Of a stretch of 64,000 bases of DNA, positions 1 through 64,000 are shown one piece after another. Made by a program: the position numbers and the translations under genes. Position 1 is the first letter of the stretch; each line of letters starts with the position of its first letter. The notes beneath the pieces were generated by a model that saw only the letters and a program-made list of their open reading frames with translations, was not told the origin of the DNA and searched no databases. Location: contig OZ024880.1 of NCBI GenBank assembly GCA_964017185.1, forward strand, positions 38,158,329 through 38,222,328, written 5' to 3'. This DNA is from Rugalucina vietnamica (Eukaryota > Mollusca > Bivalvia > Lucinida > Lucinidae).

Positions 1-110
1 TTTCAAAATCCGGAATTTTCAAGCTTCTAGCCTGTTTCTGTGACTGTACAGCCTGATTTGTGTCGGACCTGTTCGGAAACCACATTATTGGTTTTCTCAC
101 GAGATGGCTC
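1..110 (+). mobile_element. GAGCC MITE, right half only (cut by window edge)
   Basis: It shows the family's right arm: TTTCAAGCTTCTAGCC, TGTGACTGTACAGCC, TCGGACCTGTTCGGAAACC and the terminal GGTTTTCTCAC...GGCTC. Confidence 0.75.
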
Positions 111-172
111 AAATGTCAAATGCCAACAATTGTTAATGTCATTGCTAGAATCTCCTGGGACAAGTGTATCTT

Positions 173-1261
173 TATACCCCCCGCCAAAACGAAGTTTTAA
201 GGGGGGTATACTGTTTACACGTTGTCCGTCCATCCGTGCGTGCGTCCGTCAGTAACATTTTGTTTCTTTAATATCTTGAAGACCCATTGATGGAATTTAA
301 TGAAACTTTGCAGGCATCTGCACATCTATGGGGCAAATATGTACATGCAAAAATTAAGGGCTAGGGGCCAGTCCCTTTTGAGTTACTTCCCTTTATAGTT
401 CTTGATGGCTTTTGTATACAGTGAAGATAGTGCATTTACGGGCCGATCAACTCCTACCACAGTTTTTGTTGGAACTTTTTGATATTATGCCTAAATGATG
501 TAGACCCTTTGGACATTTGCATGAAGAAATGTTATTGCGAAAAAATAATTTTTGACAAAATGACAGCTATGAGAACTTAGGCAATTTTTCTTAGTTTTTT
601 TTACAGGTAAGGGCTTTCACGGGCCGATCAACTCCTACCACAGTTTTTGATGGAACAATTTGATATCATGCCTACATGATGTTCACCCATTGGACATTTG
701 CATGAAGAAATGTTATTGCGAAAAAATAATTTTTGACAAAATGACAGCTATGAGAACTTAGGCAATTTTTCTTAGTTTTTTTTTACAGGTAAGGGCTTTC
801 ACGGGCCGATCAACTTCTACCACAGTTTTTGATGGAACAATTTGATGTCATGCCTACATGATGTACACCCCTTGGACATTTGCATGAAGAAATTTTATTG
901 TGAAAAAATAAATTTTGACAAAATTACAGCTATGAGAACTTAGACAATTTTTCTTAGTTTTTTTTTACAGGTAAGGGCTTTCACGGGCTGATCAACTACT
1001 ACCACACTTTGTGATGGAACAATTTGATATCGTGCCTAAATGATATACACTCACTGGACATTTGCACAAAGAAATTTTATTGCGAAAAAATAAATTTTGA
1101 CAAAATGACAGCTATGAGAACTTAGACAATTTTTCTTAATTGTTTTTGATGGAACAATTTGATATCATACCTACATGATGTACTCCCATTGGACATTTGC
1201 ATGAAGAAATTATATTGCTTAAATAATTTTTATGGTAAACAATTACCCTGCGGGGGGTATT
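173..1261 (+). mobile_element. Tandem-core element, TATACCCCCCGC family
   Basis: The hairpin TATACCCCCCGCC...GGGGGGTATA (173-210) is followed by GTCCGTCCATCCGTGCGTGC, then four ~182-bp units (GGGCCGATCAACTCCTACCA at 440, 621, 803 and, in variant form, 985) and a shorter fifth. The right end is CTGCGGGGGGTAT. No coding. A related element lies at 51537-53313. Confidence 0.8.
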
Positions 1262-1393
1262 TAATAAGCATTGCTTATTGACTCTTTTTTCATTTAATCT
1301 AATGAGGCCTTTTTCAAAACATTAGATGTTCCTGTGTTTCAAAACCAGTCTTCGCAAATGTAGACTTGTTAAATGATCAATATATTTTATTAG

Positions 1394-1534
1394 GGTGTGA
1401 TGTGTGTCAGAGGACATTTGATACTGAATGTGACCTACACAGACTGAGTGCAACAGTTGATAAGATAGTGTTCTCACGAGCATGGTCCAGTCTCCCGAGC
1501 TGTCTACAAATATACAGATTGGCGAACTCAGAAC
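1394..1534 (+). CDS. PRDM10: PRDM10 exon: Cys/His motif preceding the PR domain
   Basis: The acceptor is TTTATTAG and the donor is GTAAGT. Phase is 2 nt in and 1 nt out. It encodes CDVCQRTFDTEC..H followed by FSRAWSSLPSCLQIY. This resembles the conserved segment just before the PR domain of PRDM10 (WC..C...EC..H, then SRA.ASLP). The split first codon xGG would restore the Trp before the first Cys if the preceding exon ends in T. The outgoing phase joins exactly to the exon at 2800, giving a Gln codon. The 3' part of this exon, with its donor, is repeated four times downstream in the intron (see 1572-2150). Confidence 0.8.
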
Positions 1535-4500
1535 GTAAGTTGTGTACATCAATATTTACTGAGCCTTTTCAGTTGATAAAATAGTGTTCTCATGAGCATG
1601 GTCCAGTCTTCCGAGCTGTCTACAAATATACAGACTGGCAAACTCAGAACGTAAGTCATGATAAAATAGTGTTCTCACGAGCATGGTCAAGTCTTCCGAG
1701 CTGTCTACAATATACAGACTGGCAAACTCGGAGCGTAAGTCATGATAAAATAGTGTTCTCATGAGCATGGTCAAGTCTCCCGAGCTGTCTACAAATATAC
1801 AGACTGGTGAACTCGGAACGTAATTCATGATTTATATCCGTGCTCAAACACATTTGATTGCACAGATTAATGCAACATCACACATCACATGACAAAGTAT
1901 AGTGCAGAGATAGGAAGCCAGGTCAATTTTGCAACAACCAACTGCAAGAGTTCAATGCCATGGTTGGTTGTTGCCAAATTAATCTGGCTATCAATCACTG
2001 CACACCATTTCATGACGTGATGTTGCATCAATCTGCGAAGTTAAAGATTTTGTTGCAACTCTGTCATGTTGGGTAAAAAAGTGTTTTCATGAGCAGTCCA
2101 GTCTGCCCACCTGTCTACTATATACAGACTGGCGAACTTGTAATGTAAGTTACGCACATCAAAGTTTAAATGACGAACACCAAAAATTTTATCTTCCTGA
2201 AATGAAAGAAATTGGTTAAATTGAACTAAAGTAACTGAAAAGCAATTTTTGCAAAATCTATGATTTCATTTAGAAAGGTTAATACTGACTTTGCCATAGT
2301 TCACTCCTAAGTGACTTATAAAACAGACAAAACAAGATTGCAGATGACTAAGATCTATCCTTTTTACACCAATACCATTTTTTACCAGTAATCAGGTAAG
2401 GGACATACATTCTGACTGTTGTTTTAGAGGTGCATCTTGGCTTACACTGGTGCGTCAGTACACAGGCGCTTGAAGTTATTACCATAAATCATTAAAATAT
2501 GCCCTAAAACAATAGTGTCTACATAGCAATACAGTATTGCTGCGTAGACGCTTATTTGATGCATTATTTTTATGGCCATAACTTCAAGCGCCTGTGGTCA
2601 GTAAGTCTGTCCTGTTTTATTTGAGCCTTTGTGAGATCTGGGTTTCCCACCAGGTCCGATTTAAACCGGCCTGTTCAATCACAGAAGCAAGCCAGCAAGC
2701 CTTGAAATTTCACATTTAAAAAGAGGAGGCATCATACTATGAGCGAACACAAAGGCTGCAGATTGTTGGTTTTCTGATGTGGCGGCTAATTTATTTCAGA
2801 ACTAGGTGTGTTTGCAAAGCGTCCTATCTCAAAGTTTACCCAGTTTGGTCCGTTTGTCGGGGAGCTAACAGAACAAGAAATTATGCTTACAAACAGTGGA
2901 ATGCCTATTATGGTATGTTGTACCATAATTTTAGCTACTATTCTAATTTTTGCAAGTTTCTTCGTAAGAAAAGTGAAAAGCAAGCAATTACCAAATTTAC
3001 CATGAATTTGCCCTACCATCCTTGTTTTCTCATTGTTTTTTCCATCTTTCATGCTTTGTCAATCCAGTCCGCTTACCAATGCTTTGGATTGGTAAGCTGA
3101 CTGCCTTGTTGCAGCTATGACCCAGGTGTATTCAATGAATAATGTTAAAACTTTTAAACATATGTTTTATAACCTTGGCCCAGTTGTTTAAAATTAACAA
3201 TATCATTAGTTAACAATTTTTAAAATTTCAAACACGAATATTACAAATACACTGTTATTTTTTGCAGTGCAAAGGATTCTCAATTTTTATCAACAAAAAA
3301 TAACTGTATTTGCTTATGTAGTCGGCATTTACTTAACAAGTTGAGGTCTTAACAATGACGTTAAGCTAACGAAGTTTTGAACAACTGGACCCTGCTTGTT
3401 TTAATTATCTCTAGGTAGAGCAAGATGGTGATGTATTGTACTATGACACGAGTGACGAGAACAAGTGTAACTGGATGATGTTTGTTCGTAACGCTACCAA
3501 CTTTGCCGAGCAGAACCTAGTCATGTATCAGTATGGTCAGGAGATCTACTTCTCGGTTACAAAACCAATAGAACATAGGGGAGAACTCAAGGTATTATGG
3601 CTGTTTGGATTTGTGAGTTTTTTTATAATGTAAAGTCTGTGGTACCTAGCGCCACCAACTCGTCATGTATCAGTATGGTCAGGAGATTTATTTCTCGGTT
3701 ATGATGCCAATAGAACTTGAGGTATTATAGCTCATTTGACCAGTCCAGTTCATTTCAGTGAGGGTTTCATACTGCATGTTGCAATACATATAGTATCTCA
3801 TTAAGTATAACCCATTATGCATACATACTATATGAGCCGCCTCATGGGAAAACCAACAATCTGCATAGGCGAAAACAAAGACGCAGATCAGCTTCGCGGT
3901 AACCGCGAAGCTGATCAGCGCCTTTGTTTTCGCCACACGGATAGTACAATTCCTCTTCTTCTGAATTCCGAAATTTCAAGCTTCTAGCCTGCTTTTGTGA
4001 CTGTACAGGCCAGTTTGTGTCGGACCTGTTCGGAAACCACATTGTTGGTTTTCCCACGAGGCGGCTCATATAGAGCATATATATACCAGACAGCAAATCT
4101 TTGAAAGGAGATATTATGGATCCAATGAGCCGCGACACAAGAAAACCGGTCTTCGGGGTTTCCGACCAGGTCTGACACAAGCCGATCTGCACAAGCAGAG
4201 AAGATGACTAGAGATTGTAAATTTTGGATTTAGAATGTAGAGAAATTGTACTATCTGTGTAGCGAAAACAAAGGTGCTGATCAGTTTTGCAGTTACTTTG
4301 AATCTGATCTGCACCTTTGTTTTCGCCTAGGCAAAAATCTGGTTTTCCCATGACGTGGCTCCAATTAAAGATATGCGCAGAGGTGCCATTTTGGTCTTTG
4401 TTTATTTCTGTTCTTCATCAAATAATTTTAGTAGCCTTTGATTTCCACTCTTTATGACAAAATGTATTCCCCTTGTACAGCCGAATTTATAACATCACAG

Positions 4501-7500
4501 TCAATGACTACATTAAATGAGCCGCGACGCGAGAAAACCGGTCTTTGGTTTTCCCACCAGGTCTGACACAAACCAACCTGTACAGTCACAGAAGCAGGTT
4601 AGAAGCTTGAAATTTCGGATTTAAGAAGAAGAGAACTTCTGTCCTGTCCGTGTAGTGAAAACAAGGCGCTGATCAGCTTCGCAGTTACTGCAAAGCTGAT
4701 CTGCACCTTTGTTTTCGCATAGGCAAAAATCAGGTTTTCTCATGACGCTGCTTAAATGTAATAACTTGTTTGTTGCCTTCAGGTTTGGTACGCTAACCAC
4801 TATGCAGACAGACACAATCTGAACAGACTGGAACCCACAGAACAAGATATAGACAGTAAGTTACTGCTGGGTCTCGAGTTTATAAAACATTTATCTTGCT
4901 CAACTCAGCTGAGCATGAAATTTGAACTGCTGCTAAATACAGAAATAATCAAAATTGGTAGAAAATTCAGGTTGAGATTAGCAAGGCCTCTAATTTATCA
5001 TGATAATAAATGTTAAAATGCCATCAATTGTTGGCATTTTAACATTTAATGAGAATAATTTTATTTACAGTTTATACACAATTTTTGTTTTTCTTTGCTC
5101 ATGTTCATGTTTTAGATATGGTTTATGGTTTGATATAATATCTATCAAGGTCTTTTATGCTCAACAGGAATCATGATCAGACTGTTTAATATTGATAATT
5201 TGGTGACAACACCTGCATCACACACCTGCATGAAGTTGGATAGCCTCTTAGTGGTGTTATGCAATTCAGATTCTAAATCAAACAGTTTCTGTTATGTAAC
5301 TATAAATAATTGTCTGGCCAATGCAATGCTGAGTCAACATCAAAGAATTCTCTTATGTCACTATGTATAACTGTCTAGATGGTACTAGGTTACTGATAAG
5401 CAGTTCTTGGTTCAGTGTTCAAATTGGATCAGTTTAATGAACATGTCTGTTAAGCTATTATTATTCACAGGGAATGTTATTAATTTTGGGATAATAACTT
5501 GTTTTCTTCTAATATTAACATTTTCCTAATACTTTCATGGATTGAATTCAAAGTGCAATGGATTAACCCTAGGATAATGACTTATATGTATTAACACATA
5601 TACATGTATATTGGATTATAAAGGATTCTTGAGTAACATTTTTCTATCATTTATCACATTATTGTGATATATTCAGTTATGATTATGGATACCATATTAT
5701 GCTGGAACATTAGAATCTTTCATATAAAACAGTGCATTAAATCAACAGAAAGGCAATTCCACCAATCCAGGATTCTTCATTTAGATCACCATGACTAGGC
5801 AGAGTTTATACTACATGAATTTCAGGTTCTTGTATATGGTTACATGGGATAATGTGTAACTAATGTTTTTCCTTTTCTGCTTGAATTCATGTAATCTATG
5901 GTGCATATGACTTACATTTAGTATAAAAGAAATCCCCATCTTGGACAATTTAGTATAAAAGAAATCCCCTTCTTGGAATGTGTATGGGGCAAAGCATGGT
6001 TTTGTGGAGTGCCAAAGCTTAAAAGCCTTTCGGTGTTAGAAAAAGATCAGACTCTTAACTTCTCATGGTTGATTCAGCTGTGTATCGCACGCAGGCACCC
6101 AAGTCAACAGCTCGCCTTAAACATATTCGCTAAATTTCCATGCAGTCTTCAATTCCTTATGGTGGAATCAACAAGTGTCCAGATTAAGTGCCATCATGGG
6201 CTTTTCTATGCCATTTTTGTGTTAAAGTAAAGCAGAGCATTTTGTTTTTAGTTAAGTGTCTAGTCTGTGCCAGTGTTTATGCAATAAGCAAGTCATTCCT
6301 ATTGTGTCAGCAATTTAAGGCTTTGTGTCTTTCTTTATTAAGGGTTCGGAATTATTCTTTTGGTGGAATTAGTTTATTTTAATTCTATTGGTGGAGTTTA
6401 AGGGCAGAAAGTGTTGAGATATAGTGGCATTATGTGTTTTTTGAAGCCATCTTTTGTGTTAAAAAGAAAGCAGAGCATTTTTTTTTTTAAATTAGTGTCT
6501 AATATGTGTCAGTTTATAGGGGAAAGGAAGTCATTCCAAGTGTGTCAGTATTTAAATCTGATGTCTTTCGTCAAGGTGTTTTTAATTATTCTTTTGGTGG
6601 AATTAGTTTATTGCAATTCTGTTGGTGGAGATAGGAGAGCAAGTGTTAAGCATTAGTGAAAATGCTTGGGTGCTGTGTTTATGCATGAAATATATTATGT
6701 ATGTTCCAATGCTATAAACCTGTCATAGTTTTATTCTAGTTTTATCTAGTTAACTCTTCAAGCAGCCTCGGTTGCAGTGCTGAGTACTGACCCAAGTCAT
6801 AAGTTTGTTCAGATTGAAGTTCAAATGCTGGTTAATAAGATTAATATTATGGACAAATACCATAGCTCTTTTCTATTTTAAACTCTCACACAAGAGAGGC
6901 TGAGAGGCATGCTGTGTGTGCAATTTTATTACCATCAGTCCGGCGGCAGAAATTTTAAGATCGCTGTTTTCTTAATCACTTGATAATCTCACTGCTTTGT
7001 CTGGTGTGGGTTCAAGCCCCACACTGGCCACATGTAAGACAAGCCAAGTTCTGCTTGCGGGTGTGTTAGGTGGTTTTTCTCGGGGGTTCTCACATTTTTC
7101 ACCCAGCTACAGATTGGCCCACCTCATGAGCTGAAAGAATCTGAAGGGATGTAACACCGAATTGGAAAACAAAAATTAAATAGCCTGCTCATGGGCCATC
7201 TGATTACTGGTTATTCTCCTGATCCTGTCCAGGATAAGTGATGGGTCAAACCATCCATGTCACAGATTGAAAGTTTTATTCTTTTCTGATATGGAGTAAG
7301 ACTTAGAGGGTTTCATTCAGTCTAAGATGCTTGTTTGTAAAAATCATGTTTTGATTTAGCACAGTAAAGAATGGTTTAATTTTATGTCATCAGGTTAATC
7401 TTTATTGGGGAATTGTCCATATGACAAGTTCAGGATAGATGCAGTCAGTACTCTAGCCATATTATGATAATCTCAAGCTTAATATGGTCATGTCATGCAC

Positions 7501-10500
7501 CTCGTCTCTACTGCTGGATCGCACAGCATCATGCACTAATATATGGTTTGCACAACCTCTTCTCGACTGTTGGATCGACTAGCAGCCGCACAAGCGCTGG
7601 ATCACCCAGCCTCGTCTCTTACTGCAGGATCACCAAGCATCATGCACTAGCCCTGAATCTACCAGTCTCGTATCCACTGTTGGATCGACTAGCAGCACGC
7701 ACTAGCGCTGGATCTACCAGCCTCGTCTCCACTGTTGGATCGACTAGCAGCACGCACTAGCGCTGGATCTACCAGCCTCGTCTCCACTGTTGGATCGACT
7801 AGCAGCACGCACTAGCGCTGGATCTACCAGCCTCGTCTCCACTGTTGGATCGACTAGCAGCACGCACTAGCGCTGGATCTACCAGCCTCGTCTGAATCTG
7901 CTGGAACGCCCAGCATAATGCACTAGCCGCTGGATCACCCAGCCTCGTCTCCACTGCTAGATCACCAACAGCATGCACTAGCCGCTGGATCACCCAGCCT
8001 CGTCTCCACTGCTAGATCACCAACAGCATGCACTAGCCGCTGGATCGCCCAGCCTCGTCTCCACTGCTAGATCACCAACAGCACGCACTAGCCGCTGGAT
8101 CGCCCAGCCTCGTCTCCACTGCTAGATCAGCCAACAGCACACACTAGCCGCTGAATTACCCAGCCTCGTCTCAATCTGCTGGATCGCCCAGCATCATGCA
8201 CAAGCCACTGGATCACCCAGCCTCGTCTCCACTGCTAGATCGGCCAACAGCATGCACTAGCTCTGGACCGCCCAGCCTCTACTCTTTTTCATCTCAATCA
8301 CTGGATCACTTTGCATCATGCCACTGGATTGCCAGTGTCATACCTGGAGGGAGGATCATGATTCTTTTTAGGAGCACAAACTAAGAGGATCATGGCCTTA
8401 CTCAGTCTGAAGCCTCATATTTTTGTCATATCGGCTCTGGGAAATCAAATCATTTTAAGTATTGGACAATTCCTCAGATTTTCCAAAGCTCAAATATTCA
8501 AAGCCAAGACAGAACCAATTTTGAGATGTCGTAATTTAGTGCTTTTAGCAAAGCATTTAGTAATGATTAGTATATGCTGATTACTATGGTTTGTTTATAA
8601 GTTAGAATAATTTTAGGTGTTATATACATGTAAATATGCTATGCTATTGTTTAAATATTATACACAATGACAATTAGTGATGGTTTAACAGTATAGTTGC
8701 ATTGATGCAGAGGTATCTTCTAGGCACCAATTTAAGCTGTGTGGATTGTACTCGGGTATTATCTACTAGGCAGTCACTGACCAGTATAGCATGGGGTGCA
8801 TAACTATGATATCAACTGAGGAAATCTACATATGTATTATCTTCTAGGCTGACCATAATCAGCAAGCACAGTCAATTTATAGGTATTATCTTCTTAGCAG
8901 AGCAATCTGTTCTATCTGGTTGTTTCTCCTAGGCAGATCACAATAATCACAGCAAGTATGTGCCCAAGTGTTCATATGCAATAAAATCTTAAGGTGCAGT
9001 CTTAATAGAATTTAATTACACCAAACACCTGTTAGAGTGACCAGCTGCAAGTCACTTAGAGTCTGTTAGGATGGGTATAATGTTCATTAAGGTTTTGTTT
9101 AACATAATAATGGATAAACGATCTGCATGGAGATTCCTGCAGATGCAGCAGGGGCCATATGATCTTTGGGACTTATGATAAACAGCTATTATGGACACTG
9201 CAAAAGTAGCTTAACCAAACAATTTGCAGTTGTGTCACCAGGTGTCCATTCAGAATTTGTAGAGATAGAAGTAAATAGATCTTAGTTGTGATAATGAAAT
9301 TGTGGCATTTACATGCGTTTCGAACTAGCCATGTTTAGCTCATGCACCTTTGTTTGCCTTCCAACTAGGCAAACTTAGGGCCAGTTTGAGACCGCAGTTA
9401 GGCCAGAGAACTTGCACTAGGTTCATTCAAATAACTACTTCTGTGGTGCAGTGGATAGTTACTCTCCCTGTAAACCAGGGGTTGCAGTACTGGTCTTACC
9501 AGGGAAAGAAAAATACTTAAATTTAATGTCATGATAGTTTTGGATGTAGTAAGTAAGTAAGTAATTTGTTTGACCATGACAACCTACTGCTCTACATTAT
9601 ACATAGACGTATAGCTGTACCAGGATTTTCTACTACTGGTGCTGGGTTGTATCCATGAGCAAGATCCACCCATGTAACAATGGCTCTGTCTTTACATGAC
9701 TAAATGTTGACATTTTAGACTGGGATAATATTAAGCCCTATCAGGATAGCGTCATAGTGTGCTTATAAGGATGCAAGAACCTGCATTCATATTTCATCTG
9801 ATCAAACGTAGTTATGTATGAATTTCATACCATTGATTTATATGTTAGTATAAATGTTTGCATGTTATAGATTGATTGACCTAGTTATTCTATTTCACTG
9901 GCATGGTTATAAAATTATACGCCGAGGAGTCTACACAAGCATGATCAACAACTTATGATGGGATCGAACAGAGGACCCTATGGTTATGCTTCAGATCATG
10001 TCTTTAAACATGCCTTTATTAGATAGCCATCAACCTTACAGTGAGTAAAGACTTGGGATGTGTTTAACAACTTGTTCTCATGTCTCATCTGAATAGCAAT
10101 TAGAGTTGGCTCCATCCTGACATGACTAAAATAGTTGACTGGGATAAAGCTCAAACAAACAAACAAATGAGGAATTTTTCAGAGCTTCATTGCAAACTTA
10201 TATTTACAGGGATTTGATTGTCAATGATATCCTTATTCATTGTGTTGGTAATATCTGTACATGGGAAGAATGATTTGTTTCTCATTACTGGCAGTAAGGC
10301 CAAGGTTTCCATGAATTTTTCTCCAAAAAATAAAAGGAGTTTTTTATATATGGTTTTAGCCCAGGCTTTTCTGCCTTATAATGAGTCAAAACGGAGACCA
10401 AGTTTTGCTTTCATTGTTTTCTTTCAATTTTGTACAATTGGTATAAAATTGGAAGGGTATAATGAGTAGCTGGTCTGGAAATTATTAAATTTTGAGTGCT

Positions 10501-13500
10501 TTATTTACATTAAGTTACTCATCAGTATTGCAATCATGGCTCTAATATTTTGGGGGCCTCACTTGCTACCGCAAATTCGTTTGGCCTTTTTACCCCAAAA
10601 TATCATGCTTTATCAAGCAAGTATGCAAAAGTCAGGCTAACCTGAGTATGGGATTTACCTACGCAGTAGCAATCTTCAGGTCACATGCAATTCTTTCGGT
10701 TCAACAATTCAGTACCATGTCTGATACCGCAATTCGGAGTCGAGCTTATATATAAAAGGCAAGCAAGCATTAACAATCAAAGTCTAGATGACCTATTCAC
10801 ATCTGTTCATACTCAGACAATACATTGACATGCATCGCTATTATGCTTGGAAAGACCACTTTTCATGCACCGTTTCATGCTTGCTACAGCCTAAAAGAGG
10901 AATCGATTCACTGAACGGCATTCATAGTTTAGAAGTCCGACTGTAGGGTTGATCCCCAGGTTAGCCAAAGCAATTCAAGATAGTAGAAGTGAGCTGCCCC
11001 CAAGAAAGAGCCAAAGTTGTTAATTTTGTTTTATCTAAATTGTAGAAGTGTGTACATATTGTTTCTTGTGTTAAGTTTTAAGCTTTAGAGATATGATTAG
11101 TATTTTGTTTGTGATAATTGAATAAACCATGTCTAAATTTATCAACTTGTTTTTTGTGTATAAAATGAGAATAATTTTATTTACAGTTTATACACAATTT
11201 TTGTTTTTCTTTGCTCATGTTCATGTTTTAGATATGGTTTATGGTTTGATATAATATCTATCAAGGTCTTTTATGCTCAACAGGAATCATGATCAGACTG
11301 TTTAATATTGATAATTTGGTGACAACACCTGCATCACACACCTGCATGAAGTTGGATAGCCTCTTAGTGGTGTTATGCAATTCAGATTCTAAATCAAACA
11401 GTTTCTGTTATGTAACTATAAATAATTGTCTGGCCAATGCAATGCTGAGTCAACATCAAAGAATTCTCTTATGTCACTATGTATAACTGTCTAGATGGTA
11501 CTAGGTTACTGATAAGCAGTTCTTGGTTCAGTGTTCAAATTGGATCAGTTTAATGAACATGTCTGTTAAGCTATCCCGCCTGCCATCCCCAACACCACCA
11601 TTAGCTAGTCTTCTTTCACAATTGATAGGATGAGATATCTTTAGTTTGCTTATTATTAATTTACAGATATGAAATTCAAGGAAACTCTGATTCCGTCTTT
11701 GGGGTGGTTTTCTCCTATTATCTGCCAGCATGGCCTTTTTACCCCAAAATATCATGCTTTATCAAGCAAGTATGCAAAAGTCAGGCTAACCTGAGTATGG
11801 GATTTACCTACGCAGTAGCAATCTTCAGGTCACATGCAATTCTTTCGGTTCAACAATTCAGTACCATGTCTGATACCGCAATTCGGAGTCGAGCTTATAT
11901 ATAAAAGGCAAGCAAGCATTAACAATCAAAGTCTAGATGACCTATTCACATCTGTTCATACTCAGACAATACATTGACATGCATCGCTATTATGCTTGGA
12001 AAGACCACTTTTCATGCACCGTTTCATGCTTGCTACAGCCTAAAAGAGGAATCGATTCACTGAACGGCATTCATAGTTTAGAAGTCCGACTGTAGGGTTG
12101 ATCCCCAGGTTAGCCAAAGCAATTCAAGATAGTAGAAGTGAGCTGCCCCCAAGAAAGAGCCAAAGTTGTTAATTTTATTTTATCTAAATTGTAGAAGTGT
12201 GTACATATTGTTTCTTGTGTTAAGTTTTAAGCTTTAGAGATATGATTAGTATTTTGTTTGTGATAATTGAATAAACCATGTCTAAATTTATCAACTTGTT
12301 TTTTGTGTATAAATGAGCAGGATAAATTTCAGTCTCAGCTGAGTTGAGCATGAAAAGGTTTCTGGTGCATTTTGTCAGACATTCTGTCTCACCTATGGAC
12401 AGAAGAAGGGAAACTGGCATGTAAAGCCTGAGAGCTTGGCTCAGATGTTAAGGACGTTGGGGGTAAATTTCTTCATTTTGCTCATTGAGGAAAATCTTAG
12501 GCCATTGTTCTTCTTCTGTAGTAAAAGAGCAGCAGCAATAAAGACACATAACACTGCTTTATACAGGTTAGTACCTAGAAAATCTTTTGGCTCCCAGGTT
12601 TACTGAAGACGTTTGGAAAAAATGCTGTCTTGGATGTTAAACCACAATGCAAACACGTCTAGCCAATGAGGACATTTGATGTCTGAATGTTTATTTTTCT
12701 TGTGTCCAATATTTCAGTTCTGGAGGAGACAGAGTTCAAGTTCCATTGTTTTGAATGTTCCAAGAAGTTCAGAACAGCTGTAGGTAAGTATACTCAAATG
12801 CTTGGTTTATTTACCAAAATGCTTTAATCTTGAGAGCACTTAAATTCTTCAGTTTGAGCTTTGAGCTTGAGAAAACTGGTGAAATAGGTTATCACTTTTA
12901 TAGGAAAAGACGAAGAATCTGTGTTGTGTGTCACTGCAGAAATACAGATTATTAGGCGATTCTTTAAAGTGTGCCTTGTTAATGAACTTCTATAGATCTT
13001 CCTGATCGGAAGAAGACCAGAAACATCTGTTGAAGATCAATGCAGCCAGATCAGTTTCACAATGATGATTTTCTATTAGCCCCCTAGAAGCATCTTTTAG
13101 AGCATGCTAACATTCTTTTATAGTTTTCGAGAAGTAAGTATGTCACCTTGATGTCATTCTATTTATAGCTCTCCAGAAGCATCTGTTTGAGCATGATAAC
13201 ATTAGCTCTCAAGAAGTATGTCACCTTGATGTCATTCTATTTATAGCTCTCCAGAAGCATCTGTTTGAGCATGATGAGGAGACTGGTTCCTCTAAAGTTG
13301 AATCTACCTGGGACAGTCTGCTAGAACAAGAGAGCAGGAAACCAGTCAGCAGGAAACAGAAATCACAGATGGCACAGATCAGGAAGAAATACCTGGCAGC
13401 CAGAAAACTAAAGGTATTATATAGTCCTTTGCATTTTATTATTGTATATTTCATTCTTTCAATTTTAGTTTTCAAAAACAAAGGAATCTAAAATTATAGC

Positions 13501-16500
13501 CTAATTCTGACACACCACAGTGTAAGCAACCATTTTCTTTCCGATGGCGGAGCACTGTTGCGGAGTGGTAGAGAGTCAGACCCACATGGAGGATAGGTTG
13601 GGGTACTTTGAACAAGATTCAATAACTCCCCATAGGCTGGTAAATATCCAAGAAGAATGGGCTGTGTCCCTACAGGACAGAAACTTTGTTGCCCTAGACA
13701 TCAAACAAGAATGCAAACAAACAAGTTAGAGTAGACTCATGTCAGATTTTCTGTAAGGAAAAATGAATGAAATAGCCATATTTTGGGGGGAAACATGTTG
13801 GTGTTGTGGTAGGGTACAGGACTTGGGAGCGAGAGGTCCTGGGTTCAAGACCTACCTCCATGGTGAAGTGTCCTTGAGCAAGACAGTAAGCTTCCCACAG
13901 TACTTACTGGTAGATAGGCAGGAAGCAGTGGGTCCAACACAAGATGACCAAAAAGTGATTGACTGGGACGTTCAGCCATAACCAAGCCAAACCAAACCTT
14001 ACAGGCTGGGAGGGTATAATGATAAAATTGATATATTTAGTATCTTAATGTTTTGTTAATTTTTTTTCTAGGAGCAGGCAACTGATACAGCTTCTAGTCC
14101 ACTCTACCACTGGAAGAAACGATCAACAAACATCTATCTAAACAAGTAAGAGCTTTTATGAAATAAGAAATTTATGGCAAGACAGTTTTGAAAATTCTAT
14201 GACTTGTTAAAATTACAGAGTTAAAAATGAGACAGTGCTGATATAGAATTAAAATGTCTGTGAAAACTTTCTGTTAATTAAATGTATCAAAGCCATGATT
14301 AAATTAAAAAATGAAAGTAAAAATAAGGTACATAATGGACCACAATTATTGAGAGTAAAAAGTTCAAATTATGTTTTGACCTTTCTTGGTATGCGAGGTG
14401 GACTAAATGTGCAAGACAGCCTGCAAATCTATTTAATCTGATCAGTGCCTTTATTATTCTCTACAAAAGAAGCATCAGTCATCTAGTTGCTGTGTACAGA
14501 TTACTAGTGCTCTCATCGTCTGAGCAGGTCATTTACCTGGTTTCAAACAAGACATTTTCTCAACATGAGGTTTGCTTGCCTTTGCAGGACCCTGAAGAAG
14601 TACCACAAGCGTACAGATGGCAAGAAGTCGGCACAGTCCATGTATCGCAAAACAGGAGACAATGAAAACAAGAATGAGTGGACCTGTGTGTCATGTGACC
14701 TGACATTTGATAATGCCAGTGTTCTCAATCTGCACACCCTCACACATGCTGCGGAGAATGTGGGACAGACGGACATGCCCAACTTCTTGACGCAAGCTGC
14801 AGAGAATGTCCTTCAGGATGAAATTAGGAAATTGACACTTCAGATAGGGACTGAGACATTTGGAGGTCCAAATCTAGGTCAAGGTCAAGATGGCCTCGGT
14901 TTGGGAACATCTCAGGAGACACACACGCTGGCCTGTCCCGTCTGCTCTGCACAGTTCACACAGATGTTGGCTCTTGTAGAACACGCTGCCGAGCATGGTA
15001 TTGCAAAAAAGCAGCCAAACTACCACCGTCCGTTCAAGTGCGATAAATGTTGGAAAGCTTTTACAACCCAGGAACGCCTCACCGCCCATTTTCTGTGTCA
15101 TGGTCCAGACGAGAATAAACAGTTTCCTTGTATGATCTGTGGCAAGAGATTCCTGAACAATTCTGCACGATCATGTCATCTCAAAACACATAGCTTACAT
15201 AAGTATTATGAATGCCCATTGTGTCGGATGGGATTTGATCATGCAGCAGCCATGCGGGAGCACAGTCAAGTCCATTTGAGCCCAGAGGGCTTGTTCAACT
15301 GTCCAAAGTGTGACAAAAAATTCTCTGAGTTCCTCGTATTGAAAAAACACATCCGCGGTTTTCATAACAGTGGACATTTTCAGTGTGATGTCTGTGAGAA
15401 AGTCTTCCCACGTGAGGACAAACTGCGTCTGCACAAGTTGAGTCACTCTTCAGTTCGGGAGTTTATGTGTGAGACCTGTGGCAGGCAGTTCAAACGTAAA
15501 GACAAGCTGAAGGATCACATCAAACGTCTGCATTCCGTGGAACGTCAGGTCAGAGACCTTGAGAGGTCACTGAAACCTCCACGTATCAAGTTCATACCGA
15601 AGGTGTCACCGACAGACTATCAAAGATTTATATATAAATGTCACTTGTGCTTGCTTGGATTTAAAAGGCGTGGAATGTTAGTGAATCATTTAGCAAACAA
15701 ACATCCAGGTGTTAAGATAGATTCTGTGCCAGAACTTAATCTCCCGATTCTGAAAACTCAGCGAGATTATTACTGTAAATACTGTGATAAAGTGTACAAG
15801 TCCAGCTCCAAACGTAAAGCTCATATTTTAAAGAACCACCCGGGAGCTGAACTGCCCCTGAGTGCTAGGAAGAAAATCCCTCCGGAAGAGACACTTGAGA
15901 ATGGGGACAACCCGACTTACTCCCAGACTGTCGGGAGTATCACGACTATGCCACACAACTGTGAGCATTGCCACAAGCAGTATGCCAGCAAGGCCAAGTT
16001 GATGCAACATCAGAGGAGAAAACATGTCGGTCTGGTTCCCCCAGCCCCAGAGAGGATTAAACGTGACAAGATTGACCTCAGTCAGTTGCAGCAGACGCAT
16101 GAAGCCACGGCTAATGTTATCCATGTTGTTGAAGCGTACAACACTGATGGTCAGGCAACAGAAGTTGCAGCAGGAGCTGATCTTCTCACACAGGCCATGA
16201 GCGAACTGACCCAGACTATACAGGAGTATAGACAGAATACCCCGGGGGCACCCGAACTCTACCAAGTCTCGGCACGACTGGCTGGTGGTCCCCCAACAAT
16301 GGTACAGATTCAGACTGGTAATGGCAGCCCGGGTTCTACCATAGAACTGACCTCTTTGTCTCAAGCCTTGTCCCAGTTCTCCCCAGGTCAAAGCCATATC
16401 CAGGTTGCGGTGTCGGGCACTGGGCAGCAGATCCAGATCCCAATAGTAACCCAGGCATTGCAGCAGTTCTCCCCGGGGCTCGGGCCCATACAGGTCTCAG

Positions 16501-16691
16501 TGGCGGGCAGTGGTCAGCCTATACAGATAGTTCCCAAACCAGACCCGGGGGCTACCGACCAGGCAGAGGGGGTCGAGTCCACGCCAGAGGGTGCAGGGGC
16601 AGTCACCACACAGGCTGTGAGCTATCAACCACTGAACCTGGTGTCTGGAACGTACATACCTAAGACATGGACTAATTATACATATAAATGA
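1394..16691 (+). CDS. PRDM10: PRDM10 orthologue, gene span (8 visible exons, N-terminus outside window)
   Basis: Spliced model 1394-1534, 2800-2912, 3415-3591, 4783-4855, 12718-12783, 13247-13413, 14072-14145, 14588-16691. All junctions are AG/GT and all phases agree, giving 970 codons plus stop after a 2-nt partial codon. Order of parts: a Cys/His-rich motif before the PR domain, the PR/SET domain, an isolated C2H2 finger, a basic linker, eleven more C2H2 fingers and a Q/T/G-rich tail. Known of the family: PRDM10 is a nuclear, sequence-specific transcription regulator whose PR domain is usually regarded as lacking strong methyltransferase activity. The assignment rests on the PR-domain core NWMMFVR...EQNLV.YQYG and on near-identical stretches between fingers such as KRKAHILKNHPGAELP. 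The last visible upstream exon starts in phase, so at least one more 5' exon exists outside the window. Its introns are full of MITEs and duplicated exon edges. Confidence 0.9.
1572..2150 (+). repeat. Tandem copies of PRDM10 exon 3' end plus splice donor
   Basis: The last ~79 bp of the exon at 1394-1534 plus GTAAGT recur at about 1572-1656, 1659-1740 and 1744-1825, and more diverged at 2077-2150. Donor-like GTAAGT sites lie at 1651, 1735 and 2145; copy four reads GTAATT. The copies are not coding: two read TCATGAGCA where the exon reads TCACGAGCA, creating a stop, and one has a 1-bp deletion. The first three donors are spaced 116 and 84 bp, so using a later donor would also break the frame. 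The flank after the fifth copy resembles the flank after the real exon, as if the array had expanded inside an originally duplicated block. Confidence 0.85.
1862..2037. mobile_element. Hairpin MITE (CAGATTAATGCAACATCAC ends)
   Basis: The inverted terminal arms CAGATTAATGCAACATCAC (left) and GTGATGTTGCATCAATCTG (right) enclose a second inverted pair, TTGCAACAACCAAC / GTTGGTTGTTGCCAA. The element is ~176 bp with no coding capacity. It separates the fourth and fifth copies of the PRDM10 exon-edge repeat, so it inserted into that array after amplification. Confidence 0.6.
2461..2597. mobile_element. Short palindromic MITE (CACAGGCGCTTGAAG ends)
   Basis: A 137-bp segment with ~19-bp inverted ends ACAGGCGCTTGAAGTTAT and ATAACTTCAAGCGCCTGT. 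The interior is also partly palindromic (AGTGTCTACATAGCAATAC against GTATTGCTGCGTAGACGCT). It is non-coding and lies in a PRDM10 intron. Confidence 0.6.
2623..2788 (+). mobile_element. GAGCC MITE abutting a PRDM10 acceptor
   Basis: A shortened copy that lost most of the central hairpin (GAGCGAACACAAAGGCTGC remains). Its right end (GGTTTTCTGATGTGGCGGCT) stops 11 bp before the acceptor of exon 2800-2912. Confidence 0.75.
2800..2912 (+). CDS. PRDM10: PRDM10 exon: start of the PR/SET domain
   Basis: The acceptor is TTATTTCAG and the donor is GTATGT. It enters with 2 nt and leaves in phase 0. It encodes LGVFAKRPISKFTQFGPF, the opening GVF.KR.I.K.TQFGP of the PRDM10 PR domain, and ends in NSGMPIM. 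A GAGCC-type MITE ends only ~12 bp before the exon, so the branch-point and pyrimidine region of this acceptor lies largely within transposon sequence. Confidence 0.85.
3177..3392. mobile_element. MITE with GGCCCAGTTGTTCAAA-type ends
   Basis: Inverted ends GGCCCAGTTGTTTAAAA and TTTTGAACAACTGGACC enclose A/T-rich sequence. A second copy with the same interior lies at 36520-36755. It ends 22 bp upstream of the PRDM10 exon at 3415. No ORF. Confidence 0.7.
3415..3591 (+). CDS. PRDM10: PRDM10 exon: PR/SET domain core
   Basis: Phase-0 exon of 59 codons between CTCTAG and GTATTA. It carries the family-diagnostic core NWMMFVRNATNFAEQNLVMY, then QYGQEIYFSV and a GELK ending. Canonical SET-domain catalytic NH..P-type residues are not seen, in keeping with the divergent PR subfamily. 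A partial second copy of the 3' half follows 58 bp downstream. Confidence 0.92.
3649..3730 (+). pseudogene. Partial pseudo-exon copy of the PRDM10 PR-domain exon
   Basis: The segment repeats the 3' half of the exon at 3415-3591. It contains GTCATGTATCAGTATGGTC, GAGAT.TA.TTCTCGGTTA and CCAATAGAACTT, ending in the same GAGGTATTAT.G junction as the real donor. It lacks the middle of the source (a gap between ACCAACT and GTCATG) and the last codons before the donor. There is no good acceptor in front of it, so it is a dead fragment. Confidence 0.8.
3834..4067 (+). mobile_element. GAGCC MITE, near-complete reference copy
   Basis: 234 bp. The ends are GAGCCGCCTCATGGGAAAAC and the inverse ...CCCACGAGGCGGCTC. 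The central perfect palindrome is GCTTCGCGGTAACCGCGAAGC flanked by CTGATCAG arms. The flanks on both sides are ATAT, consistent with a 4-bp target duplication. Confidence 0.85.
4127..4361 (+). mobile_element. GAGCC MITE
   Basis: Opposite internal orientation to the copy at 3834 (long arm first). Flanked by CAAT on both sides. Confidence 0.8.
4519..4752 (+). mobile_element. GAGCC MITE upstream of a PRDM10 acceptor
   Basis: The left end is intact (GAGCCGCGACGCGAGAAAAC) and the right end mutated (ACGCTGCT). Flanks are TTAAAT and TAAAT. It ends ~31 bp before exon 4783-4855. Confidence 0.8.
4783..4855 (+). CDS. PRDM10: PRDM10 exon: end of the PR/SET domain
   Basis: It opens with VWYANHYADRHN, matching the VWYA..YA ending of the PRDM10 PR domain. 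The acceptor is TTGCCTTCAG and the donor is GTAAGT. It leaves 1 nt (A), which combines with the next exon's TT to give Ile. A GAGCC MITE ends ~31 bp upstream. A 7.9-kb intron follows. Confidence 0.88.
6945..7185 (+). mobile_element. tRNA-derived SINE, sense copy
   Basis: A degenerate tRNA-like head with the B-box-like GGTTCAAGCCC (about 7009) is followed by the body AAGCCAAGTTCTGCTTGCGG and GGTGGTTTTTCTCGGGG. It ends near GGGATGTAACACCGAAT. The A box is poorly preserved. Confidence 0.65.
7490..8340 (+). repeat. Minisatellite, 55-bp units
   Basis: CACTAGCGCTGG recurs at 7701, 7756, 7811 and 7866, an exact 55-bp period. Units read GGATCTACCAGCCTCGTCTC...CTAGCAGCACGCACTAGCG. A second subtype with CACTAGCCGCTGGATC and CTAGATCACCAACAGC fills 7920-8270. 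The short open frames across it are by-products of the repeat. Confidence 0.85.
8341..10581. other. No gene seen; intronic A/T-rich sequence
   Basis: This is the rest of the 5.1-kb interior of the composite repeat. It holds short motifs such as a GTAAGTAAGTAAGTAA run near 9549, an AAACAAACAAACAAA run near 10155, and a possible SINE remnant near 9440-9530. No exon of PRDM10 or other coding signal was found. Confidence 0.4.
12718..12783 (+). CDS. PRDM10: PRDM10 exon: first half of the post-PR zinc finger
   Basis: The acceptor is ATATTTCAG and the donor is GTAAGT. Entry is 2 nt and exit 1 nt. It encodes LEETEFKFHCFECSKKFRTA, the Cys pair of a C2H2 finger; the His pair lies on the next exon (LQKHLFEHD). 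PRDM10 has a single finger in this place between the PR domain and the main finger block. Confidence 0.88.
   Translation, partial: FWRRQSSSSIVLNVPRSSEQL
13078..13246 (+). repeat. Duplicated acceptor side of the PRDM10 finger exon
   Basis: The 61 bp spanning TATGTCACCTTGATGTCATT, the TTTATAG acceptor and the first ~29 bp of the exon occurs at 13137-13197 and again as the functional copy at 13216-13276, a 78-bp period. A poorer third copy (CTAGAAGCATCTTTTAGAGC) starts near 13084. The upstream acceptor (AG at 13167-13168) is intact. Using it would add exactly 26 stop-free codons in frame, duplicating the HLFEHD zinc-ligand segment. Confidence 0.85.
13247..13413 (+). CDS. PRDM10: PRDM10 exon: His pair of the finger and basic linker
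   Basis: It starts CT CTC CAG, completing an Ala codon with the G from 12783. It encodes LQKHLFEHDEETGSSK followed by a Lys/Arg-rich stretch ending RKKYLAARKLK. It leaves in phase 0 at GTATTA. A duplicate upstream acceptor 78 bp away makes the exact start less certain. I chose the downstream one because it gives the C2H2 finger its normal spacing without extra residues. Confidence 0.82.
13790..13998 (+). mobile_element. Second SINE-like repeat with tRNA-like head
   Basis: GTTGTGGTAGGGTACAGGAC resembles an A-box region and GGTTCAAGACC (about 13842) resembles a B box. Then come a unique body and the line GTGATTGACTGGGACGTTCA, ending in AACCAAGCCAAACCAAACC. Another repeat on the minus strand (41505-41672) shares the TTGACTGGGAC part and similar head order, so both may belong to one SINE superfamily. 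Confidence 0.5.
14072..14145 (+). CDS. PRDM10: PRDM10 exon: short linker
   Basis: It lies between TTTTCTAG and GTAAGAG and encodes EQATDTASSPLYHWKKRSTN and IYLN. It exits with 2 nt (AA), which join the G at 14588 to give Lys. Both phases fit, and the basic composition continues into the next exon (KTLKKYHKRTDGKK). Confidence 0.8.
14588..16691 (+). CDS. PRDM10: PRDM10 terminal exon: zinc-finger block and tail
   Basis: A 2.1-kb coding exon of 700 codons ending in TGA at 16689-16691. The open frame extends to an ATG at 14565, but that part precedes the TTTGCAG acceptor and is intronic. It encodes eleven C2H2 fingers, starting at WTCVSC, LACPVC, FKCDKC, FPCMIC, YECPLC, FNCPKC, FQCDVC, FMCETC, YKCHLC, YYCKYC and HNCEHC. 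The last three include a long DYYCKYCDKVYKSSSKRKAH block strongly conserved in PRDM10. The C-terminal third is rich in Gln, Thr and Gly, contains DLLTQAMSELTQTIQEY (also found in vertebrate PRDM10), and carries two internal copies of the motif LSQFSPGQSHIQVAVSGTGQ / LQQFSPGLGPIQVSVAGSGQ. That internal duplication may be lineage-specific. Confidence 0.95.
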
Positions 16692-17975
16692 ATTAATGCA
16701 ATATAAAATAATTGCTGTTGAGAAAAAGAATTGTGTTTTGACTTTATTCATAATATTTCATATTCGGAACACAGTAAGTGGTTCTGTTACACAATTTTGT
16801 TGAAATTTCTTTGCTTTTGTTATCTTACTTTTCACATCTTCATTTTTTCTTAACATTGACTCATACTTGTAAGTGTGCTATCCTGACTACATGTACCAAT
16901 GGCTGTATTTTGTTGATATAAATATTTTTTCAAAGGGCGATCTTTGCCAATACTTATATTCCTGAAATACCTGTAATCATTTGTTCAAGTATGCTCAGAT
17001 AAAGCATGCATTTTAATTGGGGAATCATATTAAAATTTTCATAATACTTTTGTGAATGTCACAGAGCTCCATGTTATTCTGTAACATGACTGATTCTGAC
17101 CAAAAGATCATAAAACTTTTTTCATGCTCAATTCAGTGGAGTCTACAAACAATTGTTGGCATTTTAGCATTTACTAGCAGGAAAAATGCCAACAGAACAG
17201 ATAAATGACAGGCTTATGTGCTCTAAACTGGAATTTTTATTATTTCACACTATTTTAGCGTTTATGGGTAGATTTATTTTTGTAGCTGAGTTGAGCATGA
17301 ACAAAGTTTTATAATCATGAAGTCTGATTGGTTTTTGTGTACATTAGAACATTATTTCATTATACAGGTATCATTTTTATGCAAAATAAAACTGCTTTTT
17401 CTACAGACCATAGTATTTTAGTCTGATGTCATGATAAAATCAGCTTGACAATTTCATTTTCATGTTCATTACGAAGACTTAACCATGCAATAAATAGATA
17501 TTTTTTAGCTTTAAAAGTTGAAAAATTTCATCTGAAAAATTTTGATATTTTTCTTATTTTTGCTCTAAACAAAGATTGTGGGTACCCACGATATATGTTT
17601 TGGAGCAAAAAGAAGAAAAATAGGTATACCCCTGCATAACCCAGTTTTGCTATATCAAAGTGGGGTTTACACAAACATGTTTTCCTGATGTGTTATGAGT
17701 GTTTGCTTTCCAAGATTATTTTGTGCTTTGTTGTAGTTAAGCTGAAAACTTGGGCCTGTTTTTCTATATATTTTCTGGTTAACAGATTCTGTTTAACATT
17801 TTTTCTTGCAATGCCTTTCAATAAAATGACATATCTGAAGAGAATTAAAAACGAAAGAAATTAAATTAAAATTCAAACGTTTCTAAGATAAGGGCAACAA
17901 TTTTGGTTAAAAGAGCGATTACGCCTACATAAAATTAAGCTGTATAGGAAGTATATTGTATACGTTATACTTTAT
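16692..17975 (+). other. PRDM10 3' flank; possible poly(A) signals
   Basis: No other gene is visible. AATAAA occurs at 17385-17390 and 17820-17825, so the 3' UTR could be 0.7-1.1 kb. Between 17126 and 17295 lies a small element with inverted ends TTCATGCTCAATTCAG and GCTGAGTTGAGCATGAA; similar end sequences occur near 4898 and 12335, flanking the composite intron repeat. Confidence 0.4.
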
Positions 17976-18757
17976 TAGCTCGCCTGTACGAAAGTACAGG
18001 AAGAGCTATTGCAGTCACCCCGGCGTCGGCGTCGGCGTTGCTCAAATGTTAAAGTTTTTGGTTAAAGTTTTTAGAAGTCTATATCTCTTGAAGTTGTAGA
18101 TGGATCAAGTTGATACTTTGCATGTTGGTAGATATTGGTCTAAAGTTTTATGCTGTAACATGACGACCCACCTGGGTGACCTTGAGGTCAAGGTCACGGA
18201 CTTAGAAATTTTGTGTTAAAGTTTTTGGTTAAAGTTTTTAGAAGTCTATATCTCTTGAACATGTTGATGGATTAAGTTGATACTTTGCATGTTGGTAGAT
18301 ATTGGTCTGAAGTTTTATGCGGTACCATCACGACCCACCTGGGTGACCTTGAGGTCAAGGTCACAGACTTCAAAATTTTGTGTTAAAGTTTTTGGTTAAA
18401 GTTTTTAGAAGTCTATATCTCTTGAACATGTTGATGGATAAAGTTGATACTTTGCATGTTGGTAGATATTGGTCTGAAGTTTTATGCGGTACCATCACGA
18501 CCCACCTTGGTGACCTTGAGGTCAAGGTCACGGACTTAAAAATTTTGTGTTTAAGTTTTTGGTTAAAGTTTCTTTTGAACATGTTGATGGATCAAGTTCA
18601 TACTTTGCATGTTGGTAGATATTGGTCTGAAGTTTTATGCTGTACCATCACGACCCACCTGAGTGACCTTGAGATCAATGTCATGGGTCATAGATTTTAA
18701 TAGATTTAGTGGCAAAGCACAAGTCAGGCGAGCTACGCTGTCCTGCGACAGCTCTTA
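17976..18757 (+). mobile_element. Tandem-core element, AGCTCGCCTGTAC family
   Basis: The left end AGCTCGCCTGTACGAAAGTA folds with GTACAGGAAGAGCT. It is followed by CGGCGTCGGCGTCGG, then about four ~167-bp units beginning GTTAAAGTTTTTGGTTAAAG, each with TGACCTTGAGGTCAAGGTCA. The right end CAGGCGAGCTACGCTGTCC mirrors the left end. There is no coding capacity; the ORFs inside are repeat translations. Confidence 0.75.
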
Positions 18758-18927
18758 CTGTATATAAGTTTTACTAATTTTGGGAGGTTTTGTATGAGAA
18801 AGTAATGTTAAGAAAGAATTCAACTTTTATTTTGATTGACAATTTTGAAAAATATATAGCAGGAGGATGGTGAAACCAGAAAATAAATAATAATATTAAT
18901 AATAGTAATCATAAAAACGGAACAAAA

Positions 18928-18953
18928 CAAAAAAAAAAAAAAAAAAAAAAAAA
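18928..18953. repeat. Poly(A) run
   Basis: An uninterrupted run of about two dozen A residues next to AAAACGGAACAAAACA. It could be the tail of an old retroposon, but no body was recognised. Confidence 0.6.
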
Positions 18954-18987
18954 CACCTTGTCATGATATTCAGGAAAGCATAAATTA

Positions 18988-20305
18988 CGAGGGATGTTCT
19001 TTAATTCTTGTCATTTGCTTGATTACTTTTCCCGTGGACTAACTGCGAGAAAGTTGTTTGTATGTGGTGAAAGCACAATCTTTTCTGATCAGATTGGTAT
19101 CAAAATTGTTGCTCTCTGACGCACGAGCCTATAGTAATCGCATTTTAAAACAGTGCATAGTAATGATACTGCGTTATTTTCCAATTAATTTACAATATGT
19201 AATTTCGATCACAAGTATAGAAAATGCTATAACATTTTGCAAAACTAAATATAGGCCCACTTCCATTTTACAAATAAATTTGCTATTCATGTGAGCATCA
19301 GCAAACACTTTTGTAGAATGTTTTCACATTTACTGGATGGAATTATTGGCCCTGCTTTGTGACGTCATAATAATTTGAATGTACGCCATTTCAAATCACT
19401 GCACAGGCTACGCAATTCAATATTTTCATAATTTTCAAATCAGATTGTCTAGTTAATATATCAAATTTATTGTTATCTTAATTTTGTCTAAAATGGTCTT
19501 TATGGATATTCGCTGTAAATTGCTGAACTTGCAATTTAACTTTTACGACAGGTTTAAGGTAAAGCAGGCGCCTAGTTTCTAGGGGAGCTGTTCGTCTCTA
19601 TCGTAATAAAATTCCAATCAAATTTGTTGATTGAAAATGTCTACCAAAACGCTTCTTAAACATATCAAGTAAAACGATTTTGGGACGTTGTAGTGGAATG
19701 AGCACATGATTTTTTGTTGTATGGACGCCTCTTTCAAATAAATTTTGTGTTATTTTTCAAAATGTTACAACTCATAAATCAAGGTTTTAGAGGATGAACA
19801 ATCCAAAACTTTTATAAATGGAATTAGCAAAGGTCTGGTACAAATCAGCATTAAAAGTTTTGGATTAGCCATAACTTGAAATGGAATTATGAGGCTCTGA
19901 AACCTCCATACCGCGCTTCTTTCAACTTAATAATTCATAACAAACAGGTGTAGTGCTATGTTACAGTTCTCGTAAAAATTGCAATTTCTGTTTTAGGAAA
20001 ATAACTTTTTGCCAATGTGTTAGCAAGGTAATGAAGACTCCGCAAGTATAAAATCATTCTTCTAACCCTTCTTATTCAAACATTATTCTGCCTTTTGTGA
20101 CTGGCTGAAGTCCATGTTTGTAGTGTCATAGAGGTGCCCCTCTTCAGAGACTCAGTTTGCCATGATTAATTGTATCATCTTAAAATAGTTGGGTGATTTC
20201 AATATCACAAAGAACCACTCTTCAACTGGCAAGTAATTTTCTTCTGGTATAAATGATGGTTTAGGAGAAAATGAGTCAATGACAAGAATTAAAGAACATC
20301 CCTCG
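18988..20305. mobile_element. Mariner-sized element with ~30-bp inverted ends and TA flanks
   Basis: The left end CGAGGGATGTTCTTTAATTC continues as TTGTCATT. The right end is its inverse, ending GAACATCCCTCG. Both sides are flanked by TA. The 1.3-kb length and the end pattern resemble Tc1/mariner elements. I could not recognise an intact transposase on either strand, so this is a decayed or non-autonomous copy. Confidence 0.7.
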
Positions 20306-20486
20306 TATTTATGTGATATTCTGTCATTCGCCATTTATGATCTGATTTTCATAAAATACAGGCTGTGCAATGCTTTAAAATAAAATATGTTGTACTTCAT
20401 TAATATCACCAGGCTGTGAAAAATTATAAATTTTGAATTAAAAAAAAGATCAATAACCTTTTTATTTCCAAATGTTCATTATTACA

Positions 20487-20644
20487 TGACCCACGACAAA
20501 AGAAAACCGGTCTTTGGGATTTCAGACCAGGTTCGACATTCTGTGCAGTCACAAAAGAGAGCTAGAAGCTTGAAATTTCATATTTAACAAGAAGAGGGGT
20601 TGTACTATCTGTGTAGAAAGCAGGGTTTCCTTTTGATCCAGCTC
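20487..20644 (+). mobile_element. GAGCC MITE, decayed copy
   Basis: The first arm is recognisable (GACAAAAGAAAACCGGTC, TAGAAGCTTGAAATTTC, TGTACTATCTGTGTAG). The central hairpin is lost. Confidence 0.65.
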
Positions 20645-20655
20645 ATCTGATATTT

Positions 20656-21929
20656 GAGCCGGGTCATGAGAAAACCAGGTTTTTATACCCCGCCACTTCA
20701 AAAAGTGCGGGGTATTATGTTATACCCTCCGCAAAAAATTTGCGCTCGAGTGTCCGTCCGTCCGTCCGCGCGTCCGTCCGTCCGTCAGCGCTTCGTTTCC
20801 GTGCTCTAACTTGAGCATTTATTGACCATTTTACTTCAAACTTTGTATAGGAGTTTATATCAGGAAGGAATGGTTTGGGATTGAAAATGGGCAAATTTTG
20901 TCAAATAAGTACAGAGTTATAGCCCTTGATTTACTTTAAAATTTCGTTTCCGTGCTCTGTCTTGAGCATTTATTGACCAATTTTCTTCAAACTTTGTATA
21001 GGAGTTCATATTAAGAAGGAGTGGTTTGGGATTATAGATGGGTAAATTTCGTCAAATAAGTACAGAGTTATGGCCCTTGATTTACGTTAAAATTTCGTTT
21101 CCGGGCTCTATCTTGAGCATTTATTGACCAATTTTCTTCAAACTTTGTATAGGAGCTAATATTAGGAAGGAGTGGTTTTGGATTGAAGATGGGTAAATTT
21201 TGTTGAATACTTACAGAGTTATGGCCCTTGACTTATATTAAAATTTCGTTTCCGGCCTATATCTTGGGCATTTATAGACCAATTTTCTTCAGACTTTGTA
21301 TAGGAGTTTATATTAGGAAGGAGTGGTTTGGGATTGAAGATGGGAAAATTTGGTCAAATAAGTACAGAGTTATGGCCCTTGATTTACGTTAAAATTTCAT
21401 TTTCGGGCTCTATCTGGAGCATTTATTGACCAATTTTCCTCAAATTTTGTATAGGAGTTCATATCAGGAAAGGAGTGGTTTGGGATTGAAGATGGGTAAT
21501 TTTCGTCAAATACAGAGTAATGGCCCTTGATTTATGTTACAGTATTGTTTCTATGCGCTATCTTGAGCATCTGTAGACCAATTTACTTCAAACTTTGTTA
21601 AGGAGTTCATATCTGGAAGATGTGGTTTGGTATTGTAGATTGATGTCGTCAAGATATTATGTGCATTTGTACTAAATTAAATTTGCGTGGCGGGGTATCA
21701 TGCATGCCTGCAGCGCTTTTATTTCCTGTGGGAAAACAGGTGCAGATCAGCTATGCAGTGTGCAGTAACTGCACAGCTGATCAGCGCCTTTGTTTTCACT
21801 ACACAGATAGTACAATTCCTCCTATACTTATACCCAAAACTTCCAAGATTTTAGCTTCTATGACTGCAGGCCAGTTTGTGTTAGACCTGATCAGAAACCC
21901 AGAAGACCGGTTTTCTCACGTCACGGCTC
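20656..21929 (+). mobile_element. GAGCC MITE interrupted by a tandem-core element
   Basis: The left MITE end (GAGCCGGGTCATGAGAAAAC) is at 20656 and the matching right half, ending CACGGCTC, at 21929. ATTT flanks both sides. The MITE is split at ~20687 by the 20687-21698 element, which dates that element as the younger insertion. Confidence 0.8.
20687..21698 (+). mobile_element. Tandem-core element, TATACCCCGCC family
   Basis: The terminal hairpin TATACCCCGCCACTTC / GTGCGGGGTAT is followed by a GTCCGTCCGTCC microsatellite, then about six ~150-bp units beginning AAAATTTCGTTTCCG (near 20939, 21090, 21241 and 21391). The right end GCGTGGCGGGGTAT is the inverse of the left end. No coding. Confidence 0.8.
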
Positions 21930-22005
21930 ATTTAAGAAAATGTATTACATGCAAACAACACATTTTGCCTAGGCTGCTCTATGAAAGTTAATGTATTGAC
22001 AAAAT

Positions 22006-22240
22006 GAGCCGCATCTTGAGAAAACCGGATTTTTGCCTATGCGAAAACAAAGGCGCAGATCAGCTTCGCGGTAACCACGAAGCTGATCAGCACCTTTGTT
22101 TTCGCTACACGGATAGTACATTTCCTCTTCCTCTTATATCCGAAATTTCAAGCTTCTAGCCCGCTTCTGTGACTGTACAGGTCAGTTTGTGTCAGACCTG
22201 GTCAGAAATCCCGAAGCCCGGTTTTCTCGCGTCGTGGCTC
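22006..22240 (+). mobile_element. GAGCC MITE, full-length
   Basis: 235 bp, with AAAT on both flanks. The central palindrome reads GCTTCGCGGTAACCACGAAGC with one mismatch. Confidence 0.85.
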
Positions 22241-22599
22241 AAATAATTTAAGGGCTATGTTGTTAATGTGCTATTAGAAATAAAAGTTCTACTTGCTTTG
22301 GTTTTTTTCTATTCTATTTCTTCCAATTCAATGTAATTTTTATTTGGTTTCTAAAGACAGTGTTGCTTCAAAAGCATGTTGTGACATCTCTATGTTTGAT
22401 AAATACTGTATAAAACACAAACAGCCTAAATAGAAGACTTAAAATGAGCGTAATTGCTCATTCTTCATTATCGAGTAACCAGTTTTGATACAAAATGTGA
22501 CAGCACCTGAGTATGCAATGAGTCACATCAAAAAGTCGACCTCTTGTAACCCAACATGCATACATCTTTACCTCCAGGTGGCCATTCACATCACAATTT

Positions 22600-22838
22600 G
22601 AGCTATGACCTGAGAAAACAGGTCTTCAGGGTTTTTGACCTGGTCCGACACAAACCAGCCTGTACACTCACAGAAAAAGGCTAGAAGCTTGAAGTTTCGG
22701 ATTAAGGAAGAAAAGGGATTGTGCGTACTATCCGTATAGCGAAAACAAAGGCACTGATCAGCTGTGCAGTTAGTGCACAGTTGATCTGCGCCTTTGTTTT
22801 TGCATAGGCAAAAATCTGGTTTTCTCACAATGCAGCTC
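22600..22838 (+). mobile_element. GAGCC MITE, diverged
   Basis: Ends GAGCTATGACCTGAGAAAAC and TCTCACAATGCAGCTC. The hairpin variant GCTGTGCAGTTAGTGCACAG replaces the GC-rich palindrome, defining a second central subtype also seen at 30111 and 44401. Confidence 0.75.
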
Positions 22839-22848
22839 ATGTATTTTT

Positions 22849-24340
22849 AGCTCACCTGAGCCGAAGGCTCATGGGGAGTTTATAGTATGGTAGTCGAGCC
22901 GGCGTCCGTGCGTGCGTCCGTTCACATTTTCAAAGATCTTCTCTGAAACCGCTTGGCCGATCAAAGCCAAATTTTATGTGGAGCATCCATGGGTAGGGGG
23001 AACGAAAGTTTGTGTTTTTTATCTTGATCGGATAAGAACTCTGGTTGCTGTGGCAACTTGAATTTTCCATTGTCTTGTATGGAGAAAAAGTGTAAATTGG
23101 CATTTTCCGTTGTCAGGCTGGGGATATTTGAATTTTGTTTTTACATAAATGTTTATTGAGTAGTCCTTCACGTTTAAGGCAACTTTTGTAAAAATCACTT
23201 TATTCGTTTTGTTGCTATAGAAACATAAAGGGTAAATTTTCGAAAAAAATATTCAAAAATCTTCTTCTCAGAAGCCGTATGGGGGATGAAGCTGAAATTT
23301 AGCATACATGCTTATGACATTAGTCTGTACAAAGTTTGTGTTTTTTATTGTCTTTGTCCAACTACTTTGGTTGCTATGGTAACTTGAAGTTTCCATTGAC
23401 TTATAAGACAAAAAGTGGAAATTTGCAATATCTGCCGTTTCATTGAGGATATTGAAATTTTGTTTTTACATAAATGTTTATTGAATAGTCCTCCCCATTT
23501 TAGGCAACTTTCGTCAAAATTGCTTTATTCCTTTGGTTGCTATAGCAACGTAAAGGGTAAATTTTCGAAAAAAAATATTCAAAAATCTTCTTCTCAGAAG
23601 CTGTAATGCGGATGAAGCTGAAACTTAGCATAAATGCTTATGATATTAGCCTGTACAAAGTTTGTGTTTTTTTATTGTCCTTGTCCCACTACTTTGGTTG
23701 CTATGGCAACTTAAAGTTTCCATTGACTTATAAGACGAAAAGCGGAAAATTGCAATTTCTGCCATTTCGCTTGAAATATTTGAGTTTTGTTTTTACGTAA
23801 ATGTTTGTTGACTAGTCCTAGTTTCTGTAGGAAGTGGGAACCAATGTATATATAAATAATCCAGGATACACGACCAAGATGGCCGCCATGCGCATATATG
23901 GTAAAAACCCTTCAACAATCTTCTTCTCTGGAACCAGTGGACCGATTTCAACGAAACTTGGCATGAAGCATCTACGACTCAAGTACTACAACGTATATAA
24001 ATCATGACCCTGGGATGACCTTGACCTATTTTATTGCAAGGTCAATTTTGGAAACATTGGCTTTTACATGGGAAAAATTGAAAACTATGGATTTTATGAA
24101 AACTATTGCAGCCTGAGACTTGAAAAGTGGTAGATGAAAACAACTAATGGATAAGATGAAGGTATATGATTAATTTGGGTCAAGATCTCTTGACCTTGGC
24201 CGGTCCGTCGTCCATACACACTTTTCAAAGATCTTCTCTTAAACCGCTTGGCCAATCAAAGCCAAATTTTAACTACTTTTCTTTAGTCCAGTGACTGTAT
24301 TTCTTGAACTCTCAGGTGAGCAATCGTTGCCCTTGGGCTA
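22849..24340 (+). mobile_element. AGCTCACCTGAGCC tandem-core element, copy 1
   Basis: It starts with the hairpin AGCTCACCTGAGCCGAAGGC and then GGCGTCCGTGCGTGCGTCCG. The core units are more diverged than in other copies (CTTCTTCTCAGAAGC, GGTTGCTATGGCAACTT) and resemble the 61.8-62.6 kb interior. The right part reaches CAGGTGAGCAATCG near 24310. Confidence 0.6.
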
Positions 24341-24357
24341 CTTGTTCTTAATGATTT

Positions 24358-26005
24358 TTAGCACTCCTGATCTGGAAGCTCAAAAGGTGATCTTAAAGAA
24401 AAAAGTATACCCATGGTCTGTTGTCCACCATTTTCAAAGATATCCTCTGAAACAGCTTTGCCGATCAAAGCCAAATTTTATATGAAGCATCTATAGGAAG
24501 GGGGAACAAGACTATTATAAATAATCCAGGTCACCTGACCAAGATGGCAGGCATGCCTATATATCCTCTTCTCTAGAAACATGTTCTATAAAAAATGCTG
24601 TGCATGCACAATAAAAACAAAAACAAAAGTGTTTTATGTCGACAACACCTATTTTGTTTCGGTTTATAGCAAAAACTTGCAGTCAAATACATAGGAAACT
24701 ATGTTTTTGCTTGATGAACATTAGAAATAATTGGGTAGGTACAAAAACCAAGAGTTATCTCCACCTGATGGCATTTAGGAACGCTGCCAAATCCGTTATT
24801 AGCTCACCTGAGCTGAAGGCTCACAAGGTGAGCTTATAGGATGGCCATGCTCCGGCGTCCGTTCGTCGTCGTCCACAATTTCAAAGATCTTCTCCTCTGA
24901 AACCTCTAGGCCAATCAAAGCCAAACTTCATATGGAACATCCTTAGGAAGGGGGAAAGAAAGTTTATATAAATGGTCCAGGTCACATGACCAAGATGGCC
25001 GCCATGCCCATATATGGAAAAAAACATAAGAAAATCTTCTCTGGAACCGGTGGACCAATTTCAACGAAACTTGGTATGTAGCATTGGGGACTCTGGACCA
25101 TCATACTTTATATAAATCATGACCTTGGTTGACTTTGACATATTTTACAGCAAGCTCAATTTTGGCTGCATAGGCTTTTTAATGGAAAAAAGTGAAAACA
25201 TTGAATTTTTCAGGAAGTTTTGTAGCCTGTGACCTGAAAGTTGGTAGATACAGACTACATGTCGAACTAATGAAGTGTTGTGAGTATAAAAGGTCAAGGT
25301 CATTTCTTGACCTTTGCCAAAGGTCATTTACAATTTAAATGTAAAACTCAATTTTCTCAGTAACCACTTGACCAATCAAATCCAAATTTTATTTGAGTAT
25401 CCTTGGGATGGAGGAACAAAAGTTTATATAAATGGTCAAGATCACATGACCAAGATGGCCACCATGGCTATAAATAGAAAAAACCTTTAAAATCTTCTCC
25501 AGAACCAGAAGGCCTAGGATTTTGAAACTTGGCATGAAGCATCAGGGGGAGGAGCTCTACAAAGTTTATATAACTCATGACCCTGCAATGACCTTGACCT
25601 ATTTTAGGGCAAGGTCAACATAGATGCCCATGCATTTGAATGGGGAAAATTGTCAAAATGTCAGTTGAAGGGAAAAACTTAAGGAAATGGGCAAATGGAC
25701 AGAAGATTTATGATTCTGAAAAAATGGACCCCAGGGGTAGGTCTGCCCACACCCTGGGGCAATATACTTTTATATTACCATAATATTCAAAGGTCTTCTT
25801 CTCTGAAACCGTTTGGCCAATCAAAGCCAAATGTCATGTGGAGCATTTTTAGGAAGGGAGAATGAAAGTTGTTATAAATGGTCAAGGTCACATATTTGTA
25901 TAATCATGACCTGTGGATGACCTTGATCTATTTTATGGCAAGGTCACCTGAGGTCGCATATCCGAGATCTCATGTGAACGTTTACAGGACCATTGGTCCT
26001 CTGGT
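24358..26005 (+). mobile_element. AGCTCACCTGAGCC tandem-core elements, two further copies
   Basis: A short degenerate copy begins near 24358 (GCACTCCTGATCTGGAAGC). A clearer copy begins at 24801 (AGCTCACCTGAGCTGAAGGC) and ends at 26005 with ACAGGACCATTGGTCCTCTG, the family's other terminus. Core units contain CATGACCAAGATGGCCGCCA and CTTGACCTATTTTA. Confidence 0.65.
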
Positions 26006-26231
26006 TATACAAGTCACATACATGTATATACCCAATAATACACTTAAAAATTTTGCTTATGTTTTAAAAACTGACCCCTTGATTTTAAGAACTTTTCTCA
26101 TCTTGTCAGTAAGAGATCCTTTACATTATGGATAGAAAGGAGTACAGATCAGAGATATACACTGAGAGGAACTAGAAACTTCTCATACTTTGGGCTTGGG
26201 CCAAATAAAGCTCGCCAAAATTTTATTTAAT

Positions 26232-26423
26232 GAGCCTGTGCATGAAAAAAAAACCAATAATTTGGGGTTCCGACCAGGTCTGACACAAACCGGGCTGCGA
26301 AGCCACAGAAGCAGGCTAGAAGCTTGAAATTTCGGATTTAGAAGAAGAGGGAGTTACTGCACAGCTGATCTGCGTCTTTGTTTTCGCATCTGCAGATTGT
26401 TTGTTTTCTCATGCAGGGGCTTT
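26232..26423 (+). mobile_element. GAGCC MITE
   Basis: Shortened copy. The left half is normal, but the second hairpin arm joins directly (GAGGGAGTTACTGCACAGC), indicating an internal deletion. Confidence 0.7.
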
Positions 26424-26533
26424 AATGCTATAGAAAGTTCAATTACAGCAGAACCGTACTGGAACGGTGAGTTATGAAATTACTGGGCAGCATAGATATA
26501 TTTTACAGGGCCCGAATCCAAAGTATATATATT

Positions 26534-26965
26534 TGTGACGGGATAGCCTTCCTTGGAAATATGCAAATTTCAAACTCGAGACTTTGTGAATCAAGTAAGT
26601 GTAGGGTATATAGCGCAGTAAACCACCCTTGGTGGATGAGCATGCTTTTCCACCGACGGGGTTTCTGTGGCTCAGCTTGGCTGTTCGTTACATTTGGTGG
26701 CAGCAGTAGGATGATGACAACTGCCAGAACGGAGTTGCCTTACCCATGTAGTGACAGTAGTCCCCAGGCCAAGACTCGGGACGAGTCTTCTCGGAGGGGG
26801 AAGTAATGTGACGGGATAGCCTCCCTTGGAAATATGCAAATTTCAAACTCGAGACTTTGTGAATTGAGTAAGTGTAGGGTATATAGCGCAGTAAACCACC
26901 CTTGGTGGATGAGCATGCTTTTCCACCAACGGGGTTTCTGTGGCTCAGCTCGGCTGTTCGTTACA
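26534..26965 (+). mobile_element. TRIM (miniature LTR retroelement) with two 159-bp LTRs
   Basis: Direct repeats at 26534-26692 and 26807-26965, each exactly 159 bp, start TGTGACGGGATAGCC and end CTGTTCGTTACA. The 114-bp interior starts TTTGGTGGCAGCAGTAGG (a primer-binding-site-like TGGTGGCAGCAG) and ends with a purine tract (TCGGAGGGGGAAGTAA) just before the 3' LTR. TATT flanks both sides. There are no gag or pol genes, as expected for a TRIM, which must rely on enzymes in trans. Short ORFs over the LTRs are incidental. Confidence 0.85.
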
Positions 26966-27223
26966 TATTTTTTTTTTTTTTTTTTTTTTTTAATTCAGTT
27001 TTACGTCCCTTTCAAGATTATTTCAGCTCATATGAGATGGGCCAATCAGTAGGTGGGCGAAAACGGGAGAACCCCGAGAAAAACCACCTGGCATACCTGC
27101 AAGCAGAACTTGGCTTGTCTCACATGTGGCCAAAGCGGGGCTCGAACCCACACCAGACACAACGGTGAGATGATCGAGTGATTAAGAAACAGTGCTCTTA
27201 ACCGCTCGGCCACGGGGGCCACT
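26966..27223 (-). mobile_element. tRNA-derived SINE, antisense copy
   Basis: Read on the minus strand it begins GGCCCCCGTGGCCGAGCGGT (tRNA Ser/Leu-like A box). It carries a B box GGTTCGAGCCC (about 27140) and the GCTTGCAGG body, and ends in a long poly(A) (poly(T) from 26968). TCCAAAGTATAT occurs before the neighbouring TRIM (26519) and right after this SINE (27225). The SINE therefore inserted first and the TRIM landed at its tail. Confidence 0.85.
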
Positions 27224-27535
27224 CCAAAGTATATGAAGATAAAAGTTATTGACTTTGTCTCATTAAGTATATTTGTATTGAGGTTTAACATCCCAGTCAA
27301 CAATTGTTCAGCCATGTTGGGACAGATCAGTATTCAAATATAGGTAAACGAGTGTGTTGAAAACATTAGAATTTTCACAAGAGCGATGCTCATGAGAAGT
27401 GGAAGTCATTAACTATGCACTGTTTCATGCATGCTATCATTGCTGCGTAGGAACAAAATTCTAGAACCAATTTAGATTCATGAACAGGGTGGCATCAATA
27501 AATAAATGATTATAAAATTGTGCCGATACATAAAA

Positions 27536-29679
27536 ACCAGAGGACCATTGGTCCTGAGAACGCTCACCTGAAGCCTGATCTTGGAGTATTAAGTCATAAT
27601 GAAATGACATTGACCTTGAATACTCACACACCTTTATTGACTTCATAAGTTGTCTGCATCTGCAAAGTTTCAGGTCTCAGGCTGCAATAGTTTCCAAACC
27701 CAGTGATTTCTGAGAAAACCATAATTTTAATTTTGATATTTAAATGACCTTGGGCCAAGGTCAAGACATGACCTTGGCCTTCATTAATTACTTACCTTTA
27801 TTGACTCCATTAGTTGTCTGCATCTAGCAACTTTCAGGTCTCAGGCTGCAACAGTTTGTTTTCGCCTTTTCCCATGTGAAAGCCTATGTTTCCAAAATTG
27901 ACCTTGCTGTAAAATAGGTCAAGGTCATCATAGGGTCATCATTTCAACAAATTATGATGGGCTGGAGTTCCAAATGCTACATACCAAGTTTCATGAAAAT
28001 TGGACTGCCGGTTCTGGAGAAGAAGATTTTTGAAAGGTTTTTACCATATATGGGCGTGGCGGCCATCTTGGTCATGTGACCTGGATTTCGCGATCAAACT
28101 TTTGTCTCCCCTACCCATGGATGCTCCACATAAAATTTCACTTTGATTTGCCTAGCAGTTTCAGAGAAGAAGATCTTTAAAAAGTGTGTATGGACAACAG
28201 ACTGGCCAAGGTCAAGACATAACCTTGACCTATATTAATCACATACCTTCATCTACTCCATTAGTTGTTTGCATCTACCACTTTTCAGGCCTCAGGCTGC
28301 AATAGTTTTCAAAAAATCCATAGTTTTCACTTCTTCCTATGTAAAAGCCTATGTTTCCAAATTTGACCTTGCCGTAAAATAGGTCAAGGTCATCCAAGGG
28401 TCATCATTTTATCAAACTATGATGGGCTGAAGTCTCCGATGCTACATACCAAGTTTCGTGGAAATCGGCCCACCGGTTCTGGAGAAGAAGATTTTTGAAG
28501 GGTTTTTACCATATATGGGCGTGGCAGCCATCTTGGTCATGTGACCTGGATTTCGCGATCAAACTTTCGTCTCCCCTACCCCTTGGATGCTCCACATAAA
28601 ATTTCACTTTGATTGGCCACGCAGTTTCAGAGAAGAAGATCTTTAAAAAGTGTGTATGGACAACAGACTGGCCAAGGTCAAGAGATGACCTTGACCTATA
28701 TTAATCATATACCTTCATCTACTCCATTAGTTGTTTGCATCTACAACTTTTCAGGCCTCAGGCTGCAACAGTTTTCAAAAAATCCATAGTTTTCACTTTT
28801 TCCTATGTAAAAGCCTATGTTTCCAAATTTGACCTTGCCGTAAAATAGGTCAAGGTCATCCAATGGTCATCATTTTATCAAACTATGATGGGCTGAGATC
28901 CTTGATGCTACATACCAAGTTTCATGGAAATCGGCCCACCGGTTCTGGAGAAGAAGATTTTTGAGTGGTTTTTACCATATATGGGCGTGGCGGCCATCTT
29001 GGTCATGTGACCTGGATTTCGCGATCAAACTTTCGTCTCCTTTACCCATGGATGCTCCACATAAAATTTCACTTTGATTGGCCAAGCAGTTTCAGAGAAG
29101 AAGATCTTTGAAAAGTGTGTATGGACAACAGACTGGCTAAGGTCAAGAGATGACCTTGACCTAAATTAATCACATACCTTCATCTACTCCATTAGTTGTT
29201 TGCATCTACCACTTTTCAGGCCTCAGGCTGCAATAGTTTTCAAAAAATCCATAGTTTTCACTTTTTCCTATGTAAAAGCCTATGTTTCCAAATTTGACCT
29301 TGCCGTAAAATAGGTCAGGGTCATCCAAGGGTCATCATTTTATCAAACTATGATGGGCTGAAGTCCCCAATGCTACATACCAAGTTTCGTGGAAATCGGC
29401 CCACCGGATCTGGAGAAGAAGATTTTTGAAGGGTTTTTACCATATATGGGCGTGGCGGCCATCTTGGTCATGTGACCTGGATTTCGCGATCAAACTTGAA
29501 ATGCCACTACCCAAGGAGGCTCCACATAAAATTTCAACTAGATCGGCCAAGCGGTTTCAGAGAAGAAGATCTTTGAAATTGTGGACGACGGACGGACGAC
29601 GGACGACGGACGGACGGACGGACGCCGGATCATGGCCATCCTATAAGCTCACCTTGTGAGCCTTCGGCTCAGGTGAGCT
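27536..29679 (-). mobile_element. AGCTCACCTGAGCC tandem-core element, minus orientation
   Basis: It runs from ACCAGAGGACCATTGGTCCT to the terminal hairpin CTCACCTTGTGAGCCTTCGG and AGGTGAGCT, with a GACGGACGGAC microsatellite (29584-29623) beside the hairpin. At least three ~467-bp units are marked by GTGTGTATGGACAACAGACT at about 28181, 28650 and 29116. Each contains CAAGGTCAAG..ATGACCTTG. Confidence 0.8.
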
Positions 29680-29681
29680 AA

Positions 29682-29900
29682 AAAAACAATCTACATAGGC
29701 GAAAACAAAAGTGCAGATCAGCTGTGCTGTTCAGCCCCTTTGTATTCACCCCACAAATAGTCCAATGGCTCTTCTTTCTCAATCTGAAATTTCAAGCTTC
29801 TGAAATTTCAAGCTTCTTGCCTGCTTCTGTGGCTGTACAGCCTGGTTTGTCTCAGACCAGGTCGGAAACCCAGATTGTTGGTTTTCTCATGCAAAGGTTC
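29682..29900 (+). mobile_element. GAGCC MITE, left end missing
   Basis: The first ~18 bp are replaced by the end of the neighbouring tandem-core element. The rest runs CAATCTACATAGGCGAAAAC ... GGTTTTCTCATGC. AAGCTTCTGAAATTTC is duplicated within it. Confidence 0.7.
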
Positions 29901-30110
29901 AAATGATTTTCATCTGAAAGTGTTTAATTAAATTAAAGTTGTATTGACAAGGTCTAAAACCTAAACATTTGCAAACCATTAAACAATTGATTTTCGGTCG
30001 TAACAACAACTCTCTCGATGCCCTCAGCGTGCTCAGGTAGCAAGCTATGTCACCTTCGTTAAACAATTAATTAAAACAAACAGACACCACAGGAAAATTA
30101 GACATTATTT

Positions 30111-30345
30111 GAGCCACCTCATCAGAAAACAAACAATTTGTATATGCGAAAACAAAGACGCAGATCAGCTGTGCACTAACTGCACAATTGACCAGTGTCT
30201 TTGTTTCCGCTTCACAGATAGTACAATTCCTCGTCTACTTATATCCAAAGTTTCAAGCTTCTAGCTTTCTTCTGTGACAGTACACACCAGTTTGTGTCGG
30301 AACTGGTCGGAAACCCAGATTGTTGGTTTTCTCATGCCACGGCTC
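30111..30345 (+). mobile_element. GAGCC MITE, full-length
   Basis: 235 bp with ATTT on both flanks. The centre is of the TGTGCAcTAACTGCACA type rather than the GCGG palindrome. Confidence 0.82.
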
Positions 30346-30542
30346 ATTTTTAAAGACAAACGTGTCACCTTCAAGTTACCATAATGTTCCTGTAATTTCC
30401 TACTTACTGGATATTCTATGTTTTTCTACAACAACTGGTTATTTTCTTCTGAGAGCTGCAGCTCAAGATTTCTGGTGAAGTTCTGACCTAGATCAAACTG
30501 TATTAAGGGTTTGATGTGTCAGTTATAATATCTCTGCATCAT

Positions 30543-30750
30543 GAGCCACGACACTAGAAAACCCGTCTTCGAGATTTCCGACCAGGTCTGACACAAATCA
30601 GCCTGTAGAGTCACAGAATAAGGCTAGAAGCTTGAAATTTCGGATTTAAGAAGAAGAGGGATTGTACTATCTGTGTAGCAAAAACAAAGGCACTGATCTG
30701 TGCCATTGTTTTCGCATAGGCAAAACTCTGGTTTTCTCACGTCACGGCTC
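30543..30750 (+). mobile_element. GAGCC MITE, hairpin-deleted
   Basis: Both ends are present (GAGCCACGACACTAGAAAAC / TCTCACGTCACGGCTC). The central palindrome is missing (CACTGATCTGTGCC), leaving 208 bp. Confidence 0.78.
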
Positions 30751-31290
30751 ATATAGTATCACTGCCTTTTCTGCTGCAATGAAAAGATCCATACATTTAG
30801 ATTAAATTTGAAATAATTTTTAGGGTATCATGATCTGTTGTTTGATGGAAGTTGCTGAAGAATCAGGTAATATAGTATTTTTTCTTGTGTCCAATTTAAA
30901 AAGGTATAAACAAAAACAGTTTTGAATAGGGCTTTCTTGTACAAAAATTGTGGTTGGTGGAAGTAATTATTTCTCACTCAGTATTTTCAAATTGTTATTT
31001 TTTATTTTTATTTTTATTTTTTTCTTAGTTTTCTTAGTTATCCCGTTATGGAATAGTCTTCCCTCTTCAGTGGTCTCATCAAAGACTGCTGAAGAATTTA
31101 AGGCTCTCATTTAGATCAGGGGTTCTGAGGTATACGTTTTAGTATGCCTCTGTTTAGCTTCTTGTAAATAGTTTTAATGGCCCATCCCGAATGTTCTCCC
31201 CATCTTGCTAAATTCAAAATTTAGCACCCACCCAACACCTGAGATGATGATCAGAAATTGATCGACTCAGTATATGAAGATAGATAGATA

Positions 31291-31514
31291 GTTTTACGTC
31301 CCTTTCAAGATTATTTCAGCTCATATGAGACGGGCCAATCAGTAGGTGGGGTGAAAACGGGAGAACCCGAAGAAAAAACCAACTGGCACAGCAAGCAGAA
31401 CTTGGCTTGTCTCACATGTGGCCAGAGTGGGGCTCGAACCCACACCAGACACAGCGGTGAGATGATCGAGCGACTAAGAAACAGCGCTCTTAACCGCTCG
31501 GCCAGGGGACCGCC
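31291..31514 (-). mobile_element. tRNA-derived SINE, antisense copy
   Basis: B box in GGCTCGAACCC orientation near 31432 and tRNA-like head ending CGCTCGGCCAGGGGACC. The tail side is GATAGATAGATA instead of poly(T). Confidence 0.8.
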
Positions 31515-31792
31515 TTCAGATTGTTAGTATTTTCTTAAAAGTCACTCAAAATCATCAAATATCTCTCCTGCCATTACAAAATTCATTTATTTTGGAAACA
31601 AAAAAAAAAAAAAAAAAAATGAGCGTAACTATATATTGCTGATTAATACCGAAGAAGATCTGGATCATGACTAAAAAATGTTGACTGGGACATTTATAAC
31701 CACGTAACAAACAATTTTTTGAAATGTAAAAATTGCTGGGAAAACTTCATCCCCATCATTTAAACAAAACTTTTAAGGCGATCCTGGCATTT

Positions 31793-31976
31793 GAGCCGCG
31801 TCATGAGAAAAAACCGGATTTTTGCCTATGCGAAAACAAAGGCGCAGATCAGCGCCTTTGTTTTCGCTACACGGATAGTACAATTTCTCTTCTTCTTAAA
31901 TCCAAAATGTCAAGCTTCTAGCCTATTTCTATGACTGTACAGGTCGGTTTTGTGTAAGACCTGGTTGGAAACCCCA
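31793..31976 (+). mobile_element. GAGCC MITE, truncated at right end
   Basis: The left end is intact and the hairpin reduced to GCGCAGATCAGCGCC. The sequence stops after GGTTGGAAACCCCAGA. It lies ~100 bp upstream of the first recognised tetraspanin exon. Confidence 0.75.
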
Positions 31977-32080
31977 GACGTTCTTAAGGACTTTGGTAGT
32001 ACATGTAAATAACCAAAATATAATACTTCAATAAGTTCCGATTTAGTTTCATGTAACTGCTTAAAGTTTCTGAATTTCAG

Positions 32081-32171
32081 ATACGAGAATGAAAAGTCAT
32101 GTTATGATGCACACAGAATGAATTTGTTCATCATCAAAATCCTACTCGTTGCTGTCAACTTCATACTCTTT
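32081..32171 (+). CDS. Tetraspanin exon 1 (TM1 start)
   Basis: It lies between AATTTCAG and GTAAGT. ATG at 32118 begins MNLFIIKILLVAVNFILF, and the exon ends in phase 0. If it is an internal exon, 12 more residues (YENEKSCYDAHR) precede that Met. Confidence 0.75.
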
Positions 32172-35100
32172 GTAAGTATTAATGGTATTTTCAGAGATGC
32201 ATTTCCCCCATTTTCCATCCTACATATGAGCCTGTGCATGAGAAAACCAACAATTTGGGGTTCCGACCAGGTCTGACACAAACCGGGCTGTACAGTCACA
32301 GAAGCAGGCGAAGCTGATCTGTGTCTTTGTTTTCAAAATAAAGGTCTAAACATAATGCACCTTAATATACATTATCTTTATCCAAAACTGGATGAGCTAA
32401 AAATTCTCTTAAGCCAGAAAGCTGAAATTGACATAATCTGCTTATGTGAGACTTTTTTAAATGATGAATTTAGCAACAATGAACTACATCTAGAAAATTA
32501 CCAACTATTTCGCAAAGATAGGAATACAAATGGTGGTGGTTTAGTTATCTATGTAAGAGAATCATTAAGGGTTTCAGTGCGAGAGGACTTGCAGGTTGAA
32601 GGTGTTGAGTCAATGTGGCTTGAAATCAAGCATAAAGCACAAAAAACTTTCTTGTTAGGCTACACATATAGACCTCCATCATCAAATCAAAGTTGGATTG
32701 ATGACTTTGAAGGGATTTTGGAGCAAATCTATACTGAAAACAAGGAAATCATCATGCTTGGTGATTTCAGCTTAAATATGCTTGACAATAGCAATATTGT
32801 ACACAACTGGCTTCAGTTCACAGATTCTGTAAATCTTACTCAGATTGTTGATTCACCTACACGCGTAACAGCAACATCAGCAACCATGATTGACCATGCT
32901 TATACTAACAAGCCAGAAAATATTGTTGAGGTTTTTGTACCATGTTATGCCATTAGTGACCACTACCCTGTTTGTCTGACCCGCAAATTATCCAATAAAA
33001 GCAGTTCAGAATCAAAACACAAGACTATCACCTATAGAAGCATGAGCCATTTTGATGATCTTGCTTTTTTATCAGATCTAGAAGCACAACCATGGTCAAC
33101 ACTTGACATCTTTGACAATCCAAATGATGCCTTAGATTTCTTTCTGCAAATTTTTGAGAAAGTTCTAGATCAACACGCTCCTCAAAGGACTAGACGAGTA
33201 AAGCGTAAACTGCAACCTAACTGGTTTAATGCAGAAATAGCTGAAGCTGGAAAACAGCGTGACCATTTCCATAAACAAAAAGACACAGAAAACCACCGCT
33301 TCTGGAGAAATAAAACAAAAAGTCTCATCTCAAATTCTAAGAAACAAATCTTTACTAAAAACATACAAGAAAACAAAAGAAATCCCAAAAAGCTGTGGAA
33401 ACAACTTCATGAAATTTCAAATAAATCTAAATCACATACAACCCCCTCAGTTGTTAATCAGGAGGGTGAACCAATTTTGGATCCAGAACAGACAGCCAAC
33501 TCATTCAATGACTTTTTCACATCCATTTTTCAACAATATGGAAAAGAAAATACAGAAAACTGCTGCATCTCAGAAAAATTAAAAAATTTTGTCCAAAACA
33601 AGCTGCCACCAGAAGCAAACTTTGAAATCCCTCCAGTTTCTACATCCTTTGTGCAAAAGCAATTAGATGCCCTGGACCCCTCAAAAGCAACTGGACTTGA
33701 TGGCTTGAGTGCTAAATTCTTAAAGTTAGGTTCATCAGTGATAGCAACACCTGTAGCAAAAATTCTAAATCTCAGTATAGTAACGGGAATATGTCCAGAT
33801 AACTTCAAGAAAGCTAAGATCACCCCATGTTTTAAGAAGGGAGATAAATCTGATATGTCTAACTATAGACCAATCTCTGTCCTACCCTTGTTATCAAAAT
33901 TGATTGAAAAACATGTCGCTGAAAACCTAAAATCATATTTAAATAAATATGATCTGTTGTATGAGCGGCAGTCTGGATTCAGAGCCAATCATTCATGTGA
34001 GACCGCTCTTACTGCTATAGTTGATGACTGGCTTACAGCTATTGATAATGGTGAAATAGTTGGAACAGTACTGTTAGACCTGTCCAAAGCATTTGATCTT
34101 GTTAACCACAGATTACTACTTGAAAAACTGCAACAATATCAATTTAGTGCTGCTTCTCTTCAATGGTTTCAGTCATATTTTAATGAGAGATCACAACAAG
34201 TATCAATTTCAGGAAAACTGTCAGGCTCTAGAATCATATCTTCTGGAGTGCCACAAGGGTCTGTCTTGGGGCCTCTGCTTTTCTTAATCTATGTCAATGA
34301 TCTACCACTAGAAATAAAAAAGGCCATCATAGACAAATTTGCAGATGACACAACAGTAACCAAAACAGGCAGTTCCGTCGAGGAAGTGGTTGACGATCTG
34401 AATGAAGAGATGGAAAATGCTGTCAGCTGGTTCGACAAAAATCACATGTCTGTCAATAAAGGCAAAACTAAGGCATTCTTTGTTTCAACTGCTCAAAAAC
34501 AGTCCAGTATCAAAGAGAATAATCCTGATATAAAAACTGGCACAACAAAACTAGAAGTATCAAGTAAAGAAAAGCTACTTGGTGTCACAATTGACAACAC
34601 ATTAAATTGGTCATCTCAAGTGGATGCAACAATCAAGAAATGTAATTCTCTCCTGTTTTTACTTGGCCGGATCAAAATATATTTGGATATACCGACCAGG
34701 AAACTGTATTTCAATGCTTACATACTTCCACATCTTGAATATTGCAACTCTATTTGGGGAAACTGCAGCGATGAGCTTCTTGATAAACTCATCAAGTTTC
34801 AGAAAAGAGCTGCAAGGCTTATTCTTGACAAAGACCTTAGTACTCCTTCTTCAGAGCTCTTCCAGGAACTTAACTGGATGAGATTTGATGAAATGGTCAA
34901 ATACAAGAAATGCATAATAATGTACAAGTCTTTAAACAATCTTGCCCCAGCTTACATGTCTAATAAATTTACTTATTCCTATGACATCCACAATCTTGAG
35001 TTAAGATCAGCCACAAACCAATGCCTTTACATACCTAAACCTAAACTTGAAATCTACAGAAAATCTCTGTCTTACTCTGGACCTAAATTATGGAACACAC

Positions 35101-35887
35101 TCCCTGAAGCAGTGAGAAATTTAGGGTCATTCAAGAAATGACCCTAAGAGTTTGAGAAATTTAGGGTCATTCAAACATTCACACCAACTTTAGGGTCATT
35201 CAAACAGAGGTACCTTAGACTACAAATGAAACTGTCCACTAAATGATGTACATGTAGATAGAAAATTAATAGTAAATATTGACTTGTATATAGGCTATTG
35301 TGCATGTATTTGTATTGTTCATGTATTTTTATATAGTATAGTAGATTATCTCAGAATGATTATGCCATATTTTGAACTGTTTCACTTTCGAAATTAAAAT
35401 TCATCTTAAAGAACTTTCAACCCATACTTGTAATATTACTAATTCTCACAATCTAAAATAGCTAACATCTTTAGTATTTATACAGGTATTAATCTGAGAC
35501 TGTTTTTGGTATTTTAATATCTAAGATTATATTAACAGAGATTAATGTTCATATAGAGCAAACACTTTTACATTTATGAATAATCAAGAATGCAATTGTA
35601 CTTGTTAAATTTTATTGGCTGTTTAACCTTGTCTGTTTTCTAGCATGTATTAAGGCACTTAATATGAAGACTCAAATCAGAACCCTATCTCACCCAAATC
35701 AATGAACACAATATTATAATTGTAGTTTAGTTTATTTTTGTTTATTAACTCTGTGTGTATGTATATTTACAAATGTAGTACAACTTTGACATATTGTTGT
35801 AAATATTGTGTATAATAGCCATTATATTGAGGGCCTCAGGGAAGATTGGTATTGCCAACTGTGTTTAACCCTCGTTAAATAAAGACA

Positions 35888-35921
<34 letters not shown>

Positions 35922-38900
35922 TGTTTTCGCATATGCAGATTGTTGGTTTTCCCATGCGGCGGCTCATATTTTTGAAATCCTTTCCTTCTGTTCATGGCTT
36001 TGGAAGTCAAATTTTGTTAATATTTTAAAAGCTTTTAATATATCATTTGATTGTGGGTACTCGTTATAACCACCTCAGTGATTGTCAATTTTTCAGCTTT
36101 TAATTTCACTCTATAGTGCAAAGGCATGTTTGTTTTTGTCATGGATGCTCATAATTTTTGTTTTGTAGTGTATCGGATCCTGTCTTCTGACCGTGGGCTA
36201 TGTGTTAGAGTTCCAGACTGAGGTGTTTACCGGGTATCTGGCCCCGATACTGAAGTCTATCCCTGCCGGTGGAGGGACTGGGTCCGATGTGTGGACCCTC
36301 TACAACTATGCTACAATATCATTCATTGTTGTAGGCAGTCTCATGGTTTTGATAGGTAAGGTTTTACCACAACTCATGCATATGAGTCTCATCAAGAGAA
36401 AAACATGTTTTAATTTTGTATTGGACAAGTTAAATGACATTGGGATAAGGTCAAGAAATGACTGTGACATTGAATACTCACTAAGTTGTCAGTATCAAGA
36501 ATCTCCAAGCCATGCACCTTGGCCCAGTTGTTCAAAAGTAACGATGTCGTTAGTTAATGATTCATTAAAATTTCAAAATGGGCAATATTACAAATACACT
36601 TATTTTTTGTTGATCAAATGTGATAATCCTTTGCAATGCAGAGGATTCTCACATTTTATCAACAAAGAATAGTGTATTTGCCTATGTAGTCAGCATTTAC
36701 TTAACAAAGTCTTAACAATGACATTAAGCTAACAAAGTTTTGAACAACTGGTCCCTTGTAGACAAGGTCCATGGATTTAATCACAGGTTTCTCCAGTCAT
36801 GTCTCCATATGATCGTGATCTTTTGAGTGGGATGTAAATGAGCCGCCTCGTGGGAAAACCAACAATGTGGTTTCCGAACAGGTTTGACACAAACCGGCCT
36901 ATACAAGCACAGAAAAGAGCTAGAAGCTTGAAATTTCGGATTTAAGTAGAAGAGGAATTGTACTATCCGTGTAGCGAAAACAAAGGCGCTGATCAGCTTC
37001 GCGGTTACCGCGAAGCTGATCTGCGTCTTTGTTTTCGCATATGCAGATTGTTGGTTTTCTCATGAGGTGGCTCAAATCATGGAATCAACCTACCTATGTA
37101 CCAATCAACTTTCAGACCAAAGACTACAAAACTTTCTGAAAAATCCATTGTTAACACTTACACTTATTGAAAAGCATGTGGCCAAATTTGACCTTCCCAT
37201 AAAATAGGTCAGGGTCAGACCAGTCTGTAAGCTCACTGCTCAGGTGAGCTAAAAAAAACAACAACTCTTAAATATCATGGGGTGTGGCTTCCAGTGACTA
37301 ATTTGTAGTTTTCCTGATATGAGACAACCAAAGCAAATGGCTAAAAGGATATATTTCAGTCATTGCACCTGATATCTCACATTTTTGTATGTGTTTTCAG
37401 GGATGACTGGTTGTTTATTGGCCACATGTCCAAACAAGGTGGCCTCTGGTGTGGTATGTTTAGTTAACTGATTTTCTTTTTATAAATCAAAACAAGAATA
37501 ATGTCACCAAATACGGAACACCTTGTCTACTTGGACAAATAAACCAAAAAAATTTGCTTTGCCAAACATACCGGAAATTTGGAAATTGTGAGACTTTCAT
37601 TTTGTGCTATTTTCTATTTTGGAAGATTGGATTGGTTGCATGCTTTAAGCTTATGTAAGATTTCATAAGCCATAATTTTTAATTTCCTAGGCATCATTCG
37701 CAAAAATAGATCTTGCGAATGTTTCTGAATTTATGGTAAGCATAAGCAGCTTTGTCTGTATTATATCTCTACTGCTTTTTAGTTAAACTATGTTACATAT
37801 GAAAAGCATGAAGACTGAACCAAGTGTTTTGTTTATTTTTATTATTTTTCAGTATCTTTCTTCCTTGGGCATGGTTATACTCTATCAGGGCACATGGTCA
37901 GCTATACTGATTTACACCGATGTAAGTTGGATAGGGTTTCTTAAACCTAGCATCTCATTTGATATTTTCATATGATTCCATTTCTTAAATTACTTGTCAA
38001 CTCCATTTTTAAATGCCATCAGATGCTAAACGCATCTTGGCTCATCTATGCCCGTGTTCAGCGAGCCCCGCTCTGGCCACATGTCAGGCAAGTCAAGTTC
38101 TGCTTGAGGGTGTGTCAGGTGGTTTTTCTTGGGGTTCTTCCATTTTCGCCCACCTACTAATTGGCCTGTCTCGTATGAGCTGAAATGATCTTGAAAGGGA
38201 TGTAAAACCAAAGTAAAAAAGAAAAAAAAAATCCCATCAAAATTCACTGTTTGACTGGGAAAGAGACTGTCTGGCGTATCATAAATTTAAATTGCTGCCC
38301 AAGTCATACACAACAATGCTATATTCTACCAAAATTAACACAATTTTCGATTTGTCCCATCCACAGATAGACAGTACACTGACGGTAAGTTTGAGAAACA
38401 GTCTGCTCAAGAAGTATGCCGGTGATGAGGCTGTGGATGAATACTCTCAAGCATGGAACTATGTTTTTGTACAGGTACTACTTTTATATGCAACTAACAT
38501 ACATCTCAGCAAATGTCAGACAATGTGAAGGACTAAAATTATGTACAAAATACATGTAGCTCTTATCTTAGATATCGAAACAAATAAAATGACCCCTGGC
38601 TTGGCCTAAGCTGTCAGTTTTCCTGATTATTCATGTTTTCAGCCAGTATATTCTGACCCAAGTCACAACCTGCATTTTTAGCTCACCTGAGCCGTCAGGC
38701 TCACAAGGTGAGCTTATAGTATACCCATGCTCCGTCGTCCGTCCGTCGTCCGTCCGTCCGTCGTCCGTCGTCCACCATTTTCAAAGATCTTCTCCTCTGA
38801 AACCGCTTGGCCAATCAAAGCCAAATTTTACATGAAGCATCTATGGGAAGGGGGAACCAATGTGTATATAAATAATCCAGGTCACATGACCAAGATGGCC

Positions 38901-41900
38901 GCCATGCCCATATATGGTAAAAACCCTTCAAAAATCTTCTTCTCCGGAACCACTGGACCGATTTCAACCAAACTTGGCATGAAGCATTAATGGCTCAAGC
39001 ACTACAATGTGTATATAAATCATGACCCTATGATGACCTTGACCTATTTTACGGCAAGGTCAACATAGGTCGCGAATGCATTTGAATGGGAAAAATTGTT
39101 AAATTGTCATTTAAAGGAAAAATCTTGCAGAAAATGAGCAGTAGGACTGAATATTAATGATTCTGAAAAAAATTGGGCACCAGGGGCTCATCCGCCCCCA
39201 CCCCGGGGCAATATACATGTATATCTCCATAATATTCAAACATCTTCTCCTCTGAAACCGCTTGGCCAATCAAAGCGAAATTTTATGTGAAGCATCAATA
39301 GGAAGGGGTAACAAATATGTATATAAAAAATCCAGGTCACATGACCAAGATGGCCGCCATGCCCATATATGGTAAAAACCGTTCAAAAATCTTCTTCTCC
39401 AGAACCGGTTGACCGATTTCAACGAAACTTGGCACGAAGCATCGATGGCTCAAGCACTACAATGTGTATATAAATCATGACCCTGTGATGACCTTGACCT
39501 ATTTTACGGGAAGGTCAACATAGGTCACCAATGCATTTGAATGGGGCAAACTTTTAAAATGTCATTTAAAGTGAAAGTCTTGCAGGAAATGGGCAGTAGG
39601 ACTGGATATTAATGATTCTGAAAAAAATTGGACCCCAGGGGCTCATGTGCCCCCACCCCGGGGCAATATACATGTATATTTCCATAATATTCAAACGTCT
39701 TCTCCTCTGAAACCGCTTGGCCAAACAAAGCCAAATTTTAAGTGAAGCATCTATAGAATAGGGGAATCAATGTGTATATAAATAATCTAGGTCACATGAC
39801 CAAGATGGCCGCCATGCCCATATATGGTAAAAACCCATCAAAAATCATCTTCTCTGAAACCAATAGACTGATTTCAAGGAAACTTGGCGTGAGGCATCGA
39901 TGGCTAAAGTACTCCAATGTATATATAAATCATGACCCTGTGATGACCTTGACCAAGTTTATGGCAAGGTCAACATGGGTTGCTTGTGCATCTGAATTGG
40001 GAAAACTATTAAAATGTCATTTGAAGGAAAAAGCCAACAGGAAATTGGCAAATGGACAGAATATTGAAGATTCTGAAAAAAGAAAATGGCCCAAGGGCTT
40101 ATCTGCCCCTGCACTGGAGTTAAATACCATAATATTCAAACAAGTTTATTGGTATATGCAGCTGATCTCAGGTGAGCGTTTACAGGACCATTGGTCCTCT
40201 GGTACTTAAATTTAGTCCAACATTATCATACCACCATACAGCCAGTGTTCAAATTCTATATAATAGCCATGTACTTGTATTTGACTGTTTGTCACAGGGT
40301 TGCATTGGCATGATTTCCTTTTGTTTCTACATGTTCTTGTAAATAGAGGATATTTGCTTTTTTGAGGTGAATACCAAATATATTTCATCGAGTGAGTTGA
40401 AAACATCAGAATTTTCACGAGTGAGCAGCACGAGTGAAAATTTTTATGTTTTCAACTCACGAGATGAAATATATTTGGTATTCACCGAAAAAAAAGCAAA
40501 TTTTCTTTTTATTTTATACAATACACGGGCATTTTCCAATTCACAAGGCAGGCGGTGAAAATGCAAAAACCAAAAATTTTTTAAAACACAAATAATTTTG
40601 GTACCACATTGTTCCTTACGTTCTAACTAAGAAAATGAATACCCACACTTTATGTTTTCGTTCATAAATAACGGAGTTATAGGCGTTTGAATTTCTGAAG
40701 TGAGGCACATTTAATGACGTCAAGTAAATGGAAACGTCAGAAGTAATCCAAAATCTACAGTGAAGATATAGGCTGATATCAGTCACTAGTGACTTTTGAT
40801 ATCAGTGAGATTTGATATCAGTGAAATTTCATATCAATGAAAATACCAATTTTATCAAGTTTTGATATACATTGGGTTTCACTGTAAAGTATAAAATAAA
40901 CTACCGTAAATATTTAGAATGGTGATTATTATTTCAGTTTGACTGTTGTGCTGTTGAGAGTTATGGTGAATTTGACATCACAGTTTACTGGAACCGCAAG
41001 AAGAACATTAACGGCAACATAACTAAAGTGATGATACCAGAGACGTGTTGTAAGATGGATGGGGAATACCCTGATCAAGGGCCACCATATGATTCTAATT
41101 GTACACTTAATGCAACTACAGACAACTCGTACTTTGATAAGGTCAGAAGCATACCATTGCCATACTGTCTTGCACTAAAATGTGAGCTGCATCACGAGAA
41201 AACAATGTGGTTTTCAAACAGGTCCGACACAGAGTTGTACACTCATGGATGGCAAGAGGCTGTAAATTTTGGATTAAGAAAGTAGAGGAATTGTACTATT
41301 AATGTAGCCAAAACAATGGCTCTGGTCAGCTTCACAGTTACTGCGAAGCTGGTCTGTGTCTGTGTTTTTGCATATGCAAAATATTGGTTATCTTATAACA
41401 AGTAAACCATCCCATCTTGAACATTTGTTTTCACCAAGGTAAAAAGCCTGTATTCTCAAGGCAGTACTGTCAAAACACATAGTCATTTCTCATGTTTTTG
41501 TTTTGTGGTTTTGTGTCCCAGTCAACAATTTTTGAGTCATATCAGGAAGGTGCCATCACATCCTAGGTAATAACAAATACTGTAGGGAATAAATGTGTCT
41601 TGCCCAAGATTAAAACCCTGCACCAGTGCGCAGCCTGACACACTCAATACTAGACCATCGCTCTACCCCATATAAGCCACAACGCAAGAAAACCGGTCTT
41701 CGGGGTTTTCGACCAGGTCCGACAAAAATCAGTCTGTGTAGTCACAGATGAAATCAAGAAGCTTAAAATTTTGTATAGTAAGTAGAAGAGGAATTGCACT
41801 ATCCAACTAGAGAAAATTAAGAGGCTGATCAGCTGTGCAGTTACTGCATAGCTGATCTGCGCCTTTGTTTTCGCATAGGCAAAAGTCTGGTTTTCTCATG

Positions 41901-42941
41901 ACGTGGTTCATCTCATGACTTTGTTCACATGTTTAACAACGACTATTCAATTTATTCTCAGGGTTGCTATCAGCCTATTCAAGACTACCTGTGGTACTAT
42001 CATAAACTGCTGATCTTCTGTGAGTGCTGCCCACTACCTCTAGAGGTATGGTAGAAACATTTTTGTCTTGTCATAATAAAAACAGTCGTTTTAACCAGGT
42101 CCAACACAACCCAGGCTGTTTGACTTGTTCTCAACACCAAACAACAGGGCATCCTGACAGCACACTCACATGGTAGTGCCATTCTGCAGCAGTTTGAATG
42201 TGTGCTTAATGTCCTTGGTATACAGTATAAGTTTTGTCACAACAGTTTTGCCAGATACACATTTCTCGACATGTAGATAACTAGTAATAAAGGCATACTT
42301 CTTTGCCATTTACTGACAGTTCTTAAAATGGCAGAAGAGGAAGAATGCCAGAAAGCTGTACATGTATTTTTATGATCAAGGTCTAAATGAAAGAAATGCA
42401 TCAGGGATCTTATGTCCTTTCATTTGAGCTGCATCATAAGAAAACTGGATTTTTGCCTATGCGAAAACAAAGGCGCAGATCAGCTTCGCAGTAACTGTGA
42501 AGCTGATCAGCGCCTTTGTTTTCGCTATACAGAAGAACAATTTCTCTTTTTCTTAAGCCCGAAGCTTTCTTCTGTGGGTGTATAGGCTGGTTTGTGTCGG
42601 ACCTTGTCGGAAACCCAAAGACCGGTTTTCTCAATTATGAATCTGACATGCTCTTAACTGATCTAACACAAATGTTACACCTTCATTTTCACCTGGCAGA
42701 TACTACTGTATCTCTTAAAACTTCTAGCCATCTACTGTGATTGTAGAACCTGGCTCTTGTTGGGAAATGATCAGAAAACTCCCAAGATGACACGATTTTT
42801 CATGAGTAAGTCAGGCAACTGGTGTCTAATCATAAGCTCTCTATGTTTTATCTCCCTCTATTTCAGGTTGTTGCTATGGTGTTTGCTGTCATGGTTACCA
42901 CTGGTCTCAGGGACAGGAAAAAAGTTATAGAAAATTACTAA
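32081..42941 (+). CDS. Tetraspanin-family membrane protein, gene span (9 exons)
   Basis: Spliced model 32081-32171, 36169-36355, 37401-37453, 37691-37735, 37853-37921, 38367-38474, 40938-41141, 41962-42045, 42867-42941. All junctions are AG/GT and in phase. The first in-frame ATG (32118) gives about 292 residues, usual for the family. TM1 runs from IIKILLVAVNFILF into CIGSCLLTVGYV, TM2 is ATISFIVVGSLMVLIG, and TM3 is YLSSLGMVILYQGTWSAIL. The large loop has FDCCAVES, PETCCK and a final GCY, six cysteines in all, where most tetraspanins have CCG. TM4 is unusual: CECCPLPLE interrupts it before VVAMVFAVMV, although the length from GCY to the end is normal. Known role: organiser of membrane protein complexes. 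The exact orthologue was not identified, and an upstream exon may exist because the frame stays open across the first acceptor. Confidence 0.85.
32335..35918 (+). mobile_element. CR1/jockey-like non-LTR retrotransposon, 5'-truncated
   Basis: The element starts at AAAATAAAGGTCTAAAC, at the very beginning of the endonuclease. It carries one ORF and a ~0.78-kb 3' UTR, and ends in GTTAAATAAAGACATTA(CTTA)n. No ORF1 or 5' UTR is left. The perfect 10-bp target duplication and the open ORF show a recent insertion into a MITE in the first tetraspanin intron, in the same orientation as the gene. Confidence 0.9.
32355..35141 (+). CDS. LINE ORF2: AP endonuclease and reverse transcriptase
   Basis: 928 codons without interruption. 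Residues ~1-220 are an apurinic-type endonuclease ([37 protein letters not shown], then ISDHYPV). Residues ~420-760 are a reverse transcriptase ([71 protein letters not shown]). Both catalytic FADD and SDH residues are present. The C-terminus stops early (LGSFKK). A 14-bp block TTTAGGGTCATTCA is triplicated at 35121-35205, and the frame after the third copy (FKQRYLRLQMKLSTK) looks like the original ending. The ATG chosen is internal to the usual ORF2; in-frame KGLNI precedes it. Function: target-primed reverse transcription. Confidence 0.93.
   Translation: [928 protein letters not shown]
36169..36355 (+). CDS. Tetraspanin exon (TM1 end, small loop, TM2)
   Basis: The acceptor is TTTTGTAG and the donor is GTAAGG. 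It encodes CIGSCLLTVGYVLEF, then a short polar loop (SIPAGGGTGSDVWTL) and ATISFIVVGSLMVLI. It leaves 1 nt to make the Gly shared with the next exon. Confidence 0.88.
36520..36755. mobile_element. MITE with GGCCCAGTTGTTCAAAA ends, second copy
   Basis: Ends GGCCCAGTTGTTCAAAAG and TTTTGAACAACTGGTCCC. The interior matches the copy at 3177-3392 (TCACATTTTATCAACAAAGA, TATGTAGTC.GCATTTAC). Confidence 0.75.
36840..37073 (+). mobile_element. GAGCC MITE, full-length
   Basis: 234 bp with AAAT flanks. It has a perfect centre GCTTCGCGGTTACCGCGAAGC, in the reverse internal orientation to 3834-4067. Confidence 0.85.
37401..37453 (+). CDS. Tetraspanin exon (after TM2)
   Basis: It lies between GTTTTCAG and GTATGT. 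GMTGCLLATCPNKVASGV includes the conserved G-x-x-G-C after TM2. Phases 2 nt in, 0 out. Confidence 0.82.
37691..37735 (+). CDS. Tetraspanin 15-codon micro-exon
   Basis: It lies between TTTCCTAG and GTAAGC and encodes ASFAKIDLANVSEFM in phase 0 on both sides. It is symmetric and could be skipped without breaking the frame. Its inclusion is inferred from the perfect splice sites. Confidence 0.65.
37853..37921 (+). CDS. Tetraspanin exon (TM3)
   Basis: It lies between ATTTTTCAG and GTAAGT: 23 codons, phase 0, almost entirely hydrophobic (YLSSLGMVILYQGTWSAILI). Confidence 0.82.
38061..38230 (+). mobile_element. tRNA-derived SINE, 5'-truncated
   Basis: The tRNA head is missing. The body GCCACATGTCAGGCAAG, GTTCTGCTTGAGGGTGTG and GGGATGTAAAACC is present, with an A-rich tail at 38213-38230. 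Intronic in the tetraspanin gene. Confidence 0.78.
38367..38474 (+). CDS. Tetraspanin exon (start of large extracellular loop)
   Basis: It lies between TCCACAG and GTACTA: 36 codons, phase 0. It encodes amphipathic helix-like sequence and ends in AWNYVFVQ, at the position of the aWd..Q that precedes the CCG motif. An internal GTAAGT at 38385 is not used in this model because the downstream part fits the family. Confidence 0.82.
38680..40203 (+). mobile_element. AGCTCACCTGAGCC tandem-core element in tetraspanin intron
   Basis: Complete in plus orientation: terminal hairpin, GTCCGTCCGTCGTCCGTCCG (about 38738-38772), three ~460-bp units each with TGACCAAGATGGCCGCCATG, and the right end CAGGACCATTGGTCCTCTGG. 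ORFs in it ([16 protein letters not shown]) are repeat translations and not evidence of a protein. Confidence 0.8.
40353..40502. mobile_element. Long-hairpin MITE
   Basis: Arms of ~65 bp. TTTGCTTTTTTGAGGTGAAT and ACCAAATATATTTCATC on the left mirror GATGAAATATATTTGGTAT and TTCACCG...AAAAGCAAA on the right. The inner arms are GAAAACATcAGAATTTTCAC and inverse around GAGCAGCACGAG. The hairpin would be very stable in RNA. It lies 436 bp upstream of a tetraspanin exon. Confidence 0.75.
40938..41141 (+). CDS. Tetraspanin exon (large loop cysteine motifs)
   Basis: 68 codons, phase 0. FDCCAVESYGEFDI holds the CC motif and PETCCK the second pair, followed by a fifth Cys in NCTLN. N-glycosylation-like sites are NIT and NCT. 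The donor is GTCAGA, a weak variant. Confidence 0.88.
41183..41400 (+). mobile_element. GAGCC MITE, diverged
   Basis: It begins only 41 bp after the weak GTCAGA donor of tetraspanin exon 40938-41141. The left end is GAGCTGCATCACGAGAAAAC and the right end is degraded (TATTGGTTATCTTATAA). Confidence 0.7.
41505..41672 (-). mobile_element. SINE-like repeat, antisense
   Basis: On the minus strand it reads TGGGGTAGAGCGATGGTC at its head, a B-box-like GCAGGGTTTTAATC, and then CTTGGGCAAGACAC and TTGTTGACTGGGACACAAAA. Related in layout to 13790-13998. Confidence 0.5.
41674..41909 (+). mobile_element. GAGCC MITE
   Basis: Ends are mutated (TAAGCCACAACGCAAGAAAA / TCATGACGTGGTTC). It lies 52 bp before the tetraspanin exon at 41962. 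Confidence 0.75.
41962..42045 (+). CDS. Tetraspanin exon (last loop Cys, start of TM4)
   Basis: 28 codons between ATTCTCAG and GTATGG. It begins GCYQPIQDYLWYYHKLLIF, the standard GC at the end of the loop, then CECCPLPLE. The acidic and proline residues weaken TM4, but the final Glu matches the polar residue often found in tetraspanin TM4. Confidence 0.82.
42426..42634 (+). mobile_element. GAGCC MITE, right end truncated
   Basis: The hairpin GCTTCGCAGTAACTGTGAAGC is present. The right arm stops at ACCGGTTTTCTCA. Confidence 0.75.
42867..42941 (+). CDS. Tetraspanin terminal exon (TM4 end, cytoplasmic tail)
   Basis: It encodes VVAMVFAVMVTTGLRDRKK and ends VIENY before TAA at 42939-42941. The acceptor is CTATTTCAG. 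Confidence 0.85.
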   Translation, partial: VVAMVFAVMVTTGLRDRKKVIENY

Positions 42942-43881
42942 AACATGTTGTTACGTGCCAGGCGTAACTAGAAGATTAAGGAAACCAACAAGTTGGTTAG
43001 CCAGCAACAAGCTTTGTTTAAAATTTAACAAATCTATTTAGAAATGATTTAACCAGTAATTACATGTGAAACAATCAAAAGCATATATACAATCAAACAA
43101 AAATGAATGTACAATACCTTTCAAGATGTTAATTCCCTTAAAGAATGTCTGAATGTCCCTCAGAATTTTTAACACAAGTCTGTATCAGTTTCTGATCCCA
43201 AGAATTAAAGTTTGTTTCAAAATAGCACTATGTCCCAATCCAGAATCGAATATCACAAAGTAATCCAAGAATAAGTTTAAATTCCAGTAAGATAGATTTT
43301 GACTTCTTAATAGTAACAGTACCCAAAGATTGTCCTTATGAAAATTTGTAGCCCTTATATAGCACTGAGGAACATTCAGGATTCTTCCAGCAAATTCTAT
43401 GATATCATATACTAAAAATAACAAGTTGTTTACCAAAATTTAATGTTTTGGAATATTCTAGAGAGGCCATTATCCTTCCAGAAAATTCCACAATATTCTT
43501 TTGACATAAAAAAAAGATTTTTCTAGAAGATTCTACATCTTTGGTTCTTCCAGATTTTTCCGGACTTTTCCGTCAAAGAACAATTTGAAATTTCTAGAAA
43601 ATTCTGAAGTAAACAACCTGTTTATGTCCAATATCTGGGACACAAAAAGTAAATAATTGCTAAGGACAACAAGTAAACATCATATGTATAACATCATACT
43701 TTCCTGGGCATACTCCCTTGGGAAGTTTACCAGTACTGAATGCACATCTTTCAACAAGTAACTGTCATACATAACAATGTAAAGTTTGGAGAACTCTAAA
43801 GTGACAGGCAACCTCTAAAATTGTTAGCTCTATAAATAATTTGCTTTTTTATTAAATAGAAAGACATGGAGAAAGCAAACA
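42942..43881. other. Tetraspanin 3' flank, no gene seen
   Basis: A/T-rich sequence without open frames of note. The segment 43455-43610 repeats TTCTAGA/TTCCAGA-type motifs (CCAGAAAATTCC, TCTAGAAGATTC, CTAGAAAATTCT), an imperfect local array with heat-shock-element-like nGAAnnTTC pairs. An AATAAA lies farther out at 44255. Confidence 0.35.
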
Positions 43882-44115
43882 TGAAGCACAGAAAACCAAC
43901 AATGGGAATCTGCATATGTGAAAACAAAGGTGCAGACCAGCTGTACAGTAACTGCACAGCTGATCAACGCCTTTGTTTTCACTCCATAAAGTGCAATGCC
44001 TCTTCTTTCTTAATCTGAAATTTCAATCTTCTAGCTATTTTCTGTGGCTGTACAGCCTGGTTTGTGTCGGACCTGGTCGGAAACACAAACTGCTGGTTTT
44101 CTCATGCCAGGACAC
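43882..44115 (+). mobile_element. GAGCC MITE, diverged copy
   Basis: Recognisable from AGAAAACCAACAATGGG to TTTTCTCATGCCAGGACAC. The centre is GCTGTACAGTAACTGCACAGC. Confidence 0.7.
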
Positions 44116-44400
44116 GTGTACCTTGTACTTTCCCAAGAAGACAGCAGCTTAATCCCACAGCTTAACACCAACATACAAACTGGGAATTATTACTTATGCG
44201 CTAAAAACTGATTTGCTTTCACAGTCTGTCCTTTTAAGCATGTTCAATGGAAACAATAAATCTAACATAGAGGTTTCACATTTGTTTTATTTCACTTAAC
44301 AGGAGCTTTTTAATTTGTTTCTATCGTTCTACTATTCATCCCTTTTAGCCCCAATGACCCTATAAGCTGCCAGTAATATTCATAGAAACCAGAGATATTT

Positions 44401-44593
44401 GAGCCACAATGCGAGAAAACCGGCCTTCAGGGTTTCCGACCAGGACTGACACAAACCAGCCTGTACAGTCACAGAAGATGGCTGGAAGCTTGAAATTTTG
44501 GATATAAGTAGAAGAGGGATTGTACTATCCGAGTAGCTAAAACAAAGGCACTGATCAGCTGTGCAGTTACTTTGTTTTCACATAGGCAGAGCC
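44401..44593 (+). mobile_element. GAGCC MITE truncated by a retroelement
   Basis: The left arm and half the hairpin are intact. Sequence departs from the family after TTTTCACATAGGCAGA, where the reverse-transcriptase element begins. Confidence 0.7.
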
Positions 44594-44604
44594 TCGGATG
44601 AGAC

Positions 44605-45717
44605 TTGAATAATCTGAAAACTTGTCTCAGATTTCCTTGTCTCGGCCTCAACCCCATCATAGATTCTTTAAAACTTCTGGATTTGATAGAGTGGACCTTC
44701 AAAAGGGCATTAAAAAACTATGGTTCACTTTATTTGGCATGTAATGACAGAAAGGCTTTTTTCACTTCCTCTGACCAAAGTCGGTATACACTTTGGTCAT
44801 GTCAGAATGTGTGCGACGCCTTATCCTATCTCCTTGATAATATTTATATTAGATTTGGGACCAAGTTATACAGACAAATTGTTGGAATTCCGATGGGTAC
44901 AAATTGCGCACCTCTCGTAGCTGATTTATTTTTATACTGCTACGAAAGAGATTTCATGGATTCTCTTAACCATGATAATCAAGCTGATGTTATTGAGGCT
45001 TTTAATTCCACATCTAGGTACCTCGATGACCTTTTGAACATTGACAACCCTTATTTTGAAGGCATGGTCAATCAAATTTATCCACCTGAACTTCAGTTGA
45101 ACAAAGCTAATATCTCAGATACCGAAGCCCCCTTTTTAGATCTACATCTTTCTGTTTCAAATGGATTTGTTTCTTCTAAAATTTATGATAAGCGCGATGA
45201 CTTTGATTTTGATATAGTAAATTTTCCTTTTTTGGATGGTGACGTTCCTCGTCGTGCTTCTTATGGTGTATACATTTCGCAACTTATTAGGTTTGCTAGA
45301 GTCTGCAATCATGTTACAGACTTCAACGCTCGAAATAAATGTTTAACGGCAAAACTTCTCCAACAGGGCTATCGGTATCATAAACTTCGAAAAACCTTTT
45401 CTAAATTTTATCGTAGACACTATGAATTGATTTCCAAATATAGTGTTGGGTTAAAGACACTTTTAAGTGAGGGCCTTTCGGAACCTGAATTTTATGGTGA
45501 CTTGGTTTACAAATTAAAGAAACTTAAAGGAATAAATGATTTTTCTTTTCAGTTCGGAAAAATCATAACACGTTACAGACGTATAGGTTATAACTTGAAT
45601 GTTATGCGACAGTCTGCATGCTTAGTTTTTAACCCAATCATGGTTGATAACTATGCTGCCTTCTTTAATTGCACGCCGGTGGGTCGGGCGTCAGACTCTA
45701 TGATGGCCCCGACTTAA
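44605..45717 (+). CDS. Reverse transcriptase ORF, Penelope-like type, 5'-truncated
   Basis: 370 codons, open throughout. Visible motifs are YRQIVGIPMGTNCAPLVADL (RT motif 4 region), STSRYLDDLLNIDNPYF with the catalytic YLDD, APFLDLHLS, YDKRDDFDFDIVNFPFLDGD and YGVYISQLIRF. It ends NCTPVGRASDSMMAPT. The palm is complete but the fingers and N-terminal region are cut, so the copy cannot be autonomous. No GIY-YIG endonuclease was recognised downstream. The family assignment (Penelope-like rather than another non-LTR group) is from memory of motif style and is tentative. That it is a reverse transcriptase is certain. It was probably inserted into the MITE at 44401. Confidence 0.85.
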   Translation: MNNLKTCLRFPCLGLNPIIDSLKLLDLIEWTFKRALKNYGSLYLACNDRKAFFTSSDQSRYTLWSCQNVCDALSYLLDNIYIRFGTKLYRQIVGIPMGTNCAPLVADLFLYCYERDFMDSLNHDNQADVIEAFNSTSRYLDDLLNIDNPYFEGMVNQIYPPELQLNKANISDTEAPFLDLHLSVSNGFVSSKIYDKRDDFDFDIVNFPFLDGDVPRRASYGVYISQLIRFARVCNHVTDFNARNKCLTAKLLQQGYRYHKLRKTFSKFYRRHYELISKYSVGLKTLLSEGLSEPEFYGDLVYKLKKLKGINDFSFQFGKIITRYRRIGYNLNVMRQSACLVFNPIMVDNYAAFFNCTPVGRASDSMMAPT

Positions 45718-46380
45718 AGCTATTCATTTTAGTTGGTTGGGGCCGGAGCTTCTTGTCTGTTGCTTGGCCCACCGGGGTCCAACTGGTGTTTTTCTTTTGC
45801 TCCGGAGTTAGTAGGTTATTCGGCGCCCAGGGATCTCCATCGTCGGGCAGCTTACTCAATCTGTGGGTCCTGGTTTTTGATTCATCAGGATGTTTATCAT
45901 GATTTATTTGTTTGTTCTTGATGATTCATTGACTAGTTAGAGATTCACCACGAGGACCGAAGAACTAACTAAATGTTGTGAACCACTGCAGAAGCTGAGG
46001 GTGAGGTTAGGTACCTGTAAAACCGGTTTAAGCCTGCCAGTAACTTTGTGTTACTGATCGTTCCAAGTCGATACTTCTGTGGTGGTTCTTTTTGTTTTAT
46101 GTCTTGGTGTTTAAATTTTTTGTGCTGTTGGCGCCTTATGTATGTTTTCATATTTTTAGTTAAGTTAACTGAGTGGCCACCTATTGGGAAAATAGCTGCT
46201 CATTCGGCTTACGATATGTTTCATGGTATAAGTACTTGATTGTTAGTTTGGTTTTTTTCCCCACCTCGGTTTTTGGAGTGGGAATCTTTTTCTGATTGCG
46301 CCTTTTCCTGATCTTTGCCTACTTGTACCTTTTTAATCTCAGTTTACACTTTGATACATAACAGGGCTATTTGAATCAAG
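45718..46380 (+). mobile_element. Probable 3' region of the reverse-transcriptase element
   Basis: It differs in composition from the surrounding intergenic DNA, with GC-richer stretches (GGTTGGGGCCGGAGC, CGTCGGGCAGC) directly after the RT stop. The right boundary is not visible. Short ORFs here have no recognisable domain. Confidence 0.4.
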
Positions 46381-46610
46381 ACAGAAACTACTGAGATAGA
46401 TTCTCTTGCATCTTTGCTTCAGCATTCAAAACTATGTTCTAACACATACATATCAACAAATCATTAATAACAAGCATACAAACAAACATAACAAATTCAT
46501 TGTAAGTTCTGTTTCTGTGCTCAGGAAGTTGCCCTTCCAACCAATATCACATACAAATAAAACACATATTGCCTCAATATTGCAACACCTTACTTGTCTT
46601 ATTCTTATCT

Positions 46611-46845
46611 GAGCAATCGCGTGAGAAAACCAACAATTTGCATATGCGAAAACAAAGGCGCAGACCAGCTTCGCGGTAACCGCGAAGCTGATCAGCACCT
46701 TTGTTTTCACTACATAGATAGTACATTTCCTCTACTTTCTAAATCCAAACTTTCTAGCCTCTAACCATGTAAAGTGATTGTACAGCCTGGTTTGTGTGGG
46801 ACCTGGTAGGAAACCCAAATTGTTGGTTTTCTCATGCGAAGGCTC
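46611..46845 (+). mobile_element. GAGCC MITE, full-length
   Basis: 235 bp with a perfect centre GCTTCGCGGTAACCGCGAAGC. The left end is mutated (GAGCAATCGCGTGAGAAAAC). Confidence 0.8.
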
Positions 46846-46910
46846 ATTATTCTATGCAATAAAATCAAACTGCAGTTTCTTCCTTGCATTACTAAGAATT
46901 GTTTTTACTG

Positions 46911-46995
46911 TTTTTTTTTTTTTTTTTTTTTTTTTTTCAACTTCAAGTTACCAATGTTTTTGTTTTTTTTTTCAACTTCAAGTTACCAATGTTAG
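46911..46995. repeat. Poly(T) tract and local duplication
   Basis: A run of about 27 T is followed by TTCAACTTCAAGTTACCAAT, then GTTTTTGTTTTTTTTT and a second TTCAACTTCAAGTTACCAAT: a 36-38-bp direct duplication. Confidence 0.7.
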
Positions 46996-47228
46996 TCTCA
47001 TAACTTAAATATCCACAGTGAACAGCTAAGGTCACATCAGTGTTTATTTATCCTAGCCACATTGTTCCCGAGTAAACCTCCGTAAACGTCATGACGCCAT
47101 CGATGCCGTTCTGCTGCTTCAACACACACTTTGTGTAAAATATCTTTTTGCTTGTAAATTTTGTGTTCACCTTGATTATTTTTCAACAAGCGATAGAGAG
47201 AAATGAATGTAAATTTAAGCAATGAGTT

Positions 47229-47370
47229 TAATTTTTCTGATGTTCATGGAGCTATCTATAAACAACAGTGGGTCGCTAGCAAAGCTTACATGAACCCCTT
47301 CAGGGTTCATTTACTTTGCACACAACCACTGTGATTCAAAGCTCCATGAACATCAGAAAAATGAAATTCA
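47229..47370. mobile_element. Short MITE (TTTTTCTGATGTTCATGG ends)
   Basis: Inverted arms TTTTTCTGATGTTCATGGAG and CTCCATGAACATCAGAAAAA enclose a smaller hairpin (CTTACATGAACCCCTTCAGG / GGGTTCAT). Confidence 0.7.
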
Positions 47371-47840
47371 TAAATTCATTTAAATATCAGCTGAAAAGGA
47401 AGAATGTTCATGACCAAATCTTCATAAAGGGATTATACTGGAAAGTTATTTTGGGTGTGTTTCAATATCAAATGAACCAAATGCTCTCAGATCAAGCTAC
47501 TGCACCCATCTTTAACTAAATATGACAGGCGAGACATTATGAAAGAGATTTCATGCTATTTCAAGTAGAACTACCATATTCATTCTATGAAGTGCACATG
47601 CTCCAATAAGTGCACACCCAGGTCTTTTCTGAAAAGGCTGTGTGTAAGTGTACACAGTATCTTATTCCAGTTTTGTCACCAGCATATCTTTGTACGTGTA
47701 TTGAGTGTTAAATGATTTCAAAATATTTTTTGCAAAAGTTGGAATACTTAAATTGCATTACCATTCAAGTTTTGGATCAGATAACTAAAGCAGTGTATGT
47801 GTTGTTTTCGATTAAGTGTGCAGTAATTAGGAAGAGATAT

Positions 47841-48071
47841 GAGCCTCCACGCAAGAAAAACAATTTGGGCTCTAACCATGTCTGACACAAACCAGCCTGT
47901 ACAGTCACAGAAGCAGGCTAGAAGCTTGAAATTTTGGATTTAAGAAGAAGAGGGATTGTATGATGTTTTGAGCGAAAACAAAGGCGCTGATCAGCTTCGC
48001 GGTTACCGCGAAGCTGGTCTGCGCCTTTGTTTTCGCATATGTAGATTGCTTGTTTTCTGAAGCGATGGCTC
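47841..48071 (+). mobile_element. GAGCC MITE
   Basis: The central palindrome GCTTCGCGGTTACCGCGAAGC is perfect. The ends are GAGCCTCCACGCAAGAAAAA and AGCGATGGCTC. Confidence 0.8.
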
Positions 48072-48104
48072 AATTATTATTTTGAACTAGAATTGTCAGA
48101 GAAT

Positions 48105-49258
48105 CTGACTATAGCCCCGCTTCTCAGCTTTTTTGCAGGGTGAAAAAAGCAATGACAGGTAACTATCACAAGCTAGATCCCGTCAATATTGATGCGCATA
48201 CAAAATTTGGTCTGATTATGTCAATTCGTTCTCAAGATATTGAGCGGAAACGAAATTCTGACGTCAATCAAGGGCGATAACTCCGTCAAAATTTTGCGAA
48301 AAATGACGGGTAACAATCCCAAGCTAGATCTTGTCAATGATGATGTGCACACAAAATTTGGTCGGATTCTGTCAATTCGTTCTCAAGATATTGAGCAGAA
48401 ACGAAATTCTGACGTCAATCAAGGGCTGTAACTCTGTCAAAATTTTGCGAAAAATGACGGGTAACAATCCCAAGCTAGATCATGTCAATGATGACGTGCA
48501 TACAAAATTTGGTCGGATTCTGTCAACTCGTTCTCAAGATATTGAGCGGAAACGAAATTCTGATGTCAATTAAGGGCTGTAACTCCGTCAAAATTTTGCG
48601 AAAAATGACGGGTAAGGATCTCAAGCTAGATCTTGTCAATGTTGATGTGCACACAAAATTTGGTCGGATTCTGTCAATTCGTTCTCAATATATTGAGCGG
48701 AAACGAAATTCTGACGTCAATCAAGGGCCGTAACTCCGTCAAAATTTTGGGAAAAATGACGGGTAACAATCCCAAGCTAGATCTTGTCAATGTTGATGTG
48801 CACACAAAATTTGGTCGGATTCTGTCAATTCATTCTCAAGATATTGAGCGGAAACGAAATTCTGACGTCAATCAAGGGCCATAACTCCGTCAAAATTTTC
48901 CGAAAAATGACGGGTAACAATCCAAAGCTAGATCTTGTCAATGATGATGTGCATACAAAATTTGGTCAGATTCTGTCAATTCGTTAGATATTGAGCGGAA
49001 ACGAAATTCTGACATCAATCAAGGGCAGTAACTCTGTCAAAATTTTGGGAAAAATGACGGTCAACAATCCCAAGCTAGATCTTGTCAATGTTAATGTACA
49101 TACAAAATTTGGTCAGATTCTGTAAACTGGTTCTCAAGATATTGAGTGGAAATGAAATTTTGACGGAATAACGGAAGGACAGAATGACGGAAGGACGGAA
49201 CGACGGAAGGACATGGTGAATCCAGTATAGCCCCACTTTTTCAAAGCGGGGCTATAAT
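48105..49258 (-). mobile_element. Tandem-core element, TATAGCCCCGC family
   Basis: The outer ends are TATAGCCCCGCTTCTCAGC (left) and AAAGCGGGGCTATA (right). Seven ~151-bp units are marked by CAAGGGC.GTAACTC.GTC near 48269, 48419, 48570, 48721, 48872 and 49019. A GGAAGGACGGAACGACGGAA microsatellite (49162-49210) precedes the right hairpin. The period is not a multiple of 3, so the many ~80-codon ORFs each cover one unit and are not genes. Confidence 0.82.
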
Positions 49259-49355
49259 TAAACAGCCAACTTTGGAATACTTAAGCACACAGTGCACTGA
49301 ATAGAACAAATACAGTATGTATCAATACATGAATGGTGACTTGCCAGTAGTATAT

Positions 49356-49586
49356 GAGCCGCCTCGTGGGAAAACCAACAATGTGGTTTCCGAACAGGTC
49401 CGACACAAACCAGGCTGTACAAGCACATAAAAGAGCTAGAAGCTTGAAATTTGGATTTAAGTAGGAGGAATTGTACTATCCGGGTAGCGAAAACAAAGGC
49501 GCTGATCAGCTTCACCGTTACCGCGAAGCTGATCTGCCTCTTTGTTTTCGCATATGCAAATCGTTGGTTTTCCCATAAAGCGGCTC
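49356..49586 (+). mobile_element. GAGCC MITE
   Basis: Ends GAGCCGCCTCGTGGGAAAAC / CCCATAAAGCGGCTC. Inverted relative to the next copy at 49694, so the pair could form a large inverted repeat. Confidence 0.8.
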
Positions 49587-49693
49587 TGACATATAGTAAT
49601 ATAACATGGATGACTACAATGTTCAAAATTTACAACGTCATATGACAATATGAATGATTAACATGGTAGGTGAATAAGGCTTTTTTATGATAT

Positions 49694-49933
49694 GAGCCAC
49701 CCCATGGGAAAACCAGCAATCTGCATAGGCGAAAACAAAGACGCAGATCAGCTTCGCGGTAACCGCGAAGCTGATCAGCGCCTTTGTTTTCGCTACTCGG
49801 ATAGTACAATTCCTCTTCTACTTAAATCCGAAATTTCAAGCTTCTAGCTACATGTATTTTCTGTGCTTGTACAGGCCGCTTTGTGTCGGACCTGTTCGGA
49901 AACCACATTGTTGGTTTTCCCACGAGGCGGCTC
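49694..49933 (+). mobile_element. GAGCC MITE, full-length
   Basis: 240 bp with ATAT on both flanks and a perfect centre. It has a small insertion (ACATGT) in the right arm. Confidence 0.82.
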
Positions 49934-49954
49934 ATATTTGAAGAAAACCATTCT

Positions 49955-50126
49955 CACAGTAACTGCACAGCTGATCAGCGCCATTGTTTTTGCTACATAG
50001 ACAGTACAATTCATATTCTACCTATATCTAAAATTTCAAAATTCTAGTTTTCTTTTGTAACTGTACCGACCAGTTTGTCGGATCTAGTCGGAATCGCCGA
50101 AGACTGGTTTTCTTGTGTGATGGCTC
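49955..50126 (+). mobile_element. GAGCC MITE, right half
   Basis: It begins inside the hairpin (CAGTAACTGCACAGCTGATC) and runs to TGATGGCTC; the left arm is missing. Confidence 0.7.
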
Positions 50127-50392
50127 AATTAAAACACTTGATTAGTCGGAAGCTGCCTTGTGGTATGTGTTACCGTATTAGCAAAGGTCTGTCTGCCTTT
50201 TCTTAACATGACTGTAAACATGAATCTAATGGCAAATGAGAGAAATGTCTGCGATTTAGACGTGAAATATAAAAACACACTTTCAACTGGTCCATGGTAA
50301 AGACAAACGTTTAGAAAAACTGCTGTATGCATCTCTCTGAACAATGCTGCCTTTGATATTTGCTACACTTGACAGTACTTTGTGTTTTATAC

Positions 50393-50600
50393 GAGCCTTC
50401 GCATGGGAAAACCAACAATTTGGATATCTGACCAGGTCCAACACAAACTGGCCTGTACAGTCACAGAAGCAGGCTAGAAGCTTGAAATTTCAGATATGTA
50501 AAGCAGAGGTATCATACTATCTATGGAGCAAAAACACAGGCGCTGATCTGCGTCTTTGTTTTTGCCTATACAGATTGTTGGTTTTCTGGTGCGGTGGCTC
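50393..50600 (+). mobile_element. GAGCC MITE, hairpin-deleted
   Basis: Ends GAGCCTTCGCATGGGAAAAC / TTTTCTGGTGCGGTGGCTC. The centre is reduced to GGCGCTGATCTGCGTC. Confidence 0.78.
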
Positions 50601-51258
50601 ATACTATAGTCAGGGACTAAAAGTATTCCATAACGTCAGCATGGCGCCTCCACGTGACCCGCCTTGTTCCATTTGCACGTTGAGTTAAAGGAACACAACC
50701 AAAAGTGCCCTTGACATGACAAACATTTCAAGGAGTATAATGCAAGCTTGAAGGCTGATACACACTTCATTGTTCACATATGTGCATAAAGCAATTTTTC
50801 TTGAAAAAGGACGAAATATACATGGTAAAACAAGTTCATGAGTAAGGCAAATGGTCGTGGTCAATTAGTACATAAATCAATATTTACAGAGTAATAAAAT
50901 ATATCTGTACAATATTGTATACCATTTAAATAACAAATAAAACACCAATATAGCAAAGTTTACAATGTTAGTCCAGAAACAAATTTGCATTTGCATACTT
51001 GTATAAGCAAAATAACTTTTACAAAACATAATGAATGACAGCTGTAGAAACAGGCTTCACTTCAGCTCATCAAAGAACTTATTGTACTAAAATATGTTTA
51101 AATGCCAATAAAAGTAAGCCTTTTAACATTTACATGTATTCATTTTTTATTGATTGACTGCTTTGAAAATTTTAAGCATCTCCCATTTTCTGAGCCTGAA
51201 AAAATGGCTAGATCTATACATTTATCTCTAAAAGTTTGCTATATCTGAGTTAAAATAT
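50601..51258. other. No feature recognised
   Basis: A/T-rich intergenic sequence between two MITEs. I see no exon, repeat unit or hairpin. Confidence 0.3.
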
Positions 51259-51490
51259 GAGCCATGTCATGAAAAAATCAGACTTTTGCCTATGCGAAAA
51301 CAAAGATGCAGATCAGCTCAGTAACTGAATAGCTGATCAGCACCTTTCTTTTCACTAAACAGATAGTACAATTCTTCCCCTACTTAAATCCAAAATTTCA
51401 AGATTCTAGCTTTCTTCTGTGACTGTACAGGCCGGTTTGTGTCAGAACTGGTCGGAAACCCTGAAGACTGATTTTCTCGTGTTGCAGCTC
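51259..51490 (+). mobile_element. GAGCC MITE
   Basis: The left end is GAGCCATGTCATGAAAAAAT. The central region is short (CAGCTCAGTAACTGAATAGC). Confidence 0.75.
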
Positions 51491-51536
51491 ATATAATCAT
51501 TAATAACTAGAAATTGGCTGCAAGCAAGGCTTTCAG

Positions 51537-53313
51537 TATACCCCCCGCAAAATTATCTGAAGCTGGCCAATAACTTCCTAAGTCAAACATGCAAAAAATT
51601 TGTCAAAGATATCTTTTCAGCATTATAATCCTTCATGTACATCCCCAGTATGCCAGTCACATCTTTAAGATATTAAAAGAATATATTGAAAGCTTGAGGT
51701 TGATTTCACTGTATGCACTATGATCATTGTTTATCATGAGAAATGGTAAAAATTGGCTAAGTTAAATAAAAGCTGTAAGTTTGTCAAAAATTAAATTTTC
51801 AGCATGAAAATTATTCATGCACATCTAAAATATATCTGGAACAAATCTACAAAGAATCTTAAAGAAACATTGAAAGCCCTAGGAGGAGTTGATTTCACAA
51901 AGTATGCACTACCAACCATTATTGTATATAAGCAATGGTCAAGAAATGGCTATGTTGAAAAAAGATGTAAATTTGTAAAATATCACTTTTTCAGTATTAT
52001 AATTATTCATGCACATCTTCAATATGTGTGGAACATGTCTGCAAAGTATTGAAAAGAAATACTGAAAGCCCCAGGAGGAGTTGATTTCACAAACCATCAT
52101 TGTATAAAAGCAATGGTCAAAAAATGGCTATGTTAAAAAATGCTGTAAATTTGTCAAAAATTAATTTTTCAGTATTATAATTCTTCATGCACATCTTCAA
52201 TATGTGAGGAACATGTCTGAAAAGTATCAAAAAGAAATACTGAAAGCCCTTGGAGGAGTTGATTTCACAAAATGTGCACTACCAACCATTTTTGTATATA
52301 AGTAATGGTCAAAAAATGGCTATGTTGAAAAATGCTGTAAATTTGTCAAAAATTATTTTTTCAGCATTATAATTCTTCATGCACATCTTCATTACATGTG
52401 GAACATATCTGCAAAGTATTGAAAAGAAATACTGAAAGCCCTAGGAGGAGTTGATTTCACAAAATATGCACTACCAACCATTATTGTTTAAGCAATGGTC
52501 AAAAAATGGCTATGTTAAAAAATGCTGTAAATTTGTCAAAAATTATTTTTTCAGCATTATAATTTTTCATGCACATCTTCAATATGTGTGGAACATGTCT
52601 GCAAAGTATTGAAAAGAAATACTGAAAGCCCTAGGAGAAGTTGATTTCACAAACTATGAACTACCAATCATTATTGTATATAAGCAATGGTCAAAAAATG
52701 GCTATGTTGAAAAATGCTGTAAATTTGTCAAAAATTATTTTTTCAGCATTATAATTCTTCAAGCACATCTTCAATATGTGTGGAACATGTCTGCAAAGTA
52801 TTGAAAAGAAATACTGAAAGCCCTAGGAGGAGTTGATTTCACAAACTATGCACTACCAACCATTATTGAATATGGCAATTATCGAAAATTGGCTAAGTTC
52901 AAAATGCCGTAAATTTGTCAAAATTCATTTTTTCAGCATAATACTTCTTCATGCATATCTTCAATATCTCTGGCACATATCTGCAAAGTATCAAAAGAGA
53001 ATATTGAAAGCTGTAGGAGGAGTTGATTTCACAAAGTATGCACTATTAGCACTATGGCAAACATTCTATGTATAGGTTTAAAAAGTCCCATAACTCTTGC
53101 AAAACTGACCCTTTGGCCCCTAAATTCATATCACACATGTGTTGTCTAATGGTGCAGGTGTGTTGAAAATTTGAAGAACATCGGGCAAAAACTACTTAAG
53201 TTATTCAGCAAAGATGTCAAAATGTTGACAGAATGACGGAATGACGGAATCACGGAATTACGGACAGACTGAAAACAGTATACCCCCCTAAAACTTCGTT
53301 TTGCGGGGGGTAT
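51537..53313 (-). mobile_element. Tandem-core element, TATACCCCCCGC family, second copy
   Basis: The outer ends are GTATACCCCCCGCAAAAT and, at 53279-53312, the hairpin TATACCCCCC...GCGGGGGGTATA. Seven to eight ~190-bp units run 51.7-53.0 kb (GCTGTAAATTTGTCAAAAAT at about 52142, 52333, 52523 and 52714). A GAATGACGGAATGACGGAAT microsatellite (53230-53268) lies inside the hairpin. It shares end hairpins with the element at 173-1261, but the core units are unrelated. It ends ~120 bp before the GABPA stop codon. Confidence 0.82.
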
Positions 53314-53431
53314 AACAACAGAGAGTATGATCTGACATGAAAATTGTTTTATAACCTTTGGTCTAAATATTGCAAGACTTTGCTATATCTGAGTTTTATA
53401 AACATTAACAAGGATGTGAGCATGACTGGCA

Positions 53432-53641
53432 CTATTCCAATGAAGCTTGTACTGTATGAGTTGCAATCTTTGAGATATCAATCGTCCGTAAGGGTTTCGA
53501 TGTTGGCCGTAAAGTTTCCCGTACTCTCTGGAGTTTCTGCTCAGCACACATTGTCACTTGTCTGTTCAGTTCTGCCGCAGAATAGCCCAGTAACATTTTG
53601 AGATCACAAACAAACTTGTACACAAACCTCTTACCATGAAC
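53432..53641 (-). CDS. GABPA: GABPA terminal exon: ETS domain end and tail
   Basis: It starts after TGTTTGTAG with [20 protein letters not shown] and SAAELNRQV, the end of the ETS wing and the GABPA-specific helices that contact GABP-beta. A ~40-residue tail then runs to the TAA stop at 53434-53432. Confidence 0.92.
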   Translation of the reverse strand, partial: VHGKRFVYKFVCDLKMLLGYSAAELNRQVTMCAEQKLQRVRETLRPTSKPLRTIDISKIATHTVQASLE

Positions 53642-56600
53642 CTACAAACATAAACCATAGTGAACTTGTATGCAAGCTAGTGGACACAAGACATGCATTT
53701 GATTACGCCTTTTGTATTATTTCATTTGGTTTTGACCTTTCTCTTGCCCTTGGCAGTATAATATGACAAAAGGGAAACATGTATGGTTCCTCAATATAGC
53801 ATGAAAGGAAATAGTTACTGAATTGTTTGTCTTTTTTCTCTCAGCAAGCATGATTTTCCCCTGCTATCCCAATGTAATATGAAAAAATTTCCCTATCCCA
53901 ATCCTAACATTACTTTAGCAATCATATCCCCATCATAGTAATTTCAAAGTGCTCAACTCAGTTTCTCATAGTTCATAGTGGGTTTATTTTTCTGAGCAAC
54001 CTCCTGATTTTACCCTGCTATCCCAATCCAATATAACTTGCCCTCCTGATCTTTATCACTAACCTTAGCAATCTGAATCATATCATTTACCTTAGAAATC
54101 ATATCACTAACCTTAGAAATCATATCACTAACCTTAGCAATCATATCACTAACCTTAGCAATCATATCACTAACCTTAGCAATCATATCACTAACCTTAG
54201 CAATCATACCACTAACCTTAGCAATCATACCACTAACCTTAGCAATCATATCACTAACCTTAGCAATCATATCACTAACCTTAGCAATCATATCACTCAC
54301 CTTAGCAATCATATCACTAACCTTAGCAATCATATCACTAACCTTAGCAATCATATCACTAACCTTAGCAATCATATCACTAACCTTAGCAATCATACCA
54401 CTAACCTTAGCAATCATACCACTAACCTTAGCAATCATATCACTAACCTTAGCAATCATATCACTAACCTTAGCAATCATATCACTAACCTTAGCAATCA
54501 TATCACTAACCTTAGCAATCACAGTACCATCATAGTAATATCTTAGTGCTTGACTAAGTTTCACATAGTTCATAATGGGTTTGTTTTTCCTCTGTCCCTT
54601 CTCCCGATTTTCCCCAAGTTTCTAATACAAATCACCCTCCCAATCCAAACCTTAGCAATCATATCACTAACCTTAGCAATCATATCACTAACCTTGGCAA
54701 TCATATCACTAACCTTAGCAATCATATCACTAACCTTAGCAATCATATCACTTACCTTAGCAATCATATCACTAACCTTAGCAATCATATCACTAACCTT
54801 GGCAATCATATCACTTACCTTAGCAATCATACCACTAACCTTAGCAATCATACCACTAACCTTAGCAATCATACCACTAACCTTAGCAATCATATCACTA
54901 ACCTTAGCAATCATATCACTAACCTTAGCAATCATATCACTCACCTTAGCAATCATACCACTAACCTTAGCAATCACAGTACCATCATAGTAATATCTTA
55001 GTGCTTGACTAAGTTTCACATAGTTCATAATGGGTTTGTTTTTCCTCTGTCCCTTCTCCCGATTTTCCCCAAGTTTCTAATACAAATCACCCTCCCAATC
55101 CAAACCTTAGCAATCATATCACTAACCTTAGCAATCATATCACTAACCTTAGCAATCATATCACCATCGTAGTAATATCTAAGTGCTCGACTAAGTTTCT
55201 CATAGTTCATAGTGGGCTTATTTTTCCTCTGTCCCCACATCTGAGCGACCATCTCCGGGTTGTTGAGCTTGAACTCTCCCTCTTCCCCGATCCACTGGAT
55301 CACCTCCCGACAGTCCTTGTCTGTCAATAGTTCGAGGAGAAACTGCCACAGCTGGATCTGACCATTGTTACCTACAAAAACGGACATGATTAATAAGTTC
55401 TTTCATTTTGACTGGTCCACCACAAAATGACCTGTTGAGTCACAGAAGAAGGCTTGATGCTTGACATTTTGGATTTCAGAAAGAGAGGAAATGCCCTATC
55501 CTTGTTATAATAACGGCACTGATCAGCTTAAAGCACTATTTTACAAATAATCATTCTAAAACACTAGTAAATGTGACGACACCTGATAGGATGACATTAA
55601 AAGTTTGTAAAAGTATATGTTGCAATATCCAAGGAACCTACCCGTTCTATTGCCTGGTGAGAAGCCATGATCCCCAGTTATCCTGGGTGATCTGTTCTTA
55701 TTCTGTTTCCACTTCTTTCCGCCTGTCAAAACACAGTAAAACAGTTTTATCATTACAAACTTGTTTAAATAAATTTCATACTTTGACCTTAGACATACAA
55801 CATTATATCCTTTTACAGGCCATTAGTGTTTAATTATACCTTTTCACTCAGTCATTTACTGTTTAGTTTCCTAACCTCAATGTTCCTAGCCAATACTTAT
55901 GGCAGCAGTATACAAATCAAGTGACAATAGACAAGGAATTAATACAATATAAAAATCATCTCAACCCACACACCAGGTAGGAATCAACATAAGAATACAA
56001 GACATCAAATGAGCCTGTGTGTGAGAAAGCCAACAATTTGGGTTCCAACCAGGTCCGAAACAAACTGGGCTGTACAGTCACAGAAGATGGTTTGAGGCTG
56101 GAAATTTGGGATTTAGAAAGTAGAGGAATTGTACTATCCGTGTAATGAAAACAGCTTCGCAGTTACTGTGAAGCTGATCTGCGCCTTTGTTTTTGCATAT
56201 GCACATTGATGGTTTTCTCATGAGGTGGCTCAAATAATATAAGTCTTATGAAGAACACGATAACTAGCTCTTTCCCAAGTAAGGTGGCCATAAAAACGCC
56301 AAACCTAAAATCAAACATGGCCAGGACAAGAGTAGACAAATTGCAAATCATTCTTTTGTTGTTTTTTTTCTTGAAATTACATGTATGTGTTAAATTTGTG
56401 TTTATGTTTTTATCTCACGTCTTCTTCAATACTTGGACGCACTACAGACACAAGCTTTTGTTCCCGGTTCTTAAATAACAGGCTGTGATATGGTCATTAT
56501 ACTCTATTTTGAATAGTTTATTTTTTTTTTCATTTATTCTTTTTAATTTTTAAATTAAAATATGTATTTACCTGTACTTGCAACCCTGATTGTTGTGATG

Positions 56601-59600
56601 GCTTGTGGCATAGGCTGTTGCATCACAGCTGGAACACAACCGAAAATAATAATGTCAATTCAATATTTCACCATAAATTAACCAGAGGACCATTGGTCCT
56701 GAGAACGCTCACCTGAAGCCTGATCTTGGAGTATTAAGTCATCATGAAATGACCTTGACCTTGAATACTCACACACCTTTATTGACTTCACAAGTTGTCT
56801 GCATCTGCAAAGTTTCAGGTCTCAGGCTGCAATAGTTTCCAAACCCAGTGATTTCTGAGAAAACCATAATTTTAATTTTGATATTTAAATGACCTTGGGT
56901 CAAGGTAAAAAAAAGAAATGACATTGGCCTTCATTAATTACTTACCTTCATTGACTCCATTAGTTGTCTGCATCTAGCAACATTCAGGTCTCAGGCTGCA
57001 ACAGTTTCCAAAATATCCATTGTTTTCGCCTTTTCCCATGTAAAAGCCTATGTTTCCAAAATTGCCGTAAAATAGGTCAAGGTCATCCTAGGGTCATCAT
57101 TTCAACAAACTATGATGGGCTGGAGTCCTTAATGCTACATACCAAGTTTTGCGTAAATCGGCCAGCCGGTTCTGGAGAAGAAGATTTTTGAGTGGTTTTT
57201 ACCATAGTTGGACATGGTGGCCATCTTGGTCATGTGACCCGAATTTCGCGATCACATTTTCGTTACCCCTACCCATGGACACTCCACATAAAATTTCACT
57301 TTGATTGGCCAAGCAGTTTCAAAGAAGAAATTCTTTGAAAAGTGTGTATGGACGATAGACTGGCCAAGGTCAAGAGATGACCTTGACCTAAATTAATCAC
57401 ATACCTTCATCTACTCCATTAGTTGTTTGCAGGTCTCAGGCTGCAACAGTTTTCAAAAAATCCATAGTTTTCACTTTTCCCATGTAAAAGCCTATGTTTC
57501 CAAAATTGAAATTGCCGTAAAATAGGTCAAGGTCATCCTAGGGTCATCATTTGATCAACTTTGATGGGCTGGAGTCCCAAATGCCACATACCAAGTTTCA
57601 TGAAAATCGGCCTGCCGGTTCTGGAGAAGAAGATTTTTGAGTGGTTTTTACCATATATGGGCGTGGCGGCCATCTTGGTCATGTGACCTGGATTTCGCGA
57701 TCAAACTTTCGTCTCCCCTACCCATGGATGCTCCACATAAAATTTCACATTGATTGGCCAAGCAGTTTCAGAGAAGAAGATCTTTGAAAAGTGTGTATGG
57801 ACGACAGACAGGCAAAGATCAAGAGATGACCTTGACCTAAATTAATCACATACCTTCATCTACTCCATTGGTTGTTTGCATCTACCTCTTTTCAGGCCTC
57901 AGGCTGCAATAGTTTTCAAAAAATCCATAGTTTTCACTTTTTCCCATGTAAAAGCCTATGTTTCCAAAATTGACCTTGCCATAAAATAGGTCAAGGTCAT
58001 CCTACGGTCATCATTTGATCAAACTATGATGGGCTGGAGTCCCAAATGCTACATACCAAGTTTCATGAAAATTGGCCAGCCTGTTCTAGAGAAGAAGACT
58101 TTTGAGTGGTTTTTACCATATATGGGCGTGGCAGCCATCTTGGTCATGTGACCTGGATTTCGCGATCAAACTTTCGTCTCCCCTAACCATGGATGCTCCA
58201 AATAAAAGTTCACTTTGATTGGCCAAGCATTTTCAGAGAAGAAGATCTTTGAAAAGTGTGTATGGACGACAGACTGGCCAAGGTCAAGAGATGACCTTGA
58301 CCTAAATTAACCACATACCTTCATCTACTCCATTAGTTGTTTGCATCTACCACTTTTCAGGCTTCAGGCTGCAATAGTTTAAAAAAAAACAACATAGTTT
58401 TCACTTTTTCCCATGTAAAAGCCTATCTTTCCAAATTTGACCTTGCCGCAAAATAGGTCAAGGTCATCCAAGGATCATCATTTTATCAAACTATGATGGG
58501 CTGAAGTCCCCGATGCTACATACCAAGTTTCGTGGAAATAGGCCCACCGGTTCTGGAGAAGAAGATTTTTGAAGGGTTTTTACCATATATGGGCGTGGCG
58601 GCCATCTTGGTCATGTGACCTGGATTTCGCGATCAAACTTGAAATGCCACTACCCAAGGAGGCTCCACATAAAATTTCAATTAGATCGGCCAAGCGGTTT
58701 CAGAGAAGAAGATCTTTGAAATTGTGGACGACGGACGGACGCCGGACGCTGGATCATGGCCATCCTATAAGCTCACCTTGTGAGCCTTCGGCTCAGGTGA
58801 GCTAAAAATATACTCTGTGTTCTCATTAATTTTTGCAAGCAAGATTAAAGATTTAAAATTAAATGGACAAAAACATTTTATCATACAATTAGAATTTAAA
58901 AGACTCTGGCAGTGACCTGTTAAGCAATCATTCAATACCTGCTGAGGGGATTGTTTAGTGCATGCACTGCAGGTTAACCAGTGTTTTCTCTGTAGATGTT
59001 CAAAATTACAACTGAACATCATAAACTCAGCAAACTCATTTCTGGCTGCCCCCTGTGGCCAAGTGGTAAAAAACGCAGATACTTCATTACAGCGCTTAAC
59101 CACTCAATCATCTCATGATTGTGTTTGATGTGGGCTCAAGCCACATACAGGGCATGTGTAACACAAGCCACAGTTCTGCTTGCAGGTGTGCCAGGTGTTT
59201 TTTCTTGGGGTACTTCTGTCTTCACCCCACCTACTGATTGGCCTGTCTCATATGATTTGAAATAGGGACGTATAACTGAATCAGAAACAAGAGGACCATT
59301 GGTCCGGAGAACGCTCACCTGAAGCCTGATCTTGGAGTATTAAGTCATCATGAAATGACCTTGAATACTCACACACCTTTATTGACTTCATAAGTTGTCT
59401 GCATCTGCAAAGTTTCAGGTCTCAGGCTGCAATAGTTTCCAAACCCAGTGATTTCTGAGAAAACCATAATTTTAATTTTGATATTTAAATCAAGAAATGA
59501 CCTTGGCCTTCATTAATTACTTACTTTCATTGACTCCATTAGTTGTCTGCATCTAGCAACTTTCAGGTCTCAGGCTGCACCAGTTTCCAAAATATCCATT

Positions 59601-62600
59601 GTTTTTGCCTTTTCCCATGTAAAAGCCTGTTTCCAAAATTGACCTTGCCGTAAAATAGGTCAAGGTCATCCTAGGGTCATCATTTCATCAAACTATGATG
59701 GGCTGGAGTCCCAAATGCTACATACTAAGTTTCGCGTAAATCGGCCAGCCGGTTCTGGAGAAGAAGATTTTTGAGTGGTTTTTACCATAAATGGACATGG
59801 CGGTCATCTTGGTCACGTGACCCAAATTTTGCAATCAAACTTTCATCCCCCCTACCCATGGAGGCTCCACATAAAATTTCACTGTGATTGGCCAAGCAGT
59901 TTCAGAGAAAAAGATCTCTGAAAAGTGTGTATGGACGACAGACTGGCCAAGGTCAAGACATGACCTTGACCTAAATTAATCACATACCTTCATCTACTCC
60001 ATTAGTTGTTTGCATCTACCACTTTTCAGGTCTCAGGCTGCAACAGTTTTCAAAAAATCCAGTTTCACTTTTCCCATGTAAAAGCCTATGTTTCCAAAAT
60101 TGAAATTGCCGTAAAATAGGTCCAGGTCATTCTAGGGTCATCATTTGATCAAACTATGATGGGCTTGAGTCCCAAATGTTACATAACAAGTTTCATGAAA
60201 ATCGGCCTGCCGGTTCTGGAGAAGATTTTTTTTTTTTTGATTCAGTTTTACGTCCCTTTCAAGCTTTTTCACTCATATCGAGACGAATCAATCGGTAGGT
60301 GGGGCGAAAACCGGAGTACCCGGAGAAAAACCACCTGACACATCCTCAAGCAGAACTTGGCTTGTCCCACATGTGACTCGTGCCCCGAGCAAGGCGCGAA
60401 ACCCACAGCGGTGAGATGATCGAATGATTAAGAGCACTGAAGTCAGCAACCTTAACCACTCGGCCACGGGGGCCGCTTGGATTTCGCGATCAAACTTTCG
60501 TCTACCCTGCCCATGGATGCTCCACATAAAATTTCAGTTTGATTGGCCATGCAGTTTCAGAGAAGAAGATCTTTGAAAAGTGTGTATGGATGACAGACTG
60601 GTCAAGGTCAAGAGATGACCTTGATCTAAATTAATCACATACTTTCATTAGTTGTTTTGCATCTATCACTTTTAAGGCATCAGGCATCAGGCTGCAATAG
60701 TTTTCAAACAAGAGGACCAATGGTCCTGTAAACGCTCACCTGAGATCTGCTGCATATACCAATAAACATGTTGGAATATCAAGGTATTTAACCCCAGTGC
60801 AAGGACAGATGAAGCCCTTGGGCCATTTTCTTTTTTCAGAATAATCAATATTCTTTCCATCTGCCAATTTCCCGCTGGTTTTCCCCTTCAAATGGCATTT
60901 TAACAGTTTTTCCCATTCAAATGCATAGACAACCCATGTTGACCTTGCCATAAACTGGGTCAAGGTCATGATTTGTATATACATTGTAGTACTTTAGCCA
61001 TCAATGCTTAATGCCAAGTTTCTTTGAAATCGGTCAACCGGTTCCGGAGAAGATTATTCAAGGGTTTTTACCATACATGTATATGGGCATGGCAGCCATC
61101 TTGGTCATGTGACCTAGATTATTTCTATACACATTGATTCCCCTATTCTATAGATGCTTCACATAAAATTTGGCTTTGATTGGCCGAGCGGTTTCAGAGG
61201 AGAAGATATTTGAATATTATAGTAATATACATGCATAATGCCCCGGGATGGGGGCAGATGAGCCCCTGGGGTCCATTTTTTTTCAGAATCATTAAAATAT
61301 TCAGTCCTAATGCCCATTTCCTGCAAGATTTTCACTTTAAATGATATTTAAAAAGTTTTCCCCATTCAAATGCATTGGTGACCTATGTTGACCTTGCCGT
61401 AAAATAGGTCAAGGTCATCACAGGGTCATGATTTATATATACATTGTAGTAGTTGAGTCATCCATACTTCATGCAAAGTTTCGTTGAAATCGGTTCACCG
61501 ATTCTGGAGAAGAAGATTTTAGAAGGGTTTTTACCATATATGGGCATGGCGGCCATCTTGGTCATGTGACCTGTATTATTTATTTACACATTGTTTCCCT
61601 TTTCCTATAGATGCTTCATATAAACTTTGGTTTTGATTGGCCAAGTGGTTTCAGAGAAAAAGATCTTTAAAAAGTGTGTATAGACAACAGACTGGCCAAG
61701 GTCAAGAGATGACCTTGACCTAAATTAATCATATACCTTCATCTTATCCATTGGTTGCTTGCATCTACCACTTTTCAGGACTCAGGCTGCAATAGTTTTC
61801 GAAAAATAGCTAATTTCCACTTTTCCCATTATAAGTCTATGGAAACTTAAGGTTACCATAGCAACCCGAGTTCTTATCCCACTGGAATAAAAAACACAAA
61901 TTATGTAGAGGCTACTGTCAGGAACATGTATTCAAAGTACAGGATTCATCCCCTTGACAGTTTCTGAGGAGAAGATTTTTGAATGTTTTTTTTTTTTCAA
62001 AATTTTGCCCTTTATGGGGCCCCAGCAACCAATCAAAATAAAGGATTAGGACAAAACTCACAAGAAACGTCAAACACTACTCAATAAACATTTCTGCAAA
62101 AACAAAATTCAAATGTCTGAAATTTAAGCGGAAAAATAGCCGATTTCCACTTTTCGCATTATAAGTCTATGGAAACTTTAAGTTGCCATAGCAACCAGAG
62201 TTCTTATCCGCCTGGAATAAAAAACACAAATTATGTAGAGGCCACTGTCAGGAACATGTATACAAAGTACAGGCTTAATCCCCTTGACAGTTTCTGAGAA
62301 GAAGATTTTTGAATGTTTTTCGAAATTTTGCCCTATATGGGGCCCCTGCAACCAATCAAAATAAAGGATTAGGACAAAAGTCACACGAAACGTAGAGGAC
62401 TACTCAATAAACATTTCTGCAAAAACAAAATTCAAATATCTCCAACACCACAGCAAAAACTGGCAATTTTCACTTTTTTCCATTATAAGTCTATGGGAAG
62501 CATAAGTTGTCATAGCAACCACAGTTCTTATCCGATCGAAATAAAAAACACAAATATTCGTTCCCCCCACCTGTAGATGCTAGATGTGAAATATGAAAAG

Positions 62601-63863
62601 ATTTGGCCTGGCAGCTTCAGAGGAGAAGTCGTTTGAATATGTTGACGACGACGACAGACGCCGGCTCGACCACTATACTATAAGCTCACCTGTGAGCCTC
62701 CGGCTCAGGTGAGCTAAAAATCCATAATTTTCACTTTAACCCATGTAATAGCCTATGTTTACAAAATTGACCTTGCCGTAAAATAGGTCAAGGTCATGCT
62801 AGGGTCATCATTTGATCAAACTATGATGAGCTGTAGTCCCAAATGCTACATACCAAGTTTCGTGAAAATCGGCCTTCCGGTTCATGAGAAGAAGATTTTT
62901 GAGTGGTTTTTACCATATATGGGCGTGGTGGCCATCTTGGTCATGTGACCTGGATATTGCGATCAAACTTTCGTCACCCCTACCCATGGATGCTCCATAT
63001 AAAATTTCACTTTGATTAGCCAAGCGGTTTCAGAGGAGAAGATCTTCGAAAAGTGTGTATGGACGACAGACTGGCTAAGGTCAAGAGATGACCTTGACCT
63101 AAATTAATCACATACCTTCATCTACTCCATTAGTTGTTTTCATCTACCACTTTTCAGGCATCAGGCTGCAATAGTTTTCAAAAAATCCATAGTTTTCACT
63201 TTTTCCCATGTAAAAGCCTATGTTTGCAAATTTGACCTTGCCGTAAAATAGGTCAAGGTCATCCAAGGGTCATCATTTTATTAAACTATGATTGGTTGAA
63301 GTCCCCAATGCTACATACCAAGTTTCGTGGAAATCTGCCCACCGGTTCTGGAGAAGAAGATTTTTGAAGTGTTTTTACCATATATGGACGTGGCGGCCAT
63401 CTTGGTCATGTGACCCGGATCTCGCGATCAAACTTCAGTTCCCCCTACCTATGGATGCTCCACATAAAATTTCACTTTGATTGGCCAAGCGGTTTCAGAG
63501 AAGAAGATCTTTGAAATTGTGGACGACGGACGGACGGACGCCAGACGGACGGACGCCAGACGGACGGACGCCGGATCATGGCCATCCTATAAGCTCACTT
63601 TGTGAGCCTTCGGCTCAGGTGAGCTAAAAAAAATTCTGAGGGCAACTTACCCACAAACTTGCACTTGCGTAAGAGTTCTAAATGTGTCCAGAAAATGTCT
63701 CCTTTATCATTGGGAATGTAGTTAACAAACTGTGGATGAGAAAGTTCACACAACTGTTGTCCGTTCATACAAAACTTTGTCACATCAACATTCTCCAATC
63801 CAAATTCTTTCACCGCCCACTGTATCCAGTGACGTACATGTACCTCTGTCCACTGTATGGGAT
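53432..63863 (-). CDS. GABPA: GABPA-type ETS transcription factor, C-terminal gene span (5 exons)
   Basis: Exons in transcript order: 63863-63651, 56628-56572, 55722-55642, 55371-55148, 53641-53432. All have AG/GT borders, and the phases (1,1,1,0) agree. They give 260 residues plus stop; the 5' part is outside the window. The order is Pointed (SAM-like) domain, ~46-residue linker, ETS winged-helix domain, and a short C-terminal tail. The ETS block [32 protein letters not shown] and then [18 protein letters not shown] is typical of GABP-alpha (Ets97D in flies) rather than ETS1 or ELK. Known role: it binds GGAA sites as a heterodimer with GABP-beta and drives nuclear genes for mitochondria and other housekeeping functions. 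Introns carry AGCTCACC elements and an exon-junction array. Confidence 0.92.
54520..54575 (-). pseudogene. Pseudo-exon copy of the GABPA recognition helix (copy 2)
   Basis: It encodes [20 protein letters not shown] against [20 protein letters not shown] in the real exon. Glu and Arg of the recognition helix are changed to Val and Gln. Upstream sequence still resembles GQRKNKP (QRKNKPI). The same changes occur in the copy at 54976-55028, so these two copies are sisters. Confidence 0.85.
54976..55028 (-). pseudogene. Pseudo-exon copy of the GABPA recognition helix (copy 1)
   Basis: Identical at protein level to copy 2 and followed by a 16-unit array. No acceptor of exon quality precedes it; the open frame upstream stops within the spacer. 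Confidence 0.85.
55148..55371 (-). CDS. GABPA: GABPA exon: ETS domain including the recognition helix
   Basis: Helices 1-3 of the ETS domain: [37 protein letters not shown], and the DNA-recognition helix [18 protein letters not shown] with both GGAA-contacting arginines. The donor is AAG|GTTAGT at 55147-55142. Reading on past it gives VSDMIAK, because the junction itself is tandemly repeated in frame in the intron, so donor choice here is ambiguous by multiples of 21 bp. I use the first donor, which matches the family length (DGDMI.K joined to V.GKRFVYKF). Confidence 0.93.
55642..55722 (-). CDS. GABPA: GABPA exon: basic linker before the ETS domain
   Basis: 81 bp between TTTTGACAG and GTAGGT. 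It reads [20 protein letters not shown] then SPGNRT, and the last G starts the Gly of GNNGQ in the next exon. Lys/Arg-rich, as in the region N-terminal to the GABPA ETS domain. Confidence 0.85.
56011..56231 (+). mobile_element. GAGCC MITE in GABPA intron
   Basis: Flanked by AAAT on both sides. The second hairpin arm is intact and the first shortened (AATGAAAACAGCTTCGCAG). Confidence 0.78.
56572..56628 (-). CDS. GABPA: GABPA exon: Q/P linker
   Basis: A 57-bp exon. With the G from the previous exon it reads [19 protein letters not shown]. Splice sites are GTTCCAG and GTAAAT. It was found only because the phases on both sides fit; the linker is poorly conserved in the family. Confidence 0.8.
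56681..58803 (-). mobile_element. AGCTCACCTGAGCC tandem-core element in GABPA intron
   Basis: Complete in minus orientation from ACCAGAGGACCATTGGTCCT to the hairpin ending TCAGGTGAGCT (58803). It starts only 52 bp beyond the 57-bp linker exon. Three to four ~460-bp units (TGTGTATGGACGA near 57340, 57792 and 58255) and a short GACGGACGGAC microsatellite at 58727. Highly similar to 27536-29679. Confidence 0.82.
59045..59288 (+). mobile_element. tRNA-derived SINE, sense copy
   Basis: The head GCCCCCTGTGGCCAAGTGGT is tRNA-like and the B-box region GGGCTCAAGCC is near 59132. The body is the same as in other copies, with a tail CAGAAACAA that abuts the next element. Confidence 0.8.
60226..60475 (-). 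mobile_element. tRNA-derived SINE inserted in a tandem-core unit
   Basis: Antisense, with poly(T) at 60226-60238 and head CTTAACCACTCGGCCACGGGG. The surrounding unit continues across it (GGTTCTGGAGAAGATTTTT on one side, GGATTTCGCGATCAAAC on the other), although part of the unit is missing. Confidence 0.83.
60709..62715 (-). mobile_element. AGCTCACCTGAGCC element, nested inner copy
   Basis: It runs from CAAGAGGACCAATGGTCCTG to AGGTGAGCT (62715). The first half resembles the plus copy at 38680-40203 (CCCCAGGGGC..., ATGCATTGGTGACC); the second half resembles 22849-24340 (GGTTGCCATAGCAACC, CTTATCCG.ATCG). Hence it joins two core subtypes. Confidence 0.72.
63651..63863 (-). CDS. GABPA: GABPA exon: Pointed domain
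   Basis: The acceptor reads TATTCTAG and the donor GTAAGT on the minus strand. It encodes [20 protein letters not shown], then [12 protein letters not shown] and [12 protein letters not shown], the helix pattern of the ETS-family Pointed domain. It begins with 2 nt of a split codon and leaves 1 nt (G). Confidence 0.9.
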
Positions 63864-63875
63864 CTAGAATATGCA

Positions 63876-64000
63876 AGTAATACTTTTACTTAACCCAATT
63901 ACATGCCAACCTCATTATAACATTATCTTTGGGGTCCATGGAAACAGACTGTTATAAGTGAAACCATGTTATAGTGAGGTTGTCTACAACAGATATATAG
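63876..64000 (-). other. GABPA intron, right window edge
   Basis: Sequence upstream of the Pointed-domain exon on the minus strand; no exon seen. It contains TATAACATGGTTTCACTTATAACAGT-like AT-rich inverse motifs (ATAACATTATC / GTTATAAGTG), possibly a repeat end. Confidence 0.3.

Follow-up and report, generated by a model that had tools for sequence, protein, structure and literature searches.

What is a splice donor doing in 41 tandem copies, directly behind an exon that encodes part of a DNA-binding domain? The question is raised by a gene on the minus strand of the window analysed here (the whole stretch of DNA, 64,000 nucleotides in length), in which a 21-bp word spanning an exon-intron junction is repeated in three arrays. 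The answer favoured here, with a probability of about 0.75, is that the arrays are a nearly neutral minisatellite that arose at the 5' splice junction of the GABPA ETS exon.

The GABPA gene and its junction arrays

The gene is read as an orthologue of GABPA, a member of the ETS family, on the basis of its best structure match and its domains. The ETS exon contains a Pfam Ets match (E 1.6e-30), and its best match among solved structures is 1awc_A (GABP alpha), over residues 1-73 with E 3e-39 and 137.2 bits, against 110.0 bits for the runner-up structure. The terminal exon matches 1awc_A 71-109 (E 2.8e-13), taking up where the match of the ETS exon ends, and joining the two exons at the predicted junction produces a continuous C-terminus. 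A SAM/Pointed domain is encoded upstream on the same strand (Pfam SAM_PNT, E 8e-26). On the minus strand the order is therefore the Pointed stretch (63885-63598), an inferred exon (55722-55642), the ETS exon (55371-55148) and the terminal exon (53641-53432); the last intron is 1506 bp long and in phase 0. A Pfam search of the open stretch of the inferred exon gave no match. From ETS structures, we take the ETS exon to include the recognition helix and the exon end, with its splice junction, to fall in the wing. The parts of the gene are as follows, all on the minus strand.

63598..63885, minus strand: open stretch encoding the SAM/Pointed domain of GABPA (Pfam SAM_PNT); exon ends approximate
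55642..55722, minus strand: inferred GABPA exon, ending in SPGNRTG and directly preceding the ETS exon; flanked by TTTTGACAG before it and GTAGGT after it
55148..55371, minus strand: ETS exon, 224 nt, with a phase 0 end at ATGATTGCTAAG (Pfam Ets, 1awc_A; acceptor TTTTTGTAG)
55139..55147, minus strand: donor D1, GTTAGTGAT, the inferred working 5' splice site
53432..53641, minus strand: terminal exon, through to the stop, with a wing strand and the C-terminus (1awc_A 71-109; acceptor TTTGTAG)

Early-cleavage signals in the intron amount to one AATAAA (53988); ATTAAA is absent from the intron, and neither hexamer occurs in the 1 kb past the stop. Between the Pointed and ETS exons sits a tandem array of a 465-bp unit (56913-58721), and a similar unit forms a second, separate array at 27753-29578, each with about four copies. 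These two arrays carry the only other AAGGT(A/T/G)AGT sites of the window, at 27798 and 56948 on the minus strand. Elsewhere, a LINE-like open frame of 954 codons encodes an endonuclease and a reverse transcriptase domain (32277-35141), a 727-codon open frame encodes C2H2 zinc fingers (14508-16691), and a 55-bp tandem array extends over 7500-8279 (14 copies, 84% matches). A further open frame of 371 codons (44602-45717) has no Pfam match; it may resemble a Penelope-like reverse transcriptase.

Tandem Repeats Finder (TRF) places 21-bp arrays at 54076-54521, 54648-54976 and 55103-55164, and a walk along the minus strand resolves them into 3, 16 and 22 units. The unit, GATATGATTGCTAAGGTTAGT, covers the exon end (..ATGATTGCTAAG) together with the donor GTTAGT. 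The final 82 bp of the exon are also present as copies beside the arrays.

55100..55162, minus strand: array 1, 3 x 21 bp; unit 1 includes the exon end itself (TRF and walk)
54966..55047, minus strand: copy E1 of the exon's last 82 bp, 72/82 identical; its end overlaps unit 1 of array 2
54645..54980, minus strand: array 2, 16 x 21 bp (TRF and walk)
54511..54592, minus strand: copy E2, the same as E1 over all 82 bp; its end overlaps unit 1 of array 3
54058..54525, minus strand: array 3, 22 x 21 bp, with a 6-bp insertion in its last unit (TRF and walk)
53914..53995, minus strand: copy E3, 71/82 identical to the exon, beyond array 3 and with no array after it

An earlier note on this DNA had described 3, 16 and 22 units of a word over AAG/GTTAGT (the slash marks the junction) in the exon's own intron, with two or three degenerate copies of the recognition-helix segment interspersed. 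Both observations are borne out, the copies being three in number. Its statement that every unit carries the donor motif holds for AAG/GT, present in 41/41 units, but not for the fuller AAG/GT(A/T/G)AGT, present in 38/41; the donors comprise 34 GTTAGT, 2 GTGAGT, 2 GTAAGT, 2 GTTTGG and 1 GTAAAT. Spacing in multiples of 3, also claimed, is found within the arrays, including a 27-base step that the 6-bp insertion causes in the last unit of array 3, but both donor-to-donor steps between neighbouring arrays are of 140 bases, which is not a multiple of 3. Unit-like 21-mers (at most 5 mismatches) number 42 inside 53890-55200, all on the minus strand, and 0 outside it on either strand of the whole window; this confinement indicates that the array is not due to chance. 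A larger repeat block has a period of 455, and its copies are 98% alike.

The exon copies look decayed and would have no coding role. Relative to the exon, E1 and E2 each carry five amino-acid and four silent codon changes, among the former glutamine in place of the first arginine of the recognition helix. E3 has two amino-acid, five silent and two stop codon differences, TGA having replaced both recognition-helix arginine codons. It is these stops that speak against a coding role for E3, which its silent share alone would not do; its non-stop differences are in fact mostly silent (5/7), and this weighs against decay.

Reading frames and the choice of donor

The ETS exon was extended to each AG/GT from the exon end onward (43 sites, 41 of them in units) and then translated. 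By such direct extension, 3/41 unit donors are in frame and stop-free: those of array 1, after 55148 (D1, 0 extra bases), 55127 (D2, +21) and 55106 (D3, +42). Each of the remaining 38 is preceded by an in-frame stop (55027-55025) and falls out of phase, the extension leaving a remainder of 2 bases for the donors of array 2 and of 1 for those of array 3. Because of this stop and these remainders, the proposal that any unit's donor would give an in-frame ETS domain with n extra heptads is wrong for simple extension. Nor does an open frame prove much: among 20,000 shuffled units, 93% keep one sense frame or more open when placed in tandem. On the antisense side of the array, two frames out of three are likewise open.

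A narrow version of the isoform argument, in which either none or 7 residues are added, may still hold. In its limited form, D1 and D2, and rarely D3, would be used, and array 1 alone would add 0, 7 or 14 residues to the wing. We regard this as possible, though doubtful; it is compatible with a nearly neutral minisatellite and differs from it in that a second form would be made in useful amounts. The 9-mers of D1 and D2 are identical, and both donors are in frame and open. A precedent is provided by the IFI6 minisatellite, where, according to a 2015 paper that cites Turri et al. 1995 (PMC4526556), two repeat units farther downstream act as splice donors, so that three mRNA species can be formed. 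D3, however, is a poor donor, GTTTGG, without +4A and +6T, and D2 is predicted to be more paired than D1 in most folds of the transcript.

In the predicted fold of exon and intron together, the intronic half of D1 has a mean unpaired probability of 0.35, compared with 0.18 to 0.26 for 35/40 other unit donors (0.18 for D2). The five that are more open than D1 are 54945 (0.46), 54756 (0.46), 54301 (0.45), 54091 (0.56) and 54064 (0.38). When nascent transcripts of five lengths were folded, D1 was more open than D2 in four; in the shortest, D2 was the more open (0.49 vs 0.25 for D1). These models suggest a small accessibility edge for D1 that holds against most donors, though neither against each of them nor at all stages.

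With the sequence ATTGCTAA GG TTAGTGAT, the unit comes close to a palindrome, and a long hairpin is predicted for the array RNA, whose folding lies 6.9 standard deviations below that of dinucleotide shuffles. Compared with arrays built from shuffled units, the folding is ordinary: 69/400 are as low or lower for the sense RNA, 113/400 for the antisense RNA, and 127/400 and 148/400 for the two DNA strands. A special hairpin mechanism, whether for masking or for expansion, was therefore dropped.

It is improbable that the later donors act as decoys, competing for U1 and tuning the level of GABPA through messages whose translation ends at 55027-55025 and which are degraded. The frame test would suit such a role, as 38/41 unit donors lead to the premature stop and a phase shift. 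So would donor strength: 54945, 54819, 54756 and 54301 (GTGAGT or GTAAGT) are predicted to pair with U1 more strongly than D1 does (-10.3 to -10.4 vs -6.4 kcal/mol). Use of a decoy, however, would lengthen the exon from 224 nt to at least 406 nt, 35/40 non-D1 unit donors are predicted to be more paired than D1, though with pairing that is ordinary for repeats of such make-up, and donor positions are not clearly spared from change. In 40/41 units (all but the one bearing the 6-bp insertion), 10 changes fall on the 9 donor positions and 18 on the other 12, as raw counts in which many changes are shared by descent. Position +3 accounts for 5/10 of the donor changes, T to A in three units and T to G in two; four of these five strengthen the predicted U1 pairing, which goes from -6.4 kcal/mol to either -10.3 or -10.4, whereas the fifth, also with +5A, has -6.8 kcal/mol. 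The retention of AAG/GT in 41/41 units could be due to selection or to recent homogenisation.

For arrays 2 and 3 to be read in frame an extra acceptor is needed, and the candidates score poorly. It is accordingly very unlikely that E1 or E2, together with its array, is spliced in as a cassette exon bearing many heptads in frame. Entry would be at TTAG/AAACTT or at the AAG of a unit, where AAG/GT would be both acceptor and donor. From TTAG/AAACTT to the first array donor there are 111 nt, open and in phase 0, in both E1 and E2; each array stays open throughout its units when read from AAG/GTT; and splicing over 24-bp AGGT duplicates is described for fission yeast in PMC4974935. The TTAG acceptor nevertheless ranks 102/131 among the AGs scored in 55180-53600, at the 20th percentile of window AGs, and the unit AAG stands at the 43rd percentile, compared with the 89th, 94th and 97th for three acceptors of the gene. 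The score used was a crude pyrimidine-tract score of our own with assumed frequencies, which ties the terminal-exon acceptor with an AG at 53677. The cassette would also supply a second recognition helix, one that lacks the first arginine. A cassette exon from E1 or E2 was thus rejected as being in frame but with a weak acceptor.

Also very unlikely is a ladder of GABPA DNA-binding domains whose wings would differ in how many VSDMIAK heptads they contain, each AAG/GT acting as acceptor and donor, which the frame would allow through re-entry splicing but not through simple extension; if true, a fast-changing array length would alter the DNA-binding domain of a transcription factor.

A probable, nearly neutral minisatellite and its precedents

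Neutral slippage, which the earlier note had offered beside splice decoys and its isoform argument, fits best; the isoform argument does not stand as it was put. The nearly neutral minisatellite could have formed in steps. The sequence GTGAT(A), common to the exon end and the intron start 21 bp apart, would have permitted replication slippage, which would have duplicated the 21-bp junction word. A segment made of the exon tail and the intron start was then duplicated downstream; the copies are present in the sequence, and the order of events is conjectural. Arrays within the duplicated segments would have expanded, one to 16 units and one to 22, and a block with a period of 455 would have been copied recently. 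Splicing would meanwhile keep using the exon's own D1 and perhaps, to some extent, D2, which is identical to it; the protein would then have either no insertion or one of 7 residues (VSDMIAK), placed between K70 and V71 of 1awc_A. A donor of array 2 or 3 reached by simple extension would yield a truncated and probably decayed message. The arrays may persist because of their intronic position downstream of a working donor.

This reading is preferred because so few donors are in frame, the exon copies look decayed and donor positions are not clearly spared. It is also preferred because open frames come cheaply, the 455-bp block is 98% alike and tandem arrays are many in the window: 13 of at least 100 bp, the GABPA array included, cover 20% of its length, so repeat growth is usual here. 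The lower pairing of D1 relative to 35/40 other donors and the IFI6 precedent were counted in its favour as well. Counted against it are that D1 is not the strongest donor, four later ones pairing better with U1; that 5/40 unit donors, three of those four among them, are predicted to be more open than D1, as is D2 in the shortest nascent fold; and that AAG/GT is found in all 41 units. Little weight attaches to the 0 matches of the array pattern in viral_contigs and genome_contigs, neither of them an animal-genome collection, or to the 0 matches of six ETS-exon peptide patterns in viral_contigs, which is no animal collection either.

In IFI6 (6-16, G1P3) the repeat is located at an exon end, and its unit is shorter than 21 bp. 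The IFI6/6-16 minisatellite, as described in PMC4526556, is a published precedent for a kind of system of which the earlier note knew no described case. As in human IFI6 (Turri, Cuin and Porter 1995), a tandem unit in GABPA lies over an exon-intron junction with a donor in each copy. Unlike in IFI6, the unit is 21 bp long, the three arrays are parted by copies of the exon tail, and the gene encodes an ETS factor. In IFI6 the further donors are used in mRNA, whereas the likeness in GABPA is one of anatomy. The Turri work is cited in a yeast minisatellite paper for minisatellites that interfere with splicing (PMC3618361), and in an hTERT paper for intronic VNTRs that affect it (PMC2915984).

Many tandem copies of a short AG/GT segment are also a feature of AGGT tandem duplication as a route to the gain or change of introns (the Rogers model). 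PMC4974935 describes such genes in fission yeast, in which a 24-bp AGGT duplicate occurs several times and introns reach from one duplicate to another. There, however, the segment belongs to an exon and the intron extends over its copies, whereas in GABPA the word lies over a pre-existing junction. Ordinary intronic minisatellites share with the GABPA arrays homogeneous short units, recent block duplication and degenerate edges, but the GABPA array differs from them by including the last 12 bases of the exon and the inferred working donor. No donor array in GABPA appears among the titles listed (10 of 25 papers) in a literature search on GABPA that covered few subscription journals. The splice-donor minisatellite is therefore known already from IFI6, and the GABPA case would be a variant of it by anatomy.

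What the donor arrays would mean

If D1 alone is used, the locus would be a natural test of how one donor is chosen among about 40 near-identical ones within 1.5 kb, of which four later ones are predicted to be stronger. Should D2 serve as well, the case would resemble IFI6, and the DNA-binding wing of a transcription factor would be subject to editing by a repeat that changes fast.
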